Assembly: GCA_028753945.1 (NCBI GenBank)
Contig: JAPNXP010000001.1
Coordinates: 13,072,501-13,136,500 of the forward strand
DNA length: 64,000 nt
Direction of reading: 5' to 3'
Source: Hexactinellida sp. DTS-2022
Lineage: Eukaryota > Porifera > Hexactinellida
The position numbers and the translations under genes were made by a program. The notes under the pieces are model-generated. The model was not told the DNA's origin and made no database searches. It was given only the letters and a program-made list of their open reading frames with translations. This document shows positions 1-64,000 of the stretch, in pieces (the first letter of the stretch is position 1; each line of letters opens with the position of its first letter).

Positions 1-560
1 TACGACTTCTTGCGGGCCACAACGAATATACACACAACGCTCACTCCATACACAACCACAATATACACAGCTAGCGCTACCTGTGCCAGCATGGCTGCTA
101 TTAGGATGTACAGCGGACCCGCTATAAGGTGGATAGCAGAGAAGAGCCATGCTACGCCTATCAACAGGAACAGCAGGAGCAGCTTGAATATCTCTCTGGT
201 ATTCTGAGAGGGGAATTATATGTCGTCATACTTGAGATCCTCGTTACTGGAGGTGCCAGTCAACAGGAACAGCAAGCAAACACCGACTATAGAGAGAGCC
301 AACAGACCTACGATAGGAATAACAGTTGTGACTATGGATACAGACAAGAGAGGGATAAAGCATAGATCTCCGTTAGCATGCACATCTCCATACACCAGTG
401 CCCATTCATGTCCCTGTACAAACCGAACTATCAACAGAGTCAGTAGGACTACAATCCCTGGAGTCAACCATGCAAATCATGCATACACAACCACAATATA
501 TACAGCTAGGGCTACCTGACTAGTGCTGTGGTATGAATCCTCTCCCAGCAAGAAGACTGA
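1..560 (-). pseudogene. Broken copy of multi-pass membrane protein gene (duplication copy 1)
   Basis: This stretch aligns base for base with 57,549-58,140, which encodes most of an open membrane-protein gene. Here the reading frame is interrupted. One in-frame stop falls where copy 2 reads through into a Tyr-Phe-Thr segment (near 216), and another lies in the first hydrophobic segment (near 470). The longest surviving minus-strand frame is 467-216, two hydrophobic helices joined by a short polar loop. The C-terminal part of the gene would lie before base 1, so the window starts inside the pseudogene. The upstream side was also altered by the hAT MITE at 599-1058. I see it as a decayed duplicate of the copy-2 gene; no function is assigned. 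Confidence 0.8.
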
Positions 561-598
561 GTATGGCATACGACTGGTCTCGTGTGGAGGGACACACG

Positions 599-1058
599 CA
601 GGGACGTTGCCAGGATTTTTAACCTAGGGGGGGCACATAAATTTCCAGGGGGGAAAACCTTATATTGGTGTTAGATCTAGCAGTTACGTTAACAAAAAAT
701 AGGCGATATATATGAAGCTTTCTAGTTTAATGTCCTACAAAGTATGAAAATGCTTTAGTTAGTGTAATTCGTTTCTATATAAGTGTAGATTTACATTAAG
801 AAGAGCGAGCGAAGCGAGCGAGAAAAAGATTTGAGGTTTCTAGGGATCTTGACCAATGTACAGGGGAAAATTGGAGCCTCATACAGGGATATGACTCAAA
901 TGGATTGGAAAGTGTGAACTTGAATTCAATAGCATCAATAAATCAGAGGAATAAAATAGTTCAATATATATTACCAGGGGGGGGGCATTGCCCCGGGGCG
1001 AGGATTTCTACCAGGGGGGGCATTGCCCCCCTATGCCCCCCACGTGGCGACGTCCCTA
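599..1058. mobile_element. Non-autonomous hAT-type MITE
   Basis: The element begins CAGGGACGTTGCCAGG and ends TGGCGACGTCCCTA, imperfect terminal inverted repeats of hAT type. It is flanked by 8-bp repeats gacacacg (591-598) and gactcaca (1059-1066). Copy 2 at 58,131-58,150 runs straight through this point without the insert, so it is an empty site. The interior has G-runs and C-runs near both ends and no coding capacity. Confidence 0.75.
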
Positions 1059-1159
1059 GACTCACAGACAGTACGGTATAGTTACAGTTAAATATGATAA
1101 GTGCTCTATTCCTATAATTAGTCACATATTGCATTTACGTATTTATATAGTAAGATGGT

Positions 1160-1250
1160 TTAATGGCTCTGTCACAAATATTATTTGTGTTGTTTTTGGT
1201 TCGGTCGGAATAAAGACAACACAAACCAAATATTTCGTGACATACCCAAG
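1160..1250. repeat. Short foldback (palindromic) repeat
   Basis: A gtcacaaatatt...ttgtgttgt arm is followed by its inverted partner acaacacaaa...aatatttcgtgac about 30 bases later. This gives a hairpin-like structure of roughly 75 bases. It lies in DNA (1085-1302) that has no counterpart in duplication copy 2 and no convincing ORF. It is probably a small MITE, but no target duplication is visible. Confidence 0.45.
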
Positions 1251-2042
1251 CTTGCTGGAAGGCCCTAAGCACGGTCTCCGTTTCCTGATCTTTGAGTGGT
1301 TTGCTATTGTCTAGTCACGGACACCTATATATACGGACGTGACACTCTCAACCACGGTAAAATTTTGATGGGCCTAATTCAGTCGACCATAACTCCTGTT
1401 CAACTTTGAATTTTTGCATAGTTTCTGTGTCTAAATGCAAGGAAATCTTTCGAAAAATTTATATATGCTATTTAATTTCTAGTTTGAGATTATTCTACAT
1501 CACTTATGGTAATTTTTGTAAATACGATTAAATATTCAAAATTCGCTGATTTTACACAGATTGTGTACACGCTTATAATGTGTTTCTTGGATGCGCATTT
1601 TCATATATTCACTTTTTTCGAGTTCCTAGACATCGTAGATAATGAATCTGAGTAATTTCTCCATTCATTTTGAATAACATTTGGAAAAATTGAGTTTAGT
1701 TGCAAGTCTGGATATTGGACTTACAGTTCGGAAATCTATTACTTTCATTGTTGGAATCATATTAATTTGGTTTCGATTTTTCGATTTCTTCTGTATGAAA
1801 AATTATATAAAGGACACCAAACTCAGGTTTTGTGCCTTTTAGTATATTTTTGTGGTTTACAAGACTTCACAAAATGGATAAGAAAATATAGAAATTAGAT
1901 TCAATAAGAAAATCATAGTAAATGGTGGAATAACAATGCTAGTAGTTGATTCTTTGTTTCTTGATAGATTTCTTTTTATCAATTATTACCTTTTCGGAGC
2001 ACATTTTGGCAAAACCTTTACTGAATGTATTAAAAAATCTTT

Positions 2043-4558
2043 TCAAACCGATTTTTCATTTTCAAATGAACACTGGGATGTTTCATAAATTTCTCTGAAG
2101 GCTTTCGATACTTTTGTTGTGCACGTTTTGTCTGAGAGAGAGTTATAATAAGAAAATAGAACTAAGCCTAACTCGTAGAAATCGATTGGTGGATGACATA
2201 AAGAGCCACGGGAAACCAGCTCAGTAAATTTTGATTGGGGACAATCTTCAATTGTTGAGTGTGATCCAATATTCTCCTTTTTGGCGACAAATCCTGAAAT
2301 ATAATACACAGTGGACTTGTCAAATTCACTGAGATGAATAGTATCAGAAAAACAGGTATCCAATAGTTCAACCTCTTCCTCTTTCAAATCAGCGGAACAA
2401 CACTCTCTATCATAATGAACAACGGTTTCGTAAATATCAAGTCGGTCAAAAATTTTAATTCTTTGGAGTTTGAGACTATTTTTTATTTTCTCACTTGACA
2501 TGTAAAAGTTTCCTCCATTAAGTTGTCTGTATATTCCAAACTCTGCCTCTAATCGATCGCTTTGCATCGTACCTGACAGGACGTAGTGAATTCCCGGTTT
2601 GGACAAAAGTGTTTGAATTAGAACTACCATTCCATTCATTAAGAGTCAAAGAAAGAGCATTGCTTGTTTGTTTGGTCAAACACATGACTCTTGTTGAGTA
2701 CGGTGTTAAACTCGTATCCATCTTCTTGAAGGTAAGTGCCATATTCATAATGTAATCGAACCTTGGGTCATCAATGGAACGATATGCTTCACGATCTGGA
2801 TCGTTGTAAGCTTGCCCAGAGTACAAATTTTTCACATTTAGCATGTGAAATAACCTAGTGACATGACGTACAAAGGTTGCAGTTCCATGGTTACCATCTG
2901 TTCGCAAAACCGCCACAGTTTTCTCGTTAAAAAGATTCAACGTCAAGTCTACTTTTTGTTTATCAAAATTAGGAATACCGTGGAAAACGCTAACTTGGTT
3001 TGTTTAATAATCGAATTTTTTTCTCTTTAATAAATTGCAATAACATGTCCAAAATCTGCATTCATTTCTTCATGCGTTAACGGATCGCAAAAACGTATTT
3101 CTTCATTTTTTCAGTAGTCCAATTATTTTTGATGTTTTTAAAAAGATGAATTGTATCGTACAGCGTGAACAATAATCTGAAAACATCGTTAGGAACTGGA
3201 TGTTGGATACTGTAGTTATTTACACTGACAAATTTCTCGTGAAGCATTCGAAAGAATTTAATATTCGCTGCAAGATTATCGTTCATTACTAAATACACAT
3301 AGCCTGATGACTCGTGAATAATCTTTATTAGAGCTATAACTTGAGTATAAATTAACTCTGCAGATAATGAATAAATAGGAATTAACCTGGCCACAAATGT
3401 TGGAGCCCCGAAAATGGGGCATACCATTAACGCCAACATCGTTCTTGCTGGTTTAGCAGTGTCAGTAGCAAATCCAATGATATGATTACCCTGGTATCGA
3501 ATAGATGGTTTGATGTAAACTTCATCCACTAGAATCTTACAATACTTTTGGGGCCCCTCAAGTTCCATAAAAACGGTTTTTACTACCTGTGTACATTCTT
3601 GTACTGATCCAGGATCGGAAAGTGTTCCGAATAAAGATTTTATCTGACGTGGGTGGGGTAAAATTAGAAATTCTCTCAATGCTGAGTAGCAGTTTCGACT
3701 TCGTAGGAAGAGGCCTATAGCATTTTTAAAATCAAACGCAGAGTACCTTCGACCATGTTCGCTGAATGAACATAATTCCAACTGTCTCGCTAAGAACTCA
3801 ACTCGTTCTCTCTGTTCATTATTAAGTATTTCCTGACTTTAAAAAAAAACCATTTCAGAAGTATAGGCCAACCTTGCTCTTAATTCCGGTTCATAATCGC
3901 AAACAAAACTGATGATTTCTCTCAACTGCGAATAACTTTCAAGTATTGAATTAAATCCAAAGAATTGCCTAATATGTACTTTTATTTGTTCTCTGAAGCA
4001 TGTAACTTTGAAATTATATGTAATACGTGTAGTTATAGAAAATGAAATCGATGGTGGCTGATTGTCTTGGTAATTGAATTTGAAAAGAGTTAGAGATGAT
4101 TCATGTTTGTCTTTAACAAGATCCAATGAATCACAATAAGATATGAAATCATCCCATGATTTTATCTTATCTTTTTGTTGATTGGCCTGCTCCACACGTT
4201 TTTCAGTTAATTATTTGCGAATTTCTGAAGAAATCCGACGGGCATTGACTTTTCGCAACTTTTTAGGGCCAGTTTGTCTACAACACGATTGCGGTACTCT
4301 GATAAATATTGATGGAGCAACTGCAGGGACCAGATATCTACCAGAAAGCCTGGTAGGGTACTTAGGGGGCCAGTGAAGTTCACATATCCCCATATTGTCC
4401 GTTATGTTATTATTCTCAATCGACGCATTTGGAAGGGCTCTAACCCACAACTCCTTTTCACTTTTGTCCTTGGGAAATCCATAGATTATACCATTAAATT
4501 TAGACGGATTCCACTTATACCCAGAACGGCAATTGTAAACTGAACACTTTCTTCCCAT
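2043..4558 (-). pseudogene. THAP9/P-element-like transposase, broken
   Basis: Read 5' to 3' on the minus strand, pieces of one transposase appear in order. At 4558-4211 is a THAP zinc-finger domain (Cys-x4-Cys near the start, later Cys-x2-His, and a conserved Pro/Trp framework), which would bind the element's ends. A linker-like frame follows at 4195-3839. The catalytic region at 3781-3077 contains FGTLSDPGS, an acidic DEVYIKP and a DTIHLFKNIKNNW motif. The fragments at 2946-2518 and 2639-2043 carry SDRLEAEFGIYRQLNGGN, typical of the C-terminal RNase H-like part of THAP9/P transposases, and a SGFVAKK motif. Stops and frameshifts (near 4205, 3838, 3070 and 2630) separate the pieces, so the copy is inactive unless some breaks are introns; I see no convincing splice pairs. 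Confidence 0.85.
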
Positions 4559-4715
4559 GACAAGTAGAGATAATTCGCTAATTTAAGCAATAAAATAGTA
4601 ATAAGTAATTGTATTAATTAAACAACGTATTAGTTACGTTGTATATACCAAGTAGATTGTGTATAGAGTTTCAAATTTTCTATGGAATCAATGTACAAAT
4701 ATAATTTTGGGCATA

Positions 4716-4873
4716 CAGTGGAACCTGCATAATCCGACACCTAGATAACCCGGAATTTTCCGGATCTGACATAATCTCTCGGAACAAAAGAGTGTTTTAC
4801 TATACATTTTAACCCTTCTAATCCGACAATTATTTTCTTGTCCGAACGGTGTCGGATTACGCAGGTTCCACTG
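4716..4873. mobile_element. Tigger/pogo-like MITE nested in the P element
   Basis: Near-perfect 25-bp inverted repeats begin cagtggaacctgcat and end atgcaggttccactg on the complementary reading. TA dinucleotides flank both sides (4714-4715 and 4874-4875), as expected for Tc1/mariner/pogo insertions. No coding sequence is present. Confidence 0.8.
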
Positions 4874-5420
4874 TATCATGTACATTTTAACAGAATTGAC
4901 AAAAAGTATTAAATCAATTGATATTTCTCACAGTTGCACAACCTTTTTATTATATCAACAAACCAAAAACCAGGAGGCCCAGAGTTGACAATGAGGACAG
5001 TAATTTATGGTGCCTAAATAGTGAAGTATATAAACAATTTTTTGTGCCTCTTAAATTATTTCCAGGGTTCACAAGACTCAGATTCATTATCTACGATGTC
5101 TAGGAACTCGAAAAAAGTGAATATATGAAAATGCGCATCCAAGAAACACATTATAAGCGTGTACACAATCTGTGTAAAATCGGCGAATTTTGAATATTTA
5201 ATCGTATTTACAAAAATTACCATAAGTGATGTAGAATAATCTCAAACTAGAAATTGAATAGCATATATAAATTTTTCGAAAGATTTCCTTGCATTTAGAC
5301 ACAGAAACTATGCAAAAATTCAAAGTTGAACAGGAGTTGTGGTCGACCGAATTAGGCCCATCAAAATTTTACCGTGGTTGAGAGTGTCACGTCCGTATAT
5401 ATAGGTGTCCGTGGTCTAGT

Positions 5421-6926
5421 TGAGATAGACCCGCTGCGACACCTGTCGAGCAGGCGTCTGCTTCGACGTAACTCGGCCCTCCAGTCTGGGTACAACAGGG
5501 AAGCAGGTTGCGCACTAGGCGAGTGCGCAGCTCGTTAAACGCCGTTTGACACTCCGAATCCCAACACCAGTGTTCCCCTTCTTCAGCAAACGATATAATG
5601 GTTCGGAAACTGTCGACATGTCCCTGATATAGCATCTATAATACGTAGTTAACAGCCCGATGAAACCTTGTACTCTGTTACTGAATTGGGTTCTGGAAAG
5701 GACTCTGGCCTGTGGACTTAGTCCGTTACGGATCACCTCTCTTCGCTTGAGATCGAGTGTCCTAGGAACTCCAGAGAGGAGAAACCAAGTTGACATTTGT
5801 ATTCACGCAGCTGCAGTCCTGCCGTATTTAGGCATTCAAATGTGGTTCGCAGGTCAAATGTGGTCCGTTAGGGTTGGAGAGAACACCAAGTTATCCTCCA
5901 CGTGGCTCTCGCAGTTGGGTACCGTCTCCAGTGCCTTGTCCATGACTCTCTGAAAGGTCGCTTGTGCGCTGCAGAGGCCAAATGGCTTAACCAGCATCTC
6001 GTACATCCTCCGAGGCGTATGAAAGGACGTCTTTTCGATGTCAGCCGGTATGACGGGGATCGTCCAGTGCGCTGACGCAATATCCAACTTGGGAAAAGTA
6101 GCGATTTCCTTTTAAACGGTCGAAAATTGACTGAAGGTTCGGTAAACTGTATTTGTCCCACTTGGTTACCGCGTTTAGCCGCCGGTAGTCGATTGCGAAC
6201 CTTTGGGTTCCATTCCTCTTCTTGACCAGTACATCGTCAGAGGCCCAGAATGACCGGCTTCGTTGGCATATAGGGGGGTTGCACCGAGCATCTCTTCGAG
6301 CTGTCTCAATATCTCTGTTTCCCAATGTAGGGGAATCCGCCTAGGCCTTGATTTCTGAGGTGGCGCGTCTCCCGTTAGTAAAGAGTGGAATTCCTTTATC
6401 CTGCATCTTGCGGGACGTTCATGGTTTTGGGCAAAATATGCTCGAATTGAGTGACCAGATCTATTAATTTCGCCTCTTCGCTTTCGTCTAAATGGCTTGA
6501 GATATTTGAACCCTTGTTTTCCCCTGCCGTTGCTTCAAAGACTCCTCCTCCTTATCTTCCATGGCCCGTACTAAGGGTGTAGCGCAGCAAAGGGCCGTCT
6601 GGGCGGGGACCCAAAGTCGCCCTAACTTTATCCGGCCGTTGTCCCAGTCGAATACCACCTGTCCTACTTGTTTTATGAACCTTCTTCCTAATAATAGTGT
6701 GGGTTGGTCGCTATCTAGTGCTTTGATTCTTTCAATCACTGGGTCTAGCTTTCCCATTCTGGTAGTGGCTTCTTCGTGTCCTACGACTTTACTTGATTAT
6801 TGCGCAACCATAGACTCTGGAGGAGACCCGTACCATGGTGCTCTCCAAGTTAAGCTTCCGCGCTGTATTCAGGTCCGCAACACTTGGTGTTGCACCGGTG
6901 TCGAGCATAGCGGACACTTGGTGTGA
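5421..6926 (-). pseudogene. Ty3/gypsy pol relic, protease to RNase H (copy 1)
   Basis: Minus-strand fragments follow retroviral-like pol order. An aspartic protease with an LDTGA active site lies near 6890-6905, and its flap/LLLGR segment near 6757-6600. Reverse-transcriptase blocks are at 6325-6041 (FAIDYRRLN) and 6087-5854 (FNTP-like and MPFGL-like motifs). The catalytic YxDD box has decayed to a V-E-D-N form. An RNase H start (EADACSTGVAA) is at about 5500-5421, where the P element interrupts it. Many frameshifts make it non-functional. The same breaks are largely shared with 59,223-61,130, so decay began before the duplication. The integrase is absent. Confidence 0.85.
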
Positions 6927-7079
6927 GCCGATCTGACTCGCACGGTACCTGCCTCTCCTTCGGTGTGTGTCTGTTAGATGTCTTGCTTGTAGGATTGGTC
7001 GTAGCTCCGCTCTCCTCTCCTCTCGTGTCCTCCCTCCAGTTTCCTCTCTGTTTCGACCTCTGTTGTACTCTCCTCTCCG

Positions 7080-8192
7080 GGGCAGGTAGCTAGTCTGTGG
7101 CCTTCCTCACCGCAACTGGAGCAAAGTTTGTTGGGGCAAACGCGAGCAATATGTCCAGGGGAGGCGCATATAAAACAATTTAGGTCGTTCCGTTTGGTTC
7201 CTGATTTACCATTAGGCTAGGTATGCTATAGCCTTAGGCTTAGGGCCACACCAGGTGACGGACACTTATTTGAGAATGAAAAGCTTAAAATTTGTTACTT
7301 CTATATATTATAAATATATTTGTCATTCGAACCTAAACAAAAATATTAACAGAGACCCCTGCACAAGATGGCACTTTTAGTTTGTTAAACAATTGAAATT
7401 TGGGGACTCGAACAATGTCGGTCATGTTTCGGGCCACTCGGGTGGTTCAGCCACGCAAGGTTAATATCGGCCCTGGGCGTAGTATTCCAGCCTCTTGCCT
7501 GGGGACGGACAAGCTGCACGTCGGTTGTAATTCGCTCTTTCTACTCCGAATAACCTTGCGTCGGTTCCCCAGCCGTTATGGCCAGATTACTGGAGTCTCG
7601 TCTCGGCGGCAGGGGCTGCACTTGCAATGGACTGACTCGACAGCCGTGGTCTCGGGCTATGCCCTTTCCGCAAACATCTCCCGAAGTGTGGTGCTGAACT
7701 GGAGTGCCTCTTCTGCCGACATAGTGTCTTCTTTCCGCTTGACCCAACCCTTCTGCTTCTACCGGACCTCTGGCGGGTCTGGGATACCATAGAGATACAA
7801 GCAGACTTCCGGTCAGCCCTGCTTTTGTTGCTTCTTCTAGGTAACGAGTGAAGAAGTCCTGCACTGGTTCTCCGGGCCTCAGGGCATTTACGGAAATCTG
7901 CTCCTGCTTCGAAACTATCTACTTCGGGGTCGAGCCTTTCTTTCAGGTAGGCGAATGCCTCCTCTATGTTTTCTTTGCCCATTTCTCCTAAGACTACTTT
8001 TCCTCGAGACGGCCTCTTTCCACATACGCGGGAAGGAGTAGGACTGCCACTTTCTGCTCCATGCCCGAAACGGCCGCTACGAATAGTGGTCGCCATGCTG
8101 AGATTGTTTGCCCCTCTCTGAGTGGGGGATTGCAACGGTAAGGGTGTTGCCATCGCTGAATACGTTTGGTAATTATGATAAGGGTAAGGCAC
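7080..8192 (-). pseudogene. Ty3/gypsy gag relic (copy 1)
   Basis: The gag start is at about 8153 on the minus strand; upstream frames at 8192-8194 only read into it. The N-terminal text (PPLREGQTISAWRPLFVAA) resembles the gag of the intact-looking gypsy element at 8619, so the two are distant relatives. A frameshift near 7994 (after RLEEK) is shared with copy 2. Two CCHC zinc knuckles (CFICASPGHIARVC and CSSCGEEGHRLATC) are encoded at about 7170-7090 and would bind RNA in a working particle. About 285 bases at 7199-7482 interrupt the gag relative to copy 2 and contain an AT-rich segment of unknown origin. Confidence 0.8.
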
Positions 8193-8450
8193 AATATAGA
8201 GGAGCGGTAATGGTTTAATAGTGGTTATTCAATACATAAGCGTAGCACGCGGTCCGGCTGGTCCGGCCATGGCAGGACGGGTTTTCATTTGTTCTACTAT
8301 ATTGCATAGGAGGGTCCAAATTTGTCCGGACCACTTTAACTGTTTGGCCGGAGACTTTTCAGAGCCGTGTGACGCCTCTGCAATATATTGTTAATTTTAT
8401 TGCACTTTTGACAACATTTCATTCTTTAATCTCGGGACTGTAACATGTAC

Positions 8451-8594
8451 GATGTAACGCTCACGCATTATTAGGATACCACAGTATAGTAGTATAATAG
8501 TATGTCAACTTAGTATTCCGACTATAGTGTAGTATAGCTGAACTTACTTGTATTTCTATTACATATATATACGTTATATCTTCTTCGCGTCACA
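8451..8594 (+). repeat. 5' LTR of gypsy element
   Basis: 144 bases beginning gatgtaacgctcacg and ending cttcgcgtcaca, identical to 12981-13124. A TG...CA form is obtained if the LTR starts at 8453. It is short for gypsy LTRs. The gag ATG is only 24 bases beyond its end, leaving little room for a primer-binding site, and I do not recognise a tRNA match there. Confidence 0.9.
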
Positions 8595-8618
8595 TAAATA
8601 CAAGTAGTCAGTGTCTGG

Positions 8619-10874
8619 ATGGCCGCACCCATGAATATTTCAATTCCACCGCTGAGACCTGGAGAACGGATCGAAGAGTGGCAACCACTGTTCGTAGCCG
8701 CCACGAGCTCGCTCGCAGCCCACGCTGGCGAAAAGGCAGTCATTCAAATCTTACCTTCGTACGTATGCAGGGACGAGTTTGAGAGGGATACAACGCTATT
8801 AGCTATAAAAGAAGAGTCAGTAGAGGCAGCATTCAAAGTTCTCAGCAACGCTTTAGACGCCCCAATTGACGAGTTTGAAGCTACATCAAGATTCCGTAGC
8901 ATGATCTGGGCAAGAGGAACACGTATCGAAGTGTTCTTTACCCGATTATGGAAGGAGGCAAAACGAGCAGGGTTTCTCAATCGACAGGTTTGCATAACCC
9001 TAGTAACTCAACTCCCAAACAAGGTGTGTTCTACCTTAAAGAGGTGGTTACGCGAGCGAGACGAAAGCACAGTGTCTGATACTCAAATGCGGGAGTTTAT
9101 AAGTCTCGTGCAACAGAATCTGCGCCAAGCGGATGTGCCTTTAGATTACGGAGCACGAGAAGCGCCTGAGGAGAAAGCTGTCGGTCACTGCAAAATGGTT
9201 AGCGAAGACGCGAGAGAAGACCAGCAGTTGAACGAGTCGGAGGCAGATCCATCCTTTCCTCATGTGTGGAAGATCCGACAATATGGATCTGAAAGGAGGG
9301 GTGAGCGGATCTACCGAGGTGCGTCACGTGGATACAGCCACATAACCTGTTTTACATGCGGCAGAAGGGGGCATGGCTACCAAAGATGTCCAGATAGGAT
9401 ATGCAACGATTGTCATGGAAAGGGCCATGATGTACAAGAGTGTACGGCTGAATGGCGAGGTAGCAGCGGGAGAAGAGGAAGGAATTACACAAGAAAAGAT
9501 TATGTAAAGAATTTGGGAGTTAGCAACCAGGCAGACGAGAAAGCAGCATCCATTTCGGTGAGAGTCGGAGATAGTACCATACGCGCCCTATTAGATACCG
9601 GGGCGAAGGTCAATGTTATGGACGTACAAACTATGCGGGAGTTAGGGCTGACCGATCGCTTAATGTCCAAGACAGGGCAAGTTTACGGGGTTGGCGGAGC
9701 ACCCGTTACAGTCGTTGGAAGTGTAGACATTCCGATTAGCGTGAGCGGTGAAGAGGCCCGCTGGACGCTCGTACACGTATTAGAGGGCGAAGAACAGGCT
9801 TTGTTATTGGGTCGACAATTTCTAAAGTCATTTGGGCGCGTAACCTTTGATTGGGATGAAGGGGTTATTACACTGGGTAAAATCAGGATAGGGATCCAGG
9901 AACAGGCAACGGGAGGGGATCCATTGGCAAGAGCACGTTCAATAGCACAGATAAACAGGTGTGGCGAGGATCAACGAATCGAAGTTACCAAGACCGACTT
10001 AAATAGTGAACAACAGATCAAGTTCCTAACTTTGCTGAAAGAATTCGAACCGTTATTCAATGACATGCCGGGCCGAACCACTTTATGCGAACACGCGATT
10101 GACACAAGGGAAGCAGCCCCAAGCAAAGCGAGGCCCAGAAGATTGCCTCCCCAATGGGAAGATGAGATTAACTCGCAATTGGAAGAATTATTAAGTCAGG
10201 AATTATGTAGACCCTCCAACTCACCATGGGCGAGTAACGTGGTATTGGTTACCAAAAAGGACGGTAAGAAACGATTCGCCATCGACTACCGCGGGCTTAA
10301 TAGTGTAACAAAGAAGGATGCATACGGAATACCTCAAGTACAGGCAATTTTGGACAGACTACACGGTTTCCAGTATTTTTCAGTAATCGATATCTCGGCA
10401 GCGTATTGGTGCGTGCCTATGCGAGAAAGAGATGTAGAAAAGACGGCTTTCAACACGCCGAGAGGCCTTTTTGAGATGTTGGTCATGCCGTTTGGACTTG
10501 TGAACGCGCAGGCTACTTTCCAAAGGCTTATGGACAATACATTGCGTGGGCTCAAGCACACCGATTCATATATTGATGACCGTATCATATATTCCCATTC
10601 CTTTGAACAACATATGGAGGACTTACGGACAGTGTTTACCCGCTTGCACCAAGCTAGGCTTCATGTAAAGTTACTGAAATGTCAGTTTGCCCGTAAAAAG
10701 GTAGAATTCCTAGGTCATGTCGTAACCAGGCATGATCGAACACCCATGAGTTCTGCCGCCCAGAAATTGTCCAAGTTTCCTAGGCCTCAAAGAGTGACAG
10801 AGTTGCAGCGTTTTTTGGGAAGCCATGTCGGAAATGGCAAACCTATTTGGGAGCCAGAGGTGAGGTGGATCTAA
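8619..10874 (+). CDS. Gypsy Gag-protease-RT polyprotein (truncated by rearrangement)
   Basis: A single 751-residue frame. The Gag part is followed by two CCHC zinc knuckles at residues 244-257 and 262-275. The aspartic protease has DTGA at 326-329 and a LLLGR segment near 396-400. The reverse transcriptase has FAIDYRGLN near 553, a catalytic Asp at 591 and the YIDD box at 651-654. Gag and Pol share one frame with no visible frameshift signal. After the motif RFLG (about base 10,825) the frame leaves normal gypsy sequence and ends in a short unrelated tail at 10,874, because the following tether/RNase H segment has been moved and inverted. The ATG at 8619 is chosen because it directly follows the 5' LTR. 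The product would have an active-looking RT but no complete RNase H or integrase. Confidence 0.9.
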   Translation: MAAPMNISIPPLRPGERIEEWQPLFVAATSSLAAHAGEKAVIQILPSYVCRDEFERDTTLLAIKEESVEAAFKVLSNALDAPIDEFEATSRFRSMIWARGTRIEVFFTRLWKEAKRAGFLNRQVCITLVTQLPNKVCSTLKRWLRERDESTVSDTQMREFISLVQQNLRQADVPLDYGAREAPEEKAVGHCKMVSEDAREDQQLNESEADPSFPHVWKIRQYGSERRGERIYRGASRGYSHITCFTCGRRGHGYQRCPDRICNDCHGKGHDVQECTAEWRGSSGRRGRNYTRKDYVKNLGVSNQADEKAASISVRVGDSTIRALLDTGAKVNVMDVQTMRELGLTDRLMSKTGQVYGVGGAPVTVVGSVDIPISVSGEEARWTLVHVLEGEEQALLLGRQFLKSFGRVTFDWDEGVITLGKIRIGIQEQATGGDPLARARSIAQINRCGEDQRIEVTKTDLNSEQQIKFLTLLKEFEPLFNDMPGRTTLCEHAIDTREAAPSKARPRRLPPQWEDEINSQLEELLSQELCRPSNSPWASNVVLVTKKDGKKRFAIDYRGLNSVTKKDAYGIPQVQAILDRLHGFQYFSVIDISAAYWCVPMRERDVEKTAFNTPRGLFEMLVMPFGLVNAQATFQRLMDNTLRGLKHTDSYIDDRIIYSHSFEQHMEDLRTVFTRLHQARLHVKLLKCQFARKKVEFLGHVVTRHDRTPMSSAAQKLSKFPRPQRVTELQRFLGSHVGNGKPIWEPEVRWI

Positions 10875-11005
10875 TAACAGACCATTGTCCGCTAAAATGG
10901 CTTCGAAACCAGAAGGACCCTCGTAGGACATTTGCGAGATGGATACTAGAATTAGAGGAATATTCGTATACCATCACCCACCGGCCCGGTAAAGAAAACA
11001 ACTTA
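10828..11005 (+). pseudogene. Displaced RNase H C-terminal segment
   Basis: The plus frame reads KWQTYLGARGEVDLITDHCPLKWLRN and on to HRPGKENN, the second half of a gypsy RNase H. It follows RT directly. The first half of RNase H, which should come between them, lies further on and in the opposite orientation (about 11,005-11,342). The displaced arrangement removes a contiguous RNase H. Confidence 0.8.
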
Positions 11006-11342
11006 GAGCCCAAGCTTCTAGCTGCCCCGCGCTATAATTTCTCTGAGCGCCGCTAAGGGAGGACGAAAAGTAGTCTATGGGGTGCAACTGCCCGGTTTCC
11101 TCATTTCTCTGAGACAACACTGCTGCTACAGCTGTTGCGCTGGCATCTGCCTCGATTACGAATTTATTTCTCCAGTCCGGAAATGCCAGCAATATTGGTT
11201 CCTGTACGAGCTTGTGTCGCAGGGAGTCAAAGGCGTCCTCGCATTCACTATTCCAAACCCAGCTAGCCCCTTTTCGTGTCAATTCGTATAGGGGCGCGGC
11301 TAAATGGGCCAATTCCGGGATGTACGAGCGATAAAAGTTCAT
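11005..11342 (-). pseudogene. Inverted RT-tether / RNase H N-terminal segment
   Basis: The minus strand is open from 11,342 and reads NFYRSYIPELAHLAAPLYEL, then EADASATAVAAVLSQ and YFSSSLSGAQRNYSAGQLEAWAL. This is the gypsy RT connection and RNase H beginning, including its catalytic Asp in EADAS. It is the piece missing between RT and the plus-strand RNase H C-terminus. The frame runs on past about 11,005 into nonsense antisense sequence. Confidence 0.85.
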
Positions 11343-11727
11343 ACCAGACTATTTAAGCAGAAACCCCAACGTAGCAATCGACGCGAAAGTTCAAGATGAA
11401 AGTGTCTTCGAAGATAAAGTTTTTGCAGTAAAGACTAATGTTCACGTTGAGAGCAGGTGGGATGCGTTTCAAATGCAAAGACAGCAGAAACAGGACCCAG
11501 TAACAAGTGAGGCCCTGGAACAATTACAAACGAAGGGAAGAGTTAGCTCGGGGCAACTCCGTGACGTCGCAGAGCATTTAAATGTCACGAATGGCCTACT
11601 ACTATTTCAGGATCGCGTAGTTGTACCAAGCGAAGCCCAAGATGAAGTGGTGAAAAGAGTACACGCTGCGGGCATTTCGGGCAGAGGAGGACCTTGCAGA
11701 ATCTCAGAAGAAGTTATTTTTGGTTAG
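11341..11727 (+). pseudogene. Pol linker and start of integrase, frameshifted
   Basis: From 11,347 the plus strand reads DYLSRNPNVAIDAKV and continues open to 11,727, the normal join from RNase H to integrase. The integrase zinc-binding region begins near 11,660 (RVHAAGIS), but the second expected His is lost. A frameshift near 11,690 passes the reading to the overlapping frame at 11,694. Apart from that shift the segment is well preserved. Confidence 0.75.
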
Positions 11728-12971
11728 GTATGTCACGGGATGCGCGAAAGGTTTGTCAAAGCTGTTTTACATGTCAGAGAGCCAAGGAATCAAACCGGGC
11801 AAAAGTACCGATCCAGGATTTCAGAGTCGAGGGACTTGGTCCGGGGGATTTGGTAGCCATGGATGTAGGAACCCTACCGTGGGCAGATGACAAGTTTCGA
11901 TACTTCTTTTGTATTGTAGATGTTTTTACACGGTACATCGAACTGGCTCCTCTTCAGGACCAGACCGCTGCATCCCTAATACGCGAATTCGAACGAGGAT
12001 GGATCTTTCGTGGGCATGGTGTACCCAGAGGCTTGTTATCAGATCAAGCACACAACATAGATGGCGTTGAAGTTAGGAAGATGTGCGATAGGTTGGGCAT
12101 TGAGAAACGACACTCATTACCCTATCACCCACAAGCGGACGGACTAGTCGAGAGAAGCATTGGCTTAGTCAAGCAAGTTGCTAGATGCTTAACGCTAGAC
12201 CGCCAACTACCTAAGGAATCATGGCCTGACATTTTGCCTGAAGTGGCCTTTTATTGTAACAACGCTGAGAATTCCTCTACTAAATTCTCTGCACAACTCC
12301 TAATGACGGGCAGACAGCCATTGTCCCCCATAGATGCAATGTTGACTAGGAAGGAGTGGACGAGCGAACTCAGCTACAGTCAGCACACAGAGAGGCTGAA
12401 ACAACTCTCATCGGAATTAAAGAGTTTAGCAGCTGAAAACGACAGGCAAAGCAGGATGGACAGGAATTACAGCAGAAACCAAGGGGCTCAACTCCCTCCG
12501 TTCGCGAAGGGCGACCTGGTGCTAGAAGCAAACGCAAGGTGCAGAGATTCTCTTGACCCCAAATATGGCGGGCCTTACGTAGTTGCGGCAGTTTGGGGAG
12601 CTAACGTCAAGATAAAGAAGGGAAGCAAACTAAAATGGATTCATGTCAGTCGTTGCAAACTGTTCAAGGAAGGCGGACAGATTCCCATTACCACAAGGGT
12701 AGTAGAACAAGCCGCGAGTACTGAAGGTCCAGAGGGAAAGGATTTCACAGGAGGTGAAGAGCTCCACGATGCAAGTTTCGAGCCCATCGAGCAGGAGCTG
12801 TTAATGGACACAACAGAAATAGAAAACCCACACCAAGTGGAACAAGAACCGGATGAGCAGGAGGCAGAAGTTCCGACCCAAAGGAGATATCCGTTGCGCA
12901 ATCGTAAATCTAAGAAATACGATGACTATGTGTTGGTGGTGCATCACGACACAGATCTCGATTGGTTTTAG
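11694..12971 (+). CDS. Gypsy integrase (frame detached from upstream pol)
   Basis: A 425-residue frame with the Cys pair of the HHCC zinc finger (CFTC at 24-27) and a retroviral-type integrase core. Candidate catalytic residues are Asp57 (VAMDVG), Asp117 (LLSDQA) and Glu153 (DGLVERS). The spacing of 35 residues between Asp117 and Glu153 fits the D,D(35)E rule exactly. The C-terminal tail is charged and ends next to the polypurine tract and 3' LTR. In the source element this would continue the Gag-Pol frame; here it starts after a frameshift in the zinc-finger region, so it is unlikely to be expressed correctly. Confidence 0.85.
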   Translation: MQNLRRSYFWLGMSRDARKVCQSCFTCQRAKESNRAKVPIQDFRVEGLGPGDLVAMDVGTLPWADDKFRYFFCIVDVFTRYIELAPLQDQTAASLIREFERGWIFRGHGVPRGLLSDQAHNIDGVEVRKMCDRLGIEKRHSLPYHPQADGLVERSIGLVKQVARCLTLDRQLPKESWPDILPEVAFYCNNAENSSTKFSAQLLMTGRQPLSPIDAMLTRKEWTSELSYSQHTERLKQLSSELKSLAAENDRQSRMDRNYSRNQGAQLPPFAKGDLVLEANARCRDSLDPKYGGPYVVAAVWGANVKIKKGSKLKWIHVSRCKLFKEGGQIPITTRVVEQAASTEGPEGKDFTGGEELHDASFEPIEQELLMDTTEIENPHQVEQEPDEQEAEVPTQRRYPLRNRKSKKYDDYVLVVHHDTDLDWF

Positions 12972-12980
12972 AGGAGGAGT

Positions 12981-13124
12981 GATGTAACGCTCACGCATTA
13001 TTAGGATACCACAGTATAGTAGTATAATAGTATGTCAACTTAGTATTCCGACTATAGTGTAGTATAGCTGAACTTACTTGTATTTCTATTACATATATAT
13101 ACGTTATATCTTCTTCGCGTCACA
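12981..13124 (+). repeat. 3' LTR of gypsy element
   Basis: Identical to 8451-8594 and directly preceded by the purine-rich tract agaggaggagt (12,970-12,980). The base after it, 13,125, resumes the duplicated flank (acagttaaac), which matches copy 2 at about 62,313. Confidence 0.9.
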
Positions 13125-14920
13125 ACAGTTAAACTCGAGAAATTTCCGTTCCCATAGGAACACAAAGTATCTATAGCTATCACTAGATCTTATGCTTACA
13201 TGTGTTATGAGATGATGCCACGATCTAGTATGAGGCTAGTCGCTGTTCCTACCCATCCCACACTAGGGATGTTATGTGAGTGGTTTCGTCCCATTGCAGG
13301 GACTCATCAGGAGGGTAACCCTCGACCCTCCGTACTGCCGGGCTGTGCCTCTCCGAGGTCCCCGCACTGCCCATGTGTCACTCATGGGTTACCAGCCCTA
13401 CTCCCAGGCTTGCAGCCTCCGACCCATAGGCAGAGTGCCTCCTACTGCCATCCTACATAGGCTATCCAACTGAATGATAATACTGTATGGTATTATTTGC
13501 CTTGACTAATAAGTACTTACATTCAGAGAGAAACATGGGTGTATTTCGCTGACACATTACACATGTGACCCATGAGCAGTATTGATCTGCTCACAAAGTT
13601 TGTTATAAACCCTTCAAACATTCATATAATGTTCATGCAATAAAACTCATATGTTTTTAGCATAGCCCTGTCCTGCCTGCACTTTGGTAATTTACCAAAT
13701 TATTTGAATGGATTTTATTAAAATTGCATTTGTTTTTCAGATCATTAACATCCTATCTCAAGACATCTGTATTTAGTAGACTCACTTAGTACGAACAAGG
13801 TTCTTATAGTCGCATAAAAAGTAAACATTCCTGAGCGCGATAATCGAGAGATACTCGATACATACCGTATATACTCTAATAGAAGCCCCTATTCGAATAA
13901 TCGCCTACCTCGAATAAATGCTTCCCCCCCCCCCCAAATTAGCAAATACAAATTTAAGACCGGTACCTGAGTAAATTTCTTTATCTAATATTAGTCGCAA
14001 TACAATTATCAACCGACTATACTATATAAATTGTATCAATATGTTCTATTCTCGAAAAGTCACAAATACTTTTGTTCAGAAAATGGACTAAAAACAATAA
14101 TTCCCGAGGCTACTATTCGACTATTCTAGTCAATGCAGAATGAGAAATCTATGCGCTTTTGATCGATATGTATCAAACTTAATCTAGGCGCACAGAAAGT
14201 TTGCTTTTATTAAAACCTAAGAATGAACATCAAGAACCGTCGATACTTGTTGAATGTTCCATAAGTTAATTAAGTATACTTTAATATTTAATTAATTAAT
14301 GTTAAGTATATGGTTACAGTGTAATATGCATAGAGACTTTCCTATAAATAGTTTCATATTGTATCTGTCTATAAATAAGCTGATTTAGTGGCTCTATACT
14401 ATTTGACTCGACTTATACTAAATTCATAATAACATTATTCTTTGAGCTTATTTGTGTAAACTAAATCAGAAATTAATTACTTTCACAATTCATTACTTTG
14501 TCAATTTACCAGGTTAGTATTCATTATATTATCAACTATTTGTTTTGTTGTTTATTGCATTCCTTTATCCTAATATCTGTTGCTAGGAAACGTAACCTTA
14601 AGTTAATTGAAAATCTAAAAGGGATTTATTGAATTCAGACATCCTTCAATTCTCAGCAAATTTCAGTGAGTTGACTTGCTTATATTTTATAGAATTTCTA
14701 ACATATATATTCTATTCTTATTCTTATATGACTGTGTGACATTGTGTCGATATTAGATATTTGGATAATATTTCGAAAATATTTGGAAAGATGATGCGGA
14801 GGATGTGCCCAGGTTTTAAAGATTTTCTTCGCGCCTAGATTAAGTTTAAGTTCGCTCACACGCGCCCACAATACTCAATTTGTATACGTCTATTTGGGAG
14901 CATCTCTGGTTTTTCGCGCG
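13125..14920. repeat. Shared flank of the segmental duplication (copy 1)
   Basis: This tract aligns nearly base for base with 62,313-64,000. It includes the GC-rich ribozyme block (13,240-13,470) and an AT-rich remainder without ORFs. Visible differences are a longer C-run near 13,925 and a few indels. Parts (about 14,260-14,760) recur again at 34,220-34,650. No gene is seen. From 14,830 to 15,150 the sequence is unique in the window and I see nothing coding in it. Confidence 0.85.
13278..13330 (-). ncRNA. Hammerhead self-cleaving ribozyme core (copy 1), type III topology
   Basis: Read on the minus strand: a GAGGGTC arm (13,330-13,324) ends in the cleavage triplet GTC. Stem I is GAGGG-TTA-CCCTC. 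The invariant CTGATGA (13,310-13,304) follows. Stem II is GTCCC with loop TGCAAT and GGGAC. Then come GAAA and CC-A-CTC, which closes stem III with one bulged A (13,278 end). All catalytic core positions of the hammerhead consensus are present, and predicted cleavage falls between 13,324 and 13,323. Stem III is the open helix, hence type III. It lies in a GC-rich block about 450 nt upstream of the gag of the adjacent gypsy relic, once the later 4.7-kb insertion is removed. That is where a 5' LTR would be, but I could not delimit an LTR. Confidence 0.75.
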
Positions 14921-15157
14921 CCTAGAAAAATATTCCTAGATGCCTAGATGAAACCCCTGGTGTGCCGCTATGCATCGGGTATAGGCGATAAGATATCGCC
15001 GTATAGTGTGCCTTTATGAGGGGTTTAGTCCTGGGATATAGGACATATCTCCTCCACTGGTTATGCCATACAGGCTCTAGCAGTGTTCCTTCTCTCCTTT
15101 CTAAATTCGCATTGTGTATTCCTAATATGTATCTTATCCCATCTCTGTAATACAGTA

Positions 15158-15334
15158 CAGTAGATACCGGATATAAGGACACTGCTTATAGGAACACCGG
15201 TTATAGGAACATACCGGATATAAGAACATCATATTGGAAACGGTTTCCATACACCCTATATAATTTAAGTCAATTATAAGTATAAGATCACTATATGCTG
15301 TTTCCGACTATGTTTATATACCCGGCATCCACTA
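15158..15334. mobile_element. Tigger/pogo-like MITE
   Basis: The left end cagtagataccggatat and right end atacccggcatccacta are imperfect inverted repeats. TA flanks both ends. It belongs to the same family as 15,525-15,698 and 22,122-22,476 (repeated ataaccgg-type motifs). Confidence 0.6.
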
Positions 15335-15397
15335 TATATAATACAATTCATATAAAGTAATGAACGCTTTGCTATTGCTAATCCTATTATGTAATAT

Positions 15398-15735
15398 ACA
15401 GTAGAACGTCATTAATCCCCGAAAACCGTAAAAATGTGTGCTCCTATCCGAAATTCGTATTAACAGGTGTCATTTGAATTGAAGATTTGAAGGGAACAAA
15501 AAGATCCTACGATCTTCCCTAATACAGTGGATGCCGGTTATAAGCACATCGTCGGGAACTGCACTTAAGTTGCTTATAACCGGCATGTTCTTATAACCGA
15601 CATAAATTATACAGGGTATATGGCAACCGTTTTCCAACATAGTGTGCTTATATCCGATATGTTCTTATAACCGGTGTGCGTATATACGACATCTACTGTA
15701 ATATAATCTGTGTCAGTATTAACGAGGTCATACTG
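15398..15735. mobile_element. Tigger/pogo-like MITE with a second MITE nested inside
   Basis: The outer element begins cagtagaacgtcattaatc and ends attaacgaggtcatactg between TA dinucleotides (15,396-15,397 and 15,736-15,737). Nested at 15,525-15,698 is another element beginning cagtggatgccggtt and ending cgacatctactg, again with TA on both sides. No ORF is present. Confidence 0.7.
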
Positions 15736-15839
15736 TACATACACTTCGCATTAGATCTATTGTCGCATTAACAGAACTATCTATTACATGTATTGTAACA
15801 AATGTGTTATACAATAATTACTATGTACACTTAATTAAC

Positions 15840-16370
15840 TAGGTACGTATGTACTAACCATATAATACTTATATTGGATTCGTATGCGATATTGAACACA
15901 TGTTTGAGGTTTAATTCCCACTAATTATTCAATGAGAGTACTTTCAGTGCCTAACTCCATGCTATACTGATCATAATTATATCTGAATTATAAATTATTC
16001 GTTGAGTTATCTCTAACTTATTTTAATATTACTAAATACTTGGAATATTCTCACTGAATAACAAACTATAATAAAGAAACAACCGCAAACATATAATCAG
16101 AAATAAGCAAGGCCATACGGCCTTTCTTAACTTGAGGTGAATAGCACCGATCTGTTGCAAAGCGACCGAGACCGAAGGGCTCTTTTCACTATATTCGACT
16201 ATATTTCGAAGGACCATTAGTCGACCCAAAAAGAATGGAGCATGTTAGTTAAGGAACTTTTGAATCATTTCGATTTACAGTATACGATCCATTCGGTCAC
16301 GGTCGCTTTGCGACAGATCGGTTCTACGCACCTCAAGTTAACGGCCGCTATGCGGTATTACCCCTCACTA
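15840..16370. repeat. Interspersed repeat with inverted GC-rich cassettes
   Basis: An AT-rich body (15,840-16,100) recurs at 40,240-40,430 and 45,990-46,260. It is bounded by a GC-rich cassette with motifs such as ggtcgctttgcgacagatcgg, present inverted at 16,096-16,180 and direct at 16,286-16,372. The same cassette is at 23,488-23,580, 24,452-24,580 and 40,546-40,615. It looks like a dispersed hairpin-forming repeat. The ORF-like stretch at 16,229-16,032 is not a convincing gene. Confidence 0.6.
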
Positions 16371-16439
16371 AACCGGTGATTATATAGTTTGTAAAGAATT
16401 TGTCAATGTTATATACATCCCTTTCCACCATTTTCCATA

Positions 16440-16740
16440 CTTTTAACTTGTTTCCTATAATTTTCGTTGGAAGCTGGCTTCTGGGTTCATTGTGATTTTT
16501 GAATAATTTGTTTCACTATTTTTGTAAATAAAACAATAATTATTCATAATTGGAAATCTATAAATGAGAAATTCGTACTCAACATACTTGTTTACCTATA
16601 ATACCCATCGAAATCTAACTTCTAGGTTGATTTTGAATTTCATTAATTTGTTTACCTATTTGTATAAAACAACAACAACAAATATTAATATTATAAATTT
16701 GTAAATGTGAAATTCGAAATCGGCATACTTGTTTTCTCTC
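16440..16740. repeat. Two degenerate units of the ~140-bp tandem repeat
   Basis: Units with the landmarks cgttg(g)aagct.acttc, aatttgtttacctattt and caacaacaaatatt occur near 16,457 and 16,590. They match the longer array at 23,600-24,340. No coding content. Confidence 0.6.
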
Positions 16741-16879
16741 GATTTCGTGTCTTATAAGCTCCGAGCTTTAAGCAACTTTGTATACCAGCTCTAAAATAGT
16801 TTGTTTACATTTGCCTCCAGGCTTGATTAGTATCAAATTAACAAAGTCTCAATCGATCGGCGTCGCGTTTAATGTGTTA

Positions 16880-17419
16880 CTCACGGCCAAAAGTATTTGA
16901 ACATCAGTATTATGGATTCATATATTCAAGCTTCTAGCAACATAATAACATCAGTAGATGCTTCAAAATGGAAGTTGACATAAAATTATCCGTTAAGTAT
17001 AATAAAATGGCAAATATTTGAATTTAAATTTTATGGAGGTATTAAACTCATTACTATATAATTATCTAATTAAAAAGATAATTTCTGATCATTTTGAGGC
17101 AATTAGAATATACAAATTCAGATTGCAGATTTGATTACATATGTTATAATAACTCTAGATTCACAATTTCTACCATTGAGATGCCACTGAGATACAGCCA
17201 CATTCCCATTAGTGCCACTTGTTCCACAAGTAGAAAGTGACAGAAACACATATGCCACTTCATAAATAATGCAAATAATTGACTTAAAATAACAATGTTA
17301 TGAAGTTTAGAACCATAACAATAAATTAAACTAGTTTAAACAGCCGTCTACAAACTATTAGAAGCATATTGTGTATGGAATATAATTCCTGTTGTCCAAA
17401 TACTTTTGGCCGGTGAGTG
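16880..17419. mobile_element. mariner-like MITE directly upstream of NLR-1
   Basis: The inverted termini ctcacggccaaaagtatttg and caaatacttttggccggtgag are flanked by TA (16,878-16,879 and 17,420-17,421). Related copies are at 35,168-35,676 and 45,905-46,509. Its right end lies only 52 bases before the NLR-1 ATG, so it probably forms part of that gene's promoter or 5' UTR. Confidence 0.75.
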
Positions 17420-17471
17420 TATTCATCCAATATATATTACTGTATATCCCTCTAGGAACTACCATTGTCGA

Positions 17472-20400
17472 ATGGATATTTCTGAACTAACTGCGTTGAC
17501 AGATCTATCGAATGAATTAACAATTGGTGACGTTAAGCAAATACGAAATGAAATTGGAATACCAGAAGCTTTGTGTGAAGATTTGTCGCAAGTTACGAAG
17601 TTTCTTTTTGCAATCAGAAGATGGACGGGACACAAACCGTTCCTTTTTTATATGGCCCTAAAGCGTGTGAGGCCTGAATTAACGGAAAAAGCATGTAAAG
17701 TTAGATGGCTTTGCAATTCCTCGCCCGACGGGACTGAATTCCAACAAGAAGAAATGTTATCCATTAAAACACTGGTGCAACTTTTGAAATCAGAGATAAC
17801 TAATGTGCAATGGCTACTCATCTACATGACAGTAACATCTGAAGCAAAGGAAAATGTTAGTTTTTCTGATACACTGAGCCTGCTAATGGCGAAAGGTCTG
17901 GTTAAGAAAGACCTGAGTGCACTATGTGAAATCATTAAAGGAATCCAGAGGGAGGATGTCGTGAGAAAACTTCTGGTTTACAGGAATCTATTCATCCAAA
18001 TGGATGATGGTGAATTTGAAAACAAATTTAAGCGAGAATTGACAAGTCAAGTCAAAGAAATGAAACAGTGGGATGCCAATTTGAAAGATTTCTTACATAT
18101 CCAACACAGCACAGTTCAACAAATGCTAGGAGATGACGTATCGGTTAATCTAGCAGAGGTGTTCATCGACTTAACAATCCTAAGAGAGAAACCTCGACCC
18201 ATTAATATCCAAGATGAAACAACCTACAACGAGATTGCCTATCTCAGAAAGATTGCTAACAAAGAGGTAACAATACAGCCAGTTGACTTCACAAAAGAAT
18301 TGACAACATATGAATCTAAAAAGCCGGAAATTTGGTGCATCATAGGCAACCCCGGCAGTGGCAAAACATTCCTGGCCAAGCGAACAGCCCTCAGATTTAG
18401 TAGCAACGAACTAACCGGGATTCAATACTCAATTTCAATTCCCTGCCGCAATGAAGAATGGCATTCCATGGAGGTAGCAAGAATTCAGGAGGATAAGAAA
18501 GTCGACTCGGTATTTATACAAAAATGGATATGTCTGGGATTGCCGGTTGGACCCAGTTGGACAAATGATTTGGCGAAGCACTTGAATGAATCGAGTGGAG
18601 ACGGAGTCATGTTCATTATCGACGGACTAGATGAGTTTACCAGGAAAGTGCCATTCGAGAAAACATTTCTATGTTTGCTGCTGACAAGTCAAGCCATGAT
18701 AAAAGCAACCATAATTCTAACGAGTCGCCCCGGGGCATGGACTGACATCTCCTCTGCACACGAATTGAAAGTGAACAGGTACTATCAGGTGCTTGGGTTC
18801 TCGCCAGCCAATAGAGACCTTTACTTCGAGAAACAAATACGCAACGAAAAGAAACTGGAGGAATGCAAGAGTTTGCTAAAGCGACACGACGAAATGGATC
18901 AGCTCTCGTTAATCCCTGTAAATGCGTCCCTTTTCGCAGCTCTACTGAAAGGAGAAGATTCCACTCTCATTAACACTCTGACTAACCTCTACTACGAATT
19001 AACGCTTTACCTGATAAGGAGAGAACTGGCCCGAACCGGACTACCAGAATTCACACGAGTGGAACGCATATCCGATCTCCATGCCGACATACTTGAATGC
19101 CTAAGTAAAGTAGGATTCATCGCAATGCTCGGGGTAGCGAACAGAGAACTAACCTCGGAGGAAAACGTGCCTCTAACAATCGGACAAGAGGTTTACCCCA
19201 GTCAGTGCTTAGGTCTAGCTCATGAGCACTACAGAACTAACTCTGTCGGGTTGATAACCAAGGTGTGGACATTTGTGCATCTGACCATGCAGGAGTTCGT
19301 CTCTGCTCACTGGGTTAGCAACACTTCCTGGACAAAGCAGTGCTTCAGCATCAGGTACATATCCCACTCAGTTGATAACTTCTCGCTTTTCAAAATGGTG
19401 ACCAGATTCCTGTGCGGGCTCGTGACAGAGAAAGCAGCTGTTTTGCTAGTCATTATGTACAGACACCTAACCCCGCAACCAATCCCAATGATTGGAATGC
19501 CTATTACTTATAAACTAAGATATAGTGAGATATATGGCATGAGTGTGTGGGAAGAATTCACTAAAATATTTTTCGAATTAATCGCCATTGTATATGAAAC
19601 AAATTCTAATTCACTAGCCACCTGGTTTAATAACTTCAAACAGTATTTCCCTACTCACATATACCTCTATGTGCAGCAAGCCGTTTCTCCTAATGAATGG
19701 TTTTGTTTCTGTCAGTCTCTCGAACTTGTTAGTCGAATTCAACTCATTTACATCGACACTAGTGTCATCAATCCTACTCAGTTCAAATATTTGATAGAGA
19801 AAATGGGAATCTGTTCCATTAATATATTAGCATTGCGCTTCCATAGGACAGATTCCACTACAGTCCTATCATATACCAAAACAATTAGAGAGACAGGAAT
19901 TAAGTCTGACACTAAAATTAGTATTGAGCTATACGGCTGTAATTTCAGTGCTAAGACAGATGTTAATATCTTTCCTACACCAACCAATCAGATTGTAGAC
20001 AGCTTGAACCTATATGTGAATACATATTCACATAAAGCTCTTCAGGAATTAACCAATCTATTCTCTGCAATTCAATGCTTATATGTTCATGAATATGAAT
20101 CTGGAACTAAATACGTCACTATGGTACCAGCTCTGTGTCAGGCGACACAACTAAGAGTATTACACCTCTATAACATTCCTTCTGAACACATTCCTAGCCT
20201 AACAGCTGTGCTACCTCAGTTCTCTAAGCTACAAGAGATTGGATCCTATAATGCCTCACTGCTACCTGCAATTACTCATCTATCAAATCTAACTTATCTA
20301 CGGATACAAGATTATACAACACAAGACACAACTCTCTGTGATTATTTGCTGAAGATTATTCATGGGAACAGACACTCGTTAAGAGGAATGGAATTGTCCT

Positions 20401-20828
20401 ATTTGGGCATAATTGGATTGAATAATTGGTGTTCACTTCTCAATGGTTTGGAATTTTGCACTAACTTAGTTCAGCTACAGCTATGGTACACTTATCTACC
20501 AACTAATGACGTCACTCACTGGAGTAGCGCTGTTAAACAAATGAAGTCTTTAGTTGAATTGGAATTCCAGTATGTCTCGCTCTATGACACAGGATTATTA
20601 TATCTCTGTAAAGGCCTTATATACCATCCTGCTATTAGGAGTCTAGCGCTATATGACTGTGAGCTGACTTCTCTATCCTGTGAGCCTCTAACTAACCTAA
20701 TACCAACTGTCTCACAGCTGGAGAGACTGACCGTCAAAGTCTATGGACTAGATGAATCTGACAGAGATCCTATCTCATCACTCCAGGAAACAGCTGATGA
20801 GTTTGGTATTGAGCTTAAGCTGTCTTAG
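17472..20828 (+). CDS. NLR-1: NACHT-LRR innate immune receptor
   Basis: A 1,118-residue intronless gene. I start at ATG 17,472 because it aligns with the start of NLR-2; a longer frame upstream begins with TTG inside a MITE. Residues 3-80 and about 96-173 look like two death-fold modules, most like tandem death-effector domains (FYMALKRVRPEL, and LMAKGLVKKDL...GIQREDVV). A NACHT NTPase follows: Walker A GNPGSGKT at 292-299, Walker B FIIDGLDE near 380-388, and a TSRP sensor near 417. The winged-helix signature FVHLTMQEFVSA is near 602-613. The last ~370 residues are irregular leucine-rich repeats. By family knowledge it would oligomerise in the cytoplasm on sensing a microbial or damage ligand through the LRRs and signal through the death-fold domains. 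All key nucleotide-binding residues are intact. Confidence 0.9.
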   Translation: MDISELTALTDLSNELTIGDVKQIRNEIGIPEALCEDLSQVTKFLFAIRRWTGHKPFLFYMALKRVRPELTEKACKVRWLCNSSPDGTEFQQEEMLSIKTLVQLLKSEITNVQWLLIYMTVTSEAKENVSFSDTLSLLMAKGLVKKDLSALCEIIKGIQREDVVRKLLVYRNLFIQMDDGEFENKFKRELTSQVKEMKQWDANLKDFLHIQHSTVQQMLGDDVSVNLAEVFIDLTILREKPRPINIQDETTYNEIAYLRKIANKEVTIQPVDFTKELTTYESKKPEIWCIIGNPGSGKTFLAKRTALRFSSNELTGIQYSISIPCRNEEWHSMEVARIQEDKKVDSVFIQKWICLGLPVGPSWTNDLAKHLNESSGDGVMFIIDGLDEFTRKVPFEKTFLCLLLTSQAMIKATIILTSRPGAWTDISSAHELKVNRYYQVLGFSPANRDLYFEKQIRNEKKLEECKSLLKRHDEMDQLSLIPVNASLFAALLKGEDSTLINTLTNLYYELTLYLIRRELARTGLPEFTRVERISDLHADILECLSKVGFIAMLGVANRELTSEENVPLTIGQEVYPSQCLGLAHEHYRTNSVGLITKVWTFVHLTMQEFVSAHWVSNTSWTKQCFSIRYISHSVDNFSLFKMVTRFLCGLVTEKAAVLLVIMYRHLTPQPIPMIGMPITYKLRYSEIYGMSVWEEFTKIFFELIAIVYETNSNSLATWFNNFKQYFPTHIYLYVQQAVSPNEWFCFCQSLELVSRIQLIYIDTSVINPTQFKYLIEKMGICSINILALRFHRTDSTTVLSYTKTIRETGIKSDTKISIELYGCNFSAKTDVNIFPTPTNQIVDSLNLYVNTYSHKALQELTNLFSAIQCLYVHEYESGTKYVTMVPALCQATQLRVLHLYNIPSEHIPSLTAVLPQFSKLQEIGSYNASLLPAITHLSNLTYLRIQDYTTQDTTLCDYLLKIIHGNRHSLRGMELSYLGIIGLNNWCSLLNGLEFCTNLVQLQLWYTYLPTNDVTHWSSAVKQMKSLVELEFQYVSLYDTGLLYLCKGLIYHPAIRSLALYDCELTSLSCEPLTNLIPTVSQLERLTVKVYGLDESDRDPISSLQETADEFGIELKLS

Positions 20829-20960
20829 CTTCTCATCTCTGCTAATAAGGTTTGTATGCACTTTATTATCTGTTCATAAAGTCTATTCTACTTAATCGGG
20901 TCACTTTTGTCCGAGGATGATTTTACAAGATTAAGCGGATAACTAGATAAATCGAATATC
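20829..20960 (+). other. Conserved 3' flank of NLR-1
   Basis: About 130 bases after the stop are conserved with 51,194-51,320 after NLR-2. They include cttctcatctctgctaataag, gtcacttt.gt.ccgagga and acaagattaagcgg. This is probably the 3' UTR. A GT directly after aataag (20,850) resembles a splice donor in both genes (ggtatgt in NLR-2), so a 3'-UTR intron is possible but unproven. Confidence 0.55.
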
Positions 20961-21896
20961 TGTTATTTACAATTTGTTTATTTATTGTATACAGTCATAC
21001 ACAGGGAATTATCAAGGAGCGCTCCTTTTGGAGTATCATTTAGTAAAAATGAATTAGGAGCCCCAAAATTGGAATCTTCTCCTAATCCTATGGCGTAACT
21101 TTAGTTTGTGATTTAGGAGCATTAAAATTGGATCAGACCAGGATTAGGAGCGTATTCACAAATGACTGTATAATATACTTGTCATACAGTTATATACCTT
21201 AGTTGTAAATACTTACATCTATTATTGGATAAGTATTCGTATAATACGCATAATGTAATACTTTTCATACATATACCTTAATTAATATCTTAATACTTTA
21301 ATTAATATCGCGCTCTTTGAATTTGCTTATAAAAACTTTGGATTTAATAGTTACAAGCTGCTCGTCCGCGCTACGCGCGTTCTTACAACTTGCACTCGGG
21401 CCTGCGGCCCTCGCTTGTATTTCAAAACACATGCCTTTTCAAATTAAATGTCGGTTGTATTTAATTACATACTCCAATAGACTTAATAACTGAATCTAGG
21501 CTCCTATAAAAAACTTTCAATTATGGAACGAAAATTGACGAAATAATTATATCCCTCCTCCCTACATCACGCTTTTTATCATTTTGTAATAAAAAGGACG
21601 GGTTGTAACACTTACCCCCTTGAGCATTAATTAAATTCAAAGGCACAAATTGATTATATTACGGGAATCATATGGGAAATATTATATTTAGGTTTAGGAA
21701 AATATCTATATATATAATGCTATTGTTTCAGAGTAGGGCTGTGCTCCCCTAAGCTATCTATTTATCTGTGGGCCCTAGCCATAGGTATATATGTATAAGG
21801 ACAGAGGAAATATATGGGAAAATACTAATCAGCGCCTGTATTGTTGAATATTTATGCTAATTAAAACTGACAGTTTTCTAGTTATTACGAATGTCC
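20961..21896. repeat. AT-rich intergenic repeat DNA
   Basis: No gene is seen. A segment near 21,000-21,180 with gagcgctccttttggagta recurs at 55,270-55,440. From 21,355 (ctgctcgtccgcgctacgcg) begins an interspersed repeat that also occurs at 36,190-36,955 and, inverted, at 55,970-56,090. Its GC-rich start contrasts with the AT-rich remainder. Confidence 0.55.
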
Positions 21897-22121
21897 GTGT
21901 ATAAAGTGTTTCTCAAACTTTTTCGGACAGCGCCCCTTGTCAACAATTTACCCTCGATTTCGCCTCCTTCCACAAAGTCTCAATATTAGATTTTTTATTT
22001 GTTTAACAAATCCGTATTTGATTTAATGAATCAGCACTATGGTTTACATATCGTTTTACTATTCATTTATTCAATCTAGATTCTAGTTCATCAATTCTAT
22101 TAAATTTAGATTTGTTTTATA

Positions 22122-22476
22122 CAGTGGATGCCGGTTACAAGCACATCGTCGGGAACTGCACTTAATGTGCTTATAACCGACATAAATTATACAGGGTGTA
22201 TGGCCAGTGGCGTAACCAGGGGGGGGCGACCGCCCCCCCTGTTTTTTAGATTGCCCCCTATTTGCCCCCCCACTTTTTTAGGATATATACTTAGCTAATT
22301 TACTATCCCATAGGACCGACCGATTCTGAGCCCCCCAGGATTTTGTCTTGCTCCCCCTTTGCTCTCCAGTTCAAAAATCCTAGTTACGCCACTGTGTATG
22401 GCAACCGTTTCCCAACATAGTGTGCTTATATCCGATATGTTCTTAAAACCGGTGTGCTTATATCCGACATCTACTG
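22122..22476. mobile_element. Tigger/pogo-like MITE (nested, level 2)
   Basis: It begins cagtggatgccggtta and ends atatccgacatctactg, with TA on both sides. It is the same family as 15,525-15,698 and is interrupted by the hAT MITE at 22,205-22,394. Confidence 0.75.
22205..22394. mobile_element. hAT MITE (nested, level 3)
   Basis: The ends cagtggcgtaacca and agttacgccactg are inverted repeats. The 8-bp target duplication tgtatggc is exact (22,197-22,204 and 22,395-22,402). Long G and C runs lie just inside the ends. Confidence 0.88.
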
Positions 22477-23599
22477 TATTTAAATTAAAGAGATCACTGA
22501 CTGTTGTAAAGTTAATATCTGATTGAAAGAACAGGATTCTGCTTTATTCGATTAGGAAAGCCAGCGACAGTGTAAAATGTATTGGTAATTCATTTTTAAA
22601 GGACTGGCTTTTGTTAATAATCACCAATGCAATAGTAATTACCACTGTAATGGCTTTTTGACCCTTGAAGTTTTTGTAAGCACCCATTGCTAATTAATAT
22701 TTAGGATTATGTTATCGCTGTTTTTACGTGAGGTTGTCCTCTTGTTTCGAATTCTAAAACCCATAGTTCCCTCCCAGCGCCCCCTTACTGCATTTCCCAC
22801 TTTGAGAAACACTGGTGTATAATAATAAACTAACTCCAAATAGAAAATAAATATCACTAAGGAACTGTACAACTCTGTGGACCCCTAAATTTGGGCTGTG
22901 GAGAAGTTATTGTATTGGTTGGTAAGAATTGGATATCAAATGGACACAATGGAATGTTAGAAATGTATGGGTAGACAGAGGGAACACAAATAACTTATTG
23001 GATGAATGAACTTCCTCTCGACCAATTAAATCAGTCTCAGATAGGCATTCTATAACGCACACTTAACAATTGATAGAGACACTAAAATCCTTTTATACGA
23101 ATTGAATGCTAGCGGCTAATCTATACTGGAAAACCCTCGAATTTAATAGGCTAAAGGTTTTGTCACCTTTAGGGAGGGAAGATGTAAATATTTTTCTTAG
23201 ATATTAGAATTTGTTTCTAGATACAGTATTCCCTACACTCCTGCCAAATTTTAAGTCTGTATCTCTCACCAGTTCCTCAATCAATTCTGAACAAACAAAA
23301 ACAAAAAAAAACCTTTGTGATTTAATATATAAGATTCTTTTGTTGTTAATCGACTCATAGTTTAGTCTGTATGTACAAATATGATTATTTGCTGGCATCT
23401 TGTATTTACAACAATATTTTAAAATATACTACTGAATTTATTTCTTGTATTTACAAATGTACTGATTGATAACGTATTACGTTATAATACGTACGATCCC
23501 TTCGGTCTCGGTCGCTTTGCGACAGATCGGTGCTACGCACCTCAAGTTAACGGCCGCTACGCGGCCTTACTCCTCACTAATCAATTGATTACATACTTA

Positions 23600-24340
23600 G
23601 TAATATTTTTCATAGTTATAAACTTATAATACCCGTTGAAAGCTAACTTCTAAGTTGATTTTGAATTTCATTAATTGTTTACCTATTTTGTATAAAAACA
23701 ACAACAAATATTCATATTATAAATATATAAATGCCAAATTCGAAATCAGCATACTTGTTTACATATAATATCCGTTGAAAGCTAACTTCTGGTTTGATTT
23801 TGAATTTTCATTAATTTGTTTACCTTTTTGTGTAAACAACAACAAATATTCATATTATAAATTTATAAATGCAAAATTCGTGTTCAGCACACTTGTTTAC
23901 CTATAATACCCGTTGAAAGCTAACTTCTAGGTCGATTTTGAATTTCATTAATTTGTTTACCTGTTTTGTGTAAACAACAACAACAAATATTAATATTATA
24001 AATTTATAAACGCTAAATTCGTCTTCAGCATACTTGTTTACCTATAATACCCGTTGGAAGCTAACTTATAGGTTGATTTTGAATTTTCATTAATTTGTTT
24101 ACCTATTTTGTGTAAACAACAACAACAAATATTAATATGAGAAATTTATAAACGCGAAATTCGTCTTCAGCATACTTGTTTACCTATAATATCCGTTGGA
24201 AGCTAACTTCTAGGTTGATTTTGAATTTTCATTAATTTGTTTACCTATTTTGTGTAAACAACAACAACAAATATTAATATGAGAAATTTATAAACGCGAA
24301 ATTCGTGTTCGGCATACTTGTTAACCTATTATAACATTTG
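23600..24340. repeat. ~140-bp tandem repeat array (5-6 units)
   Basis: Units start with tataatacccgttgaaagctaacttc or close variants at about 23,627, 23,766, 23,905, 24,043, 24,186 and 24,328, a period of 138-143 bases. Each contains aatttgtttacct and caacaacaaatatt. It is flanked by the GC-rich cassette at 23,488-23,580 and 24,452-24,580. No protein is encoded. Confidence 0.8.
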
Positions 24341-24451
24341 AAAGTTAGTTTATATCCCAATATTAATTGCGGTTTCTATTCCCCCATCACTTTAATATAA
24401 TCCGGACAAACACACAAACACACACAAACACACAACAATCGAGATTTAATA

Positions 24452-24580
24452 ATACGAGCCCTTCGGTCTCGGTCGCTTCGCGACGGATCACTCTCTCACA
24501 AAAGTCGCTTCGCGACTTTTGTTTGTTCGTGTTAAGCACTACGCGATACAATTAACGGCCGCTTCGCGGCCTTTCCCTTC
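24452..24580. repeat. GC-rich hairpin cassette
   Basis: Contains the perfect short hairpins aaagtcgcttcgcgacttt and ggccgcttcgcggcc, preceded by a (CA)-rich tract at 24,408-24,440. Related to the cassettes at 16,286, 23,488 and 40,546. Confidence 0.6.
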
Positions 24581-24809
24581 CCAAAAAGCTATAATATTAC
24601 TATATTCAGTTTCACCTGTGGCTAGTGAATTACACACTATTACTTAATAACGCGTGCCTAAAATTCATTTTGGGTTGTGATTCCTGTAATTTGTTTGGGG
24701 AATTATGTTGAGTAAGTTATTCCCATTGTTCAATAGTTATTAATTAATAGTTAATTAATAGCTCAATAATTCTTAAGATAGCTCGTTCAGCTATATTAAA
24801 AGGTTCAGC

Positions 24810-27360
24810 CATAGCCTACTCTATATATGGCCTGACAGTAACCTATAAAATATGGACCAAGGATGAAGGAGAAGATGGTAATATTTATCCAACCACAATA
24901 TTTATTTTCAAAAATAATAATAATAATCAACCACATTAATTAGAAATATTCTTGAAATATATACAACTATTGATCAGATTTTATTCCAAACTCTTCTATT
25001 GACGTACAATCTCATCCTTTTCATTTCGCTCTGGTATTTTATTCATATTAGCTTCAATTCATGCCTAACTCGTGTTCTGTTCCCGGTTGCAAGAGCCCCC
25101 CATTACCATGATCCTGTGTTCAAGATGCCTCAAAATCCACCAACCCTGAATCATGCCTGGACATCAGGACATGCTCTTCGTCGCGAGGATTTTGGTGACC
25201 TGAAGGTGGTCTATGTAATCATGTATGTAACAACCATTTTCAGAAAGAAGACTTAGACTACACTTTCAAAGTCCCAAAAGGAGATGGTACTTTTACTGAA
25301 GTACCGCGGGCGCTGTACAAAGTTTACTCCCGGCTGCCCAGCGTATTACTCATCCTAAACCTAACAAACGGAATCGCATGTCATACGATGCAAAAGATGA
25401 AGCCTTGATGAACCAAACACTACAACTCAGCTTGAGATCCGAGAGTCAAGAGAAAGAGAAGGGAAGTTTGTAGTCAACTCTACAGGACTTTAAAGATAAG
25501 TTAAAACCTTGATTTATTTACCTAATAGTTGATTGGTGTGATTCCGTAATGAGAGTAACATAACGTTTGTTCTCGCTAAAATGGCTGAAAAATTTTCTCA
25601 GTAGATTTGTACCTTGAAATCAATGTTTATCTATCCACCTCAGCCGAATTTAATGGACAGAGTATATCCGTTCCCATTGCTGCAATTAGTGACATCCGAG
25701 AAATTGAATCTGTTTTGCAGGAACTTGCTTTAAAATACAACTCTATAGTTATTGTGATTATCCCCTAAGTTCGGTTGTGTATGCTTTGAAGATGTACGTC
25801 AATTATATAAATCAGAAAGAATAAGTTTAGCCAAGTTAGCTCCTCATTTGACTATGGAGTCATGTTTTCCGTCTAGCTGTCAAACTGGTTTTGAAAGTCG
25901 TTAACGAATTAACAATATCTGCGCTAACTATCCAGAATATAGAAAGAATACTCCGGAGTTTGTTGATACCCTTCTTACTGTTTGGAAATTATTCAACGTT
26001 AACACACCATTTAAAGGAATACGTTTGAACGATAATTTCTCGGACGTGACTTTTAATGACAGCGATTTCTACTTTTGACTTGTGTAGTTTTTGGTAAGAT
26101 GCTTGGCAAACTTTACTAGAAAAAATTGGCAAACTGAGTAAACAAACATCACCAGTTTTAGACATGCTTGTATTGCCTTACCACAAATTACCAACCATTT
26201 GACTCAATCTTTTGGCTTTACATATGTGTTGTCCTCCTTTCTACAGACGGATCCCTTGAACACCATTTCGGTCTATACCGTATGATGTCGGGTTCTAATT
26301 ATCACATCTATCTTCAAATCCTTGAACCGTGCATCCACTTGAACTTTCTAGCATTGTAAACATATTTACTGACCAACAAGACACTTCTTTTCAATCTATT
26401 CAGTCATTTGTCAAGTCATTTTCTTGTCCGTATTCCACTACTGATGGTGAATTCAATTTGGAGCCATTTCCTGATGAGATTCATGACCTATCAACAATTG
26501 ATTGTGATTCATAGTTGCTTCAATCATTAGCCTTTATTGCAGGCTATACTGTCCATCAGTACCTGAAACAAACAAAACCGTGTCATGTCTATACATATGC
26601 TAACACTTGATAAATACTTTCTCCTTGATTTAAACTTGGACTCTCAGTATAAACTTCTGCAGCTAACGGACCGTGGCGGACTTAAATATCCATCTGAGCC
26701 AGTTTTGAAATCCATTCTTGTTTTATGGAAGACCTTTAGTGCCATCGAAAACAATTAAGAGCTGTTGGCGAAACTTGTAAGTGGACCTTCTAGAAAAATA
26801 GTTGAACTTTGTTATTTGGAAATCTACTTGTATTAGCGGTGTGTTTAGTTGGAACATCTTATCGAAGCTAGTCTACCGCAGCGAATTGCTTTCTTGCAAA
26901 CAAAGTTAATAATTATAACTCGCTGGTTCCTTTCAAAAGCGTAAATTAAAGAAATTCTCTTAATTATGTGTCTACTTATTTGTATTTACCATGATTTGTA
27001 TTACTCTGTTTATTCTTATTTCTATTATGTAGTTAAGTGTGTCGTGTGTCACTGCTAGAGCCAGAGAGAGAAAGAGGAGAGAGGAAAGAAAGCAAATAAT
27101 TGTGTAGTATTCACTGTATATTAATATTAGAAATTGTACTGTTTGTGTCTATTATTACTATTAAATTATGAAAATCCAATCACCGTTCTCATTATAGTTA
27201 ATATTAATTACGGGCTAGCACGGCTGAGTTATGTTTACGACCTAGAGACGTATAAAGAACTTAGTAGTTCAATATAGAAAACATTAAAAAATTAAAATTT
27301 CCCATCTTCTTGTGCATCCCTGGTATATCTACTGTCAGGCCATATATAGAGTAGGCTATG
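24810..27360 (+). mobile_element. Second P-superfamily element, decayed
   Basis: The ends catagcctactctatatatg and catatatagagtaggctatg are inverted repeats that continue through a tgacagta motif. It is CA...TG terminated and flanked by an exact 7-bp duplication, gttcagc (24,803-24,809 and 27,361-27,367). Plus-strand fragments of a THAP transposase lie inside, so it is a degenerate autonomous copy rather than a MITE. Confidence 0.85.
25061..26520 (+). pseudogene. THAP/P-element transposase relic
   Basis: The start MPNSCSVPGCKSP at 25,061 is a THAP-type zinc-finger beginning; a stop follows after 16 codons. Shifted frames continue with NHFQKEDLDYTFKVPKGDG at about 25,230-25,290, the THAP C-terminal part. 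Near 25,955-26,040 is FVDTLLTVWKLFNVNTPFKG. Near 26,240-26,320 is STDGSLEHHFGLYRMMSGSNYH, the C-terminal transposase signature also seen in the first P element (SDRLEAEFGIYRQLNGGN). The frame is broken repeatedly, so no active enzyme is expected. Confidence 0.75.
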
Positions 27361-27469
27361 GTTCAGCTTGTTAGCTCAAATAAATTGAGACCTGTGGTTG
27401 GTAAATTATACGCAATTAATTATTTCAGTAAATTGTATTGCAAAGTAATTTACTCACTTTGGGTGTAAT

Positions 27470-27550
27470 CTCTCCATAATAATGGTTTAAAGATGAGAAT
27501 AAGACCGCTTCGCGGTCTTATTCTCACCATTAAACCATTATTATGGAGAG
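27470..27550. repeat. Near-perfect 39-bp-arm hairpin
   Basis: The left arm ctctccataataatggttta continues through gagaataagaccgc. It is mirrored by gcggtcttattctc and taaaccattattatggagag with about two mismatches, around a TTC centre at 27,509-27,511. The palindrome is about 81 bases. From 27,551 to 28,340 I see only AT-rich DNA ending in a (CA)n tract at 28,183-28,214. Confidence 0.8.
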
Positions 27551-28182
27551 GTAAATCCAGGGTTGCAAAATATTTGATTTATAAATAGTAATAAAGTTCT
27601 ACATCTTAATAAAAATTCTTTTTGCAGGAGCTGGGTTAGTGAATTATTTAATTTAATTGATAGTAATAATTAACATAATAAATCTCATCGTAGGCAGAAC
27701 CAAAAATCCTAGATTACTTATAACTTAATTAATTTCTAGTAGAAATCCTAGGTTAGAAATTACGTAATCCCATTGATAGTCTTATTATAGGAAGCCAATA
27801 TAGGTGTAATAAATAAACAATGCATCAAAGAAATTAACTACTCTAAGCGCATTCTTGTTAACCAAACAAATCAGATCACCCACATGGTGCTACAAATAAT
27901 AGGACACATTTTAACTAATAACTTTCGCTATGTAAGTTTGTAAAAATTGATAGTTTTCACAAAGGTGTTCCATTATGTGCTGTCTATTTTCATATAAAAT
28001 TTATACAAACCGACTCAAATTTGCAAAAGTTATTAAGGAAAATGTCACCGTGTGATGTCATACTCACAATATTTCGCTTAGAAAACCAACAGACCCATGT
28101 CGCTATGACAAACTACTCCTATATACCAAATTTCAGCTCTCTTGGTAGCATGGTCTTTTCAATCAATTACGGACAAACATCT

Positions 28183-28214
<32 letters not shown>
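28183..28214. repeat. (CA)n microsatellite
   Basis: An uninterrupted AC dinucleotide run. It lies in a repeat ending with a cggacaaacat tract, also seen near 23,290, 24,408 and 36,895, where (CA)-rich tails precede a tttaatatata motif. Confidence 0.85.
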
Positions 28215-28216
<2 letters not shown>

Positions 28217-28344
28217 CAATTCCGCTTTTAATATATAGATAGATTATACGCAATACTTGTATTAATCAACTTAGGTATACGTAAACTAACTACCAAATTA
28301 GACTCAAATAATATAATTTTGATCAAAATACACGAAAAATTTGT

Positions 28345-30450
28345 ATTATTAGCTTCTTACGCGGGTCGCGCTGCTTCCTCAGCCATTGTTACGCGGGTCG
28401 CGCTGCTTACGCGGGTCGCGCTGCTTCCTCAGCCATTGTGATGGATTGTGATCGCTTAGAAAGATTGTCTTGCACGCTGCCTTAAGGTAGTCACGGGATT
28501 TTCGACTTAGCGCGATTAGAGCCCAGCACTCTATCTCCCAGCAGAATACTTACGCTGACTCTGGTTGAGTCCTGTTGAGAAGTAGGCCAGGGGGCGAAGT
28601 CTGTTGTCATTGTCTAATTGGGAAAGTACACCTCCAACAGCCACCTGAGAAGCGTCAGCTTGTAAGTAAAACGGGCGATCCCATTCGGGGTATGCCAACA
28701 TCACTGGAGAGCTCGTGAGAGCCTGTTTTAGGTTATCGAATGCGTTGCGGGCGGCCCTATCCCAGAAGAAAGATTCACCGTTCCGAGTCAGCTTGTATAA
28801 GGGGTCGGCTACATTTGGCCATGTCGGTTATGTAATCGCGATAGAAATTCACTAGTCCAAGGAACCTCTGGAATTCAGTTCGAATCTTTGGCTGTGGATA
28901 AGCGGTTACCCGCTGAATGTTTCGGCAGTGGCTTGTGCCCGTCTGGGGTTATTGTATGTCCCACGAATTCGATTTCCTGGTATCCAAGACGGCATTTGTC
29001 GGCGCGTGGTTGTATCTTCGCCTGGCGGAGTCGGATTAGTGTATCCCGGAGATCTCGGATGTGTAGCGCTAGACCAGGGGAATTGAACCAAAATGTCATC
29101 CACGTATGAATGGGAGCGTTCGGCACCGTATAGAGTGCTGTCCATCAACCTTTGGTAGGTTGCCTGGCTGTTTCCCACCCGAAAGCCATTCGTGTCATTT
29201 CGAAATGTCCCCTAGGTGTCGAAAACGCTGTCTTTGCTTGATCTGTGGGATCAATTGCTACGGCCCAATCTGCGCTCGCAATCTAGCGAGGAATAGAAAT
29301 GGTCGCCGTGTAGACTGTCTAAAGTATCGCGGGGGTTGGGCATAGGATAAGCATCCTTGCGAGTCAGGTCATTCAAAGCGCGATAATCAACGACTAATCT
29401 GGTACCTCCATCCTTCTTGGTGATTAGGACTATGGGACTACTCCATGGAGAGTTGGTTGGACGGCAGATCCCGTTATGCAGCATTTCTGCAACTTGTTCA
29501 TCAACAGAGCTTGAGTAGCCGGGGAGAAACGCCGCTGTTTGTGTTTACGGGAAGTCTGACACTCGTATCGATTGAGTGAGTAGCGTTTGGCGTGATGTTA
29601 GGCGACTCGGAGTTGGCCGCGAACACTTTAGAGAATTCGTCGACTAAGGCGGCTAGTTGCAATCGCTCGTTAAGATGACTTCGCAATCGCTCGTTAAGAT
29701 GACTTCGCTGAAAGTCATCTTCGCTCTTAGAGCGGCGACTGCTGAGCGGATCAAAGGGTCTCCACCCTACAGAATAGCTTGTGTATCTTTCCAGACGGAT
29801 CCCAATCGTATGCGCTGTGTATTCCAATCAAATTCTGTGGGGCCGAATCTCCTCAGTAGATCTCTGCCTAATATGCGGTTTTTGATGTGATCTTGTAAGA
29901 CCCCAAAAAAATTCCGTAGGATTTGGTCGTCGCCTATGTCGATTTCCAAAGTGATATTCCCCACTAGATGAACTGGGTTCTGTCCTACCCCATACAGGGT
30001 CCCTACGCATCGCTGTATTGAAGTCTCTAGGCCTAACTCGCGGACTGTGCCTATGTCAAGGACAGAAGGCCAGGATCATCTTCATTGGTGTATTTGCTAG
30101 CTTTACTGATAGTATCATAGATAGTTCGGATTCGGGGTGGCGCTGGGAAATTTGCATGATACGACTCTTGCTCCCGCTGAACTTCTTCCTTTGGCAATTG
30201 CTGATACCATGTCCCTTGCCTCCACAGATGGGGCAGCATCTCTTTGTACAGTAGCGCCAGAAGTGATCTTCCCCACATATGTAACAGCTCGTCGTGTGCT
30301 GTGGCAGTGCTCTGTATGCTGACCTCTCCTGTCTCGCCTCTGTTGGGTGTATGCTATAGTTTCCCGGAGCATCCGGTTCTTCTTCCCCGTCGGAAACAGG
30401 CGGTTCTGTGGTGGACTGGCCCGATTGCGAACAATGCGAAGCTACTTTAA
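28345..30450 (-). pseudogene. Third Ty3/gypsy relic (gag zinc knuckle to RNase H)
   Basis: Minus-strand pieces follow gag-pol order. Two zinc knuckles (CYICGEDHFWRYC and CPICGGKGHGISNC) lie at about 30,295-30,190. A protease C-terminal segment with an ILGRDLL motif is at 29,964-29,767. RT starts at 29,484-29,251 (CRPTNSPWSSPIVLITKKDG, VVDYRALN), and an RT catalytic YVDD box lies in 29,178-28,906. An RNase H start is at about 28,700-28,600. Frameshifts and stops separate them. It differs in sequence from the other two gypsy elements. A 24-base direct repeat lies at about 29,660-29,710, and a tandem acgcgggtcgcgctgctt repeat at 28,360-28,440 sits at its end. No LTRs or integrase are seen. Confidence 0.8.
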
Positions 30451-31319
30451 CTAATTAGTATAAATATTTATAAATATTATTAATAATTTAACACCAATTT
30501 CAATCTCATATTAAATTTATTATGTTTAATTATTTGTCATAAATAGTATTTTTTAAGGAATTTGGCTACCAAATTTGAATTCAGCACATTGGACAACCCC
30601 TATAAACAAATTGGAAGCATCTATTTAAGTCAAATCCATACTGAATTAATTATAATTGATTACGTGAGTAAATTAATAGAAGCCTACTCGATCTCACAAG
30701 TTGAGTCAAAAATATTTTTATCACAAGTTGAAACAATAGAATTGGATATGACACATTCAATTTAACAGACTTGTTAGTTAACAGAGGAAATTTGCAACTC
30801 AATTGTGGCACAAACGAAGCTCAATTTGAAGCTTCGTGCACTGTGAAAGGGTGTAGAATTAAATTCTCTATCGAATGCATATAAATTGAATATTCGGACA
30901 CTATTTATTGTTCCTTTTGTGACATTAAACATGTGCGAAGATCTGTCCAAAAAATGTAATCAAAAATTGTGACCACAGGTGCACATCTATAACCCAAGAG
31001 ACACATATGCTGAAAATTTGGGCTCTTAGTTAATAAAACTCTGTTCTGTGGAGAGGATACGGAAGGAAAATATACCAAAGTAGTCATTTCAATACTGGGC
31101 CACTATGCTATAGACTATAGTAGTATAGTCGGCACAGAAAAATAGTTGATTGCCTTGAAGGAAAAGAACCCCAGATAGTAATTCAAATGAAATTTGATAA
31201 ATACAGTTATGATCTGTAATTAATAACTACACAACAAATAACATTACTGAAAATATAGACCTTATTTGACAACAAATACAATCATTGGCAACTGTTAAAT
31301 TCATCAATACAATTATTAA
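30451..31319. other. AT-rich spacer without recognisable gene
   Basis: The frame at 30,562-30,765 is open but short, repetitive in composition and lacks homology I recognise. I do not call it a gene. It may hold the 3' UTR of the minus-strand seven-TM gene next to it. Confidence 0.4.
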
Positions 31320-32420
31320 TCATATCAAGCTTGCATCAACAGTGCTATACTTAATCCTTTCATCACCATGGATATACCTGCAGATATGTTTTATCCAAAT
31401 ATGGATTGTGATAAACACCATTGGGAACAAGAACATCACCATTCCTACATAGCAAATAGCAACACCAACATAATCTATATATTTTACCACTTTTAAAAAT
31501 CTTTGAAAAGCATCTGCTGTCTCAATTACAAGAGTAAGAGAAGGGAAAAAATCAAATGGAAAATAACAGTTCCCATTAAATAGCGCAATGATAAGTAAAT
31601 GTATAAGATACGTGAATACCTCTGCTAATAGTATGAAAAGGTATGCCCATGTTATAAAATTAATAGTGTGCTTGCAGTATCTGTACTGTTTCATCTCTTC
31701 CTTGTTGGAACCGTGTTGTGTGAGACGTTCCAAAGCTCTCTGGAGCAAGGCACATTTGAATCGTTTGGAAGTGCGAACAAATATACAGAGATATGTGAGT
31801 ACAATAACGTAGAACATTACAATACTAATAACTGTGGTATATTGTATAAACCCAGTTAGAATTATCACAGTACTTAACAATGAAGTTATAAACAAGAACA
31901 GCCGAAAATTCATTGTGTTGTACGGTTGTTTGATTTTCTTCATACGAATAATCAAATAATTCATCAAACATGTACTGAGAGCAAACACATATAACTCAGC
32001 AGATCTCCCTATGGAGTTAAATCCAATTAAGAAAGGAATTTCCGTGTATATAATATTAACTTGATTCAGTGCAGGCTTGTCATAAATTGTACAATCAGTG
32101 GATGGTAACTCGAGTGTATTATTAGTTGCTTTATGGTAGGTAAGGTAATGCTGTATGGTACTTGATGTCAAAAATAATATACATACAATAATCTCACAGA
32201 TATTAATCAAAAATAGTAGAGTATTTTTCCATATTTCAGTTTCATAATGATAGTAGAATTGTTTATTTAAATAACCTGAATCACCTGAGAGACATCTCGC
32301 TACTCCTCTCTTGTATTTTCTGCAGCAATGGATTCTCCTGGCGAAAACAAACCCCCAGTATCCACTGAATATTAGGAAAATCAATAAAAACACTGAGTTT
32401 AGGATAATTTTTAATATCAT
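31320..32420 (-). CDS. Orphan seven-transmembrane protein
   Basis: An intact 366-residue single-exon frame. Hydrophobic helices can be placed near residues 4-25, 66-88, 140-159, 171-192, 196-215, 252-281 and 315-345. The long loop 89-139 has an N-glycosylation sequon (NNT near 100-102) and a Cys (110), so it is probably extracellular. Basic clusters near 29-42 and 160-165 would be cytoplasmic. Seven helices suggest a receptor-like or channel-like plasma-membrane protein, but I see no DRY, NPxxY or other GPCR family motif and cannot name a family. The start ATG at 32,420 is the first in frame. Composition matches the AT-rich surroundings, and no neighbouring gene indicates its role. Confidence 0.65.
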   Translation of the reverse strand: MILKIILNSVFLLIFLIFSGYWGFVFARRIHCCRKYKRGVARCLSGDSGYLNKQFYYHYETEIWKNTLLFLINICEIIVCILFLTSSTIQHYLTYHKATNNTLELPSTDCTIYDKPALNQVNIIYTEIPFLIGFNSIGRSAELYVFALSTCLMNYLIIRMKKIKQPYNTMNFRLFLFITSLLSTVIILTGFIQYTTVISIVMFYVIVLTYLCIFVRTSKRFKCALLQRALERLTQHGSNKEEMKQYRYCKHTINFITWAYLFILLAEVFTYLIHLLIIALFNGNCYFPFDFFPSLTLVIETADAFQRFLKVVKYIDYVGVAICYVGMVMFLFPMVFITIHIWIKHICRYIHGDERIKYSTVDASLI

Positions 32421-33599
32421 TTCAAATTGTAGTATTAAAAGTTATATTAAAATGAGTTTTTATACGAAATTGTGTATCCTGTAATCCACTTAGCATTATT
32501 GATTTACTGATTACATAAAATGGGATTTATTGCAAATATTTAGTCGGGAAATATTTAAAGTAATTTAATATAATTTTATAGTATACCTCTCACATAGAAT
32601 ATCCAAGAATATAGTCCACATAGGTAATCAAACTTCTTGCATATTTAACTTGTTAGCGCTATTATGTTACATTCTACGATTTGGTTGCTTTCAGTGCAAA
32701 TATATTTAATATGTCATATAAACTGATCTGTAATCAAGGAATAATTGTCCCTTACAAAATCTCAAAAGGTATATTTCAACTTTAAAGATATTAGTTGAAT
32801 CGTATTTACTAAATTGGATCCGTATTATTCAATTGTGATTGAAAACAAAGTTCAAAATGGCAAACAGTTGATTACTGTTACTTCGACCTAGTCTTGTTAG
32901 TTAATACAGGGGCGGCGGAGTCAGTTCAATAGTGGTCAGTCCATGCCCCTGTAATATAATTGTACAGCTCTGTACAGCTCAGTAGTAGTTTTGTTAGTTG
33001 AATATTGTTTGACAAATTACACTAAGAAATGTGCATTGTCTGGAATTGAACTTTCGGCGCTGTAGATAGTCTGGGCACATTACACGGCAGAAGAGGCGCC
33101 TTGATGGGGAGACATTAAATGGCACTGTGTTATACTAACTAGCTCTTAGTCTGCATATATATATATATTGTGTTTCCGTGTTAGGGGTATGTTACATTAC
33201 GGATAAATAGTATACTCCCGTTAGAAATTCGTTTAATACCTTATTGAATAATACAGAATATCACTGAGTAATGGATGGAATGAATCAACAAGTAATAATG
33301 ATATTACAATGCATATGTACTATGTATCTGGTGAAAATTTTAGGATTTAGGGGATAAGGCAAAACGATTGCAAAGCCAAAATGCGTGACCACTTACTTTC
33401 ATCCGTGCAAACCATGTTGGACATCACTGGCCTGGTATTTGTATTCACGGAGAATAATTGGAGATTAATAATCCTCAGGGGACCCAAAATCTGCTCTGAA
33501 TACAAAGTATATAGCACTGTCTCTATAGCTTGCTATGCACACCAAGTTATAATGCAAGCAGTATACACATATGAGTAGTAGTAGGAGGAGTACCAAGGT
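32421..33599. other. AT-rich intergenic DNA
   Basis: Upstream region of the seven-TM gene. It contains a short AT microsatellite near 33,155 and no convincing ORF; 33,381-33,578 is short and unsupported. Confidence 0.4.
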
Positions 33600-33955
33600 T
33601 TCACATTTATCGATATGGGAAAATCCTCGATACGATAAATATCGCGATATTAAACAAAAAGAAAAACGAAAATATCGAAATATCGGAAATTTTTCCGATA
33701 TTATCCGATATTTTTTTTCCAGACCTATATATCGATGTAAATCCTTGTCAGTCAGTCAGACAATGACAGCAACCTTGCTAATTCGAAAATTCCAGACTGA
33801 AAAATATCGGGAAAATATCGGAAATATCGAAAAATATCAGGAAAATATCGGAAATATCGAAAAATATCGCGATATATTTTTGGGAATTTCCGTGATCGAT
33901 ATTTTCGATTAATATCGGAATTTCCGATATTTTTGATATTTATGAAGACCAATAT
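33600..33955. repeat. ATCG-rich simple/foldback repeat
   Basis: Dense repeats of aaatatcgg, aaatatcgaaaa and cgatatt in both orientations form a low-complexity foldback. The overlapping open frames on both strands are artefacts of the missing stop codons in this repeat. Confidence 0.75.
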
Positions 33956-34219
33956 ATCGATGTCATACTTGTGAGTACAATACATTACCTGACTTTACAA
34001 AATGGGCAATACAAAAGATATAATCCATAAAATTATTGCAAATATAGTCAAATACTTTAGAAAGTTTACCAATAATAGATATAATAAAATAGACTTTATG
34101 AATGCTGCATAAATAATAATTCAACGCATAATAATTATAAACATTAATTTAGAAATACTACCTCATAACTTATTACATAATGAGTTGAAGAAATACTTTT
34201 AATGCTTATTAGAGCAAAT

Positions 34220-35690
34220 TTGGTTAAATTGTTAATAAGTAACTTTGGTTAAGTCTAAGGTTACAGTGGAATATGTATAGAGACTTTCCTATAATTAGTC
34301 TCATATTGTATCTATCTATAAATAAGCTGATTTAGTGGCTCTATACTATTCTACTCAACTTATACTATTCACAATAACTGTATTAATTTGTATAAACTCC
34401 GAAATTAACCTAATTTGTACAATCAGTGATTTGTCATTTATCAGGTTAGTATTTAGTATTTAACAAACAATTTATTATTTTGGTTTAATAATTTATTTAT
34501 CATAATATTTGTTGCTAGGAAACTTATCCATATTTGAAGAATCTCAAAAGGAATTTCTTATAATCAGAGATACTTCCATTATCAACGAATTACAGTGAGT
34601 TGTTTTACTTACATTTTATAGAACTATGAACATAAATTATATCAGAAAATATGGACATTTAATTTTAATTGATTAATTTCAATAGCTTATTTTCTCCTTT
34701 ATAATGATACTATTCACATCATGTACTGTATTTACTTGTATTTATATGTGTTTATAGATCCTATTACAATTATCAATAACACTAATATCATCAATCAGTT
34801 GAATCAGATAACAAGTAAATAAATTTCTTTGTATTATCTGTATATTCACTATAGTTGTATCGATATACATTTGCATCATTCTTAGTAGGGTATCCATTAT
34901 CATTATGTATGCCCTGTATTATTTGTTGTACAATCTAAAATCTGCTAATTTAATACGTGTATGTCTAAAAATATTATTTATTTCTGGAGTGTTTAAAGTT
35001 AATACATATGAGCCATCAACTTTTACATCAACTTTTAATAATTTTACTCTTTAACTCAAATCTTGCACAGTTAATTAGTGGATAAATAAATCCTTTAATC
35101 GAATTAATTGTTCATGGAAATATATACATGCAAATATATTCAATTTGGTTTGAAAAATTGGTATAAACACTAATCCGGCCAAAAGTATTTGAAGAACAAT
35201 AATTTTATGAATATATTCCAGCTTCTAGAGGCATAAATACATTTGTTGATGCTTCAATATAAAACGATAGTTAAAGTATAAAAAATAGGAAAATTTTTGA
35301 ATTTATTTTTTAGAGGTGTTTAAACCATAGTGAAGTAATTAAATATAGAATTTCTGATCATTATGAGGAAATTTAAATATACAAATTCTGATTTCACATT
35401 AAAATTCCACATAGTAGGATTACTCTAGGTACTTAATTTCAAATAATTACGATTATTTACTGAAATACAGCCATTTTACCATTTGTGCAACTTATGCCAC
35501 CTCATGGATTTTGGCTGAAATGATATGAAATCCTAATATTATTTAATTTATAACTATAGTAATATATTTTACTCATTTCAAAGAATACTTTAATTAAGCA
35601 GCCGTTAAAAAGTTACTATACGAATATTCCGTCTGCATTAAAATTCCTGTTGTTCAAATAATGCTGTTGGTTAGTGTACACTTACTTGCC
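34220..35690. repeat. Duplicated NLR upstream flank without an NLR gene
   Basis: 34,230-34,650 matches 14,260-14,760 (and 63,440-63,890), including the landmark atagagactttcctata. 35,168-35,676 matches the mariner-like MITE upstream of NLR-1 (16,880-17,419). At the place where the NLR gene would start (about 35,690), the sequence instead continues into repeat DNA. It looks like a remnant NLR locus whose gene is gone. Confidence 0.55.
35168..35676. mobile_element. mariner-like MITE
   Basis: The ends cactaatccggccaaaagtatt and gctgttggttagtg are degenerate inverted repeats. TA follows on the right. It is homologous over most of its length to 16,880-17,419. Confidence 0.6.
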
Positions 35691-35932
35691 AACCATATTC
35701 TACAGATAATTGATTTGCTGGCGATTTGAACATAGATAGTTTTAATTACCATTAATTATTCAATGAGAATACTTCTTTTAGCGTATAAATCCCTATTATA
35801 CTGATTATGTTAGATTAGATCTGAATAATTCATTATTTGTGGAGTTAAACTATCAACTTTAGCAAGAAAACTGCCAACACACCATTGAATATTGCAAGTG
35901 AATAGCATAATTTGTACTAAGACTTAATTAAT

Positions 35933-37189
35933 GGGAAAATTCCAAAAATACTCAAGTTTTTTAAAAATTTCCAAATATACTCAACAATACTCAACTAATT
36001 TGTAAATATAATCAAGTTTTTCCAAATATACTCAAGTTTTACCGGATTATTCCAAATATACTCAAGTTTTATTGGATTATTCCAAATATACTCAAGTTTT
36101 ATTGGATTATTCCGAATATACTCAAGTTTTATTGGATTATTGAAACTAGTATGGAGATCCCAACCACAAAAAATATTTATTAGTACAATCTGCTCGTCTG
36201 CTCTACGCGCGTCCTTACAACTTGTACTCGGGCCTACGGCCCTCGCTTGTATTTAAAGCATCTCCTTTTCAAATTAAATGTCGTTCTTGATGGTTGGCCG
36301 CTAGCTGTCTATTTATATCCGTTCATCCTAGCTACAGGTTTCTATAAGGACAGATTAAATAATTTGGATATTTATGCAAATTTGAACAGATAATTTTCTA
36401 GATATATGAGCTTGTCCATGTATAATAATATACCAATTCCAAATATATAATTAAATATCACTAAGAAACTGTACCAGTGGACCCCTAACTTTGGGACGTG
36501 GAGAAGTTATTGTATTGATTGATAATAATTTGATAACAAATAACACAATGGAATGTTATAAATGTATGGCTAGACAGACAGAACACAAATAATTGATTAA
36601 ATGCCTGAACTTCCTCTCGATCAATTAGATTACTTTCTCAGTATTCCATAATGCATACTTAACATTTGACAGACACTAAAGCATTCGATTATACTAATTG
36701 AAATGCTAGCTGCTAATCCATACTGGAACACCCCTCTAATTTAATTGGCTAAAGGTTTTGACACCTTTTGTGATGGAAGATTTGAATATCTTTTTAGATA
36801 TTGAACTTATTTGTACATACAATACTAGTATTCCCCACCCCACTGCCAAATTTTAGGTCTGTAGCTTTTACCAGTTCCTCAATCAATTCTGAACAAACAC
36901 ACAAACAAACAAACACAAAAACATTGTGATTTAATATATAAGATAGACTAAATATAGCCTTTCTAAACTTGAGTAGATCTGTGAATTTACTGAAAAGTTG
37001 AGTAGATTTGGAATTTATTGAAAAAACTTGAGCAGAATTGGAATTATTCTGAAAAACTTGAGTAGATTTGGAATTATTTTGAAAAACTTGAGTAGATTCG
37101 GAAAGATCTAGTTTTATATTTGAGTATCAGTAAAAAGTTGAGTATATTTGGAAATTTTTAAAAAACTTGAGTATTTTTGGAATTTTCCC
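35933..37189. mobile_element. Foldback element with tandem-repeat arms and 10-bp target duplication
   Basis: The ends gggaaaattccaaaaatact and agtatttttggaattttccc are inverted repeats. The arms consist of tandem ~30-bp units around tactcaagttttattggatt (35,940-36,150) and, inverted, aaaacttgagtagatttgga (36,960-37,189). The flanking duplication cttaattaat is exact (35,923-35,932 and 37,190-37,199). Between the arms lies an interspersed repeat (36,190-36,955) also present near NLR-1 at 21,355-23,345. A 9-10-bp duplication and repetitive termini resemble Mutator-like foldbacks, but no transposase is present to confirm it. Confidence 0.7.
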
Positions 37190-37199
37190 CTTAATTAAT

Positions 37200-37983
37200 A
37201 TATCTCATCTAATTGCGTACCTTGATGTATACTTTGTAAGAATCATTCGGTTAATGAGTCCATTCAGATACCGTAAATGGGGCGACTTTGGTCCAAACTT
37301 AGGTAATTATTCAAACATATACGTATCGGGTGATCGATCAGGTTAAGATGATTAGATCAATATAGTTTTGTGTATATTCTGAATATACTAGGAATTCAAA
37401 TTTCAAATTTGTGAATAGATATGTATGATATTCATAATACATTGGGAATTTAGGCTCAATAATCGAAACTATATCTCAAATAGCTCTTATTTGAAAATCT
37501 CGCTCTTTTTAAGTTAATATACTTAAAATTCCAACACAAGTATCTATTTACTAGGGCTGTACCGAAAGAATGAAGTAACAATATCAAATTATCATCAGGG
37601 GTGAACAAGTATCAATATACTATATTAAATGTATTATCAATTCATTTTGGACCTATTTACTAGGCATACGATTGATTCCAATAATTTCCTAAATTTAATG
37701 ACCCTTGGGCAAAAGTAAACTCACGGGTCTACGTGGCCCCAGTTACTTAGCATGTTCCACCACAAACTTTTCTAAGAATATACTATACACCGAGTTCTGA
37801 TATCATTCTGTAATACATTTGGAGCTATGGTATATTGCAATATATGTACATTTATAAACTGGCTGCCATTGAGTATACTCGTACAACTATTAGTTCTGAT
37901 TATGGGCATATCTATACATCCTCTACTGAAATAAATTTGATGAAATACATTGTTAGTATAACACCGTCCCTTTCTATGTCTTA
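37200..37983. other. AT-rich DNA, no gene seen
   Basis: No ORF above background, and no repeat structure recognised other than AT-rich composition. Confidence 0.4.
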
Positions 37984-37988
37984 ATTAC

Positions 37989-38369
37989 CAGGGGCGTAGG
38001 CAGGGGGGGTTTCCCGTTGCCCGGAAACCCCCCTAAACCTCTTAGATATACGTAACAGTAGTCTAAGTGTACATCTGATCAGAGTTCTACTGTATTTAAC
38101 CATGAATTTTTAGTGAACCATGATTATTGTATTTAATTGTTGTATTTAACGTAAGGCAGATAGTTAGAAGAATATATATTGCTTGTCGCTGTTATGTCTA
38201 CAATTCCGGGAAAAAAGTTGTTTGACTTTGGTTTTGGAGCACGCCAAGGGACACTCGAAATGTGTCCGAAGTAATTTGTACTCCTTATCCGTATCCGTAC
38301 TAAGGAGAGTCGACTGTACTAGTAAGCTGTTTGGAAACCCCCCTAGTGACCACCCTGGCTACGCCCCTG
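37989..38369. mobile_element. hAT-like MITE
   Basis: The ends caggggcgtaggcaggg and ccctggctacgcccctg are inverted repeats with G/C runs inside. Five bases, attac, are repeated at both sides (37,984-37,988 and 38,370-38,374). The frame 38,183-38,425 crosses its edge and is not a gene. Confidence 0.7.
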
Positions 38370-38509
38370 ATTACAGTCGCGTTTTAGCCCCGTTTCCCAA
38401 AGTACTAACGCTATACAATGAATAGAAGTGTAAATAGGAGATTATTCGAAAATATACAATTGTATCTCTGCTCGGCTCTACTAGCCGGGTCACTTAGCTA
38501 TATAGGGAG

Positions 38510-39545
38510 ATAAAATAATCAATTTTTGGTTCAATTGGGCGATATTCAGCCTGTAGTTAAAGTGAATTCAGCATAGAGCTAAAGAATAGCTAGGATTTCA
38601 AAAGGTGTTAAAGAATAACTAAAACTTACCATAATTTCGTGCGACAGATTAATATTATTCACATTAATTGTTTTAATCTAGTAATTAACCAAGAAAATCC
38701 ATATATTAATAGCCCAATTTTGTCTAATTCTATGTATAAATAATATATTTAATGCGAAACTCAATATTGTGTATGAAATTTACATATTTTCTGTGTTATT
38801 GTGGGATTGGGCTGTATCAACTATAAAAATGAAGAAAACATAACTAATTTCGACGAGATTGATCCATTAATTCATGAGAAATTAATTGTGAAGTGGTGCT
38901 CATTTTCACTACTGGATTTCGCTACTAACTTCACACTCGTATTCTTATTACCCAGCACTTCAGTTTATTAAATTAAGATAATAAAGTCTCATACATTATA
39001 GCAAGTATAATTAAATGTATTGCAGTGGATGCTGGTTATAAGAACATTCTATTAAAAATACTCCAGTGTGCGATAACAAATTGATACGTTGAATACAATC
39101 ACACAGAATATACTTTATCCTTATACTCTCGCCCCTAACTTGAGATTGAGAGCCGACTTTCCTCTGTGATCCCTGGATCTACGCCTGGCCCTGAAATGGT
39201 TTAGCCACTGAGCTAAGTAAGTAACTGCTAATTATAGTAAAGATAGACACGATTTGTTCTATAATTATTATCTACAACAATTAGTAGCAATACTTGTCAA
39301 TACGAATTAACAAATCCCGATCCCAGCGATAGTATCATATAACTGGTATCCACTGTATTGCATACTTAGTTGTGATGAAATAGTGCGGACTATGCATCAT
39401 TAGTGTTCTTAGACCATGGATAGTAGTGTATAATATGAAAAGCAACATAAATGATTTATTCCAACGATAATAAAGCTAGTAGAACTACACTAACCGACAC
39501 CAAGAGTATTTGAACAACAGAAATATTACTTCTTGCAACGTATTA
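38510..39545. repeat. Duplicated intergenic block, copy without inserts
   Basis: Aligns with 42,693-45,950 in the same orientation; landmarks are cataatttcgtgcgacagatt and ggatctacgcct. The second copy is longer because it gained several MITEs. No gene. A tRNA-derived-SINE-like stretch sits at about 39,125-39,235. Confidence 0.65.
39125..39235 (-). repeat. Possible tRNA-derived SINE fragment
   Basis: On the minus strand ttagctcagtggctaaacc resembles a pol III A box. About 30 bases on, gcgtagatccaggg is a degenerate B-box-like motif. A second copy lies at about 45,260-45,365. Too degenerate for a tRNA gene. Confidence 0.4.
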
Positions 39546-39708
39546 CCGGCTGTTAACTATTCTGAAATGACTTTAAATATCTTGCTATTAGTTATAGATT
39601 TCATAACTTGTGATTCTAGATATTTTTATTAAACTATCATGAAGTGGAATAAGTAGCATAACTCTACCTCCATAAGAACTTGTCAGCACAGCTAAAAATT
39701 TTAATTTA

Positions 39709-39864
39709 CAGTGAACTCTCGTTATAACGACTTGCTTGGGACCTCTAAATTACTTCGTTATATTGGATATTAGTTATAAGCGGATAATAATGTCAATGCA
39801 TTTAGTGCTCTGGGGGGAAATATCCATTTCATATATCCGACATGGTTATAACTGGAGTACACTG
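39709..39864. mobile_element. Tigger/pogo-like MITE
   Basis: Begins cagtgaactctcgttataac and ends gttataactggagtacactg. TA precedes the left end. The right-hand TA has decayed to TT. Confidence 0.6.
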
Positions 39865-39930
39865 TTAGTGTATATCAATTTATTATAAGATAGCATAACA
39901 AATGTGTTAGACAATAATTAGTATGTATGC

Positions 39931-40217
39931 CAGGCTTGCATGTACCGGGTCAAGATTTCATGACCCGGTGACCCGGCTGATCCGGTAAGTTTCAATTGAA
40001 GAACTATGTCTCATAAATAATATACGCCTTACTATATTAGATGAATCTTTCTAAGTTTTATAATTCTACAAATCAATAAAATTTAATTAGCAATACTGTG
40101 AAGAACCGGGTAAACTCAAAATTTAGTGACTGGTGACCCGATTTAAGCGGATCTGGTAGTGATCCGGAAATTAAGGAATATGGTGACCCGGTTGATTCGT
40201 GAACCTGTCCAAGCCTG
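39931..40217. mobile_element. hAT MITE
   Basis: The ends caggcttgcatgtaccggg and gtgaacctgtccaagcctg are inverted repeats. The 8-bp duplication atgtatgc is exact (39,923-39,930 and 40,218-40,225). The interior repeats gtgacccgg-type motifs. Confidence 0.85.
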
Positions 40218-40644
40218 ATGTATGCTTAATTAACCAGGCCAGGTACATATGTACTAACCATATTCTACTGATATGGAATCGTGTGCGATATTGAACACAT
40301 GTTTGAGGTTTAATTCCCACTAATTATTTAGTGAGAGACTTCCAGTGCCTATATATTTGGAATATTCTCACTAGAATAACAAACTATAATAGTGAAACAA
40401 CCGCAACACATCATTAGAAATAAGCTCGTTCCGCAATATTCCACTTAATCCACACATTCCCAAGGATTCTACCATTTAGTCGCCCAAAAGAATGCTCAAT
40501 TAAGTAAGGAAACATTTGGATCATTTAGCCTTTACAACATACGAGACCTTCGTTCTCGGTCGCTTTGCGCGGATAGATGCTACGCACCTCAAGTTAACGA
40601 CTGCAATGCGGCCTTACTCCTTACCCTTTCCTTCATGGAGGATG

Positions 40645-40982
40645 TTATATATGTTATGGGCAATATGCGAAACTGGGCATTTTGCATAATGCCCAGGCAA
40701 TATGCAAAATGCAGGTTTTTGTAGCAATTTGCAAATTGCCTGGGCATTATGCATAATGCTGGTTTTTGTAGCAATTTGCATAATGCCATCATACCAATCA
40801 GATATTGCTGGAAATTATTCAAATTGTCTGGTTGGTATGATGGCATTATGCAAATTGCTACAAAAACCAGCATTATGCATAATGCCCAGGCAATATGCAA
40901 ATTGCACAAAAACCAGCATTTTGCATATTGCCTGGGCATTATGCAAAATGCCCAATTTCGCATATTCCCCATAACATATATA
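40645..40982. repeat. 338-bp palindrome built from ATGCAAAATGC-type subrepeats
   Basis: The tract folds back on itself from tatatatgttatggg to ccccataacatatata around a centre near 40,812. Each arm is built from repeated gcattatgcataatgcc, caatatgcaaaatgc and ggtttttgtagcaatttgc units, themselves partly palindromic. Both strands show long open frames only because the repeat lacks stops. Confidence 0.85.
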
Positions 40983-41053
40983 CTGTATGAAATTATTGGT
41001 ATGTACGCATTTCTGTCTCTGCTCTTAGGGCTCTAATAGACGGTAAGCTTAGT

Positions 41054-42685
41054 CAGGAGGGACTTCTTTAATATAGGGACTGTAAACTTCGTTTTACGGT
41101 AAAATTAGCGTAGGCCTAAAACAGTATTGTTACTTATTGATATCCCGTAATCCGCTAATGCTAGACACAGGAAATGTATTATTGTCGTATAGGAAGTCAT
41201 ATTTTGGGAGTCCAACGGTAATATTGGTTTATCGAAAATATTTGTGGAATGTAAGTTATGCGATTTTCACACCCTTCCATATATGGTAATATTGTTAAAA
41301 TCTCGAGATTACTTAACTTTATACATATGAAATGTATCATTTTCGTACAGGAATTCATATTTTGGGAGTCTAACGGTCATATTGGTTTATCGAAAATATT
41401 TGTGGAATGTAAGTTATGCGATTCTCACACCTTTCCATATATGGTAATATTGTTAAAATCTCGAGATTAGTTAGTTTTATACATATTAAATATATTATTG
41501 GCGAATGGGAAATGGGAATTCATATTTAAGGACTCAGTAGATCACATTGATTTACCTAAGGCGTTCCCCTTAGCCTATATTATTATTTTGGAACTCTCCA
41601 CAGGAGGATTGCCCCGACCCTGTTTTGTAGTTTAGCTAATACTTACATATCAGATATCTGTCATTATGTTGTTTATTAAAAAACAACAAGGCTGGATTCG
41701 GTTAACCGGTTACCGTTGCTGATATCAGTTAACGATTAGAGATTTTATTAACCAGTTAGCCGGTCTGTTGAATAACAGTAGAGTTATTGGGAAATTAATG
41801 TATAAAGTATTAAATCTTTTTGAATTTTATCAGAATATGTAGTCCTAAATCCATTTCTCATCACCATTTAATACATTTTATTGGACAACATTGATTTAAA
41901 TATAGATTTGAAAGAAACTTATCAAGATTTTTTAATAATGTAAGAATTAGCAAAACTACAAAACAGGGTCGGGGCAATCCTCCAGTAGAGAATGCCAAAA
42001 TAATAATATAGGCTAAGGGGAACGCCTTAGGTAAATCAATGTGATCTACTGAGTCCCTAAATATGAATTCCCATTTCCCATTCGCCAATAATATATTTAA
42101 TATGTATAAAACTAACTAATCTCGAGATTTTAACAATATTACCATATATGGAAAGGTGTGAGAATCGCATAACTTACATTCCACAAATATTTTCGATAAA
42201 CCAATATTACCGTTGGACTCCCAAAATATGAATTCCTGTACGAAAATGATACATTTCATATGTATAAAGTTAAGTAATCTCGAGATTTTAACAATATACC
42301 ATATATGGAAGGGTGTGAAAATCGCATAACTTACATTCCACAAATATTTTCGATAAACCAATATGACCGTTAGACTCCCAAAATATGAATTCCTGTACGA
42401 AAATGATACATTTCATATGTATAAAGTTAAGTAATCTCGAGATTTTAACAATATACCATATATGGAAGGGTGTGAAAATCGCATAACTTACATTCCACAA
42501 ATATTTTCGATAAACCAATATTACCGTTGGACTCCCAAAATATGACTTCCTATACGACAATAATACATTTCCTGTGTCTAGCATTAGCGGATTACGGGAT
42601 ATCAATAAGTAACAATACTGTTTTAGGCCTACGCTAATTTTACCGTAAAACGAAGTTTACAGTCCCTATATTAGAGAAGTCCCTG
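41054..42685. mobile_element. P-like foldback element with tandem-repeat arms
   Basis: CA...TG termini (caggagggacttc...gaagtccctg) and an exact 7-bp duplication gcttagt (41,047-41,053 and 42,686-42,692). The arms are inverted repeats of over 400 bases containing a ~160-bp unit (ggaattcatattttgggagt through ttaactttatacatatg) twice on the left and three times on the right. Related single units occur at 53,800-54,040 and 59,440-59,640. There is no transposase, and the open frames in the arms are artefacts. Confidence 0.8.
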
Positions 42686-42859
42686 GCTTAGTATAATAGG
42701 GAGATAAAAGTATCAATTTTGGGAAAATTTAGCCTGTTGTTAAAGTGAATTGAGCATAGAGCGAAAGAATAGCAAGGATTTCTAAGGTTATTAAGAATAA
42801 CAAAAACTTACCATAATTTCGTGCGACAGATTAATATTATTAACTTTAATGGTTTGAAT

Positions 42860-43363
42860 CAGAGAAGGAACCGGTCGGGTACCGGTCGGAACCTTGACCG
42901 GCCGGTCGAGGTCGAGATCTCTATATGATCTATTCGATATCATAATATCATAATTTGTTTTGATTGAATCTGGCTCCAATAGCCCTTGAGAGCTTAGTAG
43001 TCTTAAAGAAGGCTTCCTTAAATGGTCTATGGGCATAATATTTATTCCTAAATTATATGACATGGTACTACAGTAGATTCTTATTCTATAATTTATAAAT
43101 TATTGCTAGCCAGAGGCGAAGCCAGGAAGGGGCATGGGGGGAGGGGCATTAGCCCTCCTAATTTGAGGCTGTGAGCATAAAATCCTCATAGAGATTCCTT
43201 CTGAAACCCCTCTTCCCCCCCAGTGCCCCCCCTGGCGAAAAATCCTGTATCTGCCTCTGTTGTTAGCTATGATTGACCGGTCGACCGGCCGGTCGGGTCG
43301 GGTCAAATTTCCAACTGCACCAGTCGGGTCGGGTCATGAAAATCCCGACCGGTTCCATCTCTG
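42860..43363. mobile_element. hAT MITE with nested hAT MITE
   Basis: The outer ends cagagaaggaaccggtcggg and cccgaccggttccatctctg are inverted repeats, flanked by an exact 8-bp duplication gtttgaat (42,852-42,859 and 43,364-43,371). Inside, at 43,111-43,259, is a second element (cagaggcgaagccagg...gcctctg) with duplication ttgctagc/ttgttagc. The paralogous block at 38,670 has the empty site. Confidence 0.88.
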
Positions 43364-43749
43364 GTTTGAATCTAGTATTATAAACAAGAAAATATATCAA
43401 TAGCCCAATTTGGTCAAAGTCAATTTATAATTTCTATATTTTATGCGAAACTCAATATTGCCTATGGAATTTTATTTTACAATTTGTGGTGTCATTGTGG
43501 GATTAAGATTTATCAATTATCAAAATGAAGAAATGCGCCACACTAGTTTATGTTGCACAACTAATTTCTGCAAAATTGATTCATTAATTTCCGAGAAATT
43601 AAGTGTGAAGTGGTGCTCATTTTTCGCTCTAACTTCACGCTCGTATTCATAATTTCATATTACCCAGCACTCCATTTTATTCAAATAGAGATAATAAATT
43701 CTGATACACTATAGCAAAGTATATTTAATTGTATTACAGTGGATACTGG

Positions 43750-44035
43750 CAGTGGTGTACGCCTGTGCGCTGAGACTCGGCAGAGCGAGGGCCCACTCCT
43801 CTGGGCCCCGGACCCGTGGCACTGTGATAATACTGCTTACGACAATGTGCTACATTTATATGGGATTAGTATTGCCACTACCAATAGAATACTTCTTGCT
43901 AATCTCACTATTTAACGCTGTATATGTCACAATTAGTTATATAATCCAGACAATCTGTCTTGCGCTTCGCAGTTCGCACGTAAGACCCCCATCCTTTAGA
44001 TCGCCGAGAGGCCCAGGCCCCTTCGTACGCCACTG
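43750..44035. mobile_element. hAT-like MITE
   Basis: The ends cagtggtgtacgcctg and cttcgtacgccactg are inverted repeats. The flanks gatactgg and tatgctgt match at five of eight positions, a decayed duplication. It interrupts a ggatgctggttata tract intact at 39,027. The open frame across it is not a gene. Confidence 0.65.
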
Positions 44036-44129
44036 TATGCTGTTTATACAAACATTCTATTGTAAATACTCCTATGGCCGTAAACAATTTGATGTGCAAT
44101 ACAATCACACATAATATACTTTAGTATTA

Positions 44130-45260
44130 CGTTACGCGACTGTACCAGCTACGTAGCATTTGTAAAGTGCTACGACATTACCGTATCACTTTTCTAATTG
44201 ATTCCTTAATATTGGGGCTATATCTTACAATGTTATAATGCTATGAGTTTATTTGTTATTCTATCAATGTCCTATAGTATAAGAACTGCGAATTATGTTG
44301 TGCGTACCGTGTTGCTTCGAATCGGCGCCGGGTCAATAAAGACGGGATAGATATAATTGAGTTAAAACACATTAATTGATAACTGAAGTGTAATTAAAGT
44401 TATTTGGAAATTACAGTATATCTACTGTTGCTGAGAACCATTAGAACACAAGTAAATTATTTTCTGGAAATTTCCCAATTTTCAAGATAAATTTGGCCCA
44501 CGAGAACAATAAGCGCCGGGCACTTATTTGACGCAACACGCAGGGCCGAATTACCATATAAGCTAACTAAGCTATAGTTTGGGGGCCTTCGCATGTTTGT
44601 GGCCTCACAAAGTCTTAAGTAACTTCATTGATGTTTATTGTTATCTCACTGAAACAATGGCGTCGATTTGTCAAAATATTTGAGGGCGTTTTTAGTTCTA
44701 TTAAACTGAGCATAGAAAATCTTTTGGCCTAGTGGAGAATTGATACCACGACCCCAATTAACAACGTTCGATGAGACGAAGTGACTATTCTTTATAGTGG
44801 CGTCGTGCTTGAATACATTCTGGGGGGCACAGAGTGTCGTAGTTAGTGACCAGATCAATGTTTTTCGGGACAAGCCTCTAAAAAAGGGGGGGGGGGCACA
44901 GGAAATTTTGCATGGGCCCGGGTCCCCCCCCCCAGGGCCCATAGAGCACGATGCCACTGCACTGATTCTATATGTTTACATATCTAAATTCATTATTATT
45001 GTGAGATCGTTATTATAGTTAACAATGAAATAACCAAGAAGTTTAATCGGAAGAAATATTACAATAAGAATAACATAAGAGTAGCTAAATATACTATCTG
45101 GTTAACAAAGGACTAATTAGTTTCTAGTTGGGTGGTCTAAGCCAGGTAGTAAGAACTACACAGCATTAGTACTTCACACTTCACAATCCACAAGTTTTAT
45201 TTGCATGTTGTATATTATTTACGATTATTTGACACCATACGATATTTGGGGATTGGGACG
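44130..45260. other. Insert in the duplicated block, including a possible hAT MITE
   Basis: This 1.1 kb has no counterpart in the 38.5-39.5 kb copy. 44,796-44,959 has inverted ends agtggcgtcgtgc and gcacgatgccactg with inner G/C runs, suggesting a hAT MITE, but no clear target duplication. No gene is seen. Confidence 0.45.
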
Positions 45261-45635
45261 AATAGATACTCTCGCCCCTAACTTGAGTTTGGGAGCCGAC
45301 TGCCCTCTGTGATCCCTGGATCTACGCCTTGCCCTGAAATGGTTAGCCACTGAGCTAAGTAAGTAACTGCTAATTATAGTAAAGATAGACACTATTTGTT
45401 CTATAATTATTATCTCCACAATTAGTAACAATACTTGTCATAATGTCATTGCGAATTAATAAAGTCCGATTCCCTGGATAGCATCATATAGCCGATATCC
45501 ACTGTATTGCATATTTAGTTGTGATGAAATAGTGTGGACTATGCATATTTAGTGTTGTTAGACCATGGATAGTAGTATATAATGCGAGAAGCAACATAAA
45601 CAATTTATTCCAACGATAATACAGCTAGTAGAACT

Positions 45636-45897
45636 GTCACGGAAATGTTAGTCCCCTTGGAAAATTGGTCCTGGGGGACCAAAATTTTCATGGAAATTTG
45701 ATCCTTCTGTGGAAATTGGTCCCTCTGAGGTTTGGGTTTATTTAGTTACCGTATTTACTAGAATAGTAGCCTAGGCGATTCTTCCCCATATTGCATTATT
45801 GGGACAAAAATTTTTTAGGAATAAGCCTGTACTGGAAAATTGGGCCCCGAAATATTGGTCCCCAGGACCAATTTTTCGGGACCAATTTTTCAGTGAC
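45636..45897. mobile_element. MITE with gtcac termini
   Basis: The ends gtcacggaaa and tttttcagtgac are inverted repeats. Six bases, agaact, are repeated on both sides (45,630-45,635 and 45,898-45,903). The paralogous copy near 39,480 shows the empty site (gtagaactacac). The interior repeats aattggtcc/ggaccaatt motifs. Superfamily unassigned. Confidence 0.75.
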
Positions 45898-45904
45898 AGA
45901 ACTA

Positions 45905-46509
45905 CACTAACCGACACCAAGAGTATTTGAATAACAGAAATATTACTTCTTGCAACCGGTCCAATTCTGATGTACTCTTAATTAACCAGGCACATATGTA
46001 CTAACCATATTCTACTGTTATCGATTCGTATACGATATTGAACACATGTTTAAGGTTTATTCCCATTAATTATTCAATGAGAATGCTTCCAGTGTCTAGC
46101 ACCATGCTATACTGAATATAATTATATCTGAATTATTCATTATTTGTGGAATTATCTCTAAGTTATGGAATATTACAATATATTTGAGATATTCTCACTA
46201 AAATAACAAACTATAATAAGGAAACAACCGCAAAGACATCATTAGAAATGAGTAATACTAGTGGCTTACTTTGCCACCATCAATATTTGATTTTGTCGAG
46301 CACTGCTGCTGTTGAGGTTAGACATTCTGAATATAGTGGGCCGCTTCTATATTTTTGGCCCCTGTGAACTGCATATACGGTCCTGTATTAAGTATGTCAT
46401 GAGTACATAAACTTATATCTGAATTAAAATTTATCAGCCTAATTGTGGAAGTATTGTATGTAGTATTAATACTAATTATAGTTGTTGAAATACTTTTGGC
46501 CGGTTAGTG
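45905..46509. mobile_element. mariner-like element, non-autonomous
   Basis: The ends cactaaccgacaccaagag and cttttggccggttagtg are inverted repeats, with TA at both sides (45,903-45,904 and 46,510-46,511). The body shares 45,990-46,260 with 15,840-16,100 and 40,240-40,430. No transposase. Confidence 0.65.
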
Positions 46510-46511
46510 TA

Positions 46512-47845
46512 TTTACATTTAGATGCTTCAACTTGGCTATTTACATAAAACGACGTGTAAAGTGTAAAAAATAGCAGTTTTTTTGAATCTTTTTATGAAG
46601 GTGTTAAGCGAATATTGTGTCGGGAATAAAATCATATTGTTCAGCTACTTTTGGCTGATTAGTGAAAGTAGAACCTCGATAATAAATAAGGGGAGACTGG
46701 AGAAATATGTTGGCATTATCGGAAATTTCTATTTGCCGTCATAATGTCATGGTAGTTACCATGCATTAATTTGTATATTGGCTAAGGGAATTAACCGATA
46801 TTTCGCCATCATGCCTTATCTGTTTCGGCGACTGATTTTGAAGGATTGTTTGTTTGTTGAAAGTTGTATTATATTTCAAAAAGTCATCCTATCAGCCATA
46901 CTTGATTGCTTTTAAGCAGTTGCAGTTCTTTTAATCATATCATTGGGATTTGGCACTCTACGTACCTCCCACGTCTAAGATCAGCTACTAGCTATAGTTA
47001 AATTCCCATGTACTACATATGTATCGAAAATATTCAAAATCAATATAGTGCATCTTAATATAGTGACACATTATTATTGTGATTCACTTAATACAGGGCC
47101 GTATATGACAGTGAGAAAGCCAAAAACATACAAGGCCAAATATAATATTGATTCAATTTTCAGCCAAACTTTGACCCAAATCAACAGCCAATCGAACTTT
47201 CTAGTGGCTACCATATGCCGTATTCACTCGAACAATCGCCCTCCTCCTAAGCGATATAAAATTAAAACCCAAATTAAATGCTAAATAGACCTGCATTTAA
47301 CTAGGTAACTTGGAAAATCCGGAAATTTTTTATAATACAACACCAGATGAGCACTAAGGGGATTTGTTTAACGGAATAATAGTGCTTAAAGTATTTCCTC
47401 AAATAGAAAATAGCAATAAATACGATAACAAATTAATTTCAATCTATATGTTTTGGACAAAGTGGGTCATCCTATGCACGAATATATGTCAATATATAAC
47501 AGATATATTTGTAATGTAGGCTATTGATTAAGTGTAAATGAATTTTTGATGTTGTGTAAAAATGAGACGAAATATATCAAAAATGGAATGGTAGCTTCTG
47601 ATAGAAAACATTAGATAAGATCCCAAACCCGATCCTAGTATGTAAGTGAATCTACACTCCGATCACAATCCTTAAAAAACGATCGCTATAAAAATGATAG
47701 ATAGAAAACTCTTATGCCCCATGTATTATGACTTTATGAGTAAATATTAATTATCACATTGGTTATAGACCACATTTGAGTATGTAGATAAGAATTATCC
47801 TAACATTAATTTAACCAATGCATTATTTGTGTAGAATTCCGGAAA
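46512..47845. other. NLR-2 upstream region
   Basis: AT-rich. A further degenerate mariner-like end is near 46,660. The frame 47,048-47,284 is short and unsupported. No similarity to the NLR-1 promoter side was seen, so the two paralogs have unrelated immediate upstream DNA. Confidence 0.45.
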
Positions 47846-50800
47846 ATGGCAATCGAAGAGCTCTCTGCCTTAACGGAACTCACCAACAAGTTAACATCCG
47901 AAGAAATACTACTAATCAAGAATGAAATTGGTATCCCAGAAGGATTGTGTGAAGATATCACTCAAAAATCGAATTTCCTAATCGCAATGAAACAATGGAA
48001 AGGTAGAGACGCCCACAAGTTCTATCTGGCCCTACAGCACATCCGACCCGACTTGTCAGAAATAGCTTGTGATGTAAAGTGGCTATGCGCCTCATCCCCA
48101 GTAGAAACCGAATTCCAAGAGGAGGAACTGTCAATCAAAACTCTAATCAATCTACTGAGAGATGAAATCCCTCTGGATAAATGGACGTTAATATACATAG
48201 CACTGATAAATGAACCAATTGAGAATATCAGTTTTGAGATGGTCATGAACAAACTGATGGAAAACGGATTTATTCAGAAAGACCTAATAAATCTGACAAA
48301 GATCCTGGTGGGAATCCAAAGAAATGACGTGGTTGTACAATTGAAGGTCTACATTAATTTATTCTCGAAAATGCAGGAAGGAGAGTTTGAAAGCAAATTT
48401 AAGCGAGAGATCGGAATGCAGGAAAAAGAATTGAAAGAATGGGAATCCAATCTCAAACTATTCTCTCTATTTCAACATGGAAAAGTCAAGGAGATGATGG
48501 GCTCAGACAAATATGCGAGTCTAGCTGATGTGTATATCGACTTGACAATATTGAAGGAAGAACCACAGGAAATTAACTTGGAGGACGAAACAACCTATAA
48601 CGAGATCGCAATGTTGAGAAGGATTGCGAAAGAGGGTGGTTGGAAAAAGACAGTTGATTTCACTGAGGAAATAGTGACATATGAACGCACAAAACCAGAG
48701 ATTTGGTGCATAATCGGGAATCCAGGGTGTGGGAAAACGTTTCTAGCAAAGCGAACGGCACTGCGATTCAGTAGCAGCGAATTAGTCGCCATTAAATATT
48801 CAATCTCCATTCCTTGCCGCAATACCGATTGGCATTCCATGGAAGCAACACGTTATGAAGTGGGAAGCAAAATAGATTCCGAATTTAAGCAAAAATGGTT
48901 GGTGCTGGGGTTGCCCATGGGATCTAGTTGGTCAAACGATTTAGCAAAGCATCTTAACCAATCAGATGGAGAGGAACTCCTCTTAATTATAGACGGCATG
49001 GATGAATTCACCAAGAGGGTTCCATTCAAAGATACGTTTCTATGTTTGCTACTGAAGCGACAAACGCTAATACGATCCACGATTATTGTCACGAGTCGCC
49101 CCGGTGCATGGACTCTCATCTCCTCTACACACAAACTGAAAATAGACAGATACTATAAAGTGCTAGGATTCTCGCCAAAGAATAGAAATCTCTATTTCAA
49201 AAAACAGATAACTAACAAAAAGAAATTAACGGAATGCTTTAACCTAATGAAAAGACACGATGAGATGAAGCAACTATCCCTAATACCCGTAAACGCATCG
49301 TTATTCGCGGCACTACTGAAAGGAGAGGATTCTACCTCCATTAATACGCTAACCAAGCTCTACTACGAATTAGTACTGTACATGATCAGGAGAGAATTAA
49401 TAAGAATGGGCCTAAAAGAGTACTCTCGAGTCTCACGCATTTCAAACCTCCACACAGACATACTAGCCTGCCTGCATAGAATAGGATTCATAGCAATCCT
49501 CGGAGTGGCAAACAGAGATCTGGTATCGGAAGAGACAGTAACTCTCAATTTGGGACAGGAAGAATACCCATGCCAGTGCTTAGGTCTAGCTCACGAGCAC
49601 TACCGAAAGGAATCCGTCGGCCTTATGAAACAAGTGTGGACATTTGTCCACCTGACTATGCAGGAGTTCGTATCTGCCCTCTATTTGGAACACACTAGCT
49701 GGATTAAGCAGTGCTACAGTGTTAGGTATATTTCCCACTCCGAGGCTAACTTATCCCTGTTCCGAATGGTAGTCAGGTTCCTCTGTGGACTCCTGTCTGA
49801 TAAAGCAGCTGCTCTTCTTTCCATCCTATACAGGTACCTGACTCCTCAGCCCATTCAGCTTATCGATATGCCTATGAGCTATCAACTTACTTACAGTCAT
49901 TTGTATCACCATGAAGGTTGGAATCTATTTACCAAAATCTATTTCCAATTAGCCTCAATTTTATTCGAAACTTACTCAGATTCAATTCCTTTTTGGTTCA
50001 ATAACTTCAAACAGCACTTTCCGATGCCAGTGTATCTGTATGTACGAGAATCCGTCTCTCCCAATGAATGGATTTGTTTTATTCAGACTCTCAAACTCGT
50101 TCGTCGAATTCAACTCATTTATATCGACACTAGTCATATCAATCCGACTCAATTCAAATCTTTTATACAAGAAATGGGAATCTGTTCCATTAATTTGTTA
50201 GCTTTGCGCTTCTATGAGTATGATTTCACTACAGTCCTATCGTATACCGAAACAATTAGAGAGACAGGAATTAAGAATGACACTAAAGTTAGTATTGAGC
50301 TACATAGCTGTGATTTCAGTGCTGAGACAGATGTTAATCTTTTTCCTACGCCAACCAATCAGATTAACGACAGCTTGAAACTAATTAGTAATAATTATTC
50401 ACATAAAGCACTTCAGGAATTAACCAATCTATTCTCTGCTATTCAATGCTTATGTGTTTATGAATATGAATCTAGAACTAAATACGACATTATGGTACCA
50501 GCTCTGTGTCAGGCGACACAACTAAGAGTATTGCACCTCAATACCATTCCTTCTAAACGCATTCCTAGCCTAACAGCTGTGCTACCTCAGTTCTCTAAGC
50601 TACAAGAGATTGGACTCGGTAAATCCTCACTGATACCTGCAATTACTCATCTGTCAAATCTAACTTATCTACGAATACAAGATTATTCAACACAAGACAC
50701 AACTCTCTGTGATTATTTGTTGCAGATTATTAAAGGGAACAGCCACTCGTTAAGAGGAATAGATTTGTGGTATTTGAACAAAATTGGATTGAATAATTGG

Positions 50801-51193
50801 AGTTTACTTCTCAATAGTTTGGAACTTTGTACTAATTTAGTTCAGCTAAGGCTATGGCTCATTACTCTACCATCTAATGACGTCACTCACTGGAGTAGCG
50901 CTGTTAAACAAATGAAGTCAATAGTTGAATTGCTATTCTATAAAGTCCCCCTCTCTGACACAGGATTATTATCTCTCTGTGAAGGCCTGATATACCATCC
51001 TGCTATTAGGAGTCTAGAGCTATTAGACTGTGAGCTGACTTCTGTATCATGTGAGCCTCTAGCTAACCTAATTCCAACTGTCTCACAGCTGGAGACACTG
51101 ATAGTCAGGGGACTATCTGAACCTGACAGAGATCCTATCTCGTTACTCAAGGAAACAGCTGATGAGTTTGGTATTGAGCATAAGTTATCTTAA
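47846..51193 (+). CDS. NLR-2: NACHT-LRR innate immune receptor
   Basis: A 1,115-residue intronless gene starting at an ATG preceded by ggaaa. Domain order matches NLR-1. Two death-fold modules like death-effector domains lie at about residues 3-80 and 95-172 (FYLALQHIRPDL; LMENGFIQKDL...GIQRNDVV). A helical linker runs to about 280. NACHT has Walker A GNPGCGKT (291-298), Walker B LLIIDGMDE (379-387) and sensor TSRP (416-419). The winged-helix box FVHLTMQEFVSA is at 600-611. LRRs run from about 860 to 1,090. The role inferred from the family is a cytoplasmic pattern sensor that assembles a death-fold signalling complex. Its 3' third is far closer to NLR-1 at DNA level than the rest. All nucleotide-binding residues are intact. 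Confidence 0.9.
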   Translation: MAIEELSALTELTNKLTSEEILLIKNEIGIPEGLCEDITQKSNFLIAMKQWKGRDAHKFYLALQHIRPDLSEIACDVKWLCASSPVETEFQEEELSIKTLINLLRDEIPLDKWTLIYIALINEPIENISFEMVMNKLMENGFIQKDLINLTKILVGIQRNDVVVQLKVYINLFSKMQEGEFESKFKREIGMQEKELKEWESNLKLFSLFQHGKVKEMMGSDKYASLADVYIDLTILKEEPQEINLEDETTYNEIAMLRRIAKEGGWKKTVDFTEEIVTYERTKPEIWCIIGNPGCGKTFLAKRTALRFSSSELVAIKYSISIPCRNTDWHSMEATRYEVGSKIDSEFKQKWLVLGLPMGSSWSNDLAKHLNQSDGEELLLIIDGMDEFTKRVPFKDTFLCLLLKRQTLIRSTIIVTSRPGAWTLISSTHKLKIDRYYKVLGFSPKNRNLYFKKQITNKKKLTECFNLMKRHDEMKQLSLIPVNASLFAALLKGEDSTSINTLTKLYYELVLYMIRRELIRMGLKEYSRVSRISNLHTDILACLHRIGFIAILGVANRDLVSEETVTLNLGQEEYPCQCLGLAHEHYRKESVGLMKQVWTFVHLTMQEFVSALYLEHTSWIKQCYSVRYISHSEANLSLFRMVVRFLCGLLSDKAAALLSILYRYLTPQPIQLIDMPMSYQLTYSHLYHHEGWNLFTKIYFQLASILFETYSDSIPFWFNNFKQHFPMPVYLYVRESVSPNEWICFIQTLKLVRRIQLIYIDTSHINPTQFKSFIQEMGICSINLLALRFYEYDFTTVLSYTETIRETGIKNDTKVSIELHSCDFSAETDVNLFPTPTNQINDSLKLISNNYSHKALQELTNLFSAIQCLCVYEYESRTKYDIMVPALCQATQLRVLHLNTIPSKRIPSLTAVLPQFSKLQEIGLGKSSLIPAITHLSNLTYLRIQDYSTQDTTLCDYLLQIIKGNSHSLRGIDLWYLNKIGLNNWSLLLNSLELCTNLVQLRLWLITLPSNDVTHWSSAVKQMKSIVELLFYKVPLSDTGLLSLCEGLIYHPAIRSLELLDCELTSVSCEPLANLIPTVSQLETLIVRGLSEPDRDPISLLKETADEFGIEHKLS

Positions 51194-51320
51194 CTTCTCA
51201 TCTCTGCTAATAAGGTATGTATTCACATTATTATCTGTTAATAAAATAAACTCCGGTGTATCGAGTCACTTTGTTCCGAGGATAATTTGAAGATAATTTG
51301 ACAAGATTAAGCGGAGTACT
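51194..51320 (+). other. NLR-2 3' flank with polyadenylation signal
   Basis: Conserved with the NLR-1 3' flank. It contains aataaa at 51,240-51,245. A splice-donor-like aagGTATGT sits about 20 bases after the stop. From 51,320 to 51,750 no gene or repeat is recognised. Confidence 0.55.
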
Positions 51321-51761
51321 CGACAACCTGAAATAATTAATATAGAACTACAGTTTACTGCTAGAATATGAATACCTGCATAATTATTCTTTGCGCCAGT
51401 GATATATAAATACATTCAGTAACGCACTCGACACAGTTAAACTAATATTGACCCTATTAATTCAATATTTTAGATTTTGTTAGCGAATACTTTGTCAATT
51501 AACCAAAGTACCTCCAATAATGCCAAATCTAGACTCAAATAACATAATTTTGACCCGTTTAAATTAAAAAATTTTTGTATCAACTAATATCTGCATCATT
51601 TCGTTCCTAATACGAGCGATTGACTCCACTAATGCATTTGTTTACCTCGATTATATATGTAACTGTGTTATATAGTTTGTTGTTGTTACAACATTCTATA
51701 CCGAATTTCCATTTGACTCTAAGTGATATTTAACTTTCACTATCAGTTCTATAAGAGCCAT

Positions 51762-53219
51762 CACGGACTACTAGATACCCGGACGCGACAAAGCCAAACC
51801 ACAGTCAAAAATGCGTAGGCTGAACATTGTATGACTGAAAATATGGTCAATTCTGTATTTTTAGTCACTAAATTTGGTATCTAACGCAATCTTTGGGCGC
51901 TGAATTCAAAAATGACAATTTCAAGGTTCAAAAACTCACTCCCCGCCCTAATTTTGGCAAAAAGGCGTAGTCACACCCAAATATGGTCAATTCCATATTT
52001 TTGTTCTATTACTTCATCATAACACTAAATTCGCAATATCCTCTTAACTAGGAATGATATTGTTGAAAATATTATTAATAAATTGTTCAGCTAAATATAT
52101 ATTACTACGTTACGGTCGTGACCTTCGGTATACAAGGCCTGACTTGCTAGGCGAAAATTTGTGTACCATGGATTACTTAAAGTGCATTGAAAAATGGAGA
52201 ATTGATCTTTATTCCAATAATTAGCAATGATAGAGCTGAAAAGTGTATTATAGCTATATAGGAATATGGTATCCAGGTATACATAGCACTCTCCAGAATT
52301 GTGATATGTCATCATCTGATGACGTTATGGTAATTTTGGTTGCGAATTATCTTGTTTTTCTAGCATACTTTTAACATAGTTAAACGCGTTATAAATGTTC
52401 AAAATTGGAACATGGTTATACCCAGAAGTAGTTGAATAAAATATATCGAAATTATAAATGGAATGTTGACACATTCCTCGGTTGCCATGAAAAATGTATA
52501 TTTCTAAAATGTGCCATAACTCAAAAACTATGAATGTTATGTAAACTAGACTGGTACTGATCTATCTGGAATAGGTAACTTCCTATTCATCGATAATACA
52601 TTTTCTATGCCTAACTTCAATAATCTTTGAGATAATGAGATAATTAACACTTAATTCATTATTAGGTAATGACTCACTATCTAAAAGATTATAGCTATGT
52701 ATACCTGGATACCATATTCCTATATAGCTATAATACACTTTTCAGCTCTATCATTGCTAATTATTGGAATAAAGATCAATTCTCCATTTTTCAATGCACT
52801 TTAAGTAATCCATGGTACACAAATTTTCGCCTAGCAATTCAGGCCTTGTATACCGAAGGTCACGACCGTAACGTAGTAATATATATTTAGCTGAACAATT
52901 TATTAATAATATTTTCAACAATATCATTCCTAGTTAAGAGGATATTGCGAATTTAGTGTTATGATGAAGTAATAGAACAAAAATATGGAATTGACCATAT
53001 TTGGGTGTGACTACGCCTTTTTGCCAAAATTAGGGCGGGGAGTGAGTTTTTGAACCTTGAAATTGTCATTTTTGAATTCAGCGCCCAAAGATTGTGTTAG
53101 ATACCAAATTTAGTGACTAAAAATACAGAATTGACCATATTTTCAGTCATACAATGTTCAGCCTACGCATTTTTGACTGTGGTTTGGCTTTGTCGCGTCC
53201 GGGTATCTAGTAGTCCGTG
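51762..53219. mobile_element. P-like foldback element with ~550-bp inverted repeats
   Basis: The ends cacggactactagatacccg and cgggtatctagtagtccgtg are perfect inverted repeats that continue for about 550 bases on each side (51,762-52,315 and 52,669-53,219). The duplication gagccat is exact (51,755-51,761 and 53,220-53,226). The CACGGAC start resembles the first P element (cacggacacc), so it is probably mobilised by that family. The mirrored 73-74-residue frames in the arms (52,091-52,315 and 52,669-52,890) encode nearly the same peptide only because the arms are copies. Confidence 0.88.
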
Positions 53220-53565
53220 GAGCCATTAACCACTGCATCTATATTTACTTAACAACTGCTATACAGATAGTTATTAGCCACTTGGTTAACCACTCCCTCT
53301 GTTTGATACCTTCTCTGTCTCCTCTAGACTACACCTCGTATTCCTCTCCTCTCCAGTCTCCCTCTCGTTCTTATCTGTTTATTCGTATTTGGAACTAACT
53401 TTAGTGTTTGTTTGTGTATTATCTTGTTTATATTTATCAATAAACACTCTCTCAATTGAATTGTGTTCGATCTTACTGAGTCTACTTGAATTAATGCAAT
53501 CCTTTACATAACTAAACATTACATCTACGAACATGAATCTACTTAAATACCAGTTTTCACTTATA

Positions 53566-53651
53566 CAGTGGAATTGCTTTATTAGCAACATTGCTCATTT
53601 GGCAACCAAATTTCATGCAAAATGCGAGTTGCTAATAAAGCAATTCCACTG
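53566..53651. mobile_element. 86-bp hairpin MITE (Tigger/pogo-like)
   Basis: The ends cagtggaattgctttattag and ctaataaagcaattccactg form near-complete hairpin arms. TA is on both sides. The neighbouring 53,230-53,560 holds no gene. Confidence 0.8.
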
Positions 53652-53757
53652 TAATTAAAACTAATTCCTTATATAGTATCTGTTTTGGGACTTATATACG
53701 AATTATTTGCATTATTTTCAACTCACTGAGTCTACTCTATAGAATACTTTAACAAAG

Positions 53758-54040
53758 GACTGTAGGCTGCCAGCTAGGGCCCTGGTACTTGGGTCCATTG
53801 TGTACTTATTGATATTTCGTAATCCGCTAATGCTAGACATAGGAAATGTATTATTGTCGTATAGGAAGTCATTTTTTGGGAATCCATCGGTCATATTGCC
53901 TAATCTCAAATATTTGTGGAATGTGACTTATGTGAGTTTTGCGGTTATCACACCATTTCCATGTACGTATGGTAATAATCTCAAATTCTCGACTTCAGTT
54001 AGAGTTAGACATAAGAAATGTATTATTGTCGAATAGGAAG
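53758..54040. repeat. Single arm related to the 41-kb foldback
   Basis: The tract from ggactgtaggctgccagct through ttattgatatttcgtaatcc to cgacttcagtt is related to 41,130-41,290. It also occurs inverted at about 59,440-59,680, inside duplication copy 2. From 54,041 to 54,470 no gene is seen. Confidence 0.65.
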
Positions 54041-54472
54041 TATATGGTCTACTCTAAAACAATCACTGGAAAAAAGTATACGTTAATGCTACTGTAATCA
54101 CCTCACAATCCAATAAATATATTGGATGGATTGGACGTGTTTTGGGCTATTAGAGGGAACCTGTTAGATAGAACCAAAACTGTATAATCGAGATATTAAC
54201 ATTAACTCGTTAACTCTAACTAGCAGCATGACAATGGGTAGCACTTCCCATAGCTCGATACAAATCATATTTTAATCCAATTGTTATTATTTGTAACAGC
54301 GACGTTAGTCACAAGAGCTCATGTGTGGAATCTAAAGTTAATATAACAGCTGTTTCTCTGGGAATAGGCAGAGCATTAATCGCTTCTCAAACTTGGAAAG
54401 CGGAGCGAACCTAAATTCAATTGTGGCCAGCTTCCGTCTTCGTAATGGGCGAGCTTTTTCGGTTCCTTTGTA

Positions 54473-54754
54473 CATTACACCCTCGATAATCCGAACATGA
54501 AATTCCAAATATTTTTCGTATTCAAGTGGGGAAAATCATTAATATTTGTATATTATACCGGAATTATACGAAAATCAGTCCTTGACGGGTATTTATGTGG
54601 TGTACTAAATGTTAAGTTTGGATGTAAAAGTCTGGACAAGTTTGGTTCGGATTATCGGGGTCTCATTTTATAGATTCTTATAGTGAATGTCACTAATCGG
54701 AACAGAAATATTTTGAATCGGAACACTTCTGTTCGGATTAGTGAGGGTGTACTG
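54473..54754. mobile_element. Tigger/pogo-like MITE
   Basis: The ends cattacaccctcgataatccg and cggattagtgagggtgtactg are inverted repeats between TA dinucleotides. The interior repeats the attc/gaat-type aatccgaac motif. No ORF. Confidence 0.65.
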
Positions 54755-55617
54755 TACTATCAATTCGGGCCTTATTCGTTTGAAACAAAACGCAAATTTT
54801 GCACCAGATCAATTTTCAACTAATAATGCACTCATATTTGCCAACCTATGACAGCTAATTTCCCTAATTTACATACTACTTTAATTTCTAAGGTTTCGCT
54901 CACTCGGTGTTTATATGAATGCCTAACATTAAATTGAGAAATGGCTTACACTTCCTGACCATGATATACAGTCAGCTTACCAAATGCTTGCGTTGTTATT
55001 TGAATATTTCTGTAGCTGCTGGTTATTTATTATGCGAGAGATCGTACATTTTCCAAATTATCCAACTGATCAATAGAACATTTCAAAAGTATTCGATAAC
55101 ATAGGGACTAAGATCCAGGAATTAGCTAAATGAACTTTACAGATACGTCAAGAAAACAAAATAATCTCCTTATTAGGCAGAATATGTAAACAGTTAATCT
55201 TAATAGAAGTCCCTCCATCTTAACGTTATTAAATTAGAAATGAAACGAATATTCGAAATGAAGCCAACGAATTATCCAAGAGCGCGAGACGCTCCTTTTG
55301 GAGTAAGATTAGGGAAAAAATAATTATGAGCGGGAAAATTTGGAATCCTTCCTATACTGTAACACTAATTTGTAATTTAGGTGTTGAAAATTGTATCAGA
55401 CCAGGAATAGGAGCATATTTACAAATGGCATTGAATGAAAGATTATTCGTAATGCAACGAATGCATTTTCGAATAATCGATCTTTGAGATGCCAAAGGAT
55501 TAAATCAAATTTAGACATTAATCAACTAGTTTAGGCCGGAAAAATATTTACGATCCCTCCAATCAATACAAAAGTAAATGTATTGTACTGTTAATGTATA
55601 AAGAAAATCTATAATTA

Positions 55618-55707
55618 CAGCTGTGCCGATATAATTTTAAGTTGGAGACACTATTAATAAATCTACGAAAATATAGTACCTCCAAAGGATCTGTTCCGGC
55701 ACAGCTG
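55618..55707. mobile_element. 90-bp Tigger-like MITE
   Basis: The ends cagctgtgccg and cggcacagctg are exact inverted repeats, with TA at both sides (55,616-55,617 and 55,708-55,709). The flanking 54,755-55,617 and 55,708-55,970 are AT-rich with no gene; 55,270-55,440 resembles 21,000-21,180. Confidence 0.7.
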
Positions 55708-55969
55708 TAATCTTAGATCTTTCGTATTACAAAATGGCAAAATCGTGATGTTGGGATATACGTTAATGTTTCTTTACATAATCAACAATTTTTTCTGCAT
55801 ACCTAGATTCAGTATGAGCTCACCCATGCGTCTAAATTAATCAATTCAAATTGACACTTTTGTAGTATCTCTCGATTTTCGGATGTCTAAAAACGTTTAG
55901 TTCAAGTTTACGAGCCTGGTTGACCTGGCCGTACTATCAGGTTCCAGAAAGCAGAGTATTAAATTAAAT

Positions 55970-56090
55970 ACAACCGGCAATATATTTGAATAGGCATGTG
56001 TTAGGAATACAAGCCAGGGCCAAAGGCCAGAGTGCAAGTTGTAAGAACGCGCGTAGAGCGAACGAGCAGCTTGCAAAAACTAAGTTAGTA
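55970..56090 (-). repeat. Interspersed repeat fragment (inverted copy)
   Basis: Reverse complement of the GC-rich start seen at 21,355-21,460 and 36,190-36,290 (tacgcgcgttcttacaactt and related). Truncated on one side. Confidence 0.6.
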
Positions 56091-56203
56091 AGAAAGTGAA
56101 AAGGTTTATTAAATAAATATGAAAATAGGGAAAGTACAGATAACAGAGTAGCTATACGAGTATTGGAATATAAGAGAGTCCATGGTTAGTGGTTAGCCTA
56201 TAC

Positions 56204-57173
56204 CAGTGTTTCTCAACGTGGGCAATATCGCCCCCTAGGGGGCGATATGAGAGACGAGGGGGGCGATAAAACGGTTAGGGGCGATTGGGGGGCGACAAGA
56301 CTGAAAGGGGGCGGTAGGGGGGCGATTTGATTCACTTTAGCTAGAATCTAGAAATTTACATGTTCATCATTTCGGCTATTCTTGACCTAATTCAATCCCG
56401 ATCTGAAAAATCTTGCACTGGGAACAATCAAGGGCCTCGATACTGGGGGATCCTCGACTCCCCGAAATCAATACATTCGTTCGAGAGCCTCATTTCTCTC
56501 CCCCAATATTTTGTGAACCTCATGTATTTATTTCCCCAGAAATTAATTATAAATTGTTGTCTTAAATTATTTAGTTATACTCAATGTTATTTGATTTCTT
56601 CTTCTCTCCTAAATATTTTCTCGCTCGCTTCGCTCGCTCGTTTATAAATCCAGGTATTCTTAGATTAAGAGGAAATCAATTAGTAATTTTATACAACTAA
56701 GAATATATGTGCTTCGCCCCCCGACCCAATTTGCTTTTTAAATCTACGTCCCTGGGCACCATGCCAAACTTTCACACTAAACATGGTTGTCAAATGTAAA
56801 TATACCGATAATACCGTATTTCCCCGAATAAGCGCCTCGGTGCTTATTGATTTCATGGTCAAAATTTGCACTCATTTTTTTATGAAATTTCCAGAAAATA
56901 ATATTAAGATGCATTCTAATGGTACCCAGCGAGATTAAACATCCTATAATTGCCTAAATCTCAACAATTCCATTGCAGTTATCATTTATTGGGAATAAAT
57001 TTTAACATACAGATACCATTTTTATAGAGCCGGCTCTTTTTCGAGGAAATACGGTTTATAGAATATCTGTCTTAGTTGCTTGGTTCTTTTTTATGTTCAA
57101 ATTGGAGGGGGGCGATAAGCACTGGCACTATCCGCTAAGGGGGCGATCGACTGAAAAAGGTTGAGAAACACTG
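56204..57173. mobile_element. Non-autonomous hAT element
   Basis: The ends cagtgtttctcaac and gttgagaaacactg are perfect inverted repeats. The 8-bp duplication gcctatac is exact (56,196-56,203 and 57,174-57,181). gggggcgat motifs lie near both ends. Same family type as 21,905-22,814. The open frame at 56,360-56,647 shows no transposase motif. Confidence 0.88.
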
Positions 57174-57210
57174 GCCTATACTGAGTATGCAGCAGCAGAT
57201 AGCTGCACAG

Positions 57211-58170
57211 CTACAGATGATTATCTGCTATAGAGATACGTCTCTTGGAGAACGCCTCTGCCAGAGAGCCCTCGGACCGAGTGTAGGAGTCCCCCTCTCC
57301 CTCCCCTGCCTCCAGCGTGTACAGGAGATCCTCAATCTCCGGGTCCTCCGAGTGCACAGCGCTGCTATGCGCAACCTCAGAGGGAGGGTAGCTGTCCCCG
57401 ACAACCGAGGAGGCAAATGGAATGCTGGGGTTCGCGTATATCTTATCTTCCATGTAGCTAGGCGGCCCCATAGCCTGAGAGACATCGACATTCATTGGAG
57501 AGACAGGAGTCAGAGCGGTGTTCATCTCATTCACGTCTTCCTGTGGGTAATACGACTTCTTACGGGCCACAAGGAATATGTACACAACGCTCACTCCATA
57601 CACAACCACAATATACACAGCTAGCGCCACCTGTGCCAGCATGGCTGCTATTAGGATGTACAACAGTCCCGCTATGAGGTGGATAGCAGAGAAGAGCCAT
57701 GCTACGCCTATCAACAGGAACAGCAGGAACAGCTTGAATATCTCTCTGGTATTCTGAGAGGTGAAATATATGTCGTCATACTTGAGATCCTCGTTACTGG
57801 AGGTGCCAGTCAACAGGAACAGCAAGCAAACACCGACTATAGAGAGAGCCAACAGACCTACGATAGGAATAACAGTAGTCACTATGTATACATACAAAAG
57901 AGGGATAAACCATAGGTCCCCTTTAGCATGCACATCTCCATACACCAGTGCCCATGCATGTCCCTGTACAAGCCGAACTATCAACAGAGTCAGTAGCACT
58001 ACAATCCCTGGAGTCAACCATGCAAAGCATGCATACACAACCACAATATATACAGCTAGGGCTACCTGACTAGTGCTGTGGTATGAAGCCTCTCCCAGCA
58101 TGAAGACTGAGTCTGGCATACGACTGGTCTCGTGTGGAGGGACACACGGACAGTACGGTATAGGTAACAT
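57211..58170 (-). CDS. Multi-pass membrane protein with PPxY tail (duplication copy 2)
   Basis: An open 319-residue frame. Hydrophobic segments occur at about residues 35-68 (probably two helices), 87-120 (probably two), 144-170 and 172-202, followed by a basic RKK and a ~115-residue polar, acidic tail with a PPSY motif at 236-239. PPxY motifs bind WW domains, for example of ubiquitin ligases; that role is inferred. The 12-residue string QVALAVYIVVVY occurs twice (35-46 and 180-191), pointing to internal duplication of a helix. I recognise no named family. The ATG at 58,170 is the first in frame after a stop, but a spliced upstream exon cannot be excluded. Copy 1 at 1-560 is broken. Whether copy 2 is expressed is unknown. 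Confidence 0.6.
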   Translation of the reverse strand: MLPIPYCPCVPPHETSRMPDSVFMLGEASYHSTSQVALAVYIVVVYACFAWLTPGIVVLLTLLIVRLVQGHAWALVYGDVHAKGDLWFIPLLYVYIVTTVIPIVGLLALSIVGVCLLFLLTGTSSNEDLKYDDIYFTSQNTREIFKLFLLFLLIGVAWLFSAIHLIAGLLYILIAAMLAQVALAVYIVVVYGVSVVYIFLVARKKSYYPQEDVNEMNTALTPVSPMNVDVSQAMGPPSYMEDKIYANPSIPFASSVVGDSYPPSEVAHSSAVHSEDPEIEDLLYTLEAGEGEGDSYTRSEGSLAEAFSKRRISIADNHL

Positions 58171-58199
58171 GGTATCTACGGCATACCATGGTCGTCAAG

Positions 58200-58337
58200 C
58201 ATGGGCGTAGCCAACCAAAAAATTTGGGGGGGCCCGAAAAGTTTGGGGGGGGCCATTATTTTTATGAGTCATTACAATAAACTGAGCGAAAGCTCAATCT
58301 ATCAGGCCCCCCCAGGCCCCCCATGGCTACGCCCATG
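58200..58337. mobile_element. hAT MITE
   Basis: The ends catgggcgtagccaacc and ggctacgcccatg are inverted repeats with G/C runs inside. The duplication is tcgtcaag/ttgtcaag (58,192-58,199 and 58,338-58,345), one mismatch. It lies just upstream of the membrane-protein ATG. Confidence 0.8.
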
Positions 58338-58536
58338 TTGTCAAGGCTACCCTCCTGATGAGCCCTGATATATGAGGATACCGCTCTCATAGCGCTCTCA
58401 TAGGCCGCCACTAGCGCCCAGGCTTCAGGGTTCTCGCAAGGATTTTCGTTGAAACGGTACATGAGAGTGATATATTACTTATGTCAATGATTTAATGAAA
58501 CCTTCCAATAATAATACTGACTAAATTGGAACATGC

Positions 58537-59214
58537 CAGGGTTCTAAAAAATGGGTGTAAAAATTAAGGCGCCTTAATTTTGGTCATCCATATCTACTCG
58601 CCTTAGTTTTTTTTGGTCCTAGCCCCAATTGGTTTACTCGCCTTATTTTTTTTTTGGTCTTTCCCCCAATTGGTTAACTCGCCTTATTTTTTTTGGTCCT
58701 ACCCCTAATTGGTTTACTCGCCTAATTTTTTTCAGGTCTTAACCCCAATTGGTTTACTCGCCTTAATTTTTTTTCGGTCCTACCCCAATTGGTTTACTCG
58801 TCGTATAATAAACTTCAATTCAGTTAAGTATAGATATATGTTGATTGACCACAATTTGTTTCATGATACTTTGCACAATTACTGTTTACTATATGTAATA
58901 CACCATTGTTAACTTTTTCGTTATCTACTTATAGAGTTTTTTATTCTTATTATACCTTTCTGCCACCAATTGGGTTAATTTTTTACACGCCTTAATTTTA
59001 CTTGTCTAAATTTTACACGCCTTAATTTTTTTCCATCTAATAAAATTATTTACTAGCCTTAATTTTTTTTTGTTGCACTCCTGAATAATTTTACTCGCCT
59101 TATTTTTTAAATTTCGCATTTTTAATTTATCCTGCTTGCCATACTATTTTTTCTTAAAAATAAAAAAAAACAAGGCTTATGGCGAGTAAAAAATTTAAGG
59201 CGTGTAAAACCCTG
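58537..59214. mobile_element. hAT-type element with T-rich tandem repeats
   Basis: The left end cagggttctaaaaaat and right end gcgtgtaaaaccctg are inverted repeats. The 8-bp duplication is gaacatgc/gaacttgc (58,529-58,536 and 59,215-59,222). The interior holds five to six ~46-base units around caattggtttactcgcctta (58,561-58,800). No gene. Confidence 0.8.
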
Positions 59215-59222
59215 GAACTTGC

Positions 59223-61130
59223 CCACTCACTACATGTGAATAAAGGGTACAATAGCTTTCAAGAAGGGCATGCACCTTTTGATAGAGGACTAGCGCCCAG
59301 GCTTCCAGGTGCCCAACTGAGTAATTCTGATGGCTGGAATTCAGGGAAGAGGAGAAGAATTGTATAGGCCTAAATTTACCAATGCTATTGTCTAGTTGAG
59401 ATAGTACCGCTGCGACACCTGTCGAGCAGGCGTCTGAATCTAACTGAAGTCGAGAATTTGAGATTAATACCATATATGGAAAAGGTGTGAAAACCGAAAA
59501 ACTCACATTCCACAAATATTTGAGATAAGGCAATATGATGAATGGATTCCCAAAATATTACTTCCTATACGACAATAATACATTTCCTGTGTCTAGCATT
59601 AGCGGATTAAGAGATATCAATAAGACACAATGTACCCAAGTTCCAGGACCCGAGCTGGCAGCCTACAGTCCTTAATCTATGGCTTCGACGCAAAACTTGG
59701 CCCTCCAGTCTGGGTACAACAGCGCAGCTCGTTAAACGCCGTTTAACACTCCGAATCCCAACACCAGTGTTCCCCTTCTTCAGCAAACGATATAACGGTT
59801 CGGCAATTGTCTCCATGTCCCTGATATAGCATCTATATTAGTTAACAGCCCCGGTGAAACCTTGTACTCTGTTACTGAATTGTGTTCTGGACAGGACTCT
59901 AGCCAATGGACGTAGCCCGTTACGGGACACCTCCCTTCGCTTGAGATCGAGTGTCCTAGGAACTCTAGAGAGGAGAAACCAAGTTGACATTTGTATGGGC
60001 GCAGCTGCAGTTCTGCCGTACTTAGACATTCAAATATGGTTCGCAGGTCAAATGTGGTCCGTTAGGGTTGGAGAGAAGACTAAGTTATCGTCCACGTGGC
60101 TCTCGCAGTTGTGTACCGTCTCCAGTGCCTTGTCCATGACTCTCTGAAAGGTCGCTTGTGCGCTGCAGAGGCCAAATGGCATAACCAGCATCTCGTACTT
60201 CCCCGAGGCGTATGAAAGGCCGTATTACGTGTTAGTCGGTCTGAAGGGTATCGTCCAGTGCGCTGACGCAATATCCAATTTGGTAAGTAGCGATTTCCTT
60301 TTAATCGGTCGAAAATTGACTGAGGATTCGGTAAACTGTATTCGTCCCGCTTGGTTACCGCGTTTAGCCGCCGGTAGTCTATTGCGAACCTTTGGGTTTC
60401 ATCCATCTACCTGACCAGTACCCGTCAGAGGCCCAGGGTGACCGGCTTCGTCGGCATATAGGGGGGTTTGCACCGAGCATCTCTTCGAGCTGTCTCAATA
60501 TCTCTTTTTCCCAATGTAGGGGAATCCGCCTAGGCCTTGATTTCTGAGGTGGTGAGTCTCCCGTTGATCCGTGGAATTCTTTGATCCTGCATCTTGCGGG
60601 GCGTTTATGGTTTTGGGAAAAAATGTGCCCGACTTGAGTAGACTCGATTTTCGTCTAAATCGCTTGAGATATTTGGACCTTGTTTTCCCCTGCCGTTGCT
60701 TCAAAACTCCTCACGCTTAGCTTCCATGGCCCGTACTAAGGGTGTAGCGCAGCTAAGGGCCGTCTGAGCGTGGACCCAAAGTCGCCCTAACATTTTTCGG
60801 CCGTTGTCCCAGTCGAATACCAACTGTACTACTTGTTTCATGATTCTTCCTAATAACAGCGTGGGTTGGTCGCTATCTAGTATTTTGATTCTTCCAATCA
60901 CTGGATCTAGCTCTCCTATTCTGGTAGTGGCTTCCACGTGCCCAACGACTTTACTGGATTATTGCACAACCATAGACTCTGGAGGCGACCCGTACCATGG
61001 TGCTCTCCAAGTTAAGCTTCCGCGCTGTATTCAGGTTCGTAACACTTGGTGTTGCTCCGGTGTCGAGCATAGCGTCACTTGGTGTGAGCCGATCTGGACT
61101 TGCACGGTAACTGCCTCTCCTTCGGTGTGT
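59223..61130 (-). pseudogene. Ty3/gypsy pol relic (duplication copy 2)
   Basis: Counterpart of 5421-6926, and it keeps the uninterrupted site where copy 1 took the P element. Reading on the minus strand: protease LDTGA at about 61,060; LLLGR near 60,860; RT FAIDYRRLN near 60,390; and RNase H from EACSTG-type residues through FRPIQFFSSSLNSSHQNYSVGHLEAWAL at about 59,420-59,270. A ~245-base foldback fragment (59,437-59,682) splits the RNase H start. Many frameshifts, no integrase and no 3' LTR. Confidence 0.82.
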
Positions 61131-62066
61131 GTCTGTTAGCTGTCTTGCTTGTAGGATTGGTCGTAGCTCCGCTCTCCTCTCCTCTCTTGTCCTCCCTCCA
61201 GTTTCCTCTCTGTTTCGACCTCTGTTGTACTCTCCTCTCCGGGGCAGGTAGGTAGTCTGTGACCTTCCTCACCGCAACTGGAGCAAAGTTTGTTGGGGCA
61301 AACGCGATCAAAATGTCCATGGGAGGCGCATATAAACACTTTAGGTCGTTCCGTTTGGTGTTCCAGCCTCTTACCTGGGGACGGAAAAGCTGCTCGTCGG
61401 TTGTAATTCGCTCTTTCGACTCCGAATAACCTTGCGTCGGTTCCCCAGCCGTTATGGCCAGATTACTGGAGTCTCGTCTCGGCGGCAGGGGCTGCACTTG
61501 CAACGGACTGCACTCGACAGCCGCGGTCTCGGGCTATGCCCTTTCCACAAACATCTTCCGAGTGTGGAGCTGAACTGGAGTGCCTCTTCTGCCGACATAG
61601 TGTCTTCTTTTCGCTTGACCCAATCCTTCAGCTTCTTCCGACCTCTGGCGGGTCTGGGATACCATAGAGATACAAGCAGACTTCCGGTCAGCCCTGCTTT
61701 TGTTGATTCTTCTAGGTAACGAGTGAAGAAGTCCTGCACTGGTTCTCCGGGCCCCAGGCCATTTACGGAAATTTGCTGCTGCTTCGAAACTACATACTTC
61801 GGGGTCGAGCCTTTCTTTCAGGTAGGTGAATGCCTCCTCAAGGTTTTCTTTGCCCATTGCTCCTAAGACTACTTTTCCTCGAGACGGCCTCTTTCCACAC
61901 ACGCGGGAAGGAGTGGGACTGCCACTTTCTGCTCCATGCCCGAAACGGCCGCTACGAATAGTGGTCGCCATGTTGCGATTGTTTGCCCCTCTCTGAGTGG
62001 GGGATCGCAACGGTAAGGGTGTTGCCATCTCTGAATACGTTTAGTATTATGATAAGGGTAAGGCAC
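61131..62066 (-). pseudogene. Ty3/gypsy gag relic (duplication copy 2)
   Basis: Counterpart of 7080-8192. The gag start is near 62,027 on the minus strand. The frameshift after RLEEK (61,869) is shared with copy 1, so it predates the duplication. Zinc knuckles CASHGHFDRVC (its first Cys region altered) and CSSCGEEGHRLPTC lie at about 61,335-61,255. The 285-base insert of copy 1 is absent here, so the frame context is more compact. Confidence 0.8.
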
Positions 62067-62312
62067 GATATAGAGCGATAATAGTTTAATAGTGGTTATT
62101 CAATACATAGGCGTAGCACGCGATTCGGCTGGTCCGGCCATGGCCCGATCATTTGTTCTACTATATTATGTAGGAGGGTACAGTTGTGCCCGTCCACTTT
62201 AACTGTTTGGTCGGAGACTTTTCAGGGCCGTGCGACGCCTCTGCAATATATTGTTAATTCTATTGCACTTTTGATCAACATTCATTCTTTAATCTCGGGA
62301 CTGTAACATGTA

Positions 62313-64000
62313 CAGTTAAACTCGGATATCCGTTCCCATAGGAACACAATGTATCTATAGCTATCACTAGATCTTATGCTTACATGTGTTATGAGATGAT
62401 GCCACGATCTAGTATGAGGACTAGTCGCTGTTCCGACCCCATCCCATACTGGGATGTTATGTGAGTGGTTTCGTCCCATTGCAGGGACTCATCAGGAGGG
62501 TAACCCTCGACCCTCCGTACTTCCGGGCTGTGCCTCTCCGAGGTCCCCGCACTGCCCATGTGTCACTCATGGGTTCCCAGCCCTATTCCCAGGCTTGCAG
62601 CCTCCGACCCATAGGCAGAGTGCCTCGTACTGCCTTCCTACATAGGCTATCCAACTGAATGATAATACTGATGATATAATGTGCCTTGACTAATAAGTAC
62701 TTACATTCAGAGAGAAACCTGGGTGTATTTCGCTGACACATTACACATGTGACCCATGAGCAGTATTGATCTGCTCACAAAGTTTGTTATAAACCCTTCA
62801 AAGATTCATATAATGTTCATGCAATAAAACTCATATGTTTTTAGCATAGCCCTGTCCTGCCTGCACTTTGGTAATTTACCAAATTATTTGAATGGATTTT
62901 ATTAAAATTGCATTTGTTTTTCAGATCATTAACATCCTATCTCAAGACATCTGTATTTAGTAGACTCACTTAGTACGAACAAGGTTCTTATAGGCGCATA
63001 AAAAGTAAACATTCCTGAGCGCGATAATCGAGAGATACTCGATACATACCGTATATACTCTAATAGAAGCCCCTATTCGAATAATCGCCTACCTCCAATA
63101 ATATCCCCCCCAAATTAGCAAATACAAATTTACTACCGGTACCTGAGTAAATTTCTTTATCTAATATTAGTCGCAATACGATTATCAACCGACTATACTA
63201 AATAAATTGTATCAATATGTTCTATTCTCGAAAAGTCACAAATACTTTTGTTCAGAAAATGGACTAAAAACAATAATTCCCGAGGCTACTATTCGACTAT
63301 TCTAGTCAATGCAGAATGAGAAATCTATGCGCTTTTGATCGATATGTATCAAACTTAATCTAGGCGCACAGAAAGTTTGCTTTTATTAAAACCTAAGAAT
63401 GAACATCAAGAACCGTCGATACTTGTTGAATGTTCCATAAGTTAATTAAGTATACTTTAATATTTAATTAATTAATGTTAAGTATATGGTTACAGTGTAA
63501 TATGCATAGAGACTTTCCTATAAATAGTTTCATATTGTATCTGTCTATAAATAAGCTGATTTAGTGGCTCTATACTATTTGACTCGACTTATACTAAATT
63601 CATAATAACATTATTCTTTGAGCTTATTTGTGTAAACTAAATCAGAAATTAACTACTTTCACAATTCATTACTTTGTCAATTTACCAGGTTAGTATTCAT
63701 GATATTATCAACTATTTGTTTTGTTGTTTATTGCATTCCTTTATCCTAATATCTGTTGCTAGGAAACGTAACCTTAATTGAAAATCTCAAAGGGATTTAT
63801 TGAATTCAGACATCCTTCAATTCTCAGCAAATTTCAGTGAGTCACTTGCTTATATTTTATAGAATTTCTAACATATATATTATATTCTTATTCTTATATG
63901 ACTGTGTGACATTGTGTCGATATTAGATATTTGGATAATATTTCGAAAATATTTGGAAAGATGATGCGGAGGATGTGCCCAGGTTTTAAAGATTTTCTTC
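62313..64000. repeat. Shared flank of the segmental duplication (copy 2, to window end)
   Basis: Matches 13,125-14,830 nearly base for base and is still matching at the last base of the window, so the duplication continues beyond 64,000. No gene lies in it except the ribozyme core. Confidence 0.88.
62463..62515 (-). ncRNA. Hammerhead self-cleaving ribozyme core (copy 2)
   Basis: Sequence over the whole core is identical to copy 1 (13,278-13,330): GTC cleavage triplet, GAGGG-TTA-CCCTC stem I, CTGATGA, GTCCC/GGGAC stem II with TGCAAT loop, GAAA, and stem III with one bulged A. Predicted cleavage lies between 62,509 and 62,508. The gag ATG of the adjacent relic is about 450 bases downstream on the same strand, without the later LTR-element insertion seen in copy 1. 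Confidence 0.75.

Follow-up and report, generated by a model that had tools for sequence, protein, structure and literature searches.

A conserved family of type III hammerhead ribozymes in the LTRs of gypsy-type, retrozyme-like elements from a probably animal genome

The stretch of DNA analysed here, 64,000 nt in length and referred to as the window, carries a hammerhead ribozyme motif close to a Ty3/gypsy element, raising the question of which element the motif belongs to and whether it represents a conserved ribozyme. A sequence-only reading of the window had described all invariant hammerhead elements and three helices on the minus strand, and every one of these was found: GTC, CTGATGA and GAAA are all present in 13278-13330, stem I has 5 bp and a TTA loop, stem II has 5 bp and a 6-nt loop, and stem III has 3+3 bp and one bulged A. 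The same reading had proposed a search with an Infernal type III model. Using the Rfam covariance model Hammerhead_3 (RF00008), full-length matches were obtained at 13278-13331(-) and 62463-62516(-), both with 53.7 bits and thus above the gathering score of 48.5 (E 4.6e-9). Cleavage is expected between 13324 and 13323. Folded on their own, the 53 nt adopt the hammerhead shape as the structure of lowest energy (-19.2 kcal/mol). When 6 and 7 flanking bases were added (66 nt), the stem III strand instead paired into a more stable hairpin that competes with the hammerhead (-21.8, z -1.49), and 14/200 shuffles folded equally well. Stem III is unbulged in many other copies in the genome (GTGGTC..GAAACCAC); the corresponding sequence of the window group is GAGGGTC, which reads as one base lost compared with the other copies. 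Judged from its sequence, the window hammerhead may cleave itself.

Table 1. Positions of the ribozymes, LTRs and associated features in the window
Feature	Position	Strand	Basis or remarks
Type III hammerhead ribozyme	13278..13330	(-)	RF00008 53.7 bits and minimum-energy fold of 53 nt
Paralogous hammerhead ribozyme	62463..62515	(-)	Same 53 nt, identical
Solo LTR, 359 bp, of retrozyme-like element	13203..13561	(-)	TG..CA ends, CATG duplication, 3' end common to other genome copies
Sense strand of solo LTR	start TGTAATGTG, end CATCTCATAACA	(-)	
Target site duplication (CATG), first copy	13199..13202	.	
Target site duplication (CATG), second copy	13562..13565	.	
Paralogous solo LTR in duplicated segment	62387..62745	(-)	CATG at 62383-62386 and 62746-62749
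Ty3/gypsy element, separate from ribozyme element	8451..13124	(+)	Identical 144-bp LTRs at 8451-8594 and 12981-13124

The ribozyme lies within an LTR (Table 1). In an alignment of near-identical genome copies the repeat starts with TGTGACGAG and ends with CATCTCATAACA, while the flanks are unrelated. The copy in the window is a solitary LTR and not an end of a complete element. It was copied later by segmental duplication, giving the paralogue in the duplicated segment 60194-64000. That the 53 ribozyme bases are unchanged in the paralogue, as pointed out previously, is true, yet it is by itself a weak sign of constraint, since the 359-bp LTRs differ at 15/361 aligned columns and about two changes would be expected in the ribozyme. 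The identity of the two ribozymes in the window was therefore dropped as proof of selection.

The motif had also been placed beside a Ty3/gypsy relic and considered a possible 5' LTR ribozyme of a gypsy-like element or retrozyme. The Ty3/gypsy element exists and contains protease, RT and integrase domains, but it is a different insertion. Its 144-bp LTRs lack the hammerhead motif, and 78 bp separate its 3' LTR from the ribozyme LTR. Moreover, the paralogous segment is without the gypsy element, its flanks meeting at 62312/62313, and the ribozyme is retained there. The ribozyme thus does not belong to the adjacent gypsy element, and this candidate was ruled out. What stands of the proposal is a type III hammerhead in the LTR of a gypsy-related, retrozyme-like element, as outlined below.

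Within 8451-8640 of the neighbouring gypsy element, an 11-nt stretch after the 5' LTR (TACTTGTATTT) is complementary to the element's own LTR. Such an 11-nt match to the LTR occurs in 2 of 4366 20-base stretches in the internal region, one of them being this place. By its sequence, the element may be self-primed in the manner of the Tf1/sushi type. Elsewhere, the window encodes two long single-frame NACHT proteins of ~1100 aa (17406-20828 and 47846-51193). For the protein at 47846-51193, 344 relatives were listed with E up to 0.001, and weak, below-cut-off DED and NLRC4_HD2 matches were obtained for the window NACHT protein or its relatives. These matches point to an animal host, a sponge being a guess. 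A search for the Wnt family gave zero matches in this genome and likewise in every control, and thus carries no information on the host. An ORF at 3077-3781 matches a TNP-like RNase H N-terminal domain and is possibly a transposase remnant. Tandem arrays with periods of ~142 and 157 bases are located at 23625-24344, 41171-41500 and 42087-42571.

The genome, comprising 112 Mb in 18 contigs, was searched for further copies. RF00008 yielded 68 scored matches, 64 of them above the gathering score, the best reaching 64.3 bits. Allowing for at most 2 mismatches, a 32-base core pattern was found at 374 places, the reversed control at none; three exact stem II pattern classes gave 129, 70 and 42 matches with no match in any of their controls. 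Cores are present on 18/18 contigs, which argues against contamination. The exact core pattern had no match in viral contigs or in prokaryote genome contigs, and a comparison of the LTR with phage records gave no match.

Copies were gathered with the expression CTGATGA[AG]..GAAAC, and core identity is hence 100% by construction. For analysis of covariation, 62 of 82 copies were aligned after removal of 19 duplicates and one loop-deletion copy (in L007); one row (L056:1175-1234) holds the 3' part of the motif only. Standard pairs occupied 91.9% of the pair cells, compared with 43.5-61.1% when the pairing was slid. Cells altered on both sides numbered 33, against a shuffled mean of 11.2 and with 0/500 shuffles as high, although the rows are related and the cells consequently not independent; a slide of +3 yielded 27 such cells. 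Two-sided changes were seen in six pairs, three in stem III and three in stem II (43/500 shuffles reach six), and compensatory changes in stem I were absent from the 62-copy alignment. In folds of the individual copies, stem III had a pair probability >0.5 in 61/82 and was not kept in the remaining 21/82. Mean pairwise identity among 49 LTRs was 0.90 for the 54-nt motif, compared with 0.62-0.67 for the upstream and 0.79-0.85 for the downstream parts; these LTRs were also picked by an LTR-end motif, and only the remainder of the ribozyme motif is informative, part of the core having been used for selection.

LTR 3' ends were also collected independently of the ribozyme by means of a 19-base word, which gave 83 ends. 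For the 56 of these on contigs C1-C11, compared with a listing of 100 of the 129 matches of the core class, an exact core was located 82-92 nt upstream in 38. The other 18 had no exact core at the expected place; they include one truncated LTR, one stem II mutant and one end with a listed core 374 nt upstream. Taken together, the 374 core places against none in the control, the compensatory changes and the cores upstream of LTR ends found independently of the ribozyme strongly support conservation. Thus, the type III hammerheads in LTRs of gypsy-type non-autonomous elements form a real, numerous and conserved family.

The LTRs have lengths of 299, 325 and 359 bp and TG..CA ends, with the hammerhead positioned in the 3' half. 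Most copies examined, including that of the window, are single LTRs. Target site duplications were analysed in 53 of the 82 copies, the 29 without a recognisable LTR end being dropped. An exact 4-bp duplication just before the TG start was present in 18/53 copies, whereas word-shuffled controls had a mean of 2.8 and a maximum of 9 in 1000 trials. Five of the 18 matches derive from the same insertion as the window LTR, and that at C1:171158 (TTTT) may be due to chance. With the window group counted once, exact duplications were found in 14/47 copies (shuffled mean 2.25, maximum 7 in 1000 trials).

Occurrence of the ribozyme block at both ends of gypsy elements had been suggested as a check. Two loci, L060 and a direct pair in L039, carry a pair of equally oriented LTRs, both of which contain a type III hammerhead; the regions between them are short and non-coding, and neither locus has a clean LTR-internal-LTR structure. 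In L060 (C1:9778) the two LTRs lie between CTAC duplications. The 5' LTR is truncated, missing its U5 end, and the 3' LTR of 299 bp is preceded by the polypurine tract AACAAGGGGGGTGA. The LTRs differ at 4/223 positions of the shared part, and the unit from ribozyme to ribozyme measures 385 nt. The direct pair in L039 (C1:7627) consists of 325-bp LTRs with one difference, separated by an internal region of 161 nt that ends in the polypurine tract AAAGGGAAGGTGA, the unit measuring 486 nt. Compared with the plant range of 400-1000 nt, this spacing falls inside and that of L060 just under. Circular folding of the two units gave energies of -203.9 (shuffled -152.1, sd 6.8) and -153.0 (shuffled -122.5, sd 5.4), with 40 base-shuffled versions of each unit as controls. 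Among the 212 listed cores, 13 direct pairs, 238-653 nt apart, and 14 inverted pairs were found within 1 kb, three of each coming from L039.

A link to the gypsy machinery emerged from the polypurine tract and LTR start. The box word RRRRRGGTGATGTKAYR, built from the two polypurine-LTR junctions (L060 and L039), had 30 matches in the genome compared with 3 in the reversed control, four of the 30 being inside L060 and L039. Fourteen of the 26 further boxes are located 1146-1220 bases behind a gypsy-type integrase zinc-binding domain on the same strand, the comparison using all of the best 150 of 885 integrase matches; 0.07 boxes would be expected within 4 kb of these. Two more boxes, outside the 14, follow RNase H domains at distances of 1675 and 1705 bases; for these domains, 13 of 150 matches were considered, chosen by eye for their nearness to boxes. 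Among the 82 examined ribozyme copies, none follows one of the 26 boxes at a distance of up to 1.5 kb, and in the longer list, in which one class is incomplete for C13-C18, C4:4429804 is the sole copy close behind a box (1.37 kb; by eye). The same kind of argument from polypurine tract and LTR start ties plant retrozymes to Ty3/gypsy elements in section 5 of PMC4918200. We infer that the ribozyme elements are moved by gypsy proteins. At C1:11801073 and 11806409 (+), two identical cores were observed in the same direction 5.3 kb apart, the size of a coding element. The search for coding elements between ribozyme LTRs was negative here, as neither an integrase nor an RNase H place lies in this interval among the best 150 of 885 and 150 of 364 matches, respectively.

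Inspected by eye, four junctions showed no tRNA primer site after the LTR, the sequence there being TAATA and not TGG. The LTR continues with TAATAACTACC (L039), TAATAACCCCT (L051), TAATATCTCCT (L041) and TAATAAGTTCC (L073), which is internal sequence in L039, L041 and L051 and an inverted LTR piece in L073. The 3' box of plant elements, a tRNA-Met primer binding site immediately following the LTR, was thus not found at these junctions, and the elements are consequently called retrozyme-like rather than placed among plant-type LTR retrozymes. Instead of a primer site, a hairpin of 25-36 nt begins exactly at the LTR end in eight copies from six loci, with quite different sequences. Stems with a shuffle p <=0.01 were detected at 12/54 LTR ends, these eight included; that of L073 is weak (p 0.19). 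In the copies examined closely, the hairpin runs on into sequence complementary to the LTR end. In L042 (C14), positions 2446-2939, the whole unit has the arrangement LTR-hairpin-inverted LTR, with ends TGTCATG..CATGACA and direct CGTA duplications on both sides (by eye), and by its sequence this palindrome was probably inserted as one piece. The direct pair of L039 is embedded in a nested palindrome of ~2.2 kb (2224-4407). This palindrome is bounded by CTAT duplications (by eye) and holds five ribozyme cores, in both orientations.

The 4-bp duplications at the L042 and L039 palindromes, together with the similar numbers of inverted (14) and direct (13) pairs, underlie a tentative model in which animal LTR retrozymes do without a tRNA primer. 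Reverse transcription of the RNA, either cut by the ribozymes or circular, would be primed by the fast-evolving, self-complementary hairpin immediately after the LTR. The plus strand of the DNA, with the hairpin at its end, would then snap back and prime its own complement, giving palindromic LTR-hairpin-LTR' DNA, which gypsy integrase would insert by its two identical ends. We regard this model as possible, with the balance of probability against it.

What, then, is the ribozyme of the window? Very probably, as far as the sequence allows, it belongs to the LTR of a retroelement that is short and non-coding and works like a plant LTR retrozyme. The element would be non-autonomous, of gypsy type and retrozyme-like, with type III hammerheads, and the host lineage is probably animal. 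A transcript running through two LTRs would be cut twice by the hammerheads and the excised unit circularised; a gypsy reverse transcriptase would copy the circular unit into cDNA in trans, and the integrase of the gypsy element would insert the product.

It might be argued that the ribozymes of such LTR retroelements are inactive and conserved merely through the youth of the copies. The single difference in 325 between the LTRs of the L039 pair speaks for young copies, and the altered stem III of the window together with the 21/82 copies failing to keep stem III in the fold for inactivity; this explanation is nonetheless improbable given the compensatory pair changes and a motif identity (0.90 over 54 nt) that exceeds the upstream value (0.62-0.67) across divergent subfamilies in the 49 LTRs. 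Assignment of the motif to the 5' LTR of a coding gypsy family, or of the adjacent gypsy element, is very unlikely. Such an assignment would account for the short distance of 78 bp, for the polypurine tract and LTR start box common to the ribozyme elements and other gypsy elements, and for listed cores lying 5-8 kb apart in the same direction, as at C1:11801073/11806409. However, the 144-bp gypsy LTRs are devoid of the motif, the ribozyme persists at the paralogous site lacking gypsy, and the C1 interval includes no integrase or RNase H place among those listed (best 150 of 885 and 150 of 364).

Two further explanations seek the relatives of the ribozyme among other hammerhead elements. A metazoan non-LTR retrozyme or satellite, with tandem hammerhead repeats as in cnidarians, molluscs and amphibians, would agree with a probably animal genome, short units, hammerheads and some close pairs. 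The hammerhead is of type III, not type I, and occurs in dispersed single LTRs with 4-bp duplications and a polypurine tract, features absent from animal retrozymes as portrayed in the published descriptions drawn on here; we give this explanation little credence. Least probable of all is a terminal repeat of a Penelope-like or Terminon element. Hammerheads are described in the terminal repeats of these elements, but they are of the minimal type I, whereas the full type III model was matched here, and the TG..CA ends, 4-bp duplications, polypurine tract and gypsy box do not fit such a repeat. The retrozyme-like LTR element thus remains the favoured explanation.

According to the papers cited (PMC4918200, PMC7229834, PMC7761336, PMC7936874, PMC10886601), LTR retrozymes belong to plants, and the retrozymes of animals are of type I and non-LTR. 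No animal LTR retrozyme was named in the titles and abstract openings of the literature covered, a scope that leaves most subscription journals and repeat databases outside. Within the same scope, a literature search for hammerhead ribozymes in sponge genomes found none, and one for type III hammerheads in sponges found a single paper, on plants. Hundreds of type III cores, many of them in gypsy-type LTRs of a probably animal genome, would break this division between plants and animals. This suggests that LTR elements processed by ribozymes arose either independently or long ago, and viroid-like circular RNAs would gain a source among animals. With the hairpin and the palindromes, the priming of circular ribozyme RNA for reverse transcription becomes testable.

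Plant LTR retrozymes, as described by Cervera, Urbina and de la Pena (2016, PMC4918200), have two LTRs of ~300-400 bp, both containing a type III hammerhead. They are non-coding, are flanked by 4-bp target site duplications, and share polypurine tract and LTR start with Ty3/gypsy elements of the same genome; their motifs are mostly isolated, with some close pairs. The present elements resemble them in the type III hammerhead in both LTRs, the 4-bp duplications, the non-coding internal regions of the two loci, the gypsy polypurine tract and LTR start, and the mostly isolated motifs with some close pairs. They differ from that description in the probably animal host, in units of 385 and 486 nt (two loci) compared with plant retrozyme RNAs of ~600-1000 nt, in the hairpin present in several copies behind the LTR, where no tRNA-Met primer site was seen, and in the palindromic LTR-hairpin-LTR insertions. 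The metazoan non-LTR retrozymes described by Cervera and de la Pena (2020, PMC7229834) are short, non-coding hammerhead elements with repeats of 150-450 bp, arranged in tandem, with type I hammerheads and no LTR, PBS or PPT. With these the present elements have in common that they are short, non-coding, equipped with a hammerhead and located in an animal genome (here probably so); type III hammerheads, LTRs, target site duplications and a polypurine tract set them apart. In being small and gene-less they are akin to the non-autonomous TRIM/SMART LTR elements, from which section 5 of PMC4918200 distinguishes retrozymes by the catalytic RNA motifs in their LTRs. Finally, priming by the element's own RNA and not by a tRNA would be shared with Tf1/sushi-type Ty3/gypsy elements as portrayed in PMC7175516; there the primer is the 5' end of the RNA, whereas the candidate primer here would be the hairpin adjacent to the LTR.
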